Source: Hydnum rufescens UP504 (lineage: Eukaryota > Basidiomycota > Agaricomycetes > Cantharellales > Hydnaceae). Taken from it: a stretch of 64,000 nucleotides of DNA. The position numbers were made by a program, and so were the translations under genes. The DNA is taken from assembly GCA_014904985.1 (NCBI GenBank), contig MU129009.1, positions 151,197 through 215,196 of the forward strand. Reading direction: 5' to 3'. Below, in pieces: positions 1 through 64,000 of this stretch (positions within the stretch are counted from its first letter, which is position 1; each line of letters begins with the position of its first letter). The notes beneath the pieces are model-generated. The model was not told the origin of the DNA and made no database searches. It saw nothing but the letters and a program-made list of their open reading frames with translations.

Positions 1-680
1 GCAAAGAAGGCCATCCCGATCATCGGCCACAAGGCTGAACATGCCACACAGAGACAATGCGGCCTGAACGGTTCGCACAATCTCGAGGACGCAGGACTTG
101 AACCATTCTTCCGGCACAGTAAGTGCGCTAGGTTCTGTCAGCGAGTATAATTGTAAGAACTTGTCCCGTGAGCTGGAGCTACATTGTAGAACGTGCGTTA
201 TAATAAATGACGGGCCTGATATATGCCGCGCGTACCTAGGCTTGTCAAGATTAAGGCCACTTCGACCACTGCAGCCCATGCGGAGGAGATTTATATTCAC
301 AAACAAGTCGTTCCTTACAGTAAGAGCATTACCCCCTGGAATATGCACGATATTCAAATCTGAACGAAAGTTTGCAAGAGAAGTAATCATGAGGATTCCT
401 TTCTCAGTCTGTGGATCGCATGAGGACATCATTCATGCAGGAAAACACCAAGCCATACCTCCTTTGGCCTCGCGCCATCTTTGCGAAGCTCTGCGACGCA
501 CGCCTCGAAGACTTCCTGCGCTTCAGTATCATTGAGCGTAGAGGCAGGAGCGAAAACTGTAACAGCGATCTGCACATCAATGAGACAATGTTTCACATCA
601 TCCAGAAAGTCCCATGTCCACCTTGTCTTCCGGATTCCCTGTATAAACAGCAACCGTCCTGACGAATCTTTCGCGCTCAA
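1..680 (-). CDS. Unknown fungal protein, 5' part only (runs off the left edge)
   Basis: I do not recognise this protein with certainty. The start chosen is the ATG at 680. Exon 1 (680-459) encodes a segment beginning MSAKDSSGRLLFIQ and ends at a GTATGG donor. An acceptor CACAG at 413-409 leads into exon 2 (408 to beyond 1), which stays open to the window edge in the same phase. Reading straight through without the intron meets a stop soon after 459, which supports splicing. Visible in exon 2 are a hydrophobic stretch (GILMITSLANF), a serine-rich patch (CSSSSRDKF) and a WFKSCVLEIVRTVQAALSLC segment. It resembles predicted agaricomycete proteins of unknown function. It lies head-to-tail with the F-box genes, all on the minus strand. 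No motif allows a function to be named. Confidence 0.6.
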
Positions 681-1399
681 CTAGCCTATATGACCACCCA
701 CAGGATGAGCATTTGCGAGTTAAATGCACCCTTGGGAACGCCTACCATTTCTCCACCACAAAGAGCTGATACCCGGAGATCTGTGCCCCAGTCTCTGAGA
801 TCTCGAGTTGCGACTTTGTTACAGATTTGAAATACAAATGTGCGGTATTCGCAACAGAAATAGTGGAAGAAACATCAATTGAACCGGGTCGACTCCAACC
901 AAGCTTTGATCCATTATGCCAGCCCTTAGGGGGTCGAGAGGGTGCTGAAGGGGGAGCCCAGCTCCTAGTCGTTGGCACGAGAACGCATCTTGGGGTCCCC
1001 TGGCTCAAGGTGACATGATTGCCATGCTTGATGGCTACAACTTGTTTGATAGAATGTGGAGATGTGTGCTGTGATACAATGGGATTTGAAAGCGGGGTAG
1101 CTGAACGGTGAGGAGGCGAGTCCATGTCACCGTCACGCGCTAGGTCACACTGGCTCCTTCCACTACTCAAATCGTCCACAGCCAACGACTGGATGAATCT
1201 GCAAGTAATACAGAGGCGGGATCCCTGCCTATTCCATATATTTACCGGTGGGTCTAAATCTGTTCAGAAGACGATGCCAACGTCACTAGATTCAATTTGT
1301 GGCACCAGCATGTGTCCACAGTATCCTAGTCCAGTAGCCAGCCGCAGATATGTATACGTCTGCATCTGGAGAACACTGACTTCGGTCCGAAGAGGACAA
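681..1399. other. Intergenic DNA with a duplicated F-box 3' flank
   Basis: No convincing gene is seen. Bases about 895-1025 (around GGGGGTCGAGAGGGTGCTGA) recur at about 3945-4070, each lying downstream of an F-box stop codon. The minus-strand open frame at 742-1185 covers this shared segment, but the two copies differ by indels in that frame, so I read it as duplicated 3' UTR and flank. Confidence 0.55.
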
Positions 1400-3271
1400 T
1401 TAAAAGACTGTGTCAGTGCTGTAGCTAGGACTGCTGACGGGGGACACTGTCAAAATAGCTAATTCCACTGTTCCGCCCTCTTCGAACCCTGGAAAAAAAA
1501 TTTTTGGCATCATTACTGGGAAGCCAGAACATCCGCACACCTCCATGAACATAATATGCTCATCATCGAGCCAGGATTCTGTCCATTCCTGATGCCAGAG
1601 GCTATCATTCAGGTAACTCCGCAACGCGACAAGCATCAGAGGGGGGTTTGGACTGCCTCCAAATGAACTATGCAGGCTAGGGACAAATCCATACATCGGA
1701 TAGGGTTCTGAACGTGATACCTTCATATCCACCCTGTTTTGATTAAAATCGAGCAGAGATACCCAAGTAGGCTGTCCAGATTCATACATTCGATGCGGAT
1801 GCGCGACGTCTATAATTCGACCCGTGTGAAGTAGATGTGACTCTGTAGGATTTCCGGTATGGCCAAGGTTTGTTCTCCGCCTATCACGATAGATACCTTG
1901 AGACCAAGTATCCCACGGTATCTGCAATGGATCTTCGAATGTAGCGGACCGACGAAAGACATGCAATGGAGCGTGCAAGCGCATCACGTGTACGACCCCA
2001 GGTTCAGAGTCCGAGTACGTCCGTCGGCTAAGTCTGATATACTGGCAATTACTAGCGGCACCAAGAAGATTGCCAGGCAGACGCGATGAGGGTGGATGAT
2101 GCGAGAGTATATCATGGTCACTGCTGCCATAAAGCGAAGACAATGCTTCCTGAATTGTTGACGCGTCTTCGATTTTGATCCATCTGAAAGCTCCGTCGTC
2201 CTCCGGCGGGAGGCGGAAAGAAGCTATACGGGTAGGTGTGGCATCCCAACTGCCTGGTGAAAATTGATAGACATCCACCGCGCCGGGAGTTGGGATGATG
2301 AATGAACTCCCGCTAAGAAATGTGAAGGGCAGAGACGCAGAAGACATTAAAGGCATTGCCCTCTCCCAATAACTTGATCCTAATTGTAGAGACTATGGGA
2401 CACAATAGGCAAGTGAATGAGTCTTCTAGGAGAAAAAAATGAGGAAATCGGGGAACGCACGGCTACTCGATGACCAGCACTCCAGTCCCAAATTTGTAAG
2501 ACGGCAGCATCGAAATAGTGAAAGACCCCAAGCAGATGTCCGATGATTTGGACCATGGATTTAAATTGCTGACGGACTGGAGTCGGTGTCACCCATAGCT
2601 CAAGGACAGAAAGTGCAGCCCGAGGATGAGGTACACTATCGGAAAGGCTTTGGAGGCGTAGAAAGCTGTGAAGAGAATTACTGGACCTGGAACCCCAAAG
2701 AGTCGTGTGATCGCTGTAGACTAAATGGATGCAAATGTCGGCTCACTGGTGAAAAATGACAAAGAGATCCTGCGATGCATCAACGGCAACGCAGTTAATA
2801 AAGTCGACATCGACAGGGTTTTCCATTGTCCATGTCCGGAGAGGAATATCTCTTAGAAAAGATGGTAGCTGTACGCATGTCACTACGTCAAGGCCGACAT
2901 GGACAAATATCCCGCCGGATAATGCGCGGAACTGCGCGTTCGGAATCGTTACGAGCGACTCTACCCAATCGAGGTTGTTCCAAGCACGAATATGACACTC
3001 CAATTGATTGATACGTGTAGTCACGGGTTTGGGTAACACACGATCATCGTGTCTTTCGCTGTAACCATACATCGCGAGTTTGATGGCATACTGCATTGCG
3101 GTGGATCTTGTAATCATATCCTTGAAGTAAGCACAAACCTTGAGAGTTCCGGATATCAGAGAAGGTCCTGTTTTGAAGGAAATTATGACCGACTTCGGCA
3201 CATCTCGCTATCTGCTGTCCATCCAGAAACGAGAAAATCCTGAGGACTGCCTCTACAGGAAGATTTTGCAT
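1400..3271 (-). CDS. F-box protein, copy 1 (4 exons)
   Basis: This is a probable substrate-recognition subunit of an SCF ubiquitin ligase, a role inferred from the family. Four exons are supported: 3271-3194, 3138-2747, 2720-2461 and 2392-1400. Exon 1 starts with the F-box LPVEAVLRIFSFLDGQQIA (residues about 4-22). Splicing out the GTCGG...CTCAAG intron restores the usual ARCAE/VCAYFKDMI continuation. Later landmarks typical of the agaricomycete family are LQ/MQYAIKL, a W-N-N-L-D-W patch, RTW, DASQDLFVIF, VQIIGHLLGVF and LQIWDWSAG, then FTFLSGSSFIIP. No WD40 or LRR repeat is evident. It is a tandem duplicate of the gene at 4340-6203, with the same exon boundaries. The substrate is unknown. 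The frame is intact, so it may be functional. Confidence 0.8.
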
Positions 3272-4339
3272 GGTGCGCCTAGATCACGAGGTTGAGTTGT
3301 AACAAGCGAGTAGTTCTCAGTTCCTCCTGACTGTCCACTGCACCGCCGTACACACAAGCACCTATTAGGAAAAGATGGACAATGCCCTCATCCGCAGCCT
3401 GGTGGTACGGAAAACCGAAATAACGGCTGACTGAGTAGACGGAAAAAGCCATATCCTGCCTTGCCGCCTTTTTGGAAAAGTCAGCCACTTACGACAAATG
3501 CCATCAGCCTCCTCCCCAGACATCAACCACACTCGCCCGTGACTCCCTACACCCATATAGCAATTCAAATACAGAATTATGCCTGCGCTGTCCATACATT
3601 ATGCCTATTATGGCCCGTTCCACCCACCCTTCTCTTTCTCTGCCCACTACCATTGCATTGATCACCACACCAACCATCCCACTCTCAGCCTTTTTTCTTA
3701 TCGATATGACGCCCTGCCCATGTAGTCACCCATTGTATCTCCCTTAGTTAGCACCCCAGTGGAACCGCCCGTGGCGAAGTCCGCCTATGCGGTATACAAT
3801 CCAGATTCCTCTCTCTGTTCTCAGTCAGTCCACTAGGCAGCACACAGATTCATACTTTTATTCCCTAAATACACACACAAACTCGGGAGAGCTTCCTGCT
3901 GGTCATGTACTGCTTTCTTTTGCATGTAACATATTCCAAGCAAGCTTTGGTCCATTATGCCAGCCCTTAGGGGGTCGAGAGGGTGCTGAAGGGGAAGCCC
4001 AGCTCCGAGTCGTTGGCACGGGAATGCATCTTAGGGTACCTAGACTCAAGGTGATGTGATTGTGATGCTTGATAGCCACAATTTGATAGAATGTGGGGGT
4101 GTCTGCCGTGATACAGTGGGATTTGAAAGGGACATGGGCGAATGGTGAAGAGGCTATCGGGAGCTCCAAATCCGGACAGAAGAGGATGCCAATGTCACTA
4201 CTTGCAATTTGTGGTGCCAGCGCGTGTCTACAGGATCGTACGCCCGATATCAGCTGCAGATGATACTGTATGCGTACGTCTGTATCTGGAAAACACTGAC
4301 TTCGGTCTGAGGAGAATAAGTAAAGACAATATGCCCATG
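3272..4339. other. Spacer between the F-box genes
   Basis: No gene is convincing here. The stretch at 3490-3760 is pyrimidine-rich (CCCTTCTCTTTCTCTGCCC type) and could be the 5' region of F-box copy 1. The second copy of the shared 3' flank lies at about 3930-4140. The 172-residue minus frame at 3903-4421 overlaps F-box copy 2 and this shared flank, and I treat it as fortuitous. Confidence 0.5.
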
Positions 4340-6203
4340 TCATGAATTGGAGCTGTGACGATTGACGGGGGACACTGTCAAAATGGCTAATTCCACTGCT
4401 TCCTGCTCTGACCACTGACAAAAAAAGGTTTTGGCGTCGCTATTGGCGGAGTCAGAATATCCACACACCTCCACGAACATAATATGCTCATCATCGACCC
4501 AGGTTTCTGTCCATTCCTCATCCGAGATGCTGGGTTTCATGTAAGTCCGCGAACTGCCACGCATCGGAAGGGGAGATGTCCTTATCCGAGCACCTCCAGA
4601 TGAACTATACGGGTCAGGGGTGATTCCACCCACTGGATAGACGTCTGAATGTGATTTCCTCATATCACATAGCTCCACCCTTTTCAGATTAAGATCGAGC
4701 AGAGATATGGAAGTACGCAGACCAGGACCATGTATTTCATGCAGAACCTCGACAATCCGACCAGTATGAAGTAGGTGTACCTCTGTAGGATTCTCGGGAG
4801 ATAGCGGCGCATCGGCATAGACCCCTTGAGACCAAGCATCCCACGGTATCGCCAATGGATCTTCGTAAGTAGCGGACTGACGAAAGACATGTAATGGAGC
4901 GTAGAAGCGCGTCACGTATATGATACCGGGGGGAGGGTTCGAGTGCGTCTGCCGGCGAAGCCCAATATACTGGCAGTTATTAGTGGCCCCAAGAGGATTG
5001 CGAGGAAGACGAGATGAGCGTGAATGGTGCGGGTGTATATCATCGTCGCTGCCATAGAGCGAAGACCATGCTTCCTGAATTGACGAAGCCCCTTGAATTT
5101 GGATCCATCCGATAAATCCTTCTTCGTCCTCAGGTGGGAGGCCGAAAGAAGCTATACGGGTAGGCGTGGCATCCCAACTGCCTGGTGGAAATCGATAGAC
5201 ATCCACCGCATTGGGGGTTGGGATGATGAATGAAGTTCCGCTAAGAAATGCGAAAGACAAAGGCATGGAAGAAGTTAAAGGCATAACCTCCTCCCAATAA
5301 TTTGATCCTAATTGTAGAGACTACGGTGCAAAATAGGCAAGTGAACGAGTCTCCTTAGACAAATCGAGGAAATCGAGGCACGCACTGCTACTCGATGACC
5401 AGCACTCCAGTCCCAAATTTGTAAGACGGCAGCATCGAAATAGTGAAAAACCCCGAGCAGATGTCCAATAATTTGGACCATGGATATCGATTTTTGGCGG
5501 ACTGGAGTTGATGCCACCAATACCTCAAGGACAGGAAGTGCAGCCCGAGGATGAGGCACACTGTCGGAAAGGCTTTGGAGGCGTAGAAAGCTGTGAAGAA
5601 AATTACTGGACCTGGGACATCAAAGAGTCGTGTGATCGCTGTAGACTAAATGGATGCAAAGGTCGGCTTTGAACTCACCGGTGAAAAATGACGAAGAGAT
5701 CCTGCGATGCATCAGCGGCAACACAGTAAATAAAGTCGACATCGACAGGGTTTTCTATTGCCCATGTCCGGAGGGGGACATCTCTTAGAAATGATGGTAG
5801 CTGGACGCATGTCACCACATCAGGGTTGACAAGCACAAATATCCCGCGGGATAATGCCTTGAATCGGGCATTTGGAATCGTTACGAACGACTCCACCCAA
5901 TCGAGGTTGTTCCAAGCACGAATATGGCACTCCAATTGATTGAGGCGCGTGGCCACAGGCTTCGACGACACATGGTCATCGTGGCTTTCGCTGTATCCAC
6001 AAATTGCGAGTTTGATGGCATACTGCATTGCGGTGGACCTTTCAATCGCATCCTTGAAGTAGACGCATATCTTGAGAGCTCGGAACATCAGTGAACATCT
6101 AATTTGAAGCGAATCTATGGCCGACTTCGGTACATCTCGCAATCTGACCCCCATCCAGAAACGAGAAAATCCGGAGGATTATCTCTAGAGGAAGATTTCG
6201 CAT
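4340..6203 (-). CDS. F-box protein, copy 2 (4 exons)
   Basis: This is a tandem paralogue of the gene at 1400-3271, with the same likely role as an SCF adaptor. Exons are 6203-6126, 6070-5679, 5645-5386 and 5320-4340. I chose the ATG at 6203 because it aligns with copy 1 (MRNLPLEIILRIFSFLD), although the frame is open further upstream. The spliced product keeps ARCTE/ICVYFKDAI, MQYAIKLAI, AWNNLDWVES, RTWAIENP, DASQDLFVIF, VQIIGHLLGVFHYF, LQIWDWSAG and FAFLSGTSFIIP. All three introns sit where they do in copy 1. The C-terminal exon differs by several in-frame indels, which suggests divergence under coding constraint. No frame break is seen. Confidence 0.8.
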
Positions 6204-6656
6204 GGTCGCGGGACCCGGAGATTTGGGCATTAGCACTTCGGAAAAGATAATCCCAGACGCTGGGAGTCGGACTCGAACTGGACCCGGGGTCTGCCGCAAA
6301 CCAAGTTGGTGGCCAGTATTGTAACCTCTCTTGGGAGGCGGTGTATGGTTTAAAACCGTCCAAGTCTAAACAGGTCTGTTTTCGGAGAAAAGATGTCGAA
6401 TATATTGGTTTTTAACAGGCTGCAGACCAGTTCAAGCATCTTTGAGCGTGTTAGCCCATGAAATCCGCCAGGCGATCTTTGCACCTCTTGTTATTCTCTA
6501 GCATCGCGTTCAATGACTTTCCATTGATAGTCATGCGTCCAGTCTCCGTTGTCTCCTCCCCTGTTGTACCCCAAGAAAACAATTTCAACAGTTTGGATTC
6601 AAACGCCTGCTACAAGAGTGTGACGAACGAAGGGTACACAGCAGGAAGCCGAGACA
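6204..6656. other. Upstream region of F-box copy 2; nothing else firm
   Basis: No gene is supported. On the minus strand near 6270-6260 there is a Pol III B-box-like string (AGTTCGAGTCC), but no cloverleaf folds around it (see rejected items). Confidence 0.4.
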
Positions 6657-7080
6657 TCAGCCAGAAAATGGAAAGGGACCACAGTCCCAATCACCAACCA
6701 TGACCTTTATAATGTAGGACTCCCGAGACAACAGATGAACTCGCAATTTGGTCTTGATGAAGTCTCGTACCGTTTGAAGATTCTCGATATCTCCGTCAAC
6801 CTGGTGAATCGCGTAGGAAGAGTCGCTGGATATCATCAGAGGCGAGTTCTTGCCCAATATCGTGTTGAGTGGCATGGTCATCAGAGGTTCTCTTTCGCAC
6901 GCATTGGAATCAAAAAATGAGATTTCGATTTAGGTTATCGCAGGAGGGCACCCAGTGAGATTGCCGCCGAATACTGCGTTGATCAAAGAAGAGTTCCCCA
7001 TGCTGACTGCGAATACTCTGGATCGTTGAGGTTCATTGACGTAAAGTGCCTTGGAAGGATGCATGGCTCACTTCACCCAC
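6657..7080 (-). pseudogene. Decayed G-domain GTPase fragment, left copy
   Basis: Minus-strand sequence from about 7074 encodes a G1-like stretch (MGNSSLINAVFGG) where GxGKSSLIN would be expected, then SDDHATQHDI, a G3-like RDSPG, and, after a 1-nt frame change, DIENLQTVRDFIKTK. The same order occurs on the plus strand at 62860-63220, so both derive from one P-loop GTPase of the fungal MMR_HSR1/AIG1-like type. The frame change and stops inside the domain indicate a pseudogene. It diverges from the GTPase gene at 7793, and the right arm has the mirror arrangement. Confidence 0.6.
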
Positions 7081-7792
7081 AACGAGCACCCTGAACCCAA
7101 TGACGCTAGTTGAGCACTGACGAAGGTATGGATGACGAAGGTAGCATACCTAGAATCCCCTAGCGGAGTGTCGGCGGTGGGGGTGAGCGGGGAGTCCCGG
7201 GGTGCATCGGTGATGCCAATGGTTGAACTCGCGCGAAGTTTTACTACCTGGATAAATGGAATCCACAGTATAAGAGCTAGTTATGCGTCTGGAGTAGGGA
7301 CGAGTTGTCGCCAACGGAGGAACGTGAAAGACGGCCTTATTGGCTCACAAATGGAGTAAATCATCAAGAGAAGCTGACGTGACGTTCTCATTCGTCTGAG
7401 TGGGGCTGGAGCGCGCACCATCTTCACGTGACTGATTTGCGCTTCACGGCCGTTGTCTAGCATGCCGATTGGGACGTGTTCGGCCAGACTCCAGGCACTG
7501 AGGCAAAATCACTTGTTATCCAGTATCTGGAACGAGGGGCTCAAAAGGATCAGATCTAGGGCCTACCGAATTTCACATAGGGGGCCAGATAACAATATTT
7601 TCCTCTCTTGGAATCTCTGGTGCCAGATCAGGCATGGCACGAGTTCGTGCTTCTCGGACAGGAGCTAGGCAAATTGACATAACCGGGAAGCTCCTGTTGG
7701 CTGGCTTTTGACAATTTGTAGCATTCACATTTCACACACACCTGCATACACCCTCGCCCACTCTCTAGCTCTCCTCCTGTGATCCTTCAGAG
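7081..7792 (+). promoter_or_regulatory. Probable 5' region of the left microexon GTPase gene, shared with the right arm
   Basis: No gene is seen. Blocks of this spacer (for example 7120-7165 and 7250-7330) recur, diverged and inverted, at about 62130-62830 upstream of the paralogous gene. The last 70 bases before the ATG are C/T-rich (CACACACCTGCATACACCC, CTCTCTAGCTCTCCTCC), as in many basidiomycete promoters. Regulatory function is inferred from position only. Confidence 0.4.
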
Positions 7793-10700
7793 ATGTGGAA
7801 ATCTATTCGCCGACTTTTTAAAGCCAATAGCGATAAGCGCTTCAGGGTCCTCATACTTGGACCGGCGAACGCAGGAAAGACCACTCTGCTCGAGCGACTA
7901 ACGGACAGCCCTGCCGGGGCGGCCATAGTGACTCGCAACGGAAAACGTGTAATTACTGTAGCTGGTCGAACTCAGTAGAGATGCTAGTCTAATTTATCCC
8001 TTTATCCCAGGTCAAGGGGGTCCCCAGAGGATACGATCAAGTAAGAGCCGTCCTAACAAAGGTGCATGGTGGTTGCTCGATGCTTTCACACCATCTAGCG
8101 GGGGATCCATAATATTGACGACGAAATCACTTACGCATCAAACCCGGCATTCGTTTTCCACGACTCTGGTGGTTTCGAGGCGGGAGGGGTCGAGGAGCTC
8201 GAGGCTGTCTGGAAATTTATTCGAAAGCGCTCGTTGGCTTCGCCTTTGAAGCAGCTGCATGCGATTTGGTGCGTTCACCCATGCAGTTCACACCTCTTCA
8301 TATGTCGACTCATCAATTGTTGCAGGCTCTGTATTCCGACAGATAATGACAGGCCCTTGGGATTCTTGCAATCAGGCTTTTTCTCCGAATCCACAGCATC
8401 AGGTATGTCCCATCAGTCGCAGCATTCGACACTATCTGTTACGCACTGGTCCATATATCTGTTCAGTGCCTGTTATTGGAATTTTCACCATGTTGGATGG
8501 AAGAAGGACGAAAGTGGAGATTCAGGTTTTAGGCCCTGCTCCCCACCCATCCGATTTCCTCGATCGTGCCCAGGAGGTGGATCAGAAAGTAGCTGAATTT
8601 GTCAATGGACTCGAGACACAATTTCACAAAGAGCGGTACCCACCTGCTGGTTTCATCAGGGTTGGAAGTATGTATACTCTATCCAAGCAGCAATTTTGGG
8701 ACTTAAATCTATGGCCTAAAGACATGGATGAAGTTAGCATGCGGAGCATAGCATTGTGTGACCAACTTCTTCTAGTCACTATGGATGCTCTTCCCCATGA
8801 GACCCAGAGATCATTACTTAGGCTCACAGTTTGGAAAAGAAACCGCCGAATTCATACCATCTTTGTTTTAAAGCGGTGAGTTTGGATGTCCAACAGATTG
8901 ATGGTGCTCATTATTGTGTTTATCTCATAGTGTCCTTCATGCTGGAACTCAAGGTCCTGTCTCAAGCTGTATTGATGAGATGATGGTACAATTTGACTAT
9001 GTTCAGGGAGCATTGTGGCTAGAGCCCAACAACCTGTGCAAGATGAAGAATCAGAGTTACATGCAGACAAGGGTTTCAGGATTCTTATGGTGAGTGAATA
9101 TATCCCTTGCACAACATTTAAGGTACTATTGTATCATGGGGGGTATAACTGTGGCAACTGGCTCTGACAATATGACACATAATTTACTCATTGGATGGTG
9201 TTGACAACATAGGAGGTATGGTTGCAGGTGCTCACATTTAGTGCACAATCATTGGCTTACATGTCTCTTTGTGACACTGCCAATGTAGTTGGTCAGTCTG
9301 GATCTTGAATACATGGTCACTGACTGATATTGTTTTTGCTGCTATTGGGAACACAGTATGTGAGTCCAGATCTCCCCCAATCCCATGCATAGTCATTCCG
9401 TGATACAGCTCCTGGTGGAATCCACAACACAGGGGGTGAGTTTATGTCTCTTAGTTGATATGAGGTGGCTGTATATCTTTTGGGGGCATGGATAACATAG
9501 CATGTGAGTGATCTCCCACCTTTAGATCCACACTGTCACCTGCTGATATATCCCTTGGTGACATCAACCATGTAGGAGGTAAGACTGCACCTGTCACAGT
9601 TTGATGTGGTCCCTAGCTGATAGAACATTTGGTGGCATGAACATAGGATGTGGGTTGGATTTCCCCACCATTCAATGTGTTATGGCTGACTCATACATCT
9701 TTTCCATGGCATCAACAACATAGCTTGTATGTCCAGATGTCTTGGAATTTGATGGGTGGTACTGATAAATATTTTATTAACATTCACACTGTAGTATGTA
9801 AGTGTGGATTCAACATGAGATCCATGGTTGATACATCATTATGTGCAATGGATAAAATAGGAGGTCAGTCCATATCTCCCAGCTTTCATTGGTGATTGTT
9901 GGCCAATGCATCATTTGGTGATATGGATAATGTAGTATGTAAGTAGGAATTTCCTACAAGTTAGTACATGGTCACTGGTTCATCCATCATCCAATGGCAT
10001 GGACAATGTAGAAAGTATGTGTGGATCTCTTACAATTGAATGTGCTTGCAGGCTGATATCTCTTTCTCTGTGATGGACAATGTAGGGAGTAAGTTCAGAT
10101 CTCTCACAATCTCTCTCACAATCTGATGCATGGTCCCTCATTCATACATCCTTTGGTGTTGACACCACAGCCAGTAAGTTTGGATATTTCTCAATCTGTT
10201 GAGTGTGGTCACTGGCTAATATGTTGTTGGATAACACTGATAATATAGGATGTAAGTCTGGATCTCCTCCCCTTGATGCACTATCACTGGCTGACATAAA
10301 TAATTAAGAATGTGGGCTGCCTTTCAATTTTGTGCTTGATCATTGGCTAATCCATCTTCTGGTGGCACTGACAACATACATAGAATGTAAATCTGAATTT
10401 CTGACTATTCAATCTATTGTTGTTGGCTAATGCATCTTTTGGTGATATTGACAATGGAGGCTGTATGTCAGGTTCTCTTCCAATGAAATATACAGGTGCA
10501 GACTGATATTTCTTGGTCTGACATGGACAATGCAGGAAGTAGGGCTGAATCTTGCAATTTAATGCATGGTCACTGTCTGATATTGTTTATTCCCATTGAC
10601 AATGTAGCATGTAAGTTCAGATCTCTGCTAATTGAACATGGGATTACTGGCCAATATACTCTTTGGTGACCTTGATAATGTAGCGTGTATGCTCTGCTGC

Positions 10701-13700
10701 TGCTTTGAGGCACAATCACCGGCTAATGAATTCTGGATGAACTTGACAATATAGCAGGTGAGCCTGGCTCATTTCTGACTCAGTGTGTGGTGACTTGCTG
10801 ATCTCACCAATGGCATCAACAATGTAGCTGGTGGGCCCAGGAGTTCTCACAATTTGATGCAGGATTGCTGGCTGATTCATCATCTGGTTACATTGACAAT
10901 GTAGGAAGTGAGTAATCCCCCACCACTTGATATATAGGGGTTGGCTGATACATTGCCTGGTGGTATCACAAATGTAGGCTGTATGTTGAGGTCTCTTGCA
11001 ATTGAATGTGAGGGCATTGACTGAATACACTGTTTGGTGGCATGGACAATGTAAGATGGTGAGATTGCATCTACCACCATTCATTGAGTGGCCCTCAGTT
11101 GTTATACTTGTGTGGCCTTAACATCATAGTATGTAAGTCCACATCTCATTCTGATTCATGCATGGTTCTGCCTGATTCAGTGTTTGGTGGTTTCTGCAAA
11201 CAAGGGGGTAGGTCTGGATACTTGAATTTAATATGTCACTGCTAGCTGATGTATCATTTCATGGTTTTGATAACATAGATGGTAAGATGGGATCCCTGAG
11301 AATTTGATGCAAGGTGCTGATTGGTTGGTCAACCTGAACACTGTAGGATGTAAGTGCATGTGACCCACCTGGTTATGAGTTGATACATCTTTGGGTGGGA
11401 TTGAAAATGTAGGAAGTAAGTGTGTGAATGACTGAGAATTTGACACATCATCCCTTGCTGATGCATCATTTGTTGGCATTGACCACATAGCATGTAAGTG
11501 TGGATGTCATAGAATTCAATGGATTGTCCCTTGCTGATTCATCATTTGGTGCCATTGACCACATAGGAAGTAAGTGTGGATGTCATAGAATCAATGGATT
11601 GTCCCTTGCTGATTCATCATTTGGTGCCATTGACCTCATAGCTTGTAAGTGTGGTGGTCATAGAATTCAATGGATTGACCCATGCTGATTCATCATTGGG
11701 TGCCATTGACCACATAGCTTGTAAGTGTGGATGTCATAGAATTCAATGGATTGTCCCTTAACTGTCATCATTTGGTGCCATTGACCACATAGGCTATAAG
11801 TGTAGATGTCATAGAAATCAATGGATTGTCCCTTGCTGATTCATCATTTGGTGCCATTGACCACATAGGATGTAAGTGTGGATGTCATAGAATTCAATGG
11901 ATTGTCCCTTGCTGATTCATCATTTGGTGCCATTGACCACATAGGTGTAAGTGTAGATGTCATAGAATTCAATGGATTGTCCCTGCTGATTTATCATTTG
12001 GTGCCATTGACCACATAGGATGTAAGTGTGGATGTCATAGAATTCAATGGATTGTCCCTTGCTGATTCATCATTTGGTGCCATTGACCACATAGGATGTA
12101 AGTGTGGATGTCATAGAATTCAATGGATTGTCCCTTGCTGATTTATCATTTGGTGCCATGGACCACATAGGATGTAAGTGTAGATGTCATGTCATGGAAT
12201 TCAATGGATTGTCCTTGCTGATTTATCATTTGGTGCCATGGACCACATAGGATGTAAGTGTGGATGTCATAGAATTCAATGGATTGTCCCTTGCTGATTT
12301 ATCATTTGGTGCCATGGACCACATAGGATGTAAGTGTGGATGTCATAGAATTCAATGGATTGTCCCTTGCTGATTCATCATTTGGTGCCATTGACCACAT
12401 AGCCTGTAAGTGTGGATGTCATAGAATTCAATGGATTGTCCCTTGCTGATTCATCATTTGGTGCCATTGACCACATAGCTTGTAAGTGTGGATGTTATGG
12501 AATTTAATGGATTGTCCTTTGCTGATTCATCATTTGGTGCCATTGACCACATAGCATGTAAGTGTGGATGTCATAGAATTCAATGAATTTTCCCTTCTTG
12601 ATTCATCATTTGGTGCCATTGACCTCATAGCTTGTAAGTGTGGATATCATAGAATTCAATGGATTGTCCCTTGTTGATTCATCATTTGGTGCCATTGACC
12701 ACATAGAATGTAAGTGTGGATGTCATTGAATTCAATGGCTTGTCCCTTGCTGATTCATCAGTTGGTGTCATTAACATCATAGCTTGTAAGTGTAGAATTC
12801 AATGGATTGTCTCTTGCTGATTCATCATTTGGTGCCATTGACCACATAGCCTGTAAGTGTAGATGTCATATAATTCAATGGATTGTCCCTTACTGATTCA
12901 TCATTTGGTGCCATTGATCACATAGCTTGTAAGTGTGGATGTCATAGAATTCAATGGATTGTCTCTGGCTGATTTATCATTTGGTGGCATTGACCACATA
13001 GCATGTAAGTGTGGATGTCATAGAATTCAATGGATTGTCCCTTGCTGATTCATCATTTGGTGCCATTGACCTCATAGGAAGTAAGTGTGGATGTCATAGA
13101 ATTCAATGGATTGTCCCTTGCTGATTCATCATTTGATGCCATTGACCTCATAGCTTGCAAGTGTGGATCTCATAGAATTCAATGGATTGTCCCTTGCTGA
13201 TTCATTATTTGGCGCCATTGACCACATAGCGTGTCAGTGTGGATGTCATAGAATTCAATGGATTGTCCTTTGCTGATTCATCATTTGGTGCCATTGACCA
13301 CATAGGCTGTAAGTGTGGATGTCATGGGAATCAATGGATTGTCCCTTGCTGATTCATCATTTGGGGTCATTGACCACATAGGCTGTAAGTGTGGATGTCA
13401 TAGAAATCAATGGATTATCCCTTGCTGATTTATCATTTGGTGCCATTGACCTCATAGCTTGTGAGTGTGGATGTCATAGAATTCAATGGATTGTCCCTTG
13501 CTGATTCATCATTTGGTGCCATTGACCACATAGGGTGTAAGTGTGGATGTCATGGAATTCAATGGATTGTCCCTTGCTGATTCATCATTTGGTGCCATTG
13601 ACCACATAGGCTGTAAGTGTGGATGTCATAGAAATCAATGGATTGTCCCTTGCTGATTTATCATTTGGTGCCATTGACCATGTAGTATGTAAGTGTGGAT

Positions 13701-15666
13701 GGCATAGAATTCAATGGATTGTCCCTTGCTGATTGATAATTTGGTGCCATTGACTTCATAGCTTGTAAGTGTGGATGTCATAGATTTCAATGGATGGTCC
13801 CTTGCTGATTCATCATTTGGTGCCATTCACCACACAGCATGTAAGTGTGGATGTCATGGAATTCAATGGATTGTCCCTTGCTGATTCATCATTGGGTGCC
13901 ATTGGCCACATAGGGTGTAAGTGTGGATGTCATAGAATTCAATGGATTGTCCCTTGCTGATTCATCATTTGGTGCCATTGACCACAGCTTGTAAGTGTGG
14001 ATGTCATAGAATTCAATGGATTGTCTCTTGCTGATTCATCATTTGGTGCCATTGACCACATAGGGTGTAAGTGTGGATGTCATTTAATTCAGTGGATTGT
14101 CCCTTGCTGATTCATCATTTGGTGCTATTGACCTCATAGCTTGTAAGTGTGGATGTCATAGAATTCAATGGATTGTCTCTTGCTGATTCATCATTTGGTG
14201 CCATGGACCTCATAGCTTGTATGTGTGGATGTAATAGAATTCAATGGATTGTCCCTTGCTGATTCATCATTTGGTGCCATTGACCACATAGCGTGTAAGT
14301 GTGGATGTTGTAGAATTCAATGGATTGTCCCTTGCTGATTCATCACTGGGTGCCATTGACCACATAGGGTGTAAGTGTGGATGTCATAGAATTCAATGGA
14401 TTGTCCCTTGCTGATTCATCATTGGGTGTTCTTGACCACATAGGATGTAAGTGTGGATGTCATTGAATTCAATGGATTGTCCCTTGCTGATTCATCATTT
14501 GGTGGCATTGACCACATAGGATGTAAGTGTGGATGTCATAGAATTCAATGGATTGTCCCTTGGTGATTCATCATTTGGTGCTATTGACCACATAGCATGT
14601 AAGTGTGGATGTCATAGAATTTAATGGATTGTTCCTTGCTGATTCATCTGTTGGTGATATTGACAACATAGGTTGTAAGTCCAGATCTCTTAGGATTTGA
14701 TGCATCTTCTTCACTCATTCATCTTTTCATTCCTTTGACAATGTAGCAAGTGAGTCTGAATGTCTTGGAATTCAATACATCATCCCTTTCTGATTTCCTT
14801 TTTTAATGATAATGCAGCCTGTAAGTCCAGATGTCTCAGAATTCTATGCACCCTTACTTGATCATGTCTCACTTGATGGTTTTGTCCCATAGGAGGTCAG
14901 TCCACACCTCCCACTCTTGTATTTGTGATCTCTGGACAACCTCTTAGTTCACTACATCCCCAACATAGGATGTATGTCCCATCTCCTACTATTCTGTGTA
15001 TGGTCCTGGCTCATAGATCTCACTGACATTTACAATGTTAGCTTGTGAGTTCATAAATTTATACAAGGGAATAATATCCTATTTTTCTGGCTGCACTACT
15101 TTTACTTGGATTTATTACAGGATAATGTAAGTTACATCTAATGTGCCAAAGCCAAATGATTCTGTGTAATTATGGTCTCATCATTGCTCCCCTGTTATCT
15201 GGTAAATATTGTCAAGCCTCACCTCCACCCTTGACCTTATCTCTCCCAAATTTTATTAGGTGCTCAAATATTCAGGCAGTCAAGGCCTGTGTGCCCTTCC
15301 TCAAACTTTTGGTCAGTTTAGGTTTTCATTGATTTCCCCCCTCCAGTATGTCTAAACAACCATTCCAGCATCACCTGCCTCACCCACATCTTCAATATCT
15401 GGTGTTTATTTGTTGTCAGGGTTGTGACTAATTCTAACTGTGGATGGGATTGCTGATCTTGGTTTGTCAACCCAGTGGTCATCCTTTGGATTCGGAGGGG
15501 GAGGAATGCTGATTCACCTGATGCACCTGAAATGGAACACACCACTAACTTGGTCCAGGCTCAAATCAGGAGTGACTTGGTGGATTATGGAGATTTTCAA
15601 GCACTAGACTCATATGCTACTGCAGACAGACTGGCAAGGATCATTGATGAGTACACACCAATGTGA
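7793..15666 (+). CDS. G-domain GTPase with a long run of one-codon exons (left copy, about 89 exons)
   Basis: This is a GTP-binding protein of the fungal G-domain (MMR_HSR1-like) family; its cellular role is unknown. Ordinary exons are 7793-7948, 8011-8040, 8099-8268, 8326-8402, 8467-8875, 8931-8953 and 9007-9089. They encode G1 GPANAGKT (residues 23-30), RGIHNIDDEITY, G3 FHDSGGFEAGG, LHAIWLCIPTDNDRP and FTMLDG at G4, where the usual Lys of TKxD is Met. All seven lengths except one (77 versus 76 nt) match the paralogue or differ by multiples of three. From 9090 to 15120 the reading frame continues only through about 79 exons of 3 nt. Then come a 6-nt exon (15121-15126) and exons 15260-15311 and 15476-15666. 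The spliced frame is open to TGA at 15664, about 477 residues. Phase 0 at both edges of the array is supported by the paralogue. The exons are inferred, not seen in RNA. Confidence 0.72.
9090..15120 (+). repeat. Left array of one-codon exons (about 79 units, period about 76 bp)
   Basis: Each unit reads GTAAGT-like donor, about 35 nt, CTGAT-like branch site, about 30 nt, acceptor ATAG, then 3 nt before the next donor. Starts of the 3-nt exons: 9213, 9289, 9357, 9433, 9501, 9576, 9647, 9724, 9795, 9861, 9936, 10012, 10086, 10171, 10249, 10309, 10384, 10460, 10536, 10608, 10684, 10755, 10828, 10905, 10978, 11056, 11130, 11205, 11279, 11347, 11413, 11491, 11567, 11642, 11718, 11793, 11869, 11945 (2 nt), 12019, 12095, 12171, 12251, 12327, 12403, 12479, 12555, 12631, 12707, 12783, 12850, 12926, 13002, 13078, 13154, 13230, 13306, 13382, 13458, 13534, 13610, 13686, 13762, 13838, 13914, 13988, 14064, 14140, 14216, 14292, 14368, 14444, 14520, 14596, 14672, 14747, 14818, 14893, 14969, 15042. 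None is a stop codon. Weak donors: AT after 11795 and GC after 13156. Confidence 0.85.
11494..14671 (+). repeat. Homogenised core of the left array
   Basis: About 41 units here share nearly the same 73-nt intron (GTAAGTGTGGATGTCATAG ... CCATTGACCACATAG). The 3-nt exons differ: CTT 12, GAT 8, GCT 4, GGT 4, CAT 4, CCT 2, CGT 2, GAA 2, AAT 1, TAT 1, and one 2-nt unit. CTT often follows the variant acceptor CTCATAG, a trace of unit lineage. Recent tandem expansion or gene conversion fits the intron identity. It does not by itself explain why the exon triplet is the most variable part. Confidence 0.85.
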
Positions 15667-15811
15667 TGTGTGCAGAATACATGTATCAAGTCAAGAGATA
15701 TTCTCCAATGTCATTAGTTGTCAATCCTTGTCTCTGATGGGCTGATCCACTCAGAGGTGGAGGCCAGTCTCAATGGATCAGGTGTGATACCCATGCACAA
15801 CAGTGTAGGTC
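15667..15811. other. 3' flank of the left GTPase gene
   Basis: Short spacer between the stop codon at 15664 and the first TIR-like sequence. No poly(A) signal or gene is obvious. Confidence 0.4.
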
Positions 15812-16282
15812 CAGGCTGGTCAGCTACTTGGGTAGACCTCAAAAGGTATGTCAAATTGATGTGATATAGTACCTAATAGGGTAGAAAACTGTTCAACATC
15901 AAATATTGATCAAAAGGGCATTTGATGATCATACAAGCCACATTTGAGGATTTTTGATGTCAATTTGAGATCAAAAGTTGTGAACTTGCATATCTTCACA
16001 AGGCCTTGTATCACTAGAGACTTCTCACAAGTTCAAACTCAAGGGTATTTTTAATAGGGTCTTTCACCACCTTGGTCAGCCAGTTATGACACCTACCTTA
16101 GGTGGAAAAATGAGGCATTTTTAATACCTAACTAGGTCCCAAGCAATATGGAACATAATTGGGTCCAGCTCAGGGTCTTTAATACCCCTGGCTTACAGAC
16201 TTTGGGCCCAAGTTGGGCCCATTTGTGGCTACCTTGGGCCCAACTTCACCTCATGCTGTAGTGTGCCAAATATAGTAATTAT

Positions 16283-16435
16283 GTTGGGGGTTGGGGACAG
16301 TTGGGGGTTAGGGTTGGAGGTTGGAGGTTGGTGGTTAGGGTTGGGGTTGGAGTTGGGGGTTGGAGTTGGGATTGTCTGGAGTGTGGTTGGGAATGTCTAC
16401 CCCCATGTCCAGTGAGGTTAGGGTTAGGGTTTGAT
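16283..16435 (+). repeat. G-rich telomere-like tract
   Basis: Runs of GGTTGGGG, GGTTAGGG and two exact TTAGGG units (near 16417-16430) form a degenerate fungal telomere-like tract that could fold into G-quadruplexes. It is interstitial and short. Confidence 0.55.
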
Positions 16436-16494
16436 CAACTACATAATAATGTGCTTATGTAGTACACCATAAGTAGTTGCTTAAATAATCAATT

Positions 16495-16720
16495 TCCATA
16501 TTTGGACATATTACATAAGCATTTTCTATATATGGGCATATTACATAATCAATTTCTATATTTGGATGATTACCTAATCAATTGGAAATGTTACATAAGC
16601 TTCCATATTTGGAATAATTACCTAAGCTATGCCCATATATAGAAAATGCTTATGTAATATGGCCAAATATGGAAATTGATTATGAATGCTTATATAATAT
16701 TGATTATATAATATGTTATG
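16495..16720. repeat. AT-rich palindrome
   Basis: The left arm (CCATATTTGGACATATTAC, then ATAAGCATTTTCTATATATG) is repeated inverted at 16620-16680. A related AT-rich palindrome lies at 28460-28690. Confidence 0.65.
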
Positions 16721-16739
16721 TTGCTATTTATGGTTAGGA

Positions 16740-16850
16740 CCAGTTGGGCCCAGTTTGGGCCCAGTTGGGCCTAGTTGGGCCCAAATTTGGGCCCACATCT
16801 TGCTCAGGGGTAGGCTAATCAACTGTTTGGGCCAGAGTTGGGCCCAACTA
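16740..16850. repeat. GGGCCCAA word cluster
   Basis: The self-complementary hexamer GGGCCC recurs at least five times within about 70 bp, and again at 16203-16240 and 16831. It looks like subterminal repeat material of the TIR element. Confidence 0.6.
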
Positions 16851-16971
16851 TATACAGACCTCCATAGGTATCAAATCTGCCCCAGATTGGTACCTAAGAT
16901 AGGTATAAAAAGTGGCTGACCAGCCTGCTGTCCATACAAATCAAAAGAAAAAAAAAGCACTACTTAGTAGC

Positions 16972-17070
16972 ACCACACACCCACTTGGGCGGGTGTGTGG
17001 TACTGTCCCTCAAAATTTAAAAAAGAAAAAAACTAAGTAGCACCACACCCGCTTGGGCAGGTGTGGTACA
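16972..17070. repeat. Two ACCACACACC...GGTGTGTGGT palindromes
   Basis: Palindromes at 16972-17001 and about 17044-17069 (ACCACACCCGCTTGGGCAGG type) belong to the family that dominates 29640-34060 and 49014-51830. They lie on the other side of the chromovirus and appear to be the edge of the same array. Confidence 0.75.
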
Positions 17071-17194
17071 GGGGGCTGGGCTTGACAATTCATCATTGGG
17101 CAGGTTGTTTGGACAAGTCATGGGTTGTCATTTCGGGGGCTTCAATTTGGATCCTAAAATAATAGCATACATTAGTAAAAAAAAAAAATTCAAA

Positions 17195-17479
17195 GTGATG
17201 CAAAGGCACCTCAGGCAGATAGATTTGGACCCTTTGGGTTGGCTTTTACTGCACAGGAGAGGACCCAAAGGGTCCCCTGACCTATCACAGACCCATGGGT
17301 TGGACAAATATTGACCCATGAGGGGACAGCACTAAACCATGGTTTTGGCATGGTCAGGGCAGGGTATTGACAATAAAACTCATGGGCTGGGCCACTCCAC
17401 CCATGGGTGGGACCTGCTGACCCATGAGTTAGAGCATTAGACCCATGGGTTTGACCTCCAGACCCATGAGTTTGACCCC
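17195..17479. repeat. Satellite edge, inverted copy of 29390-29605
   Basis: The segment with CCCTTTGGGTTGGCTTTTAC, ACCCATGAGGGGACAGCAC and ACTCATGGGCTGGGCC is found inverted at 29390-29605. It carries several ACCCATGGGT palindromes. The chromovirus 5' LTR begins directly after it. Confidence 0.75.
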
Positions 17480-18062
17480 TGTCAGAGTTCATCCATTTCC
17501 CAGTTAATTCTGGTTTTGGTTCCGGCCTGTTTCTGATTTGTCCCTGCCTCCATCTCATTTCCCCTTCATTTCCTCATTTCCTTTACTTCCAGTTCCCACA
17601 CACTTACCCCTGGCCCTGTCCCTGTTCCCTCCACTTTCCCATCCCCTGCCCGCTCCCCCTCTTGTGCCTGCCCCCCTGTAACCACCTCTTGTTAAGTGAT
17701 CAATCCCCCATAGTATAGGAACTATGTATAAGTAGTCCAGGGTGATGTCCAGAGACTCAGCTTTGGTCTCTCAGGATTTCCACTTCTACTCCGGACTACA
17801 GGTTAGCTTCACTGTACCTATTCCCTTAATGTTAATATCAGGATTTCCGCTTCTACTCTGGACTACAGTCTGAGTACTTTCCAGTTGACTCCGTGAGCTT
17901 AAGGACCATTGTGCTCATTCCCACCTAGTCCCCTCTGGGCTGCTGGATTGCCTCTCCATCCCCTCCTATCCTCGTTATCTCATTCTTGCCTGGATTCCCT
18001 CAGACTTAGCCAGACTTATGCCAGACTTATCTGGACTTATCTGTGTTTATATTTGTTTGGTG
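17480..18062 (+). repeat. Chromovirus 5' LTR
   Basis: It begins TGTCAGAGTTCATC and shares nearly all of its sequence with 25813-26417, up to TTTATATTTGTTTGGTG. It is about 22 bp shorter than the 3' copy near its start. The next bases would hold the primer-binding site (TGGTGCTCTCATC), but I cannot assign the tRNA. Confidence 0.8.
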
Positions 18063-18075
18063 CTCTCATCACAGC

Positions 18076-19435
18076 ATGGCCCTGACAGAAGACCAAAGCT
18101 CTCTCACAAGCCCACCATCTGGATTGCTCAGCACTGCTGATTTTCCACCCACTCATTCTGAAATGTCTGATGGCACTCCAGTAGCCATCACCGTGGACCA
18201 CCAACACCTCCTCACTCAACTCCAACAACAGAATGCCGCCCTTGGAGAAGAACTGGACAACATGTGAAACCAAGGGACACACATCGCAGGCTTCATGTCC
18301 ACCACAGTTCAGCAGACCCTCCAACAGCAACCCCCACCTACCCAATCCACTCGTGAGGCCAAGGGGCAGACCCCAAACCATTCTCAGGAGACTAGAAGAA
18401 GACAGAAGGTTTCCTGTGCTCCATCCAGCTAAATATTGCTATCCAGCCCAGAGTCTACCCCATGGAGCTGCACAAAATCCTATACACCCTCTCCTGGATG
18501 AAGGACAGAACCACTGGAGCATGGGTGGAAAGCCTTTCCACCTCTTTCCTGGACCCCAAGACTCACAACCCATACAAGACCTTCGAGGAGTTCCTGGTTG
18601 CCTTTGAGAGCGCCTTTGGGGAGCCAGATTGAGAGTTCACTGCTTGGTCCCAACTTTGGAACCTGAAGCAGGGAAAGATGTCCGCCGAGGAGTACACCAT
18701 GCACTTTGACACCTTGGCAGGTCAAACTGGCTTTGGAGAAGAGGCCCTTATCAATGCATACCAACAAGGACTCAATGAATGGTTGCTGGAGAAAATGCAC
18801 CTCAGCAACCTACCAGGGACCCTTGGAGGATGGCAGGACACAGCATGCCAGCTGGACAACTTATACCTCCAGTTCCAACAGGCCACAGCGGGCACAAACC
18901 CCTATGCACCGAGGAACCCTCCAACACCCATGGAGAAGCCCCAGATGACACCCCCTGCCCCCAGGCCAACCCCAGTGCCTCCCATGGCTACACATTCCTC
19001 TTCAATGTTGTTTGCCCCCATGGACATAGACTCCACACAGAAGCAAGAGGCATGACAGTGTTACAACTGCCAGGAGCTGGGACACATCTCTCGTGACTGC
19101 CCACACCCATGAAAGCCACGACAATTTGTCCAGGCAACAGAAGACATCAGAGCAATCATCCATGAGGAACTACAGAAGCTGTTCCCACCTGCAATGGACA
19201 CACCAGAACCCTCAGGATCTACTCCACAGGGTTTTCCCAATGGTCAGCAGTGAAGGATGCATCCTGTTTGACCAACAGATTCACCCCCCTCCAAAACTGT
19301 ACATATGGAATCAGAAATGACATGTTTTTCTCTGATGATGAGAGTGATGATTCTGAAAATGTATCCACCTATACCAACCCCATTTATAGCCCTCCACCCT
19401 CAATCTGCCTCCTCTCTGAAGATCCTAGATGAGCC
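18076..19435 (+). pseudogene. Chromovirus gag (broken)
   Basis: The frame starts MALTEDQSSLTSPPSG at 18076, with a TGA at about 18265. Later pieces in other frames encode a capsid-like region (SAEEYTMHFDTLAGQTGFGE) and a CCHC knuckle C-YN-C-QELG-H-ISRD-C at about 19056-19100. Several nonsense codons and frame changes are present. Confidence 0.7.
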
Positions 19436-19846
19436 ATGGAAGTCAAGGTGAAAATCCAATCACCCCAGACTGGAACCATCTGCGCTGGAACTGCTCTACT
19501 GGACTCCGGAGCAACTGGGATGTTCATGGACCCAGCCTTTGCAAAGGAGAATGGACTAGATGTACAGCCACTTGCCTGCCCCATCCCAGTCTACAATGTT
19601 GATGGAACACTCAATGAGATGGGGTCTGTCTGTGAAGAAGTAGAAGTCATCCTCTGGATTGACGACCACTCTGAACAGGTGGTGTTCTCCATGATCGGAC
19701 TGGGTAAAACCAAATTGATCATAGGGCACACCTGGCTCCACCACCACAACCTGGAGATCGACTGGACGACAGGGAAGCTGATGCTGACCCAATGCCCATC
19801 TGACTGCCGAGCAATGATCTGGAAAATATGGAATATGGAACATTGA
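19436..19846 (+). pseudogene. Chromovirus aspartic protease region
   Basis: It contains the retropepsin motif LLDSGATGMFMD (D-S-G) and later IIGHTWLHHHNLEIDW, a typical Gypsy protease end. The frame is open over 136 residues. It is separated from RT by the inserted foreign LTR starting near 19896. Confidence 0.75.
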
Positions 19847-19895
19847 CCAGAGAGAGGTGGTCAGAAAGCCATGGAGACACCCGGAACGAGCCCAC

Positions 19896-21575
19896 TATAG
19901 AAGAAGGGTTGGGAGCTCTGATGACTGTCAAATCAAAATCTGGTTCAGCCAGTGTGTAGATGGGAGACTGTATTTCTGTTGTTATTCATTGGGTTGGTTC
20001 ACTTCAATGGTTGATCACACTCTGAAAGATGTGTATGGTGTTCAGTGGAGAATAGGAAGGGATATGGACTAGCTGTAGTCAATGATATATTGTTTGGGAT
20101 GCTTATAGAAAGGCTTATACATCTGTGATGCTTGTAGGAAGGCTTATACGTTGTGTGGGATGCTTATGGAAAGGCTTATATGTCTGGGATGCTTGTGGAA
20201 AGGCTTATACATTGTTCATGTTGTGTTGGTTCATTTACTGATATTTGTGTATTCTTGTTTACGTTCTCCTGGTCAAAATGCGGATATCTGTGGGCTACAG
20301 ACTGGTCAGTGCTTGGTTAGTCTTGTTAGTATGTTTCTTCCTTCTTTCTTCAAAACCTGATTTGTATTTCGTTATGCTTACTTTTCCTTGGATGTCCAGC
20401 AACTCTAACCTTAGGTCCTGCAACTATCCTTGGCTTTAGTGATTCGTGTAGAGGGCTACCAGTGGCTTTGTCTCAGCAACCTTGAAGATGACTTAGCTCC
20501 AGATGGCTTATAGATAGACTGTTCTTTAGAGGCAAGCAGAAAAGTTGACAGTGGTTGACAGTGATGATTTCCAGAGAGGAGATGATTGTGTGGGGATACA
20601 GGAAATCTACCAGCTTTTATACCTTTCTGAACGTGGCTGTGTTTAAGAAATATGACTCCCTCATGGGTGAGTCATATGTGAGTCATAGGTGAGAACAAAA
20701 GAAAAATAACAAGATGATGTCATAATGCAGTCATAGCTGAGTCATGCATAAGGAGAACAAAAGGATTCATGAGGAGGTGATGTCATAGTGATGTCATTCA
20801 TAAAGAGAACAAAAGGAATCATGAGGAGGGGTGATGTCACCAATTTGCTGAGCATGTGGAATGCTTGGAGCATGTGGTCACTGACCATGTGGAGCATTCT
20901 GGAGGCAAAATGAAAGGATATCTCCGGGTTTTGGAGATTAATTTGAGCATAGTCCAATGGTCAAGGTGTTTTGTTGCTGGTTGATAATGGGGACAAGTGC
21001 ATGGGATGGGATTTGATGCAGAAACAGCAGTTTGCATCTGTAATAGATGTTCTTGGTATCATTAGATGCGAATTTTTAATAGCTTTCTGGGCACGGTGGT
21101 TCTGAGCAGATCTGGTGTAAACTGACAGAGAAATTCGTTTTTTACTGATGGGTGTTAATTCTGATAGTAATATCATTCTGTAGAGTTCAGTTTTGATCTG
21201 TTCTTCGCACGCTTGGTACCGTTGGATGCAGATTTTTATGTATTTCTAGGTGCGGTTGTTCCAAGGGGATTGGATGTGAACTGATGGAGAAATTCATTTT
21301 TTACTGGAAATTCCGGATTTTGATAGTAAAATTGGTCTGGAGAGTGCAGTTTTGGTCTGTTCAACTTGTGTTGGGTACCATTCGAAAGGTGTGAATCATA
21401 GCTTTCTAAGTGTTATATGGGCATACCTCTCCAATAAAAGCTGACAGAGTTATATAATGAATTTGATTTCCACACATAGCTGTAATTAATTTCGTAATTG
21501 GTCATGTGATCATCCAAAGGCTGGGAGTGGTGTGATTTCGCATTTTCTGATACTGGATGTTTTTATCTTCCACAC
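19896..21575 (-). mobile_element. Solo LTR of the second Gypsy family, inserted in the chromovirus
   Basis: It interrupts the chromovirus between protease and RT. The same sequence occurs at 34160-35349 (plus), about 47300-49013 (minus) and, truncated, 52303-53376 (plus). On the minus strand it begins TGTGGAAGATAAAAACATCC and ends near CTTCTTCTATA. It includes several about 32-40 bp repeats (AAAGGCTTATAC core, 20095-20215). Its position shows that it inserted after the chromovirus. Confidence 0.8.
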
Positions 21576-21651
21576 TGCACCACTGGATGACAATGATGAG
21601 ACCCTGACCTTGGAAAAAGGAGACAGGGAACACTCCGAAATCATCTGAGCA

Positions 21652-22570
21652 ATGTCCACCCCTTCTCAGAGGTTGGCAGAGGCCACTAAGGTGAAAGCAA
21701 ACAAACCTGCCAAAACCTTTGAGGAGCTCATACCCAAGGAATTCCGTGACTTCCAAGATGTGTTCTCCAAAGACTCCTTTGACCAACTCCCCACATGGAA
21801 GCCATGGGACCACCACATTGAGTTTCAAGAAGGAACTCAGCTACCTCCTCCCACCAAACTGTTCCCACTGTCCCCAGGTGAACAGAAAGAACTTGATGAC
21901 TTCCTGAAGGAGAATCTTGCTTCCGGTTGAATCTGTCCATCAAAGTCTCCAATGGCTGCTCTGGTGTTCTTCATGAAGAAAAAGGATGCAGGGTTCTGCC
22001 TAGTCCAGGACTACCAGAAACTCAACGACATCATGGTTAAGAACCCATACCCCTTACCCCTGATTTCTGACATCATCGATCAACTCCATGGAGCCAAAGT
22101 GTTCAGGAAACTTGACCTCTGGTGGGGATTCCAGAACATCCAGATGGCAGAAGGAGATGAATGGAAAGCAGCATTCTGGATGAACTGAGGACTGTTCGAA
22201 CCATTGGTAATGTTCTTCAGACTCTGCAACTCCCCCAGGACATTCCAGAACATGGTCAATGACATCCTCCAGGAATGGATTGACAATGGAGTATGCATTG
22301 TGTACCTGGATGACATCTTGTGCTTTGCCAAGACTTGAGAAGAGTATGTCCGAGAAGTCCAAGGCATCCTGCAGACCCTCTGGGAAAACAAACTCTTCCT
22401 GAAACTGGAGAAGTGTGAGTTCTTCCAGGATCAGATTGAATACCTGGGGATGATATTCACAGCCGGACCATGTGGAGATGGACCCTGTCAAAGTCGGAGG
22501 CATAATGGACTGGCCAGAACCCAAAACCTGAAAGAAACACAGTCATTCTTAGGGTTCATTAACTTCTACT
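21652..22570 (+). pseudogene. Chromovirus reverse transcriptase
   Basis: RT landmarks are visible in order: the FCLVQDYQKLNDI fingers region, KLDLWWGFQNIQM, and the catalytic YLDD at 22303-22314, then LKLEKCEFFQDQIEYLGM. Stops interrupt it (for example after AAFWMN and after LCFAKT), most often TGA. It cannot encode an active enzyme as it stands. Confidence 0.8.
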
Positions 22571-23130
22571 GATGGTTCATTCAGGATTTTGCCAAGGTTG
22601 CCAGACCCCTGAACAACCTCACCTGGAAAGACACACCTTCCAGTGGACCAATGCAGAATGTAATGCCTTCCTCAAACTGAAAGCCCTCATCACCTCCACA
22701 CTGATCCTTGTGTTTCCCTCTGAATCCGGATGGTTCCAGGTAGAAGCAGATGCCTTGGGTATGCAACAGGAGCTGTACTCTCCCAACTCCAAGATGATGA
22801 GAAGTGGTGCCCAGTGGGTTTCTTGTCAAAAAGCTTATCTGAGGCCGAGAGAAACTACAACATCTATGACAAGGAGCTCTTAGCCATCATCTGGGCCTTA
22901 GAAGCTTGGAGACACTACCTCAAAGGTTCCCCTCACCCGGTTGAGATCTTGACAGACCACCAGAACCTCCAGTACTTCCAGGTCTGCCCAGAAGTTGAAC
23001 CAGAGGCAAGCCCAGTGGAGCATATTCCTCTCTCAGTTCAACTTCACCCTCCAACACCATTGAGGGACACAATCCAGGAAGCCCAATGCCCTTTCGCGCT
23101 GGTCAGACCATCCACATGGGGACTCTGACA
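22571..23130 (+). pseudogene. Chromovirus RNase H
   Basis: It contains FQWTNAECNAFLKLKALI, then KSLSEAERNYNIYDKELLAI, the usual Gypsy RNase H, and HPVEILTDHQNLQYF. Two frames are needed to read it, so it carries at least one frameshift. Confidence 0.7.
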
Positions 23131-23338
23131 ATTCTGATGTGGTCCTCCTGAAACTGGCTGCCTTCCAGGCATGAGCCACTGACTCCCCAGAGGTCATTAC
23201 AGTCAAAGGGCCCAGCCAGAGTCTGATGGCATGGATTAAAGGGCAACAGAGATTGATGATGAAGTAGTCCAGATCATTAAGGAGCTGAATGGAGATGGAC
23301 CAAAGGCACACCTCAAGGATTGGGAACTCCATGGCTCC

Positions 23339-24490
23339 ATGGATCTCTACCGAGGCTGTGTATACGTCCCGTTGGACCCCAAACTCCGTCATGACCTCAT
23401 GCACAAGCACCACGATACCCTGACCACAGGTCACCCTGGACAGTGGAAGACATATGAACTGGTGTCCTGCCACTACTGGTGGCCAGGGATGTCTCAATAC
23501 ATTGCAACCTATGTCTCAGCCTGTGACACTTGCAACCAAATGAAAACCTTCCCCTCCAAGCCAACCGGAACACTCCACCCCAACCCTGTGCCAGACCATC
23601 AATGGCAGGTCATATCTGTGGACATGATCATGGAACTCCCAGAGTCACATGGATTTGACAGCATGATGATCATTGTCGATCAGTTATCCAAATGAATCCA
23701 TGCAATGCCCATGACCACCACAGTTGATTCTGCTGGGGTCACCCATCTGTTCCAAGACAATGTGTGGAGACATCATGGCCTTCTGGAAACCATCATCAGC
23801 AACCGAGGCACCACCTTCACTTCCAAGTTCATGAAAGAACTGAACTCACTCCTTGGTGTTAAAACGAATTTCTCAATGGCTTTCCACCCCCAGATGGATG
23901 GACAGATGGAGCACGTCAATCAGGAAATTGAGCAATACCTCCAGATCTTTGTTAACCACCAGCAGAACAACTGGGCAGAATGGCTCCCTATCATGGAATT
24001 TGCATATAACAACCATGTGCACTCCTCTACATGCTGGATCCTGTTCCGGCTGGACTCTGGACAGGACCCCTGCCTTGGCATTGAACCAGTCCATGCTGGG
24101 ACGATCAAAGCTGCCTCAGACTTCATCACTCGGATGCAGAAGACTATGGATGAAGCCCAGGCTGCCTTATGGAAGGCTGCAGAAGACATGGCATGCTTCT
24201 ATGATGCCCACTGCATGGATGCTCTGGAATACACAATTGGCAACCAAGTTTGGCTAGATGCATGTGACATCTCCACTGACCATCCCACCAAAAAACTCTC
24301 CGACAAATGGCTTGGGCCCTATAAGGTTGACAAAGTCATCTCCTGCTCTGCCATCCATCTCAAACTCCCTGCCTCCATGCACATCCACCCAGTGTTCCAT
24401 GTGTCCAAACTCTGCCCCTTCCGACCAGACCCGATTGCGGAGCACACAGCTCACCCCCCACCACCTCCAATCTTACAAGGAGGTGAAGAG
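23339..24490 (+). pseudogene. Chromovirus integrase
   Basis: The HHCC domain (H-H...C-DT-C) is at about 23400-23550. The DDE core has its first Asp at 23621. The second expected Asp is Asn (codon 23801-23803, in SNRGTTF), so a catalytic residue is lost. The Glu is present at 23909 in MDGQMEHVNQE. A TGA near 23695 splits the frame. The C-terminal GPYKV and HPVFHVSKL motifs are intact. Confidence 0.8.
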
Positions 24491-24494
24491 GAGT

Positions 24495-24760
24495 ATGAAG
24501 TCAAGTGAATCGAGAATTCCAGGTATTTCTGCCAGAGACTCCAGTACCTAGTGAAGTGGAAAGGGTACCCAGCTTCCGACAATGAGTGGGTCCCTGAAGC
24601 CAACCTGGAAAACGCCCCAGAGGCCATCCAGGAATTCCACTGGACTCATCCAGAGACCCTGAGATGCATTAATGCCTTGGAGTTCGCATCCATACCATTC
24701 AGGACCACCCAGTTCCTTACAGAATCTCCAATGGACCTCCCAGACTGGTCAACACATTGA
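24495..24760 (+). pseudogene. Chromodomain at the integrase C-terminus
   Basis: YLVKWKGYPASDNEWVPEAN is a canonical chromodomain core. In chromoviruses it directs integration to heterochromatin. One TGA separates it from the integrase frame. Confidence 0.85.
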
Positions 24761-24837
24761 CGGCTTCAAGAGACAACATATTTACAACAAGGAAAAAAGC
24801 AAAAAGGGAGGAGAGGAGGACAGAACAACAACTCAGA

Positions 24838-25728
24838 CTACTCATCACCCTCATCCTCATCATCATTGTCTTCATCATCCATGTCATCATCCTCATCATC
24901 ATCATTGTCATTACCACCTTCGCTTTCTGTTATGATGATGGGCTTGTCAGTACACTGATGCTTGACCCTGCATCCGGATGACGGACCCCCACCTGAAGCC
25001 AGCTCAACTGTTCCAGACCTGATCCCCATCCACTCTGGACTTGGGACTGAAGGATGAGACACCACCTGGCGAGGGACCAAGTGCCAGGTGATGGCCTGGA
25101 GAGAGTCTCGCATCTCCCCCACCAACAATGCCATCTCCTCCATGGCCTGGGCCTGCTTCTCCAACACCTCGGCCAACTGTTTGTGTGCAAGTGCACTTTG
25201 CTCCATGGCTACCACCAGTCAGAGCTGGATGTCTGCTGCAGGAGCACGAGCACAGCCCCAGCCCGTCAATGGCTCAGCTCTGGATGCCCCTTTGTCACCC
25301 AGTGTGCATCAAACTTTCGCCATGAAGCATGGCTGGCATGCCTGTGCTCCTGGCTTGTCCTGGGGGACACAAGAGATCCGGTGCTGAATACAGTGGACAC
25401 ACAGGTAGACCTGGAGGATATTGTTACCAAGTAAGCGGAACTCAGCCAGGACATGGACTCATGGCTGGTTCACAGAGTCCTCATGGACCCTTCTGGCAGT
25501 AGCCTCCATGGTGGCCTTAGCCTCCATGGCAGCCTTAGCCTCTGCAGCAGCCTTGGCCTCTGCAGCTGCCTTATGACATGCCACCTCAGCTGCCTTCCAC
25601 TTTGCCTCCTCCTTCTTTCGCTCCTCTGTGAGCCTGGCCTCCTCCTCCTGTGCCTCCTTTAACACCTGCACAGCCTCTTCACAGTGGAGATGAGCTTCTT
25701 TGAATCGAGAACGATTATTGCCTGACAT
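24838..25728 (-). pseudogene. Antisense ORF with a Zn2Cys6-like cluster in the chromovirus 3' region
   Basis: On the strand opposite pol, a frame starting at 25728 encodes a charged Ala/Glu-rich coiled-coil segment (EEARLTEERKKEEAKWKAAE). It is followed by C-x2-C-x6-C (CVHCIQHRISC) and a second C-x2-C-x6-C (CQPCFMAKV, one stop, C) at about 25415-25310. A second open part (25215-24838) has a coiled coil and an acidic D/E tail. The Cys spacing resembles fungal Zn(II)2Cys6 domains. Several stops are present. I recall similar predicted proteins next to basidiomycete retroelements, but cannot name this one. Confidence 0.55.
24840..24925 (+). repeat. CAT/CATC microsatellite
   Basis: Imperfect CATCAT/CATCCT repeats. 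On the minus strand they encode the acidic tail of the antisense ORF. Confidence 0.7.
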
Positions 25729-25812
25729 GTTATGTGGCACAAAAACTCCAGATGTTTCCGTGGATTGATCCTTCCAGCCCACTTGGGACGATTGGGCTTA
25801 AGAGGGGGGTAA

Positions 25813-26417
25813 TGTCAGAGTTCATCTGTTTCCCAGTTAATTCCAGTTTTGTTTCCAGTTTATTTCCAGTTTTGGTTCTGGCCTGTTTCCAATTTGTCCC
25901 TGCCTCCATCTCATTTCCCCTTCATTTCCTCATTTCCTTACTTCCGGTTCCCACACACTTACCCCTGGCCCTGTCCCTGTTCCCTCCACTTTCCCATCCC
26001 CTGCCTGCTCCCCCTCTTGTGCCTGCCCCCCTGTAACCACCTCTCATTAAGTGATCAATCCCCTGTAGTATAGGAACTATGTATAAGTAGTCCAGGGTGA
26101 CATCCAGAGACTCAGCTTTGGTCTCTCAGGATTTCTGATTCTACTCTGGACTACAGGTTAGCTTCACTGTACCTATTCCCTTAATGTTAATCTCAGGATT
26201 TCTGCTTCTACTCTGGACTACAGTCTGAGTACTTTCCAGTTGACTCTGTGAGCTTAAGGACTGTTGTGCTCATTCCCACCTAGTCCCCTCTGGGCTGCTG
26301 GATTGCCTCTCCATCCCCTCCTATCCTCATTATCTCATTCTTGCCCGGATTCCCTCAGACTTAGCCAGACTTATGCTGGACTTATCCAGACTTATCTGTG
26401 TTTATATTTGTTTGGTG
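25813..26417 (+). repeat. Chromovirus 3' LTR
   Basis: Matches 17480-18062 with scattered transitions and one extra tract of about 22 bp (TTTTGTTTCCAGTTTATTTC). It is preceded by the polypurine tract. Confidence 0.8.
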
Positions 26418-26929
26418 AGCCAACTGTAAATTTTCAGGGTAATGGCATGGATGGAAGGCCCTGGGGAGGAAATTGTGAGTTAGGGGGGGGATGATGTGGA
26501 GCAATGCTTAAATGGAGTCTGGTTAGGCTGATATTTGGGATGTAAGCTCCCATATACATATTGCACTAGTGGCTTAATATCAGATCCATCCCTGCTCTAC
26601 ATCTTGTGTAATTCACTTTTGATTTTCCTCCCCCTCCCCCTCAACTTCAGCCACTTCCACACATCCAATTCATTCCATTTTTGGATATAGTGTGTATCAT
26701 AATATTCCAGGTCAGTTCCACCTATTTTGGGCCTAATGTGGGGTGATTCACATTTATGGTGGAGTTTTTTCTCTTTTCTGCCTGCCAAGGAAGTTGAATA
26801 TCTCAAACTCAACTGATTGAGCTGATTCTTGGTATATATTTACTTCATTATATGACTATACTCTGTGTAGAATTTCAAGTTTACATCTTGACTGTAGGGG
26901 GAGTAAATCAATTTTCAATGTCCATACTT
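26418..26929. other. No gene seen
   Basis: Non-coding, CpG-poor DNA right of the chromovirus. I see no gene or clear repeat. Confidence 0.4.
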
Positions 26930-27765
26930 GTTTGGCTCATATATCCATAAGTAATGCATGGATTGGGCTGAAATTTTGATATGATTTGTGTCCTAATAGT
27001 CTCCTACTATGTGCCAAATTTCAGACTCATCCGCCCAGTGCTTATTTTCTGGCAACTTCCGGTGGTTCCAGTCCCCCTTGCCCAGTTCCCCCTCTTTGAG
27101 TGCATGGATTAAGCTGATTTTTAGCACATAACTACTTCATAATAACGTCATACTCTGTGTAAATTTTCAAGTCCTTAGCTATTTTATAGGGGGAGGAAAT
27201 CAATGTTTAGTGTCCAACCCTGTGTGGCCCATATCTCCATAAGTAATGCATGGATTGGGCTGAAATTTTGATATATTTGCATCCTAATAGTCTTGTACTA
27301 TGTGCCAAATTTCAGACTCTTCCTCCCAGCGCTTAGGTTCCAGAAACTTCCAGTGGTTCCAGTCCCCCTTGCCCAGTTCCCCCTCTTTGAGTGCATGGAT
27401 TGAGCTGATCTTTGGCACATAATTACTTCATAATGACATCATACTCTGCATAAATTTTCAAGTCCTCAGCTATTTTATAGGGGGAGGAAATCAATTTTTA
27501 GTGTCCAACCCTGTTTGGCCCATATCTCCACAGGTAATGCATGGATTGGGCTGAAATTTTGATATGATTTGCATCCCAATAATCTCCTAATATGTGCCAA
27601 ATTTCAGGCTCATCCACCCAGCACTTATTTTCCGGCAACTTCTGGTGGTTCCAGTCCCCTTGCCCAGTTCCCCCTCTTTGAGTGCATGGATTGGGCTAAT
27701 TTTTGGCACATGATTAGTGCATAATGGCATCATACTCTGTGCAAATTTTCAAGTCCCCAGCTACA
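26930..27765 (+). repeat. About 293-bp tandem repeat, three copies
   Basis: TAATGCATGGATTGGGCTG occurs near 26950, 27245 and 27535, each followed by the same landmarks (TGTGCCAAATTTCAG, CCAGTTCCCCCTCTTTGAGT). Copies diverge by scattered substitutions. Function unknown. Confidence 0.75.
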
Positions 27766-28439
27766 GCATCAGGTGACTGACTGGGAGTTGCCTTATTGAG
27801 CAAAAAACCTGGAAATTGCCAGTGTTGAGTTGTGACATACTCAACACCATGCTCAACACCACCTCTGAGGAGACAGAGCTGCCCACACAGCACCTCTGTC
27901 ATACCTGAGGATCCACCCCAGCCACCTCCAGCATGCAGGGGCAGGATAGAACGCAATTGCTTGGTGACCCAGCAAGTGATCAATCCAGCTCTTGTTGCTG
28001 TGTGGCTGTGGGCTTCTATCTCACATTGCAGGGGGAACCCTTGACTTTTTTTTTTCAATATCCAGTTAAATGAAAGCCCTTGATTCCCTCTTTCCAATGG
28101 TCCTGGTTGTAATAAAATTGGACCAGTGGTTTGTGTTTTATGGGCATTTTTCTCCCTGATGAGCTGGCATCCATATCTCCCCCATTTCTCCATCAATTTC
28201 CTTCTTTCTTGGACCAATGGGTGCATCCCATGGTGCTCTATCCTCATCTCTGAGGATGATTATTTTGGTGGCTCCAGTGTGGAGCTGCCTCAGATTTCCT
28301 GTTTTCAATGTCCCTGCCCACCCCCTGCCATCAATTCTTTCTAGATCATGATGTTTGTACCACCATTCAATCCATTTTGATCCCCCCTTTCCAATGAATG
28401 TTATTTCAACAAAATCCAACCACTCCTTCATGTGCTATG
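27766..28439. other. No gene seen
   Basis: Open frames of up to 177 residues (27714-28247 minus) have no recognisable motif and overlap the tandem repeat. I see no support for a gene. Confidence 0.4.
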
Positions 28440-28689
28440 AACATTTTGTCTCAAACCACTGCTGTATACCATATATGGCAATATTATGTAATATAATTAC
28501 ATAATATTTCCATATATGGTAATGTTATCATCTAAGCTATTACCATACATGGACCATTACATAAGCATTATGTAATACAATTACATAATCTAATTACATA
28601 ATATTACCATATATGGAAGATATTACATAATCAATTACATAATGATCTATGTATCCTGCCATATATGGTCTTCCAATATAGTAGTAATA
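28440..28689. repeat. AT-rich palindromic block
   Basis: It has repeated inverted words around CCATATATGG and ATTACATAAT, and resembles the block at 16495-16720. The two blocks flank the satellite on opposite sides of the chromovirus. Confidence 0.6.
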
Positions 28690-29470
28690 TTCAGGGTTGT
28701 TCATGGCCCAACTCATGGGTCTGGTGGTCAGACCCATGGGTCTAGAGGTCAAACCCATGGGTTTGGGTCAAACCCATGGGTCTAGAGTCAAACCCATGGG
28801 TCTAGAGGTCAAACCCATGGGTTTGGGGTCAACCCATGGTTTAAGGTCAGACTCATGGGTTTAGAGGTCAAACCCATGGGTCTAGAGGTCAGACCCATGG
28901 GTTAGGGTCAGACCCATGGGTCTAGGGGTCAGACCATGGGTTTAGGGGTCAGACCCATGGGTTTAGAGGTCAGACCCATGGGTTTGGGGGTCAGACCCAT
29001 GGGTCTAGAGGTCAGACCCATGGGTTTGGGGGTCAGACCCATGGGTTTGGGGTCAGACCCATGGGTTTGGGGTCAGACCATGGGTTTGGGGGTCAGACCC
29101 ATGGGTCTAGAGGTCAGACCCATGGGTTGGGGGTCAGACCCATGGGTCTAGAGGTCAGACCCATGGGTTTGGGGGTCAAACCCAGTGGGTCTAGGGGTGA
29201 GACCCATGGGTCTGGGGGCCAAACTCATGAGTTTGATGGTCCACCTCATGGGTCTGAGGATCTAACTCATGGGTATGAGGGTCTGGCTCATGAGTCTGAG
29301 GGTCTAACTCATGAGTCCAGGGCTCAAACCCATGGGTCTGGGGTCAAACTCATGGGTCTGGAGGTCAAACTCATGGCTCTAGGGGTCAAACCCATGGGTC
29401 TAATGCTCTAACTCATGGGTCAGCAGGTCCCACCCATGGGTGGAGTGGCCCAGCCCATGAGTTTTATTGT
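28690..29470 (+). repeat. About 21-bp satellite with an ACCCATGGGT palindrome core
   Basis: Dozens of units of the form GGTCAGACCCATGGGTTTGG or with TCTAGA, period about 20-21 bp. Each has a 10-bp perfect palindrome. Open frames such as 28936-29151 are products of the period, not genes. More degenerate units lie at 29200-29470 and at 17285-17480. Confidence 0.85.
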
Positions 29471-29639
29471 CAATACCCTGCCCTGACCATGCCAAAACCA
29501 TGGTTTAGTGCTGTCCCCTCATGGGTCTGCAACAGGTTAAGGGACCCTTTGGGTCCTCTCCTGTGCAGTAAAAGCCAACCCAAAGGGTGTCTAATCTATC
29601 TGCCTGGGCTGCACAAAGGAGCAGCCTGGGCTGCTCCAC

Positions 29640-31850
29640 TTGCATCATGGTATATATATAAATTTAAAAAAAAATACCTTGTAGTACCACACACCCGCTT
29701 CAGCAGGTGTGTGGTACTCATCTTGTACTGTGGTCACCATGTAGTTTGGGCTTGGTTTTCCATTTCACAGGTCAGCTCAGATCCTAGAATAATAGAAGCA
29801 ATTTGAAGTGAGCAAAAGGAGCAGTGCAAGCTGCTCCTTTTATGTCACCGTATGTGTAGAAAGTTTTAAGAAATACCTATAGTACCACACACCTGCTTTG
29901 GCAGGTGTGTGGTACTCATTTTGGCCCACGGTTGCACACCCCCCACCATCGGTTTTTTGTACAGGGCTCAGGGGGGCTGGGGGGTTTTTGGGTATGTACT
30001 TGTTCAGGGAGGAGCAAGATCTAGAATAAAAAAATTTAGATTAGTAGGAAGTTAAAAGTGACACAAAAAGAGCAGCTGTCACTGCTCTTTTTGCACCACT
30101 GTATCTATGGGGAATGGGACTCACCTTAGATGACCACACACCTGCTGCTGCGGGTGTGTAGTCTGGCCCATTTTCCCTCAGTTTGCTGGTCAGGTGTGGC
30201 AAGTTGTGTCATGGTTGCAGTTTGCAGGTATTTTTTGGTGGGGTTGCAGGTCTTTTTTGGCAGGGTCATGGGTCTTGATTAGAGTGTTTGGGGGGGGGGG
30301 GTTGTGGGTTTAGATGAGAACCTGGAACCAGATAATACATAAATAATATGTTAGTAAAAAAGAAAAAAAGAAAAAGCTACTACACCAAAGGAGCAGTGTA
30401 TGCTGCTCCTTCGGTGCCACTATATGTTACGAGAATACTTACCTTAAAATTACCACACACCTGCTTAGGCAGGTGTGTGGTCCCATCTGGGGTTTCTGGG
30501 TCTTGCGTTGTGCATTCCCATTCGTGGGATTCGCCTGGTGGGTGTTCCTTGGTTGGTCATCATTTGTGGGTTTTGTTCGGTACTTGTTGTTTTGGCGGGT
30601 TGCATTTGTGGCTTTCCTTTGGTGGGGGCATTGTCATTTCCACAGGGGGCAGTTCGTCCAGGGATCTTTGTTTTGCTGTTTGGGGTTCAGGCAATACTGT
30701 AACCTAAAATAATAAATCATGTGTTAGTTAAAAAGTAAAATCAGTGTGAAAGAGCAGCAGATGCTGCTCTTTTCATGCCATTGTGGGTATACAATATTAC
30801 TTATCTTATAGAACCACACACCCACTGTAGCGGATGTGTGGTTCATGGGGATTTTGGCATCATTCACGGGTTTCGTTTTGGGGGGGGGTTGTTTCACAGC
30901 TCTTCATCTGCAGTGATAACCTAGAATGGATCTATTAGTTCAAAAATAAAAAGCAGTGCAAGAAGAGCAGCATTTGCTGCTCTTCTTGCACTGTTGGGGA
31001 TGTATAAGTCTACTTATCTTATATAGAACCACACACCCACTGCAGCAGGTGTGTGGTTCGCATCATTGCCACCTCTCACCCCTTCATTTCACATGGTTTT
31101 GTCTGGCATGGTTTCATTGGGCGTGGCTTTGTTTGCCATGGTTTGGTTGCTGTGGTGGTGTGTGAGCCCTAGCCCATCAGGCCCTGTCATTGGGCACCTG
31201 GGACCAGGCCAAAACCTAGAATCATCAAAGTAGTTAGTAAAGAAATTTAAACCAATGCAAAAAGAGCAGCTTTCACTGCTCTTTTGCATGGTAGGGTATA
31301 GAACTTACATAGAACCAGACACCCACCATGGCGGGTGTCTGGTTTGGGTCAGTTCTTTGGTGGGGTGTTCATCGGGTTTTCACTTGGCAGAGTTTCGGTC
31401 AGGGCTCGTATGGATGTTGGTTGGTAGGGGCTCATAGGGTGTTGGTGTGGCTTGAGACCTAGAATATTAAAATATTATTTAGAAATTCGAAGCAGCGCAA
31501 AAGGAGCAGCTATCCCTGCTCCTTTTGTGCAGCTGTATCTATTGGGGGGGGGAAACTCATGTTAAACAGTGCCACACACCCGCTGTGGCGGGTGTGTGGT
31601 TCCTGGGGCTACCCATTGGGCGGTCCATCATTTGTTTGGGTATGGCTCTTGCCATTTGGAACCTCATTGTGTGGCAGGTTTTCATCTCTGGCTGCAGACC
31701 ATAATCTAAAATAATAAAAGCTATATTAGTATAAGAATTCAAAGTGGCACAAAAAGAGTAGCTTGCACTACTCTTTTTGTGCCATTGTCTCTACTAAGAC
31801 AAAAACTTACCTTATGACCACACACCTGCAGCAGCAGGTGTGTGGTCATG
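29640..31850 (-). repeat. Array of intron-like units with palindromes, left arm (minus sense)
   Basis: Read on the minus strand, about nine units alternate between (a) an exon-like part ending in the palindrome ACCACACACCNGC...GGTGTGTGGT followed by AAG/GTAAGT, and (b) an intron-like part holding the palindrome AAAAAGAGCAGC...GCTGCTCTTTTT, then TAACTAAC and TTCTAG. Type a palindromes lie near 29686, 29884, 30132, 30452, 30815, 31029, 31316, 31574 and 31819. Type b lie near 29816, 30064, 30388, 30751, 30957, 31258, 31499 and 31750. Some donors are mutated (ATAAGT near 30795 and 31015). All reading frames of the exon-like parts carry stops, so coding seems unlikely. Confidence 0.7.
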
Positions 31851-32460
31851 TGGTCATGGTCATGCAGTCATGGTCGTGCACTGTTGCTAGCTGCTGTTGT
31901 TTCTGTTGCTGTTGTGTCATGGTCATGTGGTCGCTTGCTGGGTGTGGCTGCGTAGAGTTGCAAAATTCAATGCCAGCAATTGCCAATACTCAAGAAGCAC
32001 CCAAGCACTGGTGCTGCAAGCACAGTACACAATAGTACCAAGCATGTATATTATAAATAAATACTATATAATAAAAATGTGTCCAGGAAAACCTGAAGAA
32101 GACAATGGTAATGAGTCAGAGCTCAATAAGGCATGAGATTGCTAATTACAGAGTGGATTGGGCCACTTCTACACATCAGAATTAGCCCAAATTTAAATAT
32201 AGTAGTGTTTTATTTATTTCACATATACATGGTTGCTGCTATTGTGTACTGTGCTTGCAGGGCCAGCACTTGGGCGCCTCTTGAGTATCAGCAATTGCCA
32301 GTGTTGAATTTCACAACTACGCAGCCACACCAAGTAACAGAAAGGCGACTGCACAACCACGACACAACAGCAACAGCAACAATAGCAACAGCAACAGCAG
32401 CAGCAGCAGCAGCAACAGCAACAGCAGCAACAGCACATGACCACACACCTGCTGATGCAG
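31850..32460. repeat. Centre of a large inverted repeat (mirror axis near 32150)
   Basis: Words around CAGCAATTGCCA, CTCAAGA/TCTTGAG, GCACTGG/CCAGCACTTGGG and TGTACTGTGCTTGCAG occur on both sides in inverted order (31930-32040 and 32240-32330). Array units switch from minus to plus sense across this axis. Confidence 0.7.
32365..32440 (+). repeat. CAG/CAA microsatellite
   Basis: CAACAGCAGCAGCAGCAGC-type repeat. Its decayed mirror partner is the TGTTGCTGTTG tract near 31890-31920. Confidence 0.75.
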
Positions 32461-34060
32461 GTGTGTGGTCATAAGGTAAGTTTTGTCTCAGTACCTACAA
32501 TAGCACAAAAAGAGTAGCGCAAGCTACTCTTTTTGTGTCATTTTACATTTTTTAACTAATAATATTTTATTCTAGGTATTGCCACAAATGAAGACCCGCA
32601 AACCAACCCCAACACGCCTGCAAAGGGGATCCGCGAATGATGTGCCACATGAAGAGATGAACCACACACCCACAGTAGCGGGTGTGTGGTTCTATACTTG
32701 GTATACTTGGTATATACCCCTAACGATGCAAAAGAGCAGCGAAAGCTGCTCTTTTTGTGTCGCTTTTAATTTTTTAACTAATTATTTTTTATTCTAGGTA
32801 TTGTCAAAATGAACACCCGCAAAGCAAGCCCCCCCTGGAACAACAACACCCCCGCAAATGATGATGTGCCACAAAGAGAAGAGCCACACACCCACAGTAG
32901 CGGGTGTGTGGTTCTATACAAGGTGCATAGTGTACCCCCAAACATGACGCAAAAAGAGCAGCTTTCACTGCTCTTTTTGCATCGCTTTTAATTTTTTAAC
33001 TAATAATATTTTAGGTATCACCACAAATGAAGACGCACAAAGCAACCCCCCCAGAACAATAACACGACCCACAAACGGGATCCATGAATGATGATGTGCC
33101 ACACAAGGAGACAAACCACACACCCGCAGTAGTGGGTGTGTGGTTCTATGCTTGGTATGTAATGCACCAATGGTGCAAAAAGAGCAGTGAAAGCTGCTCT
33201 TTTTGCAGCTGCTTTCAATGTCTCTACTGACTGCTTTAATTTTTCTAGGTGATGGCCTGGTCCCAGGCCCCAAACGAGACCACACCAAATGATGAGACCC
33301 AACTGGTGGGGCCCAAACAGCTAACATGTGAACCCAAAACACGCCAAACACAAACTCACGCCAAACGAATCCACGCCAAATGAAACAGTGCCAAACAAAA
33401 CCAAGCCAAGCAAAAACCCAATGCGATGCAAACACAAGAGGTGGCTATGCACTGAACGAGTGGCCACACCAACCACACACCCACTGCAGCTGCGGTGGGT
33501 GTGTGGTTTTATATAAGGTAACTGTACCCCAACTGGCGCAAAAAGAGCAGCAGATGCTGCTCTTTTTGTGCTGATTTCAATTTTTAGCTAACATTATTTA
33601 TTATTCTAGGCTATCGTCTGAACCACAAACAGCAACATGAAGACCCGCTGAACAAACGCCCCCCAAAACAAGTGCAAATGAAACCTGCCAACGATGACTG
33701 GCCAAGGAATAATCAAGAGCCACAACCCTGCCAAACAAAACCTGTGAATGGTAATGAATTGAAAACATGACGCAGAACCACAGAGTTCCAACGGAACTCA
33801 CCACACCTGATCCAGTGAACTGGCAAAAGAGAACAGGCCAGACCACACCTGCAAAACAAACCAGTCACCAACCAGCCCCATATGCAAGCAATGTGACCAT
33901 GCCAAAATGAGTACCCCACACCTGCCTCAGTGGGTGTGGGATACCACAAGGTACTTTTTTAAAATTTTCTATATGTACAGTGATCGCAAAAGGAGCAGTG
34001 CAAGCTGCTCCTTTTGTGTCACTTTGAATTTTTTTCACTAATGTGTAATGATTATTTTAG
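32460..34060 (+). repeat. Array of intron-like units with palindromes, right arm (plus sense)
   Basis: The same unit as 29640-31850 but in plus sense. Donor-like AAG/GTAAGT at about 32475 and TTG/GTATGT at about 33153; acceptors TTTTATTCTAG at about 32575 and 32798, with TAACTAAT upstream. Type a palindromes near 32441, 32663, 32884, 33115, 33474 and 33912; type b near 32503, 32727, 32950, 33176, 33538 and 33986. Exon-like parts consist of decayed AACGAAAACCCGCC-type words. Confidence 0.7.
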
Positions 34061-34159
34061 AAGCTCCCGAAATGACGACCCACCCCAATGATGACCCGCA
34101 ACCCATCCAAATGACCTGCCCAATGGTGAACCACTGAGCCTCACCCCCCCCCAATGGCC

Positions 34160-35349
34160 ACTGATAAAAACATCCAGTATCAGAAAATGCGAAATCACAC
34201 CACTTCCAGCCATTGGAGGATCACATGACCAATTACGAAATTAATTACGCTATGCGCGGAAATCGAATTCATTCTATAACTCTGTCAGTTTTGATCGGAG
34301 AGGTACGCCCATATAACGCTTAGAAAGCTATGATTCACATCTTTCGAACGGTACCAAACACAGGTCGAATGGACCAAACTGCACTCTCCAGGGCTAATTT
34401 TACTACCAAAATCCGGAATTTCTACTAAAAAAACGAATTTCTCCGTCAGTTCGCATTCAATCCTTTCGGAACAACCGCGCCTAAGAAAGATATAAAAAAT
34501 CCACATCCGACGGTACCGAGCACGCGAAGAACAGATCAAAACTGAACTCTACAGAGCGATATTACTATCAGAATCAACACCCATCAGTAAAAAATGAATT
34601 TCTTTGTCAGTTTAACACCGGATCTTCTCGGAACCACTGCGCCCAGAAAGCTGTGAAAAATCCGCATCTAATGATACACGAACGTCTATTACAGATGCAA
34701 ACTGCTGTTTCTGCATCGATCTCATCCCATGCACTTGTCCCATTATCAACCAACAACAAAACACAACTTAACCACTGGCTATGCTCAAATTAATCTCCAA
34801 AACCCGGAGATATCCTTTCATTTCGCCTCCCAGAATGCTCCACATGGTCAGTGACCACATGCTCCAAGCATTCCACATGCTCAGCAAATTGGTGACATCA
34901 CCCCCTTATGATTCCTTTTGTTCTCTTTATGAATGCATCACTATGACATCACTCCTCATGATTTCTTTTTGTTCTCTTTATGAATGACTCAGCTATGACC
35001 GCATTATTACATCATCTTGTTATTTTTCTTTTGTTCTCACATATGACTCACCCATGGGGGAGTCATATTTCTTAAACACAGCCACCTTCAGAAAGGTATA
35101 AAAGCTGGTAGATTTCCTGTACCCCACACACAATCATCTCCTCTCTGGAAATCATTACCTGTCAACCACTGTCAACTTTTCTGCTTGCCTCTAAAGAACA
35201 GTCTATCTATAAGCATCTTGGAGCTAAGTCATCTTCAAGGTTGTTTGAGACAAAGCCACTGGTAGCCTCTACACGAATCACTAAAGCCAAGGATAGTTGC
35301 AGGACCTAAGGTTAGAGTTGCTGGACATCCAAGGAAAAGTAAGCATAAC
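34160..35349 (+). mobile_element. LTR of Gypsy family 2 (plus), cut by the scaffold gap
   Basis: Same family as 19896-21575. Starts near TGATAAAAACATCCAG and contains the TATAAAAG box at 35097-35104. It is interrupted by Ns at 35350. It would be the 5' LTR of the plus-strand pol fragment that follows. Confidence 0.75.
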
Positions 35350-35374
35350 NNNNNNNNNNNNNNNNNNNNNNNNN
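35350..35374. other. Scaffold gap (25 N)
   Basis: Runs of N only. The true gap length is not known, and the missing part of the Gypsy copy (LTR end, gag, RT) may lie here or be deleted. Confidence 0.99.
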
Positions 35375-36692
35375 GCGAATGATCTCTAGGGAATCCATTT
35401 TAGAGTGGAAGTAGATGCCAGAATTTCTCAAGCAAACCATTAATACACCAGGATTACCAAATGGGGCTATGTCACGATGGATTTCCTACATTCAGCCTAT
35501 TTGATTTTGAAATTGGTCCATGTTCCAGCCACAAAAACACCAGGTCCAGATGGATTATCTATGCGCCCAGCACATGAAAATGACTCAGTTGAATCAGAAG
35601 ATGAACTGGAGCCAAGATGAACCAGGCCATTTTTTACTGGACAAGACCCATGAAGAATATCGAAGACTGGATCCTTGTCTCAGAAACAAAACCAGAAGAA
35701 TTGTCAAAACAATTCAGGACATAAAAATGATTCAGAAAATTCAGAGAATGACTAGATGAACTAGGAAACTATATTCCTGGACCACAATCCCTAGAAGAAT
35801 ATGAAGACTGGACTCTGCATGATTCCTCAGCAGCCACACTATCAGCTACAAGGATTAAGAGGGAACCATATGAAGACATCATTGAATTCAGACAAAATAA
35901 CACAGCAATATCACTCAAACCACAAGAAAATATGTCAAGAAATGGTGGATTTGTAGCTCTTTCATGCCAAGCCCACTCAGTAACTCAAAGAAATTTCAAT
36001 ACAGTCTCACAACACTCAGAAATTGACTCAAAAATCAAAGAACATCCACACAAACTCAAAGATTCTGATGGAGAAGACTATTGGAAAAGGATTGAATATT
36101 ACTTAAACCACTTAAAAATACCCTCAGGAGTCAAGAACACCAAAACATTTATTCAGAGTACCAAACACTATTTTTTGTATCAAGAAACCCTATGGAGAAG
36201 ACCTAAAACTGGTCAATTGCCACTGAAAGTTATCAAAAACCCAGATGATCGAGCCTGCTTATGTAAGGCAGCACATGACAAATCTGGTCACCACGGATGA
36301 GACCCAACGTTCAAAAAATTATCAGACAGATTTTACTGGCCTAATATGTTATCCTATGTGGCCTGGTATTGCCAGACATGCCATGAATGCCAGCAAAGAT
36401 CCATGACCTGCCCAAAAATCACATTGAGCCTGACCTACGTTAATACAATATTATATAAATTTAATATGGACATGGTTCACATGCCAGTATCTAATGGATT
36501 CAAATACATTGTTGATCTCCAGGATGATCTCTCTGGATGGCTGGAAGCAAAAATGTTATGTAAGGCCTCAAGTAAGAATGTCGCCCAGTTTCTATTTGAA
36601 GACATCATGTGCTGGTTCGGCTGTGTATTACAAATCACAATGGACAATGGTGTGGAATTCAATGGATTAGTCCAAACCATGGTGGATGAATA
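35375..36692 (+). pseudogene. Gypsy family 2 RNase H tail and integrase fragment (plus)
   Basis: Contains KLVHVPATKTPGPDGLS (end of RNase H), then the integrase HHCC region (C-HEC) and RFYWPNMLSYVAWYCQ. It also keeps NMDMVHMP, with the first catalytic Asp, and ITMDNGVEFNG, with the second. It parallels the minus-strand copy at 40168-41400. Stops and frameshifts interrupt it. It ends abruptly where a TIR-like sequence begins at 36693. Confidence 0.75.
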
Positions 36693-36777
36693 TAACACCT
36701 TGGTCAGTCATCTAAGCCTACCTAGTTAGGTACCACTTCCGGGGCAGATAATGGTACCTAAGTAGGTCCCATCACTA

Positions 36778-36860
36778 TTTCGGCCGAAATGGCCATTTTT
36801 ATGATTTCACCTCCTGGCCCAGCATTGGCCGAAATGGCCGAAAATTGGCCGAAACTGGGA
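36778..36860. repeat. GGCCGAAAT word cluster
   Basis: TTTCGGCCGAAA palindrome and four or more GGCCGAAA words within about 80 bp, at a subterminal position like the GGGCCCAA cluster of the first TIR element. Confidence 0.6.
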
Positions 36861-37084
36861 CTTAGAGGATCAAGCCTTAGACTTACATGACCTTGAGCTA
36901 TGTGGGCTTATCACAGTTAATCACCATTATTATTATTATATTCCCTCTGGTGTCCCATTTATAATTATTTATTTATTATCATTATGATCATACATACCTG
37001 GGTGGGGGCAGTATTTGTTCAGCAGTCTCATCTTTTGTTCTTATTAACTTATGTACATGTATTTATTTTATTTTAAAATTCAAT

Positions 37085-37310
37085 AAAAAAAGACCACACC
37101 CTAGCAGGTGTGGTACTGTCCATTGCTTCCTCAGAAGTTCAGATGGGGTGGCCAGTGTTGAGATGCGGTTCAGGGACACACTGCTGGGGTGTCAGGTGGT
37201 GTCTATTGCATGAGAATCTAGGAAAATATAATTAAATATAAGTTAAAATTCAAAAAAAACATACTTAGTAGCACCACACACCCACCCTAAGGGGTGTGTG
37301 GTGCTTTCCG
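37085..37310. repeat. Two ACCACAC...GTGTGGT palindromes
   Basis: At about 37090-37113 and 37274-37303. They are the left margin of the array that resumes at 49014, so the Gypsy copy between them appears to have split the array. Confidence 0.7.
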
Positions 37311-37329
37311 TTGCTTGATCAGGGTTTGG

Positions 37330-38709
37330 CTGGCTCATCGATCTTCCACAGTGGGATAGTCTGTCAGTCTGCGATACATGATGATATGCCGAAGGATAGA
37401 GAAGGCGGTCACACCAGTTAGCAACACATTCCTCATCACGAGCTAACTTGGTATCGCGATTGTCAAGTATTTTGGATCTCGTTTCGAGGTCGGCTTCTCG
37501 TTGATGTAAAGTGGATGAAAGAAGTGCAAGAGGCGGCGTGAGAGAATCGATTTGCATATTGTGATTGGCGACCGTGTGACTTAATTGGTCAAGAAGGTCC
37601 GCATGCTGCTTTACGTCCTCATTACGCTTATCTTCATACTCTCGTTGAACATCATCTAATCGCTGCGCAGCGTTGTGCTCACAATCCACAATTGCCTGTC
37701 TGTATGATGGCCATGCGCGGTACGAGTTTGCGTTTTTGCCCGGCCGTGGGATACTGATTGGTCGCTTATAAAAGTTGCAAGGAGCGCATGGAGGAAGTTT
37801 TGAGGAGTATGATAAGTGGGATGAGAGGCGGGATGATGGGTGAGAAGAGTTTGTTGAATTTGAAGTCAGTGAGTCGGTGGAGGAGTGGAATATATCATGT
37901 AATTGCTGAGCAGTCAGGGTCCTAGCCTGATTTGTGGTCTCTTCCTTGGGATTCCAATTTGAGTTGGCTTCCTGTCGCAATGCAAACAGATCTGATATAG
38001 TAGTACCCAGCATGAATGATTTGAGAGGGATCCGGGTCTGGGTGGACGTCAGAAGTTGCGAGTTGATGGCATGTCGAGCTTCAGCATCTACCAGTTGGTC
38101 TTCTACGTTCCTTTTTATATTTTGATCCTGTTTGATCTCTTGTTGGGACATAAGATAGTCAGGGCCCGATAAAATAGACTGGATAGATTTAATGCATGGG
38201 TCGGGGATCTGATGGTATAGTGTGAGACGCGGGTCAATCGTTAACTGGGTATTAAGGCCTACAGGTTGACTAGGTTTGGACTGTTTGTCGTTATTGTACA
38301 TTTTTACAATTTGATGCGAAGACAGGTTGACTGAATCAGGCCAAAAGCTCTGGGAGACGTTAACAGCATGCCGATCTGTAGATGCTGAGTTTCATACCTC
38401 ATCTATCTCGTCTTTCTCCTTTGGTGAGGAGCTGAAGAAGGTATCATTGCCAAGTTTGAGTTCGGTTAGCTGCATAGGAGGCACAGGCGAAGGAGCAGGT
38501 GTATTAATATACTGGAATGTGTAGTCAGGAGTCGAGGTCGCAGTGAGGTCAAGCGAGGCTGAGTTGGACATAGCAGAGATTGTGGAATAGTTCAGATGAT
38601 GATTGGCTGATGTGAAGTCGTCCAGATGATGGTCGGCTGGTGCTTTTGTTAGTGGATGGTCTGTGCTTTTATACCCGTCGTCCTCACCCATGCCTGAGCT
38701 TGATGACAT
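37330..38709 (-). CDS. Uncharacterised coiled-coil ORF downstream of Gypsy family 2 integrase
   Basis: Two open parts, 38709-38392 and 38301-37330, join in frame if the intron from GTATGAAACTC to GTCTCCCAG is removed, giving KDEIDE/SFWPDSVNLSSHQIV. The product is acidic and Ser-rich at the start and has a predicted helical, charged C-terminal half (DNRDTKLARDEECVANW). It ends by running into the palindrome at 37303, so the true end is probably lost. It is on the same strand as, and 3' of, the Gypsy pol genes. It could be a third retroelement ORF or a captured host gene. I do not recognise a domain. Confidence 0.5.
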
Positions 38710-39541
38710 TTTTCATTGTGGGACAGAAGTTCTAAGCGAAATCGGATGATAACTACCCGGCGGAGTCATCCTTAGGTCATCGTGCGAAGTGTTGTTCATA
38801 GATACGAGTGGACTGATAGAAAAGAAAAAAGAGAAAGCGATAAGTGATAATTTACGTGATTTAAGTTAAGGAGAAGCAAGAGGAGGTGATTGTCGACAGT
38901 TGTGATTATCTAGGCATCGTGGAAGGAGGATGTGGGCAGAGGGATGTTGATTTTGCGGTGCAGTCTTCTTTTTAAAGGTGGTAGTGTTGATTTTTTTGTG
39001 GGTACGGCACATTCCGCGACTCAACGCCTCATGGCCCCAGGGTGACAATCGCGGGATTTTCTTAGTCCCACGTCGTTGGAGTGATCTCAGATCCGTATGG
39101 TTACCAATAAATTCGTGATGTGGCTTTAGTCGAAATAATTTCAGGGATTTCCTTTTTAAGACTTAAATTTCCATATCTAGACTTTCTTCAGATGACTCAC
39201 AATAAGATTCAGTGATTTGGGGTTCTTCCGTGTGACTTCCTAGAATTTCTTGAAGAATGTTCTGTCGCCTCCACTCCACTAATTTGTCTTCCCAATAGCC
39301 CCATGAATCTGTGGCTCTCGCAGTGGCCAAAGATAGCTACTTAATTGGTTTTCCGGTCCGAGGGATACTGGTGGTCATTGTTTCTTGATAATAATATCCC
39401 TGTTGAATGTCATTGCATGTCCTGTGTTTTTGTGTATTTTTGTGTATTTTCTTGAATTGATCCTTCTTCTATGGTGCTGTGGCTCTCATTGCTGACACCG
39501 TCTGTTATGGCTATATTGTCATGCATATGATATTTTTTTAA
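38710..39541. other. Spacer inside Gypsy family 2
   Basis: No gene is supported between the integrase end and the extra ORF. Confidence 0.4.
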
Positions 39542-41127
39542 TCAGTTTCCAGCGAATATTCTGTTGATTAGGGTTCCATCCAATTCTTCAAGTCGATAGG
39601 ATCCGTGAGGATGATGATGCCGAACCCTGTATGGTCCAATCCACCGTATTTCCCCCTTTCGTCCATGTTGCATTAGTAATACAGAATTAAATACCAGCAC
39701 GATTGTCCCCAGTGAATAATTTCCATTTACTAACATATTTTCATTTCATTTGGCATAATCCTGTGCACTTCAAATTCTTGCTTTGAGGACGTCATTTGAG
39801 GCCGCTTGGATATCCTCGTCTTGGTGTGCTAACTGTATTCCGCGGATTGCTAGTAATTCTTCTGTGGTTTGGACTGCACCCCATTTTAATGTATACCATG
39901 ATGCATCCATAATATCGAATGGAAACACATGATGTTTTCCGTAAAGTAGGTAATAGGGGGTGTGGCCAGTTGTCCGCTTTACTGTTACTCGGTCCACCCA
40001 CATACATGAATAAAAATATTTTGACCATTGACTTGGATTTCCTTTACTAGCGACAAATAACTGAATTAATCCAGGTCCTATGACCGCGTTCTATCATTCC
40101 ATTTGCTTCCGGGTGGTACAGGGCTGCTCGGACAATGGGAACATTATATTCATCCGCCATGGTTTGACTAATCCATCAAATTCCGCACCATTGTCCATAG
40201 TGATTTGTAATACACAGCCGAACCGGCACATGATGTCTTCAAATAGAAACCGGTGATGTTCTTACTTGAGGCTTTATGTAACATCTTTGCTTCCAGCCAT
40301 CCGGAGAGATCATCCCAGGAGATGACGATGTATTTGAATCTGTTAGATACCGGCATGTGAACCGTGTCCATATTAAATTTACATAATATTGTATTAACAT
40401 AGGTCGGGCTCAATGTGATTTTTGGGCGGGTCACAGATCTTTGCTGGCATTCATGGCATGTCCGGCAATACCAGGCCACATAGGATAACATATTAGGCCA
40501 GTAAAATCTGTCTGATAATTTTTTGAACGTCGGGTCTCGTCCTGCGTGACCAGATTCGTCATGTGCTGCCTTACATAAGCGGGCTCGATCATCTGGGTTT
40601 TTGATAACTTTCAGTGGCAATTGACCAGTTTTAGGCCTTCTCCATAGGGTTTCTTGATACAAAAAATAGTGTTTGGTACTCTGAATAAATGTTTTGGTGT
40701 TCTTGACTCCTGAGGGTATTTTTAAGTGGTTTAAGTAATATTCAATCCTTTTCCAATAGTCTTCTCCATCAGAATCTTTGAGTTTGTGTGGATGTTCTTT
40801 GATTTTTGAGTCAATTTCTGAGTGTTGTGAGACTGTATTGAAATTTCTTTGAGTTACTGAGTGGGCTTGGCATGAAAGAGCTACAAATCCACCATTTCTT
40901 GACATATTTTCTTGTGGTTTGAGTGATATTACTGTGTTATTTTGTCTGAATTCAATGATGTCTTCATATGGTTCCCTCTTAATCCTTGTAGCTGATAGTG
41001 TGGCTGCTGAGGAATCATGCAGAGTCCAGTCTTCATATTCTTCTAGGGATTGTGGTCCAGGAATATAATTTTCTAGTTCATTCTCTAAATTTTCTGAATC
41101 ATTTTTATGTCCTGAATGTTTTGACAA
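39542..41127 (-). pseudogene. Gypsy family 2 integrase
   Basis: From 41127: acidic linker, then HESGHAGRDPTFKKL with HHCC residues (H-AG-R...C-HEC), FYWPNMLSYVAWYC, FNMDTVHMP with the first Asp, and WTMVRN where the plus copy has TMDNG. The second Asp region is therefore altered here. The frame then breaks. Further frames (40003-39770 and 39736-39542) encode RTTGHTPYYLLYGKHHVFP and GPYRVRHHHPHGSYRLEELDG, the usual C-terminal parts of a Gypsy integrase. Confidence 0.75.
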
Positions 41128-41162
41128 TCCTTCTGGTTTTGTTTCTGAGACAAGGATCCAGT

Positions 41163-41771
41163 CTATCCTTCATGAGGTCTTGGTCCAGTAATAAAATGGC
41201 CTGGTTCATCTGGCTCCAGTTCATCTTCTGATTCAACTGAGTCATTTTCATGTGCTGGGCACCTAGATAATCCATCTGGACCTTGGTGTTTTGTGGCTGG
41301 AACATGGACCAATTCAAAATCAAATAGCTGAATGTAGGAGATCCATCGTGACATAGCTGCATTTGGTAATCCTGGTGTATTAATGGTTTGCTTGAGAAAT
41401 TTGGCATCTACTTCCACTCTAAAATCATTCCTTTGTGCTTTGAGTGCTTTGAATAGTCCTTTTAATTCTATTTGTGGTTGGGAATACTTGGTTTCAGCTT
41501 CATTATTGGTTACTGATCCAAAGACAATTGGATGTTGTCCATCTTCCAGGGTTTGATATTCAATCCATCCTACTGCCATGATAGAGCTATCCACTGCAAG
41601 TGTTACAAGGCCATAATCTGATGTTCGTTCATCCTCTTTTAACACTCTGGCTATATCAATGTTTAATGTTTTTCGAGCAGGAAGGTTTGTGGAAGCTTCT
41701 TTTAGTTGGTTCATGGCTTCTTCTGCTTGGTCATTCCATTCAAAGTCATTAGGAGTCTTCTTGGTGAGCAA
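41163..41771 (-). pseudogene. Gypsy family 2 RNase H
   Basis: Contains LVTLAVDSSIMAVGWI, a typical Asp/Ser start of a retroelement RNase H, NNEAETKYSQPQIELKGL (catalytic Glu region), and LVHVPATKHQGPDGLSRCP at the end. Open over 202 residues. It is separated from RT by a MITE. Confidence 0.75.
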
Positions 41772-41861
41772 TGTGAGAGGTTTTGCTATCTTAGCAAATT
41801 GCCAAATTCAATTTCGAGTGACTCCAACTGTTCCTAGGAATCCGCGGACTTGCGTTACATT

Positions 41862-42677
41862 AGGGGGTTTCACGCCGCGAGAATTTGGCAGGAATTGAGC
41901 TGGAATCAAGTTGAGAATCAGTTTTGGAATTAGTTGGGAATCTGGATTCTAGCCTCACATTCTCGGGAATGTAATTCGAACTCAAGAGCTTGAATTGACA
42001 TTCCGCAAATTCCAGCAGTCAAGAATTGATCTCTGGAATCCAGAACACATAAGGGGCCAAGGGCTATGCAAGTGTGACTAATCAACTGTACAGTGCCAAC
42101 ACTTGTCTTTTTACTTCCCACTGCCATACCTTTCAGCCTGGGCCACACAGTATCCATGGAGGAGACCCACCCCTGAGCCTGTGTCCATCCCCTTACCTCC
42201 TAGTCTGCCACAACATTGTATATACCTGCTCCTATTGGGACATAAAAGCTGCCACTGCCCATTTAGGGTTAGGGTCAGAAAATATATATACAAAAATCAA
42301 GTACAATTATGAGGTGTCAGAGTAGGAAAGAAATTTTCAATGACAGCAGGCACTTATAGTCTGCCAGCTAGGACCAAAGCCAGTCTGTGGGGGAACTAGT
42401 GGGTATAGAAAGGATGTCCCAGATATACAGGACAATCAGACAGCCATGGGGGCTGGATGTGATGTCGGCAACATGGATGTAGTTGATGGACATGTGTAGA
42501 TTCCATACAGGGTTTGAATTGCATTTCTTGGAATTCCAGTATGTACAAGTCAAGGGGGGTTTCAGGTGACACCAAGAATTCACCTGGAATCAAGGCTGGA
42601 ATTGCTGGATTCTGGGTCAGATTCCAGCCCAATTCCAGCCTCAATTCCAGCCAAATTCTTGTGGCATGAAACCCCCT
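41862..42677. mobile_element. MITE with about 55-bp TIRs and ATT target-site duplication
   Basis: The ends AGGGGGTTTCACGCC and GGCATGAAACCCCCT are inverted copies, and similarity extends about 55 bp with GGAATTGAGCTGGAATC-type words. ATT flanks both ends (41859-41861 and 42678-42680). Removing the element rejoins the RT frame (KNWPRPIN/VTQVRGFLGTVG). It is 816 bp with no transposase. The superfamily is not certain; a 3-bp duplication would suit PIF/Harbinger. Confidence 0.85.
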
Positions 42678-42687
42678 ATTGATTGGA

Positions 42688-43936
42688 CGCGGCCAGTTCT
42701 TTATTTTTGTGATAATTCCATGGTGAGGTCTTCTTCCTTCCATTGAACAAACATTTCCTACAATGTGTACGAGTGGTGTTGCAAGCACTAATTTAGATCC
42801 TGAGGCTGTACATCCAGCTTCAATGAACATAGCGAATAATTCATCAACAACTTGAGCAAATTCCATATGTATCGTTGAATTTTTGGATTTTCAGGTATAG
42901 GTTCATCATTGTACCACGTTTTTGGTCCCTTTCCTGCTACATCATCCACAAAGGCTTCAGCTCTGTCTGGGATCATTGGTCTGATCATGTGTGTGACTGT
43001 TTTCATGAATTCTTGCATAGAGTTTGTGTATCCTTGGGGCAGTGTTGTGAGCTTCACAGGCCCAATGGTGAATCGCTTGTTGTGAGTTCCTGGGATTCTT
43101 CTGCCAGTCGATCGTCCATCATATCCTGCATAGAGATCTGCAACAATATAGACTGAATGTCCCACAAAGCTGTCTGCAAAGTCATTGATATTTGGTGGCA
43201 ATCCTGAGTCTTTTACTGAAACTGCATTTAGGGGTTGTAGATCATGAACAATGCGAATGCCTCCTTTAGGCTTAGCCACTGCAAACATTTGTGAACGATA
43301 GGAAGACCATGATGTTTTGTATTTCCCAGCTGCTAATTGATCCTTTATCATTTTGATAAGTGTAGCCACAATTGCTTTTGGAGGTCGAATTGGTGGTAAT
43401 TCCCAAGGAACATGTGGAACTGTTTCCATAATGTAGTCTGGAAAGTATTCTGTTTTGAAGATCCCTCGTTCTGATTCATCAAATGCAAGACCCTTTTCTC
43501 TTTGAGCGACCACATAGAGAAGCAAATCAAGTTCTTCTTCTGAAAGAAAATCATTGGGAATGTTGTCAATTATTTTCTTTATGCATTCTGGGGTAAGCTT
43601 CTTGGTGTATTGAAAGTCTTTGAAGCTAGGTGGATGTGTTGGAAGTTGGAGGGGTGTGATGGGAGGAAGATCTTTATAAGGAAGACGAGTGACTGGGTTT
43701 CGAATAACTCCCAAGGGAATAGGGTTTTTCTTCTTATCCACAGTTTTATATTTTGTCTTATTGGCATTTCTGATGACCTGGCCAATTTGATAGCTAAAAT
43801 CCTCCGCTTTTTCTGGAGATTTTTGTGCAAAATCTGGTCTTAATTCATTATAAACGCATACAAGATTGTCTTCAAGCTGATTTCCAGATGTTGCTGAAGA
43901 TGATTTCCAAGTTTGATTGAGATATTGTGCAGACAT
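42688..43936 (-). pseudogene. Gypsy family 2 reverse transcriptase
   Basis: ORF 43936-42788 has GGIRIVHDLQPLNAVSVKD, VADLYAGYDGRS, LPQGYTNSMQEF and the catalytic FVDD (in EAFVDDVAGKG). A frameshift near 42860 moves the rest (MEFAQVVDELFAMF ... IKNWPRP) to another frame. The MITE interrupts it just before the RNase H junction. Confidence 0.8.
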
Positions 43937-44201
43937 GCTCTCCTTGTTGATAATAGCATCTATTAGGTACTTGTTTGTGCTTGGATCAAAGTCTTTTGTA
44001 TGCGTTTCTGGGAGTCATAAGGCCTCTGACAATTCCCTTCCAAATATTGGTATAAATGGTGAATTCCCTTTTAGTGATTGGTCAGATGGAGTTGCTTCTG
44101 TGTGATAATATTTGTAGTCTTGTGAGGGAGTTCCAGGTACTGTTCGAACTAATGATGCTCCATTTGATTTATATCGATATTGCGGCTGTGGTGGACCTGG
44201 A

Positions 44202-45266
44202 TTAGCTTCCTTCAGGTGGCTGTTCTCCTGGAGGTATTGCTGATGCTTGAAGAACAAGTTTATTTTGCTCTCGTTCCTCATTCATAAGAGCATGGAGAGA
44301 AATAGATGATCCTGTTGGGTTTCCCTTTTCATAAACCTGAATGTCCATTCCATGATTTCCATCTGTGGCTCCTTCGTATTTGATTTGGGCACCAACTCCT
44401 ACTAACCATGGTTGTCCAAGTAGTATGTCATGGCCTTCGAAGCTTCCCTTTTTAACAAAGAAGTGATGATCAAATCTTATCCCTCCTATTTCGATTGGAA
44501 CATTTCGACAGCATCCTATAAGGGGTTCTGGTCCACTATTGATTCCTTGTAATGACCAGTTTTGTCCATCGTAGTCTATTGGGATGTTTAATCTTTTCTG
44601 AACTTCCTGGGAGATAAGGTTTAATTCGGATCCTGTGTCGATCATAAGCACAACATCTTTGGTTCCATTCTGACCTGTGGCTTTGGCTGCAATTTTTCCT
44701 GTGTCCATAGCAAACAAAGGATTTGGCCCAAGGGATCCAATCAAATTTACTTGTGCTTGATAGTTCTCTTGTGTCTGTAGATCTGTTTGCTGGGATAGGT
44801 CTTCATCCAAATCTCTGTCCATCAGAGTTCGTATATGGTCATAGTATTCGTCTTGCTCTGCTTCATCATCAGAGTCATAATCAGAGGCCTCAGTTGTTGG
44901 AAAATGCGGTTTAAAGGTGGCATGATTAACTGTAAGGGGCTCTCGATGTTTAGGATTATAGTCACGTTTCAGTTTAAGTCCAGCTGCAAATATTTTGGCT
45001 GCTCCATGTGCTGACCCAAGGAAGTCTCCGAGTGTTATTTCGACTTTTTGATTGAGTACTTTCTTAGCTATTTCTTTATCTTCACATGCTTCTTGAAACT
45101 CTGTGGTAAAACGATATGTTGGAGGATTCTTTGGGATTCGTTTCTCAGGTAGTGCCATTTCTATGTCTATTGTTTCCTCTGGGAGTGGTCCAGCCTTTTT
45201 TAGGCAGTAGGTTTTTCTCTGGGTGATTGGTGTTTCTTTTAGTTGACTGAGCGAGCGGCAAGTCAT
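44202..45266 (-). pseudogene. Gypsy family 2 gag end and aspartic protease
   Basis: 354 codons are open. Residues about 210-230 hold LMIDTGSELNLIS, the retropepsin D-T-G motif, and later GHDILLGQPWLVGVGAQI, the usual protease end. The N-terminal part (ITLGDFLGSAHGAAK) resembles a conserved segment before the protease in basidiomycete Gypsy polyproteins. It runs into RT with a frame change at about 44205. Confidence 0.75.
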
Positions 45267-47299
45267 TCCTTGCGAAGGATACGAGTTGGCTGCGACAAGG
45301 ATGTTCTCTGGGGTTGCTTGCGTCTTTCTTCTGGTGGTTCTTGGGGTTCTTGGTTATAACTGGCAGCTTTAGCAGGTGCTGCTTGCCGCGTGGGGGGCGT
45401 CAGTCCAACATACAACTCTCGACGTGTCCGCCGCCTAAGACGGCGTTGGTGGTGGTTTTTAATTTGCCTCAGTTTCGGATTGGTGCACGATTAGTTCTGT
45501 TCTATCTTTGGGGTTGGTTGGCTGTCGGCAGGATATAAGATTGGACCTGCGCTGTGCCTATTGCATACTGGAGTGTCATTTACAATGGGGACAATCCATT
45601 TTTGGTCCACACACACATGCGACTTGCTCCCTGGTTGTTCGATTGGAGTTGTGTGGATTGCTCCCTAATCATTTCTATGTCGTCCACCATATGGCTCGTT
45701 TGACCCCCCTTTGCCACAGCTTTCCTCATGGTAGGTTGTTTGGCGTCACTCCATGTTTACGACAGGCTGGCCTTCAATCGAGTATTTGATGATTCCTTAT
45801 ACGAGACCCAGGCTGGCCTTGCGGCATCTGGCACACGTTGCTTCATCTCCAACATTATGGTTGGCCTCCTGTTTTGATGTACACACGGACAAGCCAGCAA
45901 AGGGTTGTTCCCAGCTTGATGGCAGATTAGGACCTTGGACGCACGACACTTCCAGGTCCACATGGGTGTGATTACTTTGGGATAGAGGCGGGGTTCCTGG
46001 GGAAAATCCGCGTTGCTGAACATGGAGCGAGGCGGGTTGTGTAGGTGATGGCGGTTGAGGCCGGTTCTTTTCCGCGTTAGCGAGGCTGGCCCCCTTTTGC
46101 GTGTGATCGTGCACATGAACTATTTTCATTTCTCCCCGTTCTTAACAAGGACTGTCGTCGGAATCACTGATTCGCTCTCGGAGCATTGCGGCGAGTGTGA
46201 CATGATTTTGGCTTTTCGGTTTGCCTGTGGATACTTTCTTTAAATGGATATAGGTGAGTATGGCAACGTGGTTCTTCTTCCACTTTCATCTAATCAGAGT
46301 GTGCTGCCTTGCATCCTTGGCTTTCTGGAATACTTCTCGATTTTCATCTGAGGAGTCACTGTACTCTACACCCCGCATGAACTTCAATCAGGTTGGGCTT
46401 TATTTCTCATTCTTTTTCTGGTACTTTGTTAGTTCGGGCTCATTGTCTTTCCCCTTAGTGTACGATGTCTGGAAGTTGTGAATAAACGGATTCTTCTGTT
46501 GAGGGTATGGGTCCCTTCACTACCGTGTGTTCCATATGTTGAGTACAGTTCCACATGGTTTTGGCGTGTTCAATCAACATCCTGGAACATACGTGGACAA
46601 GATGAGATGGGCGGCTACCAGATCCGCTGGACGTACGTCATGGAACACCTGGCCAGAAAAGTCATCTCCGGTCTTCACTCAGCTAGGATCTTTCTTTTTC
46701 TCATGGCCAACGCGAGTGGGTACCGGTGTGTTAGGAGGAAATTTCGGCGATCGGGACACGCAGATACTGCTCACTTGATAATTATTTCTCTTTGGTTGGC
46801 AGGAGTCTGCTAGTTGTTCTCTCGTGTGTATCTTGTGGTCTCTGTTGGCTGTCTGCTTCCACCTATTCAGTTTCTGAGAGGGGTGCTAGAGGCTCCAGAT
46901 GTGTAAGGTAGGATTCTACACTTCCTGGCGAGCGTTCCTCTCGCGATCATTCAGCTGGTCCCTTGTTGGCTACAGAAGATTGAACTAATCCGTTCTTTGC
47001 ATTCCTGAGGATCTTTTTGCGATAGAGCAGCTTTTGTCGCAGGCAGGGCTTCAATAGTTCAAGGAGGAGTGTCATGCAAGGCGTGTTTCCCTTAAACAAT
47101 TTGCAGGCATCTTTACGCCGGGCCTGTGCGGCCTGGCATTGGCTCGCGGGGGGGGGAAGGAATTCACTATCGGCCATATGTTTCTGAAACAATTCGTTTG
47201 ATTGTCGTTATATTGTTAGATTGAGAGTTTGGTGGAAGGAGGTCTGGAGAAGGTTGTATCAAAGTGAGAGACGCTACCCCCTTGTAAGGACCACCAGTT
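45267..47299 (-). pseudogene. Degraded gag region of Gypsy family 2
   Basis: Minus-strand fragments in several frames (for example a CPHC piece near 45580) suggest a gag with a zinc knuckle, but no long frame survives. I cannot set its start. Confidence 0.4.
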
Positions 47300-49013
47300 A
47301 TTAGGCATGAAGGGATTTGGGAGCTCTGCCGATGACTGTCAAATCAAGACTCTCTTGTTCAAGCCCAGGTGTTAGATGGGGACTGTATCTTCTGTTTTTA
47401 GTCAATGGGCTGGCTTCGCTCTCTGGCGATAGGTTGTCACTTCTCTAACAAGGTCTAGGGTATGCGTAGTTCAGTGGGAGGATAAGATCTCGTCGGTATG
47501 ACTACGCTATAGTCAATGATTATATCGTGGATGCTTTGACAAAGGGCTTATTTACATTGTTGTCTTGCTTGAACTGCTTTCACTGCTATTTGTGGGTCGC
47601 TATTTGTGTCGTCCTGCGTCAAAATGCGGATTTCTGACTAAGAGGCTGCTAGACTGAGTTTCTAAGGCTTGATTGTGTATGGTGCAATGCTGTTTCTTTC
47701 TTTTCTGAGCTGTTACTTTGTTTTTACTCACCTTTCTTGGAATTGTCCCTCCGGCAACTCCTAATCCTTAGTCCTGCAACTATCCTTTGGCTCAGTATTT
47801 CGCACAGCCATAGAGGGCATTCCAGTGGACTAGGGCTTAACCAACCTCTGTATATTGACTTAGGCTCAGGATGGCTTTAGATCAGATCTCTTAAGATGCA
47901 AGCAGATTTGTAGACATAGTATATTCCAGTAGGTGGATGAAGGATGGGAGTGGGCATACAGGGAGAGGGAGAACACCAGCTTTTATACCTTTTGAAGCGT
48001 GGCGGTGTCTTTAAAGAGGAACGTATGACTCACTCCCTAGGTGAGGTCAGTACTGTGAAGACACACATCGAGGGTTGTTCAAGGAGGGGTTGAGTTCTTG
48101 GCTGTCATTCACTAACGGTGTCTGCAGCATGATAGCGTGGAGAGTACATTCATATAAACGAGCAAAAAGGGGCTGCTACAGAAGGTTTTTTTTGTTATCT
48201 TTTCAATAAAAAGCGGTCTTTGCAAGGAAGGGTGGAGTCAATTCACTACAATACAGACAGCAAAAGGGTACGTCGGATGGGGGTGTGTATCTTTCTCTAT
48301 CTGTTGAGGTTCGTAGGAGTATTTGTTGGCAATGGGAGAGAAATCAAAGGATAATTTAAAGTTTCTGGAGATTGTAATTTGTTCTCGTAGGTCCAGTGGT
48401 TAAAGATGTTTTTGTTGCTGGTTGATAATGGGGACAAGTGCATGGGATGGGATTTTGATGCAGAAACAACAGTTTACATCGTAATAGACGTTCTTGGTAT
48501 CATTCGATGCGGATTTTTAACAGCTTTCTGGGCGCGGTGGGTTTCCGAGCAGATCGGTGTAAACTGACAGAGAAATTCGTTTTTTACTGATGGGTGTTGA
48601 TTCTGACAGTAATATTGTTCTGTAGAGTTCAGTTTTGATCTGTTCTTTGCGTGCTCAGTACCGTTGGATGCGGATTTTTTATATCTTTCCAGGCGTGGTT
48701 GTTCCGAGAGGATTGGATGCGAACTGACGGAGAATTCGTTTTTTACTGAAAATCCCGGATTTTGACAGTAATATTGGTCTGGAGAGTGCATTTCTGGTCC
48801 GTTCGACTTGTGTTTGGTACCGTTCGAAAGGTGTGAATCGTAGCTTTCTAAGCGTTATATGGGCGTACCTCTCCGATCAAACTGACAGAGTTATAGAACA
48901 AATTCGATTTCTGCGTGTAGCCATAATTAATTTCATAATTGGTCATGTGATCATCCAAAGGCTGAGAGTGGTGTGATTTCGCGTTTTCTGATACTGGATG
49001 TTTTTATCTTCCA
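47300..49013 (-). repeat. 5' LTR of Gypsy family 2 (minus), indel-rich copy
   Basis: Aligns by eye with 19896-21575, inverted family sense TGTGGAAGATAAAAACATCC at 49013. Bases 47300-48400 carry many 1-2 nt insertions relative to the other three copies; 48420-49013 is much cleaner. Confidence 0.75.
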
Positions 49014-49379
49014 CACCACTATGGCGGGTGTGTGGTTCGTGCTGTTGCTCACTGGGCCCATTGTTGTCCATTGTTGTCACATTCATCACAGTCATTGCAT
49101 TCATTACATTCGTTGCATTCATTGCATTCGTTGCAGTCATCATGTTCATCATGTTGCCATGGTTTTCTTTGTCTGACATGGTCCCATTGGGGCCCTTGTC
49201 ATTTGGCTGGTTGTCAACTGGTACCTAGGACCAAGGTGTGTAAGTAAATAAGTTCAAAGCAGTGCAAAAAGAGCAGCTTTCGCTGCTCTTTTTGTGCTGT
49301 TGTAGCTACTACAAGAAAACTCACCTAGTGACCACACACCCACAGCGGTGGGTGTGTGGTCATCTATTTCCTTGTTGGG

Positions 49380-50100
49380 TGGTGGCTGTGTAGTTGTGAG
49401 AAAGAATGCAACTCAATGCTGGCAATTGCCAGGATCCAAAAAGCACCCAAATGCCTGGTGCCATGAGTGCTGTATGAATCAGAAGCAAGTAGCTAGGTGT
49501 ATAATAAATAATAAATAAATCATATTTTCCCAAAAAACAAAGAAGACCATGACACTACTCAGAGTTCAATAAGGGATGATATGCTGCATTGAAAAGTGGA
49601 TTGGGCGATTTGTACGGTTCAGAATCAGCCCAAATTTAAATATATTGCCAGCATACATGACCCCCTACATGGGTGATTAATTATTTCAGACGCTCCCTTC
49701 ATTTTTCAATTTTTTGTGCCCTCAATTCCCTAAATAGGGAATTGAGGGCATGAGAAATTGAAAAATGAAGGGAGCATCTGAAATAATTAATTGCCCATGT
49801 AGGGGGTCATGTATGCCGGCAATATATTTAAATTTGGGCCAATTCTGAACCCTACAAATCACCCAATCCACTTTTCAATGCAGCATATCATCCCTTATTG
49901 AACTCTGAGTATTGTCATGGTCTTCTTCATTTTTTTGAGAAAATATGATTTATTTATTATTTATTATACACCTAGTTACTTGCTTGTGATTCATACAGCA
50001 CTCATGGCACCAGGCATTTGGGCACTTTTTGGATCTGGGCAATTGCTGGTGTTAAGTTGCCTTACTTAGCAGCTATGCAACAACCCACTGAACGAGGAGC
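49380..50100. repeat. Large palindrome (axis near 49735)
   Basis: The sequence around CCCTCAATTCCCTAAATAGG / GAATTGAGGGC is the hairpin tip. Arms extend through ACATGACCCCCTACATGGG, CAATATATTTAAATTTGGGC and TTATTTATTAT on both sides. Arms of about 350 bp with few mismatches. Confidence 0.85.
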
Positions 50101-50644
50101 AGAGAGCTGCCTAGGGAGGCAAGCAAATGACCACACACCCACTGTGGTGGGTGTGTGGTCATACAAGGTGAGTTTTTTTAAAATCCTAGTCATACATTGG
50201 TGCAAAAAGAGCAGCAAAAGCTGCTCTTTTTGCGCTTCTTTTACTTCTTAACTGACACCCTTTTCTTTCAAATCCAGGTTTGATCTTTCATGCAAATGAA
50301 TAGCAACATGAAAACCCCAGCAGCCCCCCATATCAACACCAGGCCAGTAGTAACAGGGATGACGTATGAAGAACCACCCAAGCAAGAGTCCACACGACCT
50401 GAAAAGCATGACGGTGCATGGCCATGGAGTGAAACAAGGTACCACACACCTGCCATGGTGGGTGTGTGGTACTACAAGATGTTTTTTTTTTTAATTATTT
50501 CTTAATTACTTTGTGGTGCAAGAAGAGCAGTGCAAGCTGCTCTTCTTGCTAAGTTTTAATCATTTAACTAATATTGTTTATTCTCTAGATCTTAAGCTCG
50601 AACCTGCATGAACACACCGAGGCTAACCCGCAACCCCCAACCCC

Positions 50645-50765
50645 AGAATGAACACCCACCCAACAAACACCCACCCAACAAACACCCACCCAACAAACAC
50701 CCACCCAACAAACACCCACCCAACAAACACCCACCCAACAAACACCCACCCAACAAACACCCACC
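50645..50765 (+). repeat. 15-bp minisatellite ACACCCACCCAACAA, about 8 copies
   Basis: Perfect or nearly perfect units inside an exon-like part of the second array. It looks like a homogenised version of the decayed words in the other exon-like parts. Confidence 0.9.
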
Positions 50766-51830
50766 GTATGAACACCACCCGCCCAACGGAAACCTGCCAA
50801 ACGAAGAGCTGCCAAACACAGACCACCAAACAGAGGCCTGCTGTACAAAAACCCCACACACCCACTACAGGGTGTGTGTGGTTATATATAGGTAAGTGTC
50901 CTGTGTATGTGACCACACAAAGAGAGCAGCATTTGCTGCTCCCTTTGTGCTGGTTTCAAATTTTAACTAACATCTCTATTACTCTAGGACCTCGCCTGAA
51001 CCAGAAGCTGCTGGACGAAGACATGCCAAATGAGCCCCCACTCCCAAACAACAATCTGGCGAATGAACACCACCGAACAAACCCCTGCCTGACAAAAACC
51101 CACCAAATGAAGAACCCACGCCAACCACACACCCGCTGCGGTGGGTGTGTGGTGTGATATAAGGTAAATAGATACAGTGTATGCAACTGCACAAAAAGAG
51201 CAGCATTTGCTGCTCTTTTTGTGCTGGTTATAAATTTTAACTAATATCTTATTGATTTTTCTAGGACATCGCCTGAATCAGAACCTGGCGAATGGAACAC
51301 ACAGCAATTGAGCCCTCCTCCTCCTCTCTTCCCAAATGACAATCCACCAAGCAAATAGCCGCTGAATGAAGAACCCATGTGAACCACACACCCACTGCAG
51401 CAGGTGTGTGGTCCTGTATAAAGTAAGTCACCCCCAGTAGATACAGCCACGCAAAAAGAGCAGCTTAAGCTGCTCTTTTTGCACTGGTTCAAATTTCTAA
51501 CTAACTTATATTTCATTATTCTAGGCCACAATCTGAACCAACACCCACATGAGCCCAGCTGAAACCCCCTAAAAGGAAAGCTGCTGACTAAAGACCCACC
51601 AAGCGAAGCCCCACTGAATGAAAAACCCTTGCAAACCGCACACCCACCACAGTGGGTGTATGGTTCTATATGAGGTAAGTAACACTGTGTACCCCAACAG
51701 TGCAGAGCATGAGTACAATCACTCAAAAGGAGCAGCACAGGCTGCTCCTTCTGCGCTGCTTTTTTTTTGTTTTTTTTTTCACTAACATGTTGTTTATCTT
51801 AGGCATTCTTCTGAACCCACAGCCACACAA

Positions 51831-52302
51831 CCTGCATCAACCCCCCCACCCAAAAGAACTGCCAAGCAGAGGCCTGCTGAGTGAACACCGCGACCCTGCT
51901 GAATGAATGCCATGACCCCACCAAGTGAAAACCATGACCCCATGAATGAAAACCACAACTCTGCCGACTGGAAACCCACAACCCTGCCGAATGAAAAACA
52001 TGTGACAGATAGATGTGTATAATATATATAATAATAAATAATCATAGTTGCTGATAAGCCTGTATGGCCCGTTGACCCACTCAGGGGCATTCCTGGCTTG
52101 CCAGGACCTATCCTGATACCCCCAGCCAAATATATCCATGTGCTTCTGTTCACAGTGTTATTTGAGCTGTGGGGCAGACAGACCTAAGGTCACCCTCTTG
52201 AAATTATTTGATATCAAAGGATTTTGATGCCCATTAGGCTTTTGATTTGATACAGTTTGACCTACCTATTGAGGCCCCTCTAAGTGGCTGACCGAGGTGT
52301 TA
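51831..52302. other. Right subterminal part of the TIR-bounded composite
   Basis: No gene. Words such as GAATGAAAACCAC (51940-51960) are decayed exon-like repeats. The end carries GGTAGGTCAAA (inverted), also found near 15850. Confidence 0.4.
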
Positions 52303-53376
52303 TCAACCAACAACAAAACACCTTAACCATTGGACTATGCTCAAACTAATCTCCAAAACCCAGAGATATCCTTTCATTTCACCTCCAGAATGCTCCACAT
52401 GGTCAGTGACCACATGCTCCAAGCATTCCACATGCTCAGCAAATTGGTGACATCACCCCCCCTCATGATTCCTTTTGTTCTCTTTATGAATGACATCACT
52501 ATGACATCACCTCCTCATGATTCCTTTTGTTCTCCTTATGCATGACTCAGCTATGACTGCATTATGACATCATCTTGTTATTTTTCTTTTTTTCTCACCT
52601 ATGACTCACATATGACTCACCCATGAGGGAGTCATATTTCTTAAACACAGCCACCTTCAGAAAGGTATAAAAGCTGGTAGATTTCCTGTATCCCCCCATG
52701 ATCTCCTCTCTGGAAATCATCACTGTCAACCACTGTCAACTTTTCTGCTTGCCTCTAAAGAACAGTCTATCTATAAGCCATCTGGAGCTAAGTCATCTTC
52801 AAGGTTGTTGAGACAAAGCCACTGGTAGCCCTCTACATGAATCACTAAAGCCAAGGATAGTTGCAGGACCTAAGGTTAGAGTTGCTGGACATCCAAGGAA
52901 AAGTAAGCATAATGAAATACGAATCAGGTTTTGAAGAAAGAAGGAAGAAAGACACTAACAAAACTAACCAAGCACTGACCAGTCTGTAGCCCACAGATAT
53001 CCGCATTTTGACCAGGAGAATATAAACAAGAATACACAAATATCAGTAAACAGACCAACATGTAAGCCTTTCCACAAGCATCCCAGATGTATAAGCCTTT
53101 CCATAAGCATCCCAGATGATGTATAAGCCTTTCCACAAGCATCCCAGATGTATAAGCCTTTCTACAAGCATCCCAAATGATATATCATTGACTACAGCTA
53201 GTCCATATCCCTTCCTATTCTCCACTGAACACCATACACGTCTTGCAGAGTGTGATCAACCATTGAAGCAAACCAACCCAATGAATAACAACAGAAATAC
53301 AGTCTCCCATCTGCACACTGGCTGAACCAGATTTTGATTTGACAGTCATCAGAGCTCCCAACCCTTCTTCTATAAC
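52303..53376 (+). mobile_element. Gypsy family 2 LTR, truncated (plus)
   Basis: Begins at TTATCAACCAACAAC, inside the LTR, directly after the TIR end, and continues to CTTCTTCTATA. It may be the 3' LTR of the plus-sense copy whose integrase lies at 35375-36692. Confidence 0.7.
52540..52675 (+). promoter_or_regulatory. Gypsy family 2 LTR promoter: bZIP-type sites and TATA box
   Basis: TGACTCA occurs at 52543, 52602 and 52613, with TGACATCA-type words nearby (52502 and 52565), upstream of TATAAAAG at 52666-52673. The same order exists in the other LTR copies (TATAAAAG 35097; inverted near 20610). TGACTCA is the Gcn4/AP-1 type bZIP site. Use by the element is inferred. Confidence 0.55.
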
Positions 53377-53414
53377 GCACAGACCTCCTGGCCAAAAGGG
53401 GTGGTGGTGAAATA

Positions 53415-53864
53415 TTGACCTGTCCCAAGTTTCTCTCACTATCCTACACAGGTAGCCTTCAGAAACAAGAGCTCCTGGAGCACTGGATATGTGAATGGAT
53501 TGCCTTGGCCAACTCAGCCTTCCACCCTGCTGACAAATTCAGCCCAAGTCTTCACCCAATGATGCTGTGCAGTAAACTCAGGCAGAAGACCTTTAGCCAG
53601 GTTGTCCAATGCTTGACTGGACATGCACATATAGGGAGCTACTATGAAAAATTTGTGCCTGACAAAGAAGTCCATTGCCCATGTGGCAAAGACCTACAGA
53701 CTTGTGAACATGTCCTACAGTCATGCATGCTCCATGAGGAACACCACCACTTACTAGGCAACACAGACCAAGACCACAATACAGCAAAACTCCTGGGCAT
53801 GACAGATGGTAATGTATGCCTCACTGCCTTTATCAAGGCATCAGAGGCATTCTCAAAGACTTAA
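53415..53864 (+). pseudogene. Non-LTR retrotransposon (LINE, Tad-like) C-terminal fragment
   Basis: An open frame of 149 residues contains QCLTGHAHIGSYYEKF followed by CPCGKDLQTCEHVLQSC-x5-H, the Cys/His end found after the RNase H of fungal LINE polyproteins. It is 5'-truncated at the junction with the LTR near 53376. RT and endonuclease are absent. Confidence 0.7.
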
Positions 53865-54554
53865 ATGTACCTCACTCTAACTATTCCCCATTGCCCGAGA
53901 CACAGGAGAAATTCAACCTACAAGATGTGACATCAAGGCAGAATGGTTCATGTCCCTCCCTAACTGCTTTTCCCCTCCCACCTCCACAACTGAAGGGACT
54001 GTCTGTCAACACTCTCAGGAGTGTTCACCTGCTGTCAGCTTTCATATGTGTGAACAACCTGGCATACCACCAGGCACACTGCTTCACTTCAATTAATTCC
54101 TATATGCCCCCTCCATCTTATATGTACCCCATGGCTCCATCTCACTGTCCCATCCATCTCAGAGCACACCCACATTATATAGAATCTACACCCCTCCACT
54201 CACCCCCATCACAATACCCCATTCAAACTGTTAGATTAACTTCCAAGTACAGACTCATGTATTTGGACCATTCTTGGCCCTCCAGGAGCCTACTGTGGTA
54301 TATAAACCAGAATTCCTCCCCCTCCTCCTCCATAATGTGGAAAGGAGCTATGCCACAGGGAACAGCAGCCACAGCATTGGGCTATGGAAGTGATAAAGCA
54401 GCTTCTACTCAAACTCCAAGTTGCTCCTTGAAATACTACTGACCTCTTAGGCCCTCTTTCACATAGTGAAAGCCAACCTAAGAGGTCCAAATATTGATGT
54501 CTGGAAGCTCCAAGGATGGAACTAAACATCAAATGCTTCCTTACACCAGTATGG
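53865..54554. other. Probable LINE 3' region; no gene
   Basis: The 208-residue plus frame at 53816-54442 overlaps the LINE frame and has no motif. I see nothing else. Confidence 0.4.
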
Positions 54555-54705
54555 TTTGATGTCCATGGTTGCCAAAGTCAGGTTCAGGTCAGGTTTTTCC
54601 CCATTTGGGCAAAACCTGAACCTAACCTGAACCTGAAACCCTGGGGGCCCAAAACCTGAACCTGACCTGTGGTCAGGTTCAGGTTTGAACTTAGGTTTCC
54701 AGGGT
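54555..54705. repeat. CAGGTTCAGGT / ACCTGAACCTG inverted repeats
   Basis: Direct and inverted copies of CAGGTTCAGG lie within about 150 bp. A small foldback or MITE-like remnant. Confidence 0.7.
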
Positions 54706-54926
54706 TTGTAACCTAACTTCAGCAACCATATTCATGTCAATCTTCACTATTTCAACTTGGAGATATTACATGTAATATTGTTGCAGCCTATCACCTATGC
54801 CTCCAGCTTGTGGTCTTCACTTGTGGGAATGATGCTTATCAATTTCCCTAAAGCCTGTTGGAGATAACAATTAAGCAGGATGTCATTGGAATACATCACT
54901 TTCAATACATGTATTGCACATGATGC

Positions 54927-57900
54927 CTACAATGCTGTATATTGATCAATGATCCTTGCAATATTGTATGAACCATATTCTTGGAAATCCCCATCATCCT
55001 TGATCTGGGCTTGGATAGAGCTAGCAGTATGCTGTGTTTCATGGGCATTAGGTGAATGTGTATTCCTCCCATCCCAGATCCAAAGGATGACCACTAGTTT
55101 AACAAGCCAAGATAAGTAATCTCCTGTGCACCTGGAATCAGTCTCAACACTCACAACAAACAAACACCAGATATTGAACATCAGGCTTGGATAGGATAGG
55201 TAGGTGATGCTGTAATGAATGCTTAGACTTCCAGGAGGCAGAACATTAATAAAAACTGAAACTTACCAACAGTTTGAGGAAGGGCACACAAGCCTTGATC
55301 CCCTTCATATTGGAGCACCTAGGAACACCAAAGTGAGATCAGGATATGGTTTGAAGGGCAGATTGACAACATTTACCAAATAGAATCAAGGCACAGGTGA
55401 GCAGTGAATGAGATTGCAATTGTACAGAACCATTTGGCTTTGGCACATTAGATGTGACTTACATTAGCCTACAGAAAATTCAATTACAATGTGCAATTGG
55501 AAATAGAATATGATTCCATTATATAGGTCTAGGAACTCACAAGCTACATTGTAAAGAGCAAAATGGGTATGAGCCAGTGACCAGATAGTGAATAGTAAGA
55601 GATGTGGACTAACATCCTATAGAGTAGATGACACCAAGGAAGGGATCAGCCAGAGATGGTGAATAAAAGGGTGGGGTATGGACCTCCTACAAGGACAAGA
55701 ACACCAACTGCAACATTAGCAAGCAATGATATATTAAGTTCTAAGACATCTGGACCTACAGACTGCATCACCAATGGCACCAGAAGAGGTGTAAGCAAGG
55801 GATGATGCATTGAATTCTGAGGCATCTGGACTTACATCCTACATGGTCAATGCAATCAAAAAATGGATGAGTGTGGATGATGCATTAAATTGTAAGAGAT
55901 CTACTTACAACCTACATTGTTGATGCCACCAAAGGATGAGTCAGCAAGGGACAGTGCACTGAAGTCTAAGACATCTGGACTTACATCCTATGTTGTCAAT
56001 TCCACCAAAGGATGAATCAGTAAGTGACAATACATTGAATTCTGAGACATCCCAACTTACATCCTATGTTGTCAAGGCCACCAAAAGATGAATCAGCAAG
56101 GGACAATACATTGAATTCTAAGACATTCTCACTTACATGCTATATTGTCAATGCCACCAAAAATTAAATCAGCAAGGGACAATGCATTCAATTCTAAGAC
56201 ATCCAGACTCACATACTATGTTGTCAATGCCACCAAAAGATGAATGAGTAAGAGACAATGCATTCAATTCTAAGACATCCTGACTTACAACCTATGTTGT
56301 CAATGCCACCAAAAGATGAATCAGCATGGGACAATTCATTGAACTCTAAGACATCTAGACTCACATACTATGTTGTCAATGCCACCAAAAGATGAACCAG
56401 CAAGGGAAAATGCATTGAATTCAAAGACATCCTGACTTACATGCTATGTTATCAATGCCACCAAAAGATGAATCAGTAAGGCACAATGCATTGAATTCAA
56501 AGACATTCTCACTGACATGCTATATTGTCAACACCCCAAAGATAATCAGCAAGGGGCCAATGCATTGGATTCTATGACATCCTGACTCACAATCTATGGT
56601 TGTCAATCTCCACCAAAAGATGAATCAGCAAGGAACAATGCATTGAATTCTAAGACATCCTGACTCACAAACTATGTTGTCAGTGCCACCAAAGATGAAT
56701 CAGCAAGAGACAATGCATTCAATTCAAAGACATCCTGACTTACACCCTATGTTGGTCAATTCCACCAAAAGATGAATCAGCAAGGGACAATGCATTGAAT
56801 TCTATGACATCCAGGCTTACACCCTATTTTCATTCCCACCAGAAGATGAATCGCAAGGGACATGCATTGAATTCTTGAACTTCAGCTCACATTATGTTGT
56901 CAATGCCACCAAAAGATGAATCAGCAAGGACAATGCATTGAATTCAAAGACATCCTGACTTACAGCTATGTTTCATCCACAAAGATGAACAGAAGGACAA
57001 TGCTTGAATCAGACATCTGACTCAACTATGTCAACCACCAAAAGATAAATCAGCAAGGGCAATGCATTGGATTCTATGACATCCTGACTCACAATCTATG
57101 TTGTCAATTCCACCAAAAGATGAATCAGCAAGGACAATGCATTGAATTCTAAGACATCCTGACTCACAAACTATGTTGTCAAGTGCCACCAAAAGATGAA
57201 TCAGCAAGAGAGACAAATGCATTCAGATTCATAAGACATCTCTGACTTCACACCACTATGTTGTCAATTCCACCAAACAGATGAATCAGCAAGGGACAAT
57301 GCATTGAATTCTAAGACATCCTGACTTACTCCTTTCCAGGCTACACCCTATGTTGTCAATTCCACCAAAAGATGAATCAGCAAGGGACAATGCATTGAAT
57401 TCTTTATTGACATTCAGACTCACATACTATGTTGTCAATGCCACCAAAAGATGAATCAGCAAGGGACAATGCATTGAATTCTAAGACATCCTGACTTACA
57501 CCCTATGTTGTCAATTCCACCAAAAGATGAATCAGCAAGGGACAATGCATTGAATTCTATGACATCTGGACTCACACCCTATGTTTTCAATGCCACCAAA
57601 GGATCAATCAGCAAGGGACAATGCATTGAATTCTATGACATCCTGACTTACAAGCTATGTTGTCAATGCCACCAAAAGATGAATCAGCAAGGGACAATCC
57701 ATTGAATTCTATGACATCCAGACTTACAAACTATGTTGTCAATGCCACCAAAAGATGAATCAGCAAGGGACAATGCATTGAATTCTATGACATCCAGACA
57801 TACAGTCTATGTTGTCAATGCCACCAACAGATGAATCAGTAAGGGACAATACATTTTATTCTATGACCCCCTGACTCACATACTATGTTGTCAATGCCAC

Positions 57901-60900
57901 CAACAGATGAATCAGAAAGGGACAATGCATTGAATTCTAAGACATCCTGACTTACTCCCTATGTTGTCAATGCCACCAAAAGATGAATCAGCAAGGGACA
58001 ATGCATTGAATTCTAAGACACCCTGACTTACATACTATGTTTTCAGTGCCACCAAAAGATGAATCAGCAAGGGATAGTGTGTCAAATTCTCAGACATCCT
58101 GACTTACAGGCTATGTTGTCAATGCCACCAAAAGATGAATCAGCAATGGACAATGCATCAAATTCTAAGACATCCAGACTTACACCCTATGTTGTCAATG
58201 CCACCAAAAGATGAATCAGCCAGGGATAGTGTGTCAAATTCTAAGACAACCAGACTTACTTCCTACATTGTGAATGCCACCCACAGATGCATTAACCGTT
58301 AACCATTCTCCAGAGGGTGGGTGATATGGACTTACATCCTAGTGTTCAGGTGAACCAATCTATCAGCCAGGCACCTGACATTCAATCCTAAGTAATCTCA
58401 TCTTACTGTCTATGTTATCAACACCAGTAAAAGAAAACTCAGCCAGAAGTGTTCTATGGAATTCAAACATCAAAACCTACACTCTTGGTTCCAGATCCCA
58501 CCCAAATATGAATCAGGCAGGGACCATCCATGAGTCCATATGATATCTGGACTTACATACTATGGTAACAATGCCACATGATGATACATCAACCAAGGAC
58601 CACCCAATCAATGGTGGGAGATGCAAACTCACCACCTTACATTCCCATACCACCAAACAATGTATCAGTCAGTGAGCTCACCTCCAATTTCCAGAGATCT
58701 CAACATACATCCTACATTTTTGATACCACCAGGCAATGTGTCAGCTAACACCCATGTATCAAATTGCAGTGGATGCAACTCACTTCCTACATTGTCAATC
58801 CCAGAAAATGATGAATCAGCCAGCAATCCTGCAATCAATTGTGAGAGGTCATGGGCCCACCAGCTACATGGTTGATACCATTCATGGGGTCAGCCTGCCC
58901 ACACACTGAATCCAAAGCAAGCACAGCTTACTTCCTAGGTTGTCAATGTCATCCAGATATGTATTAGCCAGTGATTATGTATCAAGGTGGCAGAGATTAG
59001 ATCTTACTTCCTACATTATCAATGCCACCACAGACTATATTAACCAGTGGCCCCACATTGAATCAGAGGAGACTTACATGCTACATTGTCACAGAACCAA
59101 ACAATGTATCAGAGAGTGACCATGCATTAAATTGTGAAAGATCCAGCCTTACCTCCTACATTTTACATAAGAAATATCAGTCACACCTGTCCATTGGATC
59201 AGAAGTGAAGCAGACTTACAGTCTGCATTGTCAATGCCACCCAAAGATACATTAGCCATCAACCATAGATTGAATACTAAGAAATTGACCCTTACATTCT
59301 ATATTGTCAGTCCCACCAATGGATGTATCAGCCCCACATTCACCCATGGATGGTGGGAGACATGCACTTACTTCCTATTTTATCAATCCCACCCAATGAT
59401 GCATTAGCTGGTACTCACACATCAAACTGGGAGGTATCCAGACTCACATCCTACATTGTAAATACCATGCATTGATGTATCAGCCTGTGACCCACATGAA
59501 ATTGTGAGAGAAGCAGCTCACCAGCTATGTCACAGTGAATGCCACCAGGAGATGGATCAACCAGCAATCACATACAAAATCAAAAGGGCACCCACATTCT
59601 TGATCACCAATGTCATCCAGTGATGTGTCAGCCAGTGATGGTGCATCAATGTGGAGGAGAGCCAGACTTACACCCTATGTTATCAGTTTACCACACAATG
59701 TATTAACCAGTGGCCATACATCAAATTGGAAACTATGCAAACTTACAGCCTGCAGCATTAATGGGACCAAATAATGTGTCAAATATCACCAAAGGACCAC
59801 ACATCATATTGTGAGAGAACTGGACTGACTGCCTACATCATCCATGACAGAGAAAGAAATATCAGCCCACACACACATCAAATTGCAAGAGAGCCAGACT
59901 GACTTCCTACATTGTCCATCATCCAATGATGGATCAGCTAGTGACTCTGTGCTACCTTATAATAATTCCCCACTTACATACTGCATTGTCCATGTCACCA
60001 AATGATACATCAACCAGCAACCACCCATTAATACTGGGAAATATAAACATACCTCCTATTTTATTCCCACCCAATCATATCAGCCAAAGGATCTCATATT
60101 GAGTCCACACTCACATACTATATTGTGAATGTCAACAAAATATTTGTCAATTGGGAACATGCATCATTTAGTTCCAAGACATCTGACATACATACTATGG
60201 TGTTAATGCCACCAAAAGAGGAGTTGGTTATCATACACCAAACTGTGGTGGAAGCCAACCCACATTCTATGTGTTCATGCCACCACAAGTTCTCTCAACT
60301 AGTGACCACATATCAAAATCTGAGAGGTGCAGTCTTACCTCCTACATTGTCAACATCACCAAGAGATATATCAGCTGGCAACAGTGCAGATCCAAATGTG
60401 GGAGATGCATACTCACATGCTATGTGTTCCATGCCACCAAAAGTTGTACAAACAGCAATCTCACATCAAATTCTGAGAGATGCAAACTCACCCCCTGCAT
60501 TGCAGATTCCACCAGAAGTTGAGGGAACAGCCATGCATTGAATGGTGGGATATCCAGACTCACATACTGTGTTCCCAATGGCATCAAGAAATGTATCAGC
60601 CAGCTACCATGTATCAAATTGTCAGAGATCCAGACTGACCAACTATTGTCAACACCGCAAAGAGAGATATAAGTCAGTGATCATGCAACAAATGTAAATG
60701 CCTGTGGCCATACCTCCTGCATTGTCAATGCCATCCAATGCACCAATGTCACCACCAGTTATTGCAGTTAAAGTATATGACACAATCAGTACACCACTCA
60801 CATGTGACACAGTCACTCACCAGGAGAATCCTGAACCTGTTATCTGCACATAACTGGGATTCTTCATCTTCCCCAGGTCCTGGGGTTCTGGCCATGATGT

Positions 60901-62130
60901 TCCCTAAATATAGTCAATTTATATCATTGCCTTATCAATAGAACTTCAGAGTGTACCTTCAGCTCTGCTGTCAAGGACACTATGAGATAAAGATAACTGT
61001 TAGTCACTATCAATCTGTTGGACATCCACACTCACCACTCTAAAACATATATGGTATGAATTCGGCAGTTTCTTTTCTAAACCGTGAGGCTGAGCAACAA
61101 TCTCCGGGCTTCATGGGGAAGTGCATCCATGGTGGTTCGAAGAAGTTGCTCGCATGATGCTATACTCTGCTTAGTATCTTAATGCATGTCTTTAACCCAT
61201 AGATTTGAGTGCCGAAATTGCTATTTGGATAGAGCATACATACTTCCAACCCTGATGAAACCAGCAGGTGGGTACTGCTGCTTCTGAAATTGTGTCTCGA
61301 GTCCATCAATAAATTCAGCTACTTTTCGCTTCACCTCCGGGACACAATCAAGGAAATCGGATGGGCTGTGAGCAGGACCAAGAACCTCACTCATGATTTT
61401 TGTCTCTTTTCCATCCAACTTGGTGAAAATCCCAATAACAGGTACTGAGGGATACATGGGCAAGTGTGTACAGATCGGGTCAAATGCTGGAACTCCTGAG
61501 ACGTACCTGATGCTGTAGGTTTGGAGAAAAAGCCCGACTGTAGGAATCCAAAGGGCCTGTCACTATCTGTTGGATACAGAGCCTGTAATAATTGATGAGT
61601 CAAAGTATGAGGACATGTGAATGTGCCCAGGTGAACGCACCAAACCGCATGCAGTTGCTGTGAAGGCGGAGCTAGCGAGCGCTTTCGAATAAATTCCCAG
61701 ACGGCCTCGACCTCCTTGACCCCTCCGGCTTCGAAACCACCAGAGTCGTGAAAGACGAAATCGAGGTTTGATGCGTAAGTGATTTCATCGTCAATATTGT
61801 GGATCCCACGCTAGATCGTGTGAAAGCATCGAGCAACCGTAGTGTACATTTGATAGGATGGCTCTTACTTGATCGTATCCCCTGGGGACTTCCTTGATCT
61901 GAGAGAAAGGTATCCATTAGACCAGCAGCTCTACTGAGTTGAACATCTGTGGTAACTACACGTTTTCTGTTCCGGGTCACTATAGCCACGCCGGCGGGGC
62001 TGTCCGTTAGTCTTTCGAGGAGAGTGGTCTTTCCTGCGTTCGCCGGTCCAAGTATGAGGACCCTGAAGCGGTTCTTTGCATCGCTGTCTTTGTTGGTGGC
62101 TTTAAAATGCTTGAGAATAGATTTCCACAT
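54927..62130 (-). CDS. G-domain GTPase with a long run of one-codon exons (right copy, probably decaying)
   Basis: Inverted paralogue of the gene at 7793. Exons on the minus strand: 62130-61960, 61898-61869, 61810-61641, 61582-61507, 61444-61036, 60979-60957, 60903-60821, then about 70 one-codon exons, a 6-nt exon 55468-55463, and 55318-55267 and 55093-54927. G1 GPANAGKT, RGIHNIDDEITY, FHDSGGFEAGG and G4 TKLD are intact. Faults: 61582-61507 is 1 nt shorter than its partner, giving a frameshift, and the fifth exon has stops at 61223-61221, 61181-61179 and 61079-61077. The C-terminal exons (VLQYEGDQGLCALPQT, GRNTHSPNAHETQHTA) align with the left gene, with an in-frame 24-nt difference. It is either a pseudogene or spliced differently in the fifth exon. 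Confidence 0.6.
55463..60820 (-). repeat. Right array of one-codon exons (about 70 units)
   Basis: On the minus strand each unit is GTAAGT, branch CTGAT, acceptor ACATAG, 3 nt. Lower coordinates of the first 35 exons: 60714, 60640, 60564, 60492, 60417, 60339, 60264, 60192, 60115, 60053, 59978, 59904, 59830, 59747, 59672, 59596, 59522, 59448, 59372, 59296, 59220, 59153, 59078, 59008, 58932, 58861, 58784, 58709, 58633, 58557, 58481, 58407, 58336, 58260, 58184. The last three single codons (55684 GAG, 55614 GAT, 55541 CTT) match the end of the left array. The core (about 55800-58250) is homogenised with its own consensus (GTCAGGATGTCTTAGAATTC), different from that of the left array. Confidence 0.8.
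56490..57350 (-). repeat. Indel-rich block in the right array
   Basis: Units here have many 1-3 nt losses and gains (for example around 56860-56900 and 56960-57040) and a 15-nt insertion near 57330. Splice signals are broken in several units. This may be local decay or uncorrected sequencing error. Confidence 0.7.
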
Positions 62131-62859
62131 AGCTGAAGGACTAGAGAAGGAGAGGCGTCGGTGTACGTGGATATGTGTTAAGTCCGTTCAATCCGTGCAC
62201 ATGATAAGAAGTGTCAAAGCCAGGCAGCAGGAGCATTCCTGTTATGTCAACTTGACTAGCTTCTGTCGGAGAAGCACGAACTTCCATGTGAAATTTGGTT
62301 GGCCCGATCTTATCCTTTTGGGCCCACTCGTTCCTGATCACACTGGAGAACAACCCGATGTTATCTTAGTGACTAGGATGGAGTCAGGCCGAAGCGGCAT
62401 CCTAGACGGCGGCTATGGGAGAGGCGCGCTCGACCTCGCCTCCCTGCTGACATCAGTTATCGACTGCAGGGATCCGACTCCTTCAAACAGTCCATAGCTT
62501 TCTGTACGGTCTATTCTGATCTCAACTTATCTTCAGGATGCGCACTGGCTCTGTACTCCATCTGTTAGCTAATAATGCCGCTCTTCAACCGTCCTTCGGG
62601 GACACCTCGTTCGTCCGGAATCGTGCAGCTACCTCGTATACTGTAGATTCCACTGATCCAGGCATCCAGACTTCGAGTGAGACTGGAATAGTCCAGCCAT
62701 CCGGATGAATCAATCCCACCAACCAGTCTCAGGACTTCGCGGGGGCTTAGGCCCACCACCGACATTCACCTAGGGGATTCTAGGTATGCTACGTATGTCG
62801 CCCGTACCTCTGTCAGTGCTCAACTGGCGTCGTTAGGTTCAGGGTGCTCGTGGCAAAGT
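62131..62859 (-). promoter_or_regulatory. Probable 5' region of the right microexon GTPase gene
   Basis: No gene. Blocks match, inverted and diverged, 7081-7792. Promoter role is inferred from position. Confidence 0.4.
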
Positions 62860-63993
62860 GAGCCATGCACCCTTTCCGATACATAGCACTCCGTGTAGAA
62901 CATTCGCAGGAAAGACACCTTTGATCAATGCAGCATTCCAGGCCAAAAACCTCACTCTGTATGTTCCTTGCTTCCCCAAATCTCTCATTACTGGATCCCA
63001 ACACATGCGATAGAGAATCTCCGATGACCATGCCACTCAACACGATATCGATCAAGAACTCGCCTCTGATGATAATTATCCACTCATTCTAGACGATTCA
63101 CAAGGTTTTGTTAGTGGAACTATTGAGAATCTTCGAACGGTCTAAGAGTTCATCAAGAGGAGGAGCGCGGAAACGGAGCTCAAAGACAGGCTACATGCTA
63201 TTTGGTGCGTGTAATATCACCTTTTCTCCAGTGTACACTTATGAAAGTGCCATTTCCCACGACGGTTCTAGGTTGTACTGCGGGATTCCCGTTGCTAGAG
63301 GTCGAGTTTTATAGCGAGAAGATGAAATACTCCAGGACAACGCCAACGAGAGTATGTTGATCAGTTCTCGAAACTGGCGTCTCTACGCCGACTGTTGGCG
63401 ACGTATCATTCTGCATCCCCCAAGCCCCGATTATTGCCACATTCATTAAGTAGTGTTCTCGTACGGTCCCTGGGCACGAACACAACCGAATGGGAGTGTC
63501 GAGCCAAAGAGACTGCTACGCAGGCCGTCAAAGTTACCTACGACAAACCGCTTCAACGCGGTACCAGGCATAAACATAGGTAGATCGAGGTTCCCAGTAC
63601 TATTGGTTGGACGATGTTCATTCTCACACTTAACTTAATAGACTCTGATTTCCAGAGACAATCGAGTACAAAGACACCATCGAGAAATTAATCAGCCTCA
63701 CTATCAACTGTATCATCAGAGTCCGGGTGAAGGCCACCGGTCCGAAAACCCAGACAACGTCGGGCCAGGGTGCTGCTGATTCAGAGCAACCGGATTTTGG
63801 AGGCCGGCTCTTCACAGTTGCTCATAGAGATACTCTTGGAACAACGATCTCAACATCGATTGAGTATGTCAGTGTCGTCTGGAATTTTAACGATCCAAAC
63901 CATCCGGCACATTTTGCACTCCTTGCGACGATTGTTCGCACTAATCGAATTCTCAGGTGTAGTGTCTACGCTCGAAAGAATTCAGAAACCTGA
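62860..63993 (+). pseudogene. Decayed G-domain GTPase, right copy
   Basis: From about 62900: FAGKTPLINAAF (G1-like), ISDDHATQHDIDQELASDD, LDDSQGF (G3-like DxxG), IENLRTV, one stop, EFIKRRSAETELKDRLHAIW, then a GTGCGT donor as in the large genes. Later frames give GIPVARGRVL and, after an acceptor near 63655, IEKLISLTINCIIRVRVKATG to a TGA at 63991. At least two stops interrupt the domain. It mirrors 6657-7080 and lies divergent to the right microexon gene. Confidence 0.55.
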
Positions 63994-64000
63994 TGACGCA

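Follow-up and report, generated by a model that had tools for sequence, protein, structure and literature searches.

A family of GTPase genes in Hydnum rufescens UP504, with about 50 related loci in the assembly, takes, in the members examined, 15 to 107 residues nearly entirely from 3-nt exons in unbroken succession, very likely spliced together singly, and the array formed by these exons is likely a diversifier that cannot break the reading frame. The family product is predicted to be a GTPase of Ras-like fold with a variable, probably flexible segment ahead of a hydrophobic helix. Both the G1, G3 and G4 motifs of a P-loop GTPase and the Ras-like fold were found; 30 hand-chosen proteins keep G..N.GKTT, HDSxGFE (D and S in at least 90%) and TK, and Pfam matches fell below the cut-off (Arf, 22.0 bits; MMR_HSR1, 19.4 bits). 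As the structure model of P0124 has a pLDDT of 49, with moderate confidence only at residues about 50-90, no structure is assigned to the variable part.

The window, a 64,000-nt stretch of contig MU129009.1, contains one such gene (W1) on the forward strand. Exon 1 (7793..7948) carries the start codon and the P-loop GPANAGKTT and begins as the public models P0001-P0003 do, exon 2 (8011..8040, VKGVPRGYDQ) is present in P0001 too, exon 3 (8099..8268) holds the G3 motif HDSGGFE, and exon 4 (8326..8402) is followed by exon 5 (8467..8667) with the G4 region, which reads TMLD where most fetched paralogues and P0001-P0003 read TKLD. A 54-nt intron precedes exon 6 (8722..8875); exon 7 (8931..8953, 23 nt) has a junction identical in P0001-P0003, and exon 8 (9007..9089), the final ordinary exon 5' of the array, closes in phase 0 with ...GFRILM, its assignment drawing also on P0001-P0005. 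Read as a single exon, 8931-9089 also gives an open frame but would set the array in phase 2; an indel there in L059 and the splice in P0001-P0003 instead indicate two exons and phase 0.

Downstream of the array lie a conserved 6-nt exon, GATAAT (Asp-Asn, 15121..15126), a 36-nt exon at which P0126-P0128 start (AVKACVPFLKLL, 15276..15311), a 46-nt exon in which the hydrophobic helix starts (HHLPHPHLQYLVFIC, 15369..15414) and the last exon (15476..15666), encoding LVILWIRRGRN...RIIDEYTPM and the stop TGA, a 63-aa probe of which has 52 genome matches. The 6-nt exon was found in 22 of the 23 genes examined and was not located in L055. Phase is 0 both entering and leaving the array and the frame runs to the stop at 15664-15666, in agreement with the initial annotation, which had taken phase 0 from the flanking exons. 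The downstream exon of that annotation, 15260-15311, probably starts 16 nt too early: this 52-nt form fits W1 and the window paralogue W2 but not L059, which the 36-nt form fits, and the 36-nt form is read in P0121 and P0125-P0128. Spliced directly to the last exon, the 52-nt form would likewise preserve the frame.

Between 9090 and 15120, a dynamic-programming splice parser placed 79 micro-exons, from 9213 to 15044, in line with the roughly 79 single-codon exons originally proposed for 9090..15126. Seventy-six are 3 nt long, a further one is 3 nt if a GC donor is allowed (77), and two are odd. Exons of 1-12 nt were weighted equally, with no length preference; the parser requires an AG acceptor and a GT or GC donor, and the invariance of AG and GT is therefore no evidence. 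Canonical sites flank the exons on both sides, and since the parser demands them, what matters is the existence of a chain of this kind. When 20 first-order Markov shuffles of the sequence were parsed, 19 yielded a chain, the best score was 182 versus 565 for the real W1 sequence, and no exon length stood out, each accounting for 7-9%.

The W1 array has three parts. The conserved start (ELYGHEDLYEYKGPDNNAEHRQLEAMYGMDE, 9213..11415) takes up single-codon exons 1 to 31 with their introns. The hypervariable centre (11416..14671) consists of homogenised units of about 76 nt with one codon each, detected by TRF as a tandem repeat of 42.6 copies at 11451-14680, and the final codon-exons (14672..15044) encode the conserved end VQPEDL. 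Two units depart from the 3-nt rule: GCT followed by ATAAGT, with AT at the donor position (11793..11801), and a 2-nt exon (11945..11946) that would shift the frame unless skipped and is either a real variant or an assembly error. The codon-exon CTT at 13154..13156 is followed by the GC donor GCAAGT.

The same architecture recurs across the family, with 1552 of 1669 micro-exons in the 23 genes being 3 nt long (7 with GC donors). This rises to 1203 of 1210 in 17 genes once six (L039, L043, L052, L053, L055 and W2) are set aside after inspection because of indel clusters, a tail duplication, a damaged frame or a misplaced end anchor; the L055 parse is meaningless past about unit 14. The 2-nt and 4-nt exons cluster in certain arrays. 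Arrays made wholly of 3-nt exons number 103 (L045), 107 (L050), 79 (L056), 65, 64, 58, 58, 47, 41 and 15 units, the 107 being the longest uninterrupted run in the 23 genes, and L059, with 45% identity over the probe, has 15 of 15 exons of 3 nt together with the 6-nt exon. Genome-wide, the pattern GTAAGT-N50..75-TAG-Nk-GTAAGT occurs 71, 1209, 22 and 2 times for k = 2, 3, 4 and 6, compared to 7, 11, 14 and 26 for the reversed pattern. The array peptides begin with one conserved block (ELYGHEDLYEYK...) and finish with another (VQPEDL), between which the centre is hypervariable. The gene family, the conserved ends around a hypervariable centre and the degraded paralogue in the window had been missed by the initial annotation.

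Array introns have a median length of 73 nt. Across 1156 introns of 16 genes, donors are mostly GTAAGT (646), then GTGAGT (135), acceptors are TAG (944), CAG (155), AAG (46) and GAG (11), and CTRAY lies 10-50 nt upstream of the acceptor in 864, versus 12.7% of shuffled segments. This bears out the short introns of about 70 nt with a CTRAY-like branch site described from W1. No stop was found among 1129 array codons in these 16 genes, where base composition predicts 25; stops are present in irregular stretches of L039 and L043, both outside the 16-gene set. The initial annotation, having correctly noted that none of the codons is a stop, called this argument weak, and it proves stronger than allowed.

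Several database proteins read the array directly. P0121 spells 23 consecutive L051 codon-exons exactly and continues through the 6-nt exon and every exon after it, and P0123 spells 30 codon-exons of L054 with a single alternative acceptor of 9 nt, its extra TPQ matching an upstream acceptor within L054 intron 13. These exact matches are to paralogues, not to the window gene, and no units are skipped in either of them, these being the two cDNA-like proteins for which comparison with the gene of origin is possible. P0124 contains 42 codons spanning a whole centre; it was assigned by homology, no fetched gene spelling that centre, and its leading MTHHWMISTIK is the end of L052 intron 16. P0130 and P0131 likewise contain array triplets as amino acids in order, with an end, SRYHID, for which we have no explanation. 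The JGI contigs of P0121, P0123, P0124, P0130 and P0131 (1073, 936, 1448, 931 and 1186 nt) fall short of the span that those units occupy in the genome at about 76 nt each and are therefore too short for a genomic array. JGI proteins such as P0121 and P0123 probably derive from RNA, and it is in these two paralogue products that the 3-nt exons appear spliced, in support of the original proposal that each is one codon; W1 would be spliced in the same way. P0122, P0125, P0133 and P0134 contain C-terminal exons only and are uninformative on the array; in P0122 an intron is read through.

These proteins bear on the possibility that the whole array forms a single large non-coding intron, built of an intron-like satellite and removed in one step or recursively, with the triplets absent from the mRNA. 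The centre is indeed a homogenised tandem repeat, the W1 frame is open with the array skipped too, and the public gene models seen omit the array, stopping at it and leaving the C-terminal exons annotated as separate small hypothetical proteins. For the paralogues this is contradicted by P0121, P0123, P0124, P0130 and P0131, in which the triplets are ordered residues, and it also sits poorly with the 3-nt spacing that persists in otherwise diverged units, the stop-free codons and a third-position bias that tracks the amino acid; we regard it as exceedingly improbable. A direct splice across the array, which the initial annotation had named as counter-evidence, is seen in none of the eight JGI proteins crossing the array start (P0021, P0123, P0130, P0131 and P0135-P0138), six of which finish in an apparent retained array intron. 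P0013 (...FKILM-DY-VSVDSI), a prediction whose gene was not located, resembles a jump over the first units.

Apparent retained introns end six of ten cDNA-like proteins, and three of these ends are the exact translation of an array intron. VSPDPY corresponds to L054 intron 31, VGLDVLGFDA to intron 9 of L052, L055 and L056, and VSVDSI to intron 10 of W2, L050, L054, L055 and L058; the ends of P0021, P0135 and P0138 have no exact match among the fetched introns. Such ends would be expected if the arrays were decaying pseudogene tails whose splicing is leftover noise, as would the disrupted GTPase reading frames, with breaks or stops, of several relatives and of W2 on the reverse strand. W2 combines degraded GTPase exons with a frame break and in-frame stops (60821..62130), an array parsed into 69 micro-exons, of which 65 are 3 nt (55541..60716), the conserved 6-nt exon as GCTAAT (55463..55468) and C-terminal exons (54926..55302) that public annotation lists as the separate small protein P0127. 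Decay is nonetheless a very unlikely account of the family, as eleven loci at 88% or more, the window gene included, are open over the GTPase probe, seven genes (L042, L044, L045, L046, L047, L048 and L056) combine open GTPase exons, a complete 3-nt array and an open C-terminus, and the array codons lack stops and are in some cases invariant. The probe includes 18 residues translated from the intron before exon 6, and identities and stop counts thus include intron; some of the stops in relatives that had looked like pseudogene marks sit in this 54-57-nt intron.

Codons and introns vary differently. In nine of the 13 centres analysed for pi by codon position, flanking introns are 90-94% alike and codon positions 1 and 2 are near saturation, with pi at positions 1, 2 and 3 of 0.53-0.69, 0.54-0.74 and 0.00-0.44 against flank means of 0.057-0.105, individual flanking sites still reaching 0.56. 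Introns in the other four are not homogenised (flank pi 0.26-0.35). Gene pairs with a 95-96% identical 5' flank have centres that cannot be aligned by eye. Of 539 centre codons, 475 have T and one has C in the third position, and TCT and TGT are rare (1 each versus 7.9 and 6.4 expected). Third-position A or G occurs in 10 of 273 four-fold codons versus 48 of 201 CAN, GAN and AAN codons (P = 4e-11, codons taken as independent; 13 genes for codons and 9 for intron pairs). Third-position changes thus occur mainly where the amino acid alters, and T at this position may be partly a splicing constraint.

In the 5' block, units 1-11 have 33 triplet columns, of which 21 are invariant, compared to 144 of 725 intron columns (21 genes). 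Average purifying selection on this block was tested in 20 genes and not found, pN being close to pS and, in close pairs, exceeding the divergence of the introns (43 close pairs, 0.097 and 0.101 with introns at 0.057; 66 distant pairs, 0.215 and 0.162 with introns at 0.235), and our claim is therefore limited to the invariance of particular codons.

We suggest that the roughly 73-nt introns would be removed one by one through intron definition, with partly spliced forms probably common, and that crossing-over or conversion between introns may add, delete and reorder codons. Such recombination is frame-safe because each unit is one phase-0 codon and the introns are alike. Diversifying selection on the translated codons would keep positions 1 and 2 different while introns are homogenised. 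Two alternatives include the same splicing claim, so that their likelihoods are not exclusive of it. In one, what generates the variety is not selection but a dedicated process of mutation or codon replacement directed at exon bases one and two. Diversity at positions 1 and 2 does have single-base edges, and codons show almost no correlation with the relatedness of their introns, unit pairs with identical upstream introns sharing their codon in 17% of 64 pairs (nine genes), which is hard to obtain by point mutation and selection alone. The dependence of third-position departures on amino-acid change and the rarity of the Ser and Cys codons point to selection on the protein, however, and we judge dedicated mutation unlikely.

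In the other, an introner-like element broke up a pre-existing coding sequence by placing near-identical introns between its codons, and the variety is that of the old sequence. Introns within centres are near identical while codons are not, and fungi have introners (PMC4457414, PMC9860276). This is improbable given that insertion would need to have struck every codon boundary in phase 0, up to 107 consecutively and in many genes, that the excess of codons ending in T is unlike ordinary coding sequence, and that start-block units match one-to-one between genes by their introns, which indicates that the architecture predates the homogenised centres. Returning to diversification by selection and recombination, the arrays might constitute an antigen-receptor-like diversity system operating through splicing, with each residue an exon, uniform introns the recombination substrate, change confined to codons by selection or a targeted mutator, and a frame that cannot be broken; we offer this tentatively, giving it slightly less than even weight. 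The variable segment may perhaps be a recognition surface.

That the spliceosome would join dozens to a hundred serial 3-nt exons contradicts the usual view of such exons as rare exceptions, and exon-size limits, intron definition and splicing order become testable within a single gene. The arrays also suggest a route of protein evolution that proceeds codon by codon, a single codon being what is duplicated or recombined, with no way of losing the reading frame, and they are overlooked by gene finders. To our knowledge arrays of consecutive single-codon exons are unreported; the open-licence PMC literature, whose scope leaves out preprints and most subscription journals, yielded no report of them and no paper on Hydnum rufescens together with introns.

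In recursive (ratchet) splicing an acceptor is closely followed by a donor, as in the arrays, and ratchet points leave nothing in the mRNA, whereas three bases are retained per array unit and appear as residues in P0121 and P0123. TAL effectors, with their repeat-variable residues, and the hypervariable repeat proteins of fungal non-self recognition share with the arrays homogenised units, few hypervariable residues and variable copy number; there the repeat is coding, whereas the array repeat is intronic and its coding part is one codon per unit. Single 3-nt exons are likewise recognised and spliced in Drosophila homothorax (micro-Ex8, PMC7392893) and PICALM (PMC4148152), with one such exon per gene, compared to dozens to a hundred serially in the arrays. 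Fungal introners (PMC4457414, PMC9860276) are also families of near-identical short spliceosomal introns but are dispersed over many genes, whereas among the matches listed (100 of 1209) five arrays (two on C2, two on C4, one on C6) all coincide with GTPase or C-terminal probe matches. Finally, the micro-exon genes (MEG) of Schistosoma mansoni, which PMC10526429 describes as having 10-20 short exons, mostly of 15 bp (range given as 3-81 bp or 6-81 bp), and introns of 0.1-5 kb, resemble the arrays in stringing together very short, mostly frame-keeping exons that are difficult for automatic annotation, and differ from them in that array exons are one codon long, up to 107 in succession, with introns of about 73 nt that in many centres are homogenised repeats.

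In the plus-strand GTPase gene of the window (W1), a splice parser that scores donor, acceptor and branch site, with every exon length from 1 to 12 nt weighted equally, returned 79 micro-exons and 80 introns between an ordinary exon that ends at 9089 and a 6-nt exon at 15121-15126. Seventy-six of these micro-exons are 3 nt long, with one further 3-nt exon if a GC donor is allowed; the exceptions are a unit (one micro-exon and its intron) at 11793 with AT at the donor position and a 2-nt exon at 11945. The initial annotation had proposed about 79 consecutive single-codon exons in phase 0, and apart from these two odd units its count holds. The array is entered and left in phase 0, and the predicted introns of about 70 nt with CTRAY-like branch sites are borne out by introns of about 73 nt, with CTRAY present in 864 of 1156 introns from 16 genes of the family. 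Markov shuffles of the sequence (20 run, 19 parsed) showed no favoured exon length. Eight GTPase exons lie 5' of the array, and the 6-nt exon is followed by three exons ending in a stop codon at 15664-15666; peptides ELYGHEDLYEYKGPDNN and VQPEDLDNAVKACVPFLKLL are predicted readings from the spliced codon-exons. Directly 3' of the gene, at 16283-16440, are short GGGTTG/TTAGGG-like repeats.

The same design recurs across the assembly. A 138-aa GTPase probe gave 63 genome matches, hand-grouped into about 50 loci, and a C-terminal probe gave 52, the two lying 1.8-13 kb apart where they could be paired by position. In a sample of 23 genes (21 fetched loci and the two window genes), 1552 of 1669 micro-exons (93%) are 3 nt long, rising to 1203 of 1210 after six irregular genes are left out, and ten arrays, the shortest with 15 units and the longest with 107, are made purely of 3-nt exons. 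Genome-wide, a two-unit pattern occurred 1209 times at a spacing of 3, and 71, 22 and 2 times at spacings of 2, 4 and 6. AG and GT were found at nearly all W1 exon borders projected onto the other 22 genes, except at exon 1 of L050, which was incompletely fetched, and on the C-terminal side of L055. Even locus L059, with 45% identity over the probe, has 15 codon-exons and a 6-nt exon. In the second window gene, W2 (54926-62130, minus strand), the GTPase part is interrupted by a frame break and in-frame stops; the array, the 6-nt exon and the C-terminal exons retain the family design.

Exons of 2 or 4 nt cluster with single-base indels in a small number of arrays (loci L039, L052 and L053; contigs C32, C65, C74, C164, C202, C252 and C373) and are assembly errors or decayed copies. 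In L043 the array tail DPAEYLVDIQPEHL and its 6-nt exon are present a second time, which is a partial duplication or misassembly. Longer in-frame micro-exons are rare in otherwise 3-nt arrays (L041 unit 20, 6 nt; L051 unit 15, 12 nt). The G4 motif of W1 (8467-8667) reads TMLD, as in L044, L047 and L048, and TKLD in most paralogues.

Public gene models break at the array. Proteins P0001-P0005 terminate there, four of the five through read-through into its first intron, and the family's C-terminal exons appear in the annotation as small proteins of their own (P0126-P0129 and P0132), P0127 being the C-terminus of W2. The last residues of models P0008 and P0013 are DY and then VSVNSI or VSVDSI, reached via different upstream paths; these ends are probably codon-exons 8-9 followed by retained intron 10.

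Predicted array junctions are crossed by JGI proteins whose contigs measure 0.9-1.6 kb. P0121, from a contig of 1073 nt, reads DGLLLHGRALFPRQQQEVKPEDL, an exact match to the final 23 codon-exons of L051, continues through DH and every exon downstream, and begins within the intron before these codon-exons (VALTTQ, against VTLTTQ in L051). P0123 (936 nt) extends from the GTPase part across 30 codon-exons of L054 and closes with VSPDPY, which matches exactly the translation of intron 31 of L054 as far as its stop; an acceptor 9 nt upstream in L054 intron 13 accounts for three additional residues, TPQ. Where the gene is known we found no skipped codon-exons, across 22 within-array joins in P0121 and 30 in P0123. 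P0137 reads 8 codons and then VGLDVLGFDA, which matches exactly the translated intron 9 of L052, L055 and L056, and P0136 reads 9 codons (as L053) and then VSVDSI, in agreement with intron 10 of W2, L050, L054, L055 and L058. P0124 (1448 nt) covers 42 codons across one whole centre, spelled by none of the fetched genes, after a leading MTHHWMISTIK that matches the end of L052 intron 16. P0130 and P0131 have 28 codons in common followed by a terminal SRYHID. P0138 ends after 4 codons, P0135 after 11 and P0021 before the first; judged by sequence, these ends resemble retained introns, with no exact match among the fetched introns. With units of about 76 nt, the arrays in the genome are too long for the contigs of P0121, P0123, P0124, P0130 and P0131, and we infer that the JGI contigs behind these proteins are RNA-derived.

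Introns of about 73 nt that have good donors and carry a CTRAY branch site would probably be recognised singly, by intron definition. Neighbouring introns can hardly be processed together, because the three bases between them are too few for two complexes. The proteins with retained introns seem to stem from partial splicing. The frame would stay intact whether a unit is gained, lost or skipped.

In close members the spliced start block reads mostly ELYGHEDLYEYKGPDNNAEHxxLExMYRMDE, followed by a centre whose length and sequence vary from gene to gene and by a conserved VQPEDL before the 6-nt exon, mostly Asp-Asn. Over units 1-11 in 21 genes, 21 of 33 triplet columns are invariant versus 144 of 725 intron columns (binomial test, P of about 5e-8, assuming column independence). 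Averaged over the start block, codons and introns change at about the same rate, so that fixed and rapidly changing positions stand side by side in it. Predictions for the mature protein give a Ras-like GTPase domain, a segment of variable sequence and a hydrophobic helix, with moderate confidence in the structure at the helix only; a recognition role would be a guess by analogy.

The centres differ so strongly that genes with 5' flanks 95-96% identical have centres unalignable by eye. Nine of 13 genes have a homogenised centre, with a mean per-site diversity of 0.057-0.105 in the flanks (individual sites reach 0.56) and diversity of 0.53-0.74 at codon positions 1 and 2 and 0.00-0.44 at position 3; flank diversity in the remaining four is 0.26-0.35. 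The codon is shared in 17% of 64 unit pairs with identical upstream introns and in 10% of 697 pairs with more than 10 upstream-intron differences. Positions 1 and 2 are interdependent (P = 2e-20), and Ser and Cys codons are rare. A or G stands at the third position of 48 of 201 CAN/GAN/AAN codons, where it changes the residue, versus 10 of 273 four-fold codons, where it is silent (odds ratio 8.3, P = 4e-11). We read the pattern of the centres as selection for differing residues on translated codons together with intron homogenisation; a codon-directed mutator is a less likely source of the variety.

Other repeats were also observed. The window holds tandem arrays of 21 bp x 33.5 (28714-29402), 291 bp x 3.3 (26815-27763) and 15 bp x 7.7, perfect (50651-50765). 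A 52-bp tandem motif occurs at 20085-20839, 34893-34999 and 52448-53185, and a 61-bp tandem motif at the first and last of these; the motifs lie partly in opposite orientation, and the sites are probably copies of one dispersed repeat. Elsewhere in the assembly, contigs C1, C131, C382 and C419 share an identical 79-nt stretch, GTAAGT...TAGGTGTAAGT, unlike the array units.

Our search of open-licence PMC papers found no report of consecutive single-codon exons. Isolated 3-nt exons have been described in PMC7392893, with further cases in PMC8042270 and PMC4148152. Runs of short exons are known from the micro-exon genes of Schistosoma, where, according to PMC10526429, the exons are mostly 15 bp and the introns long.
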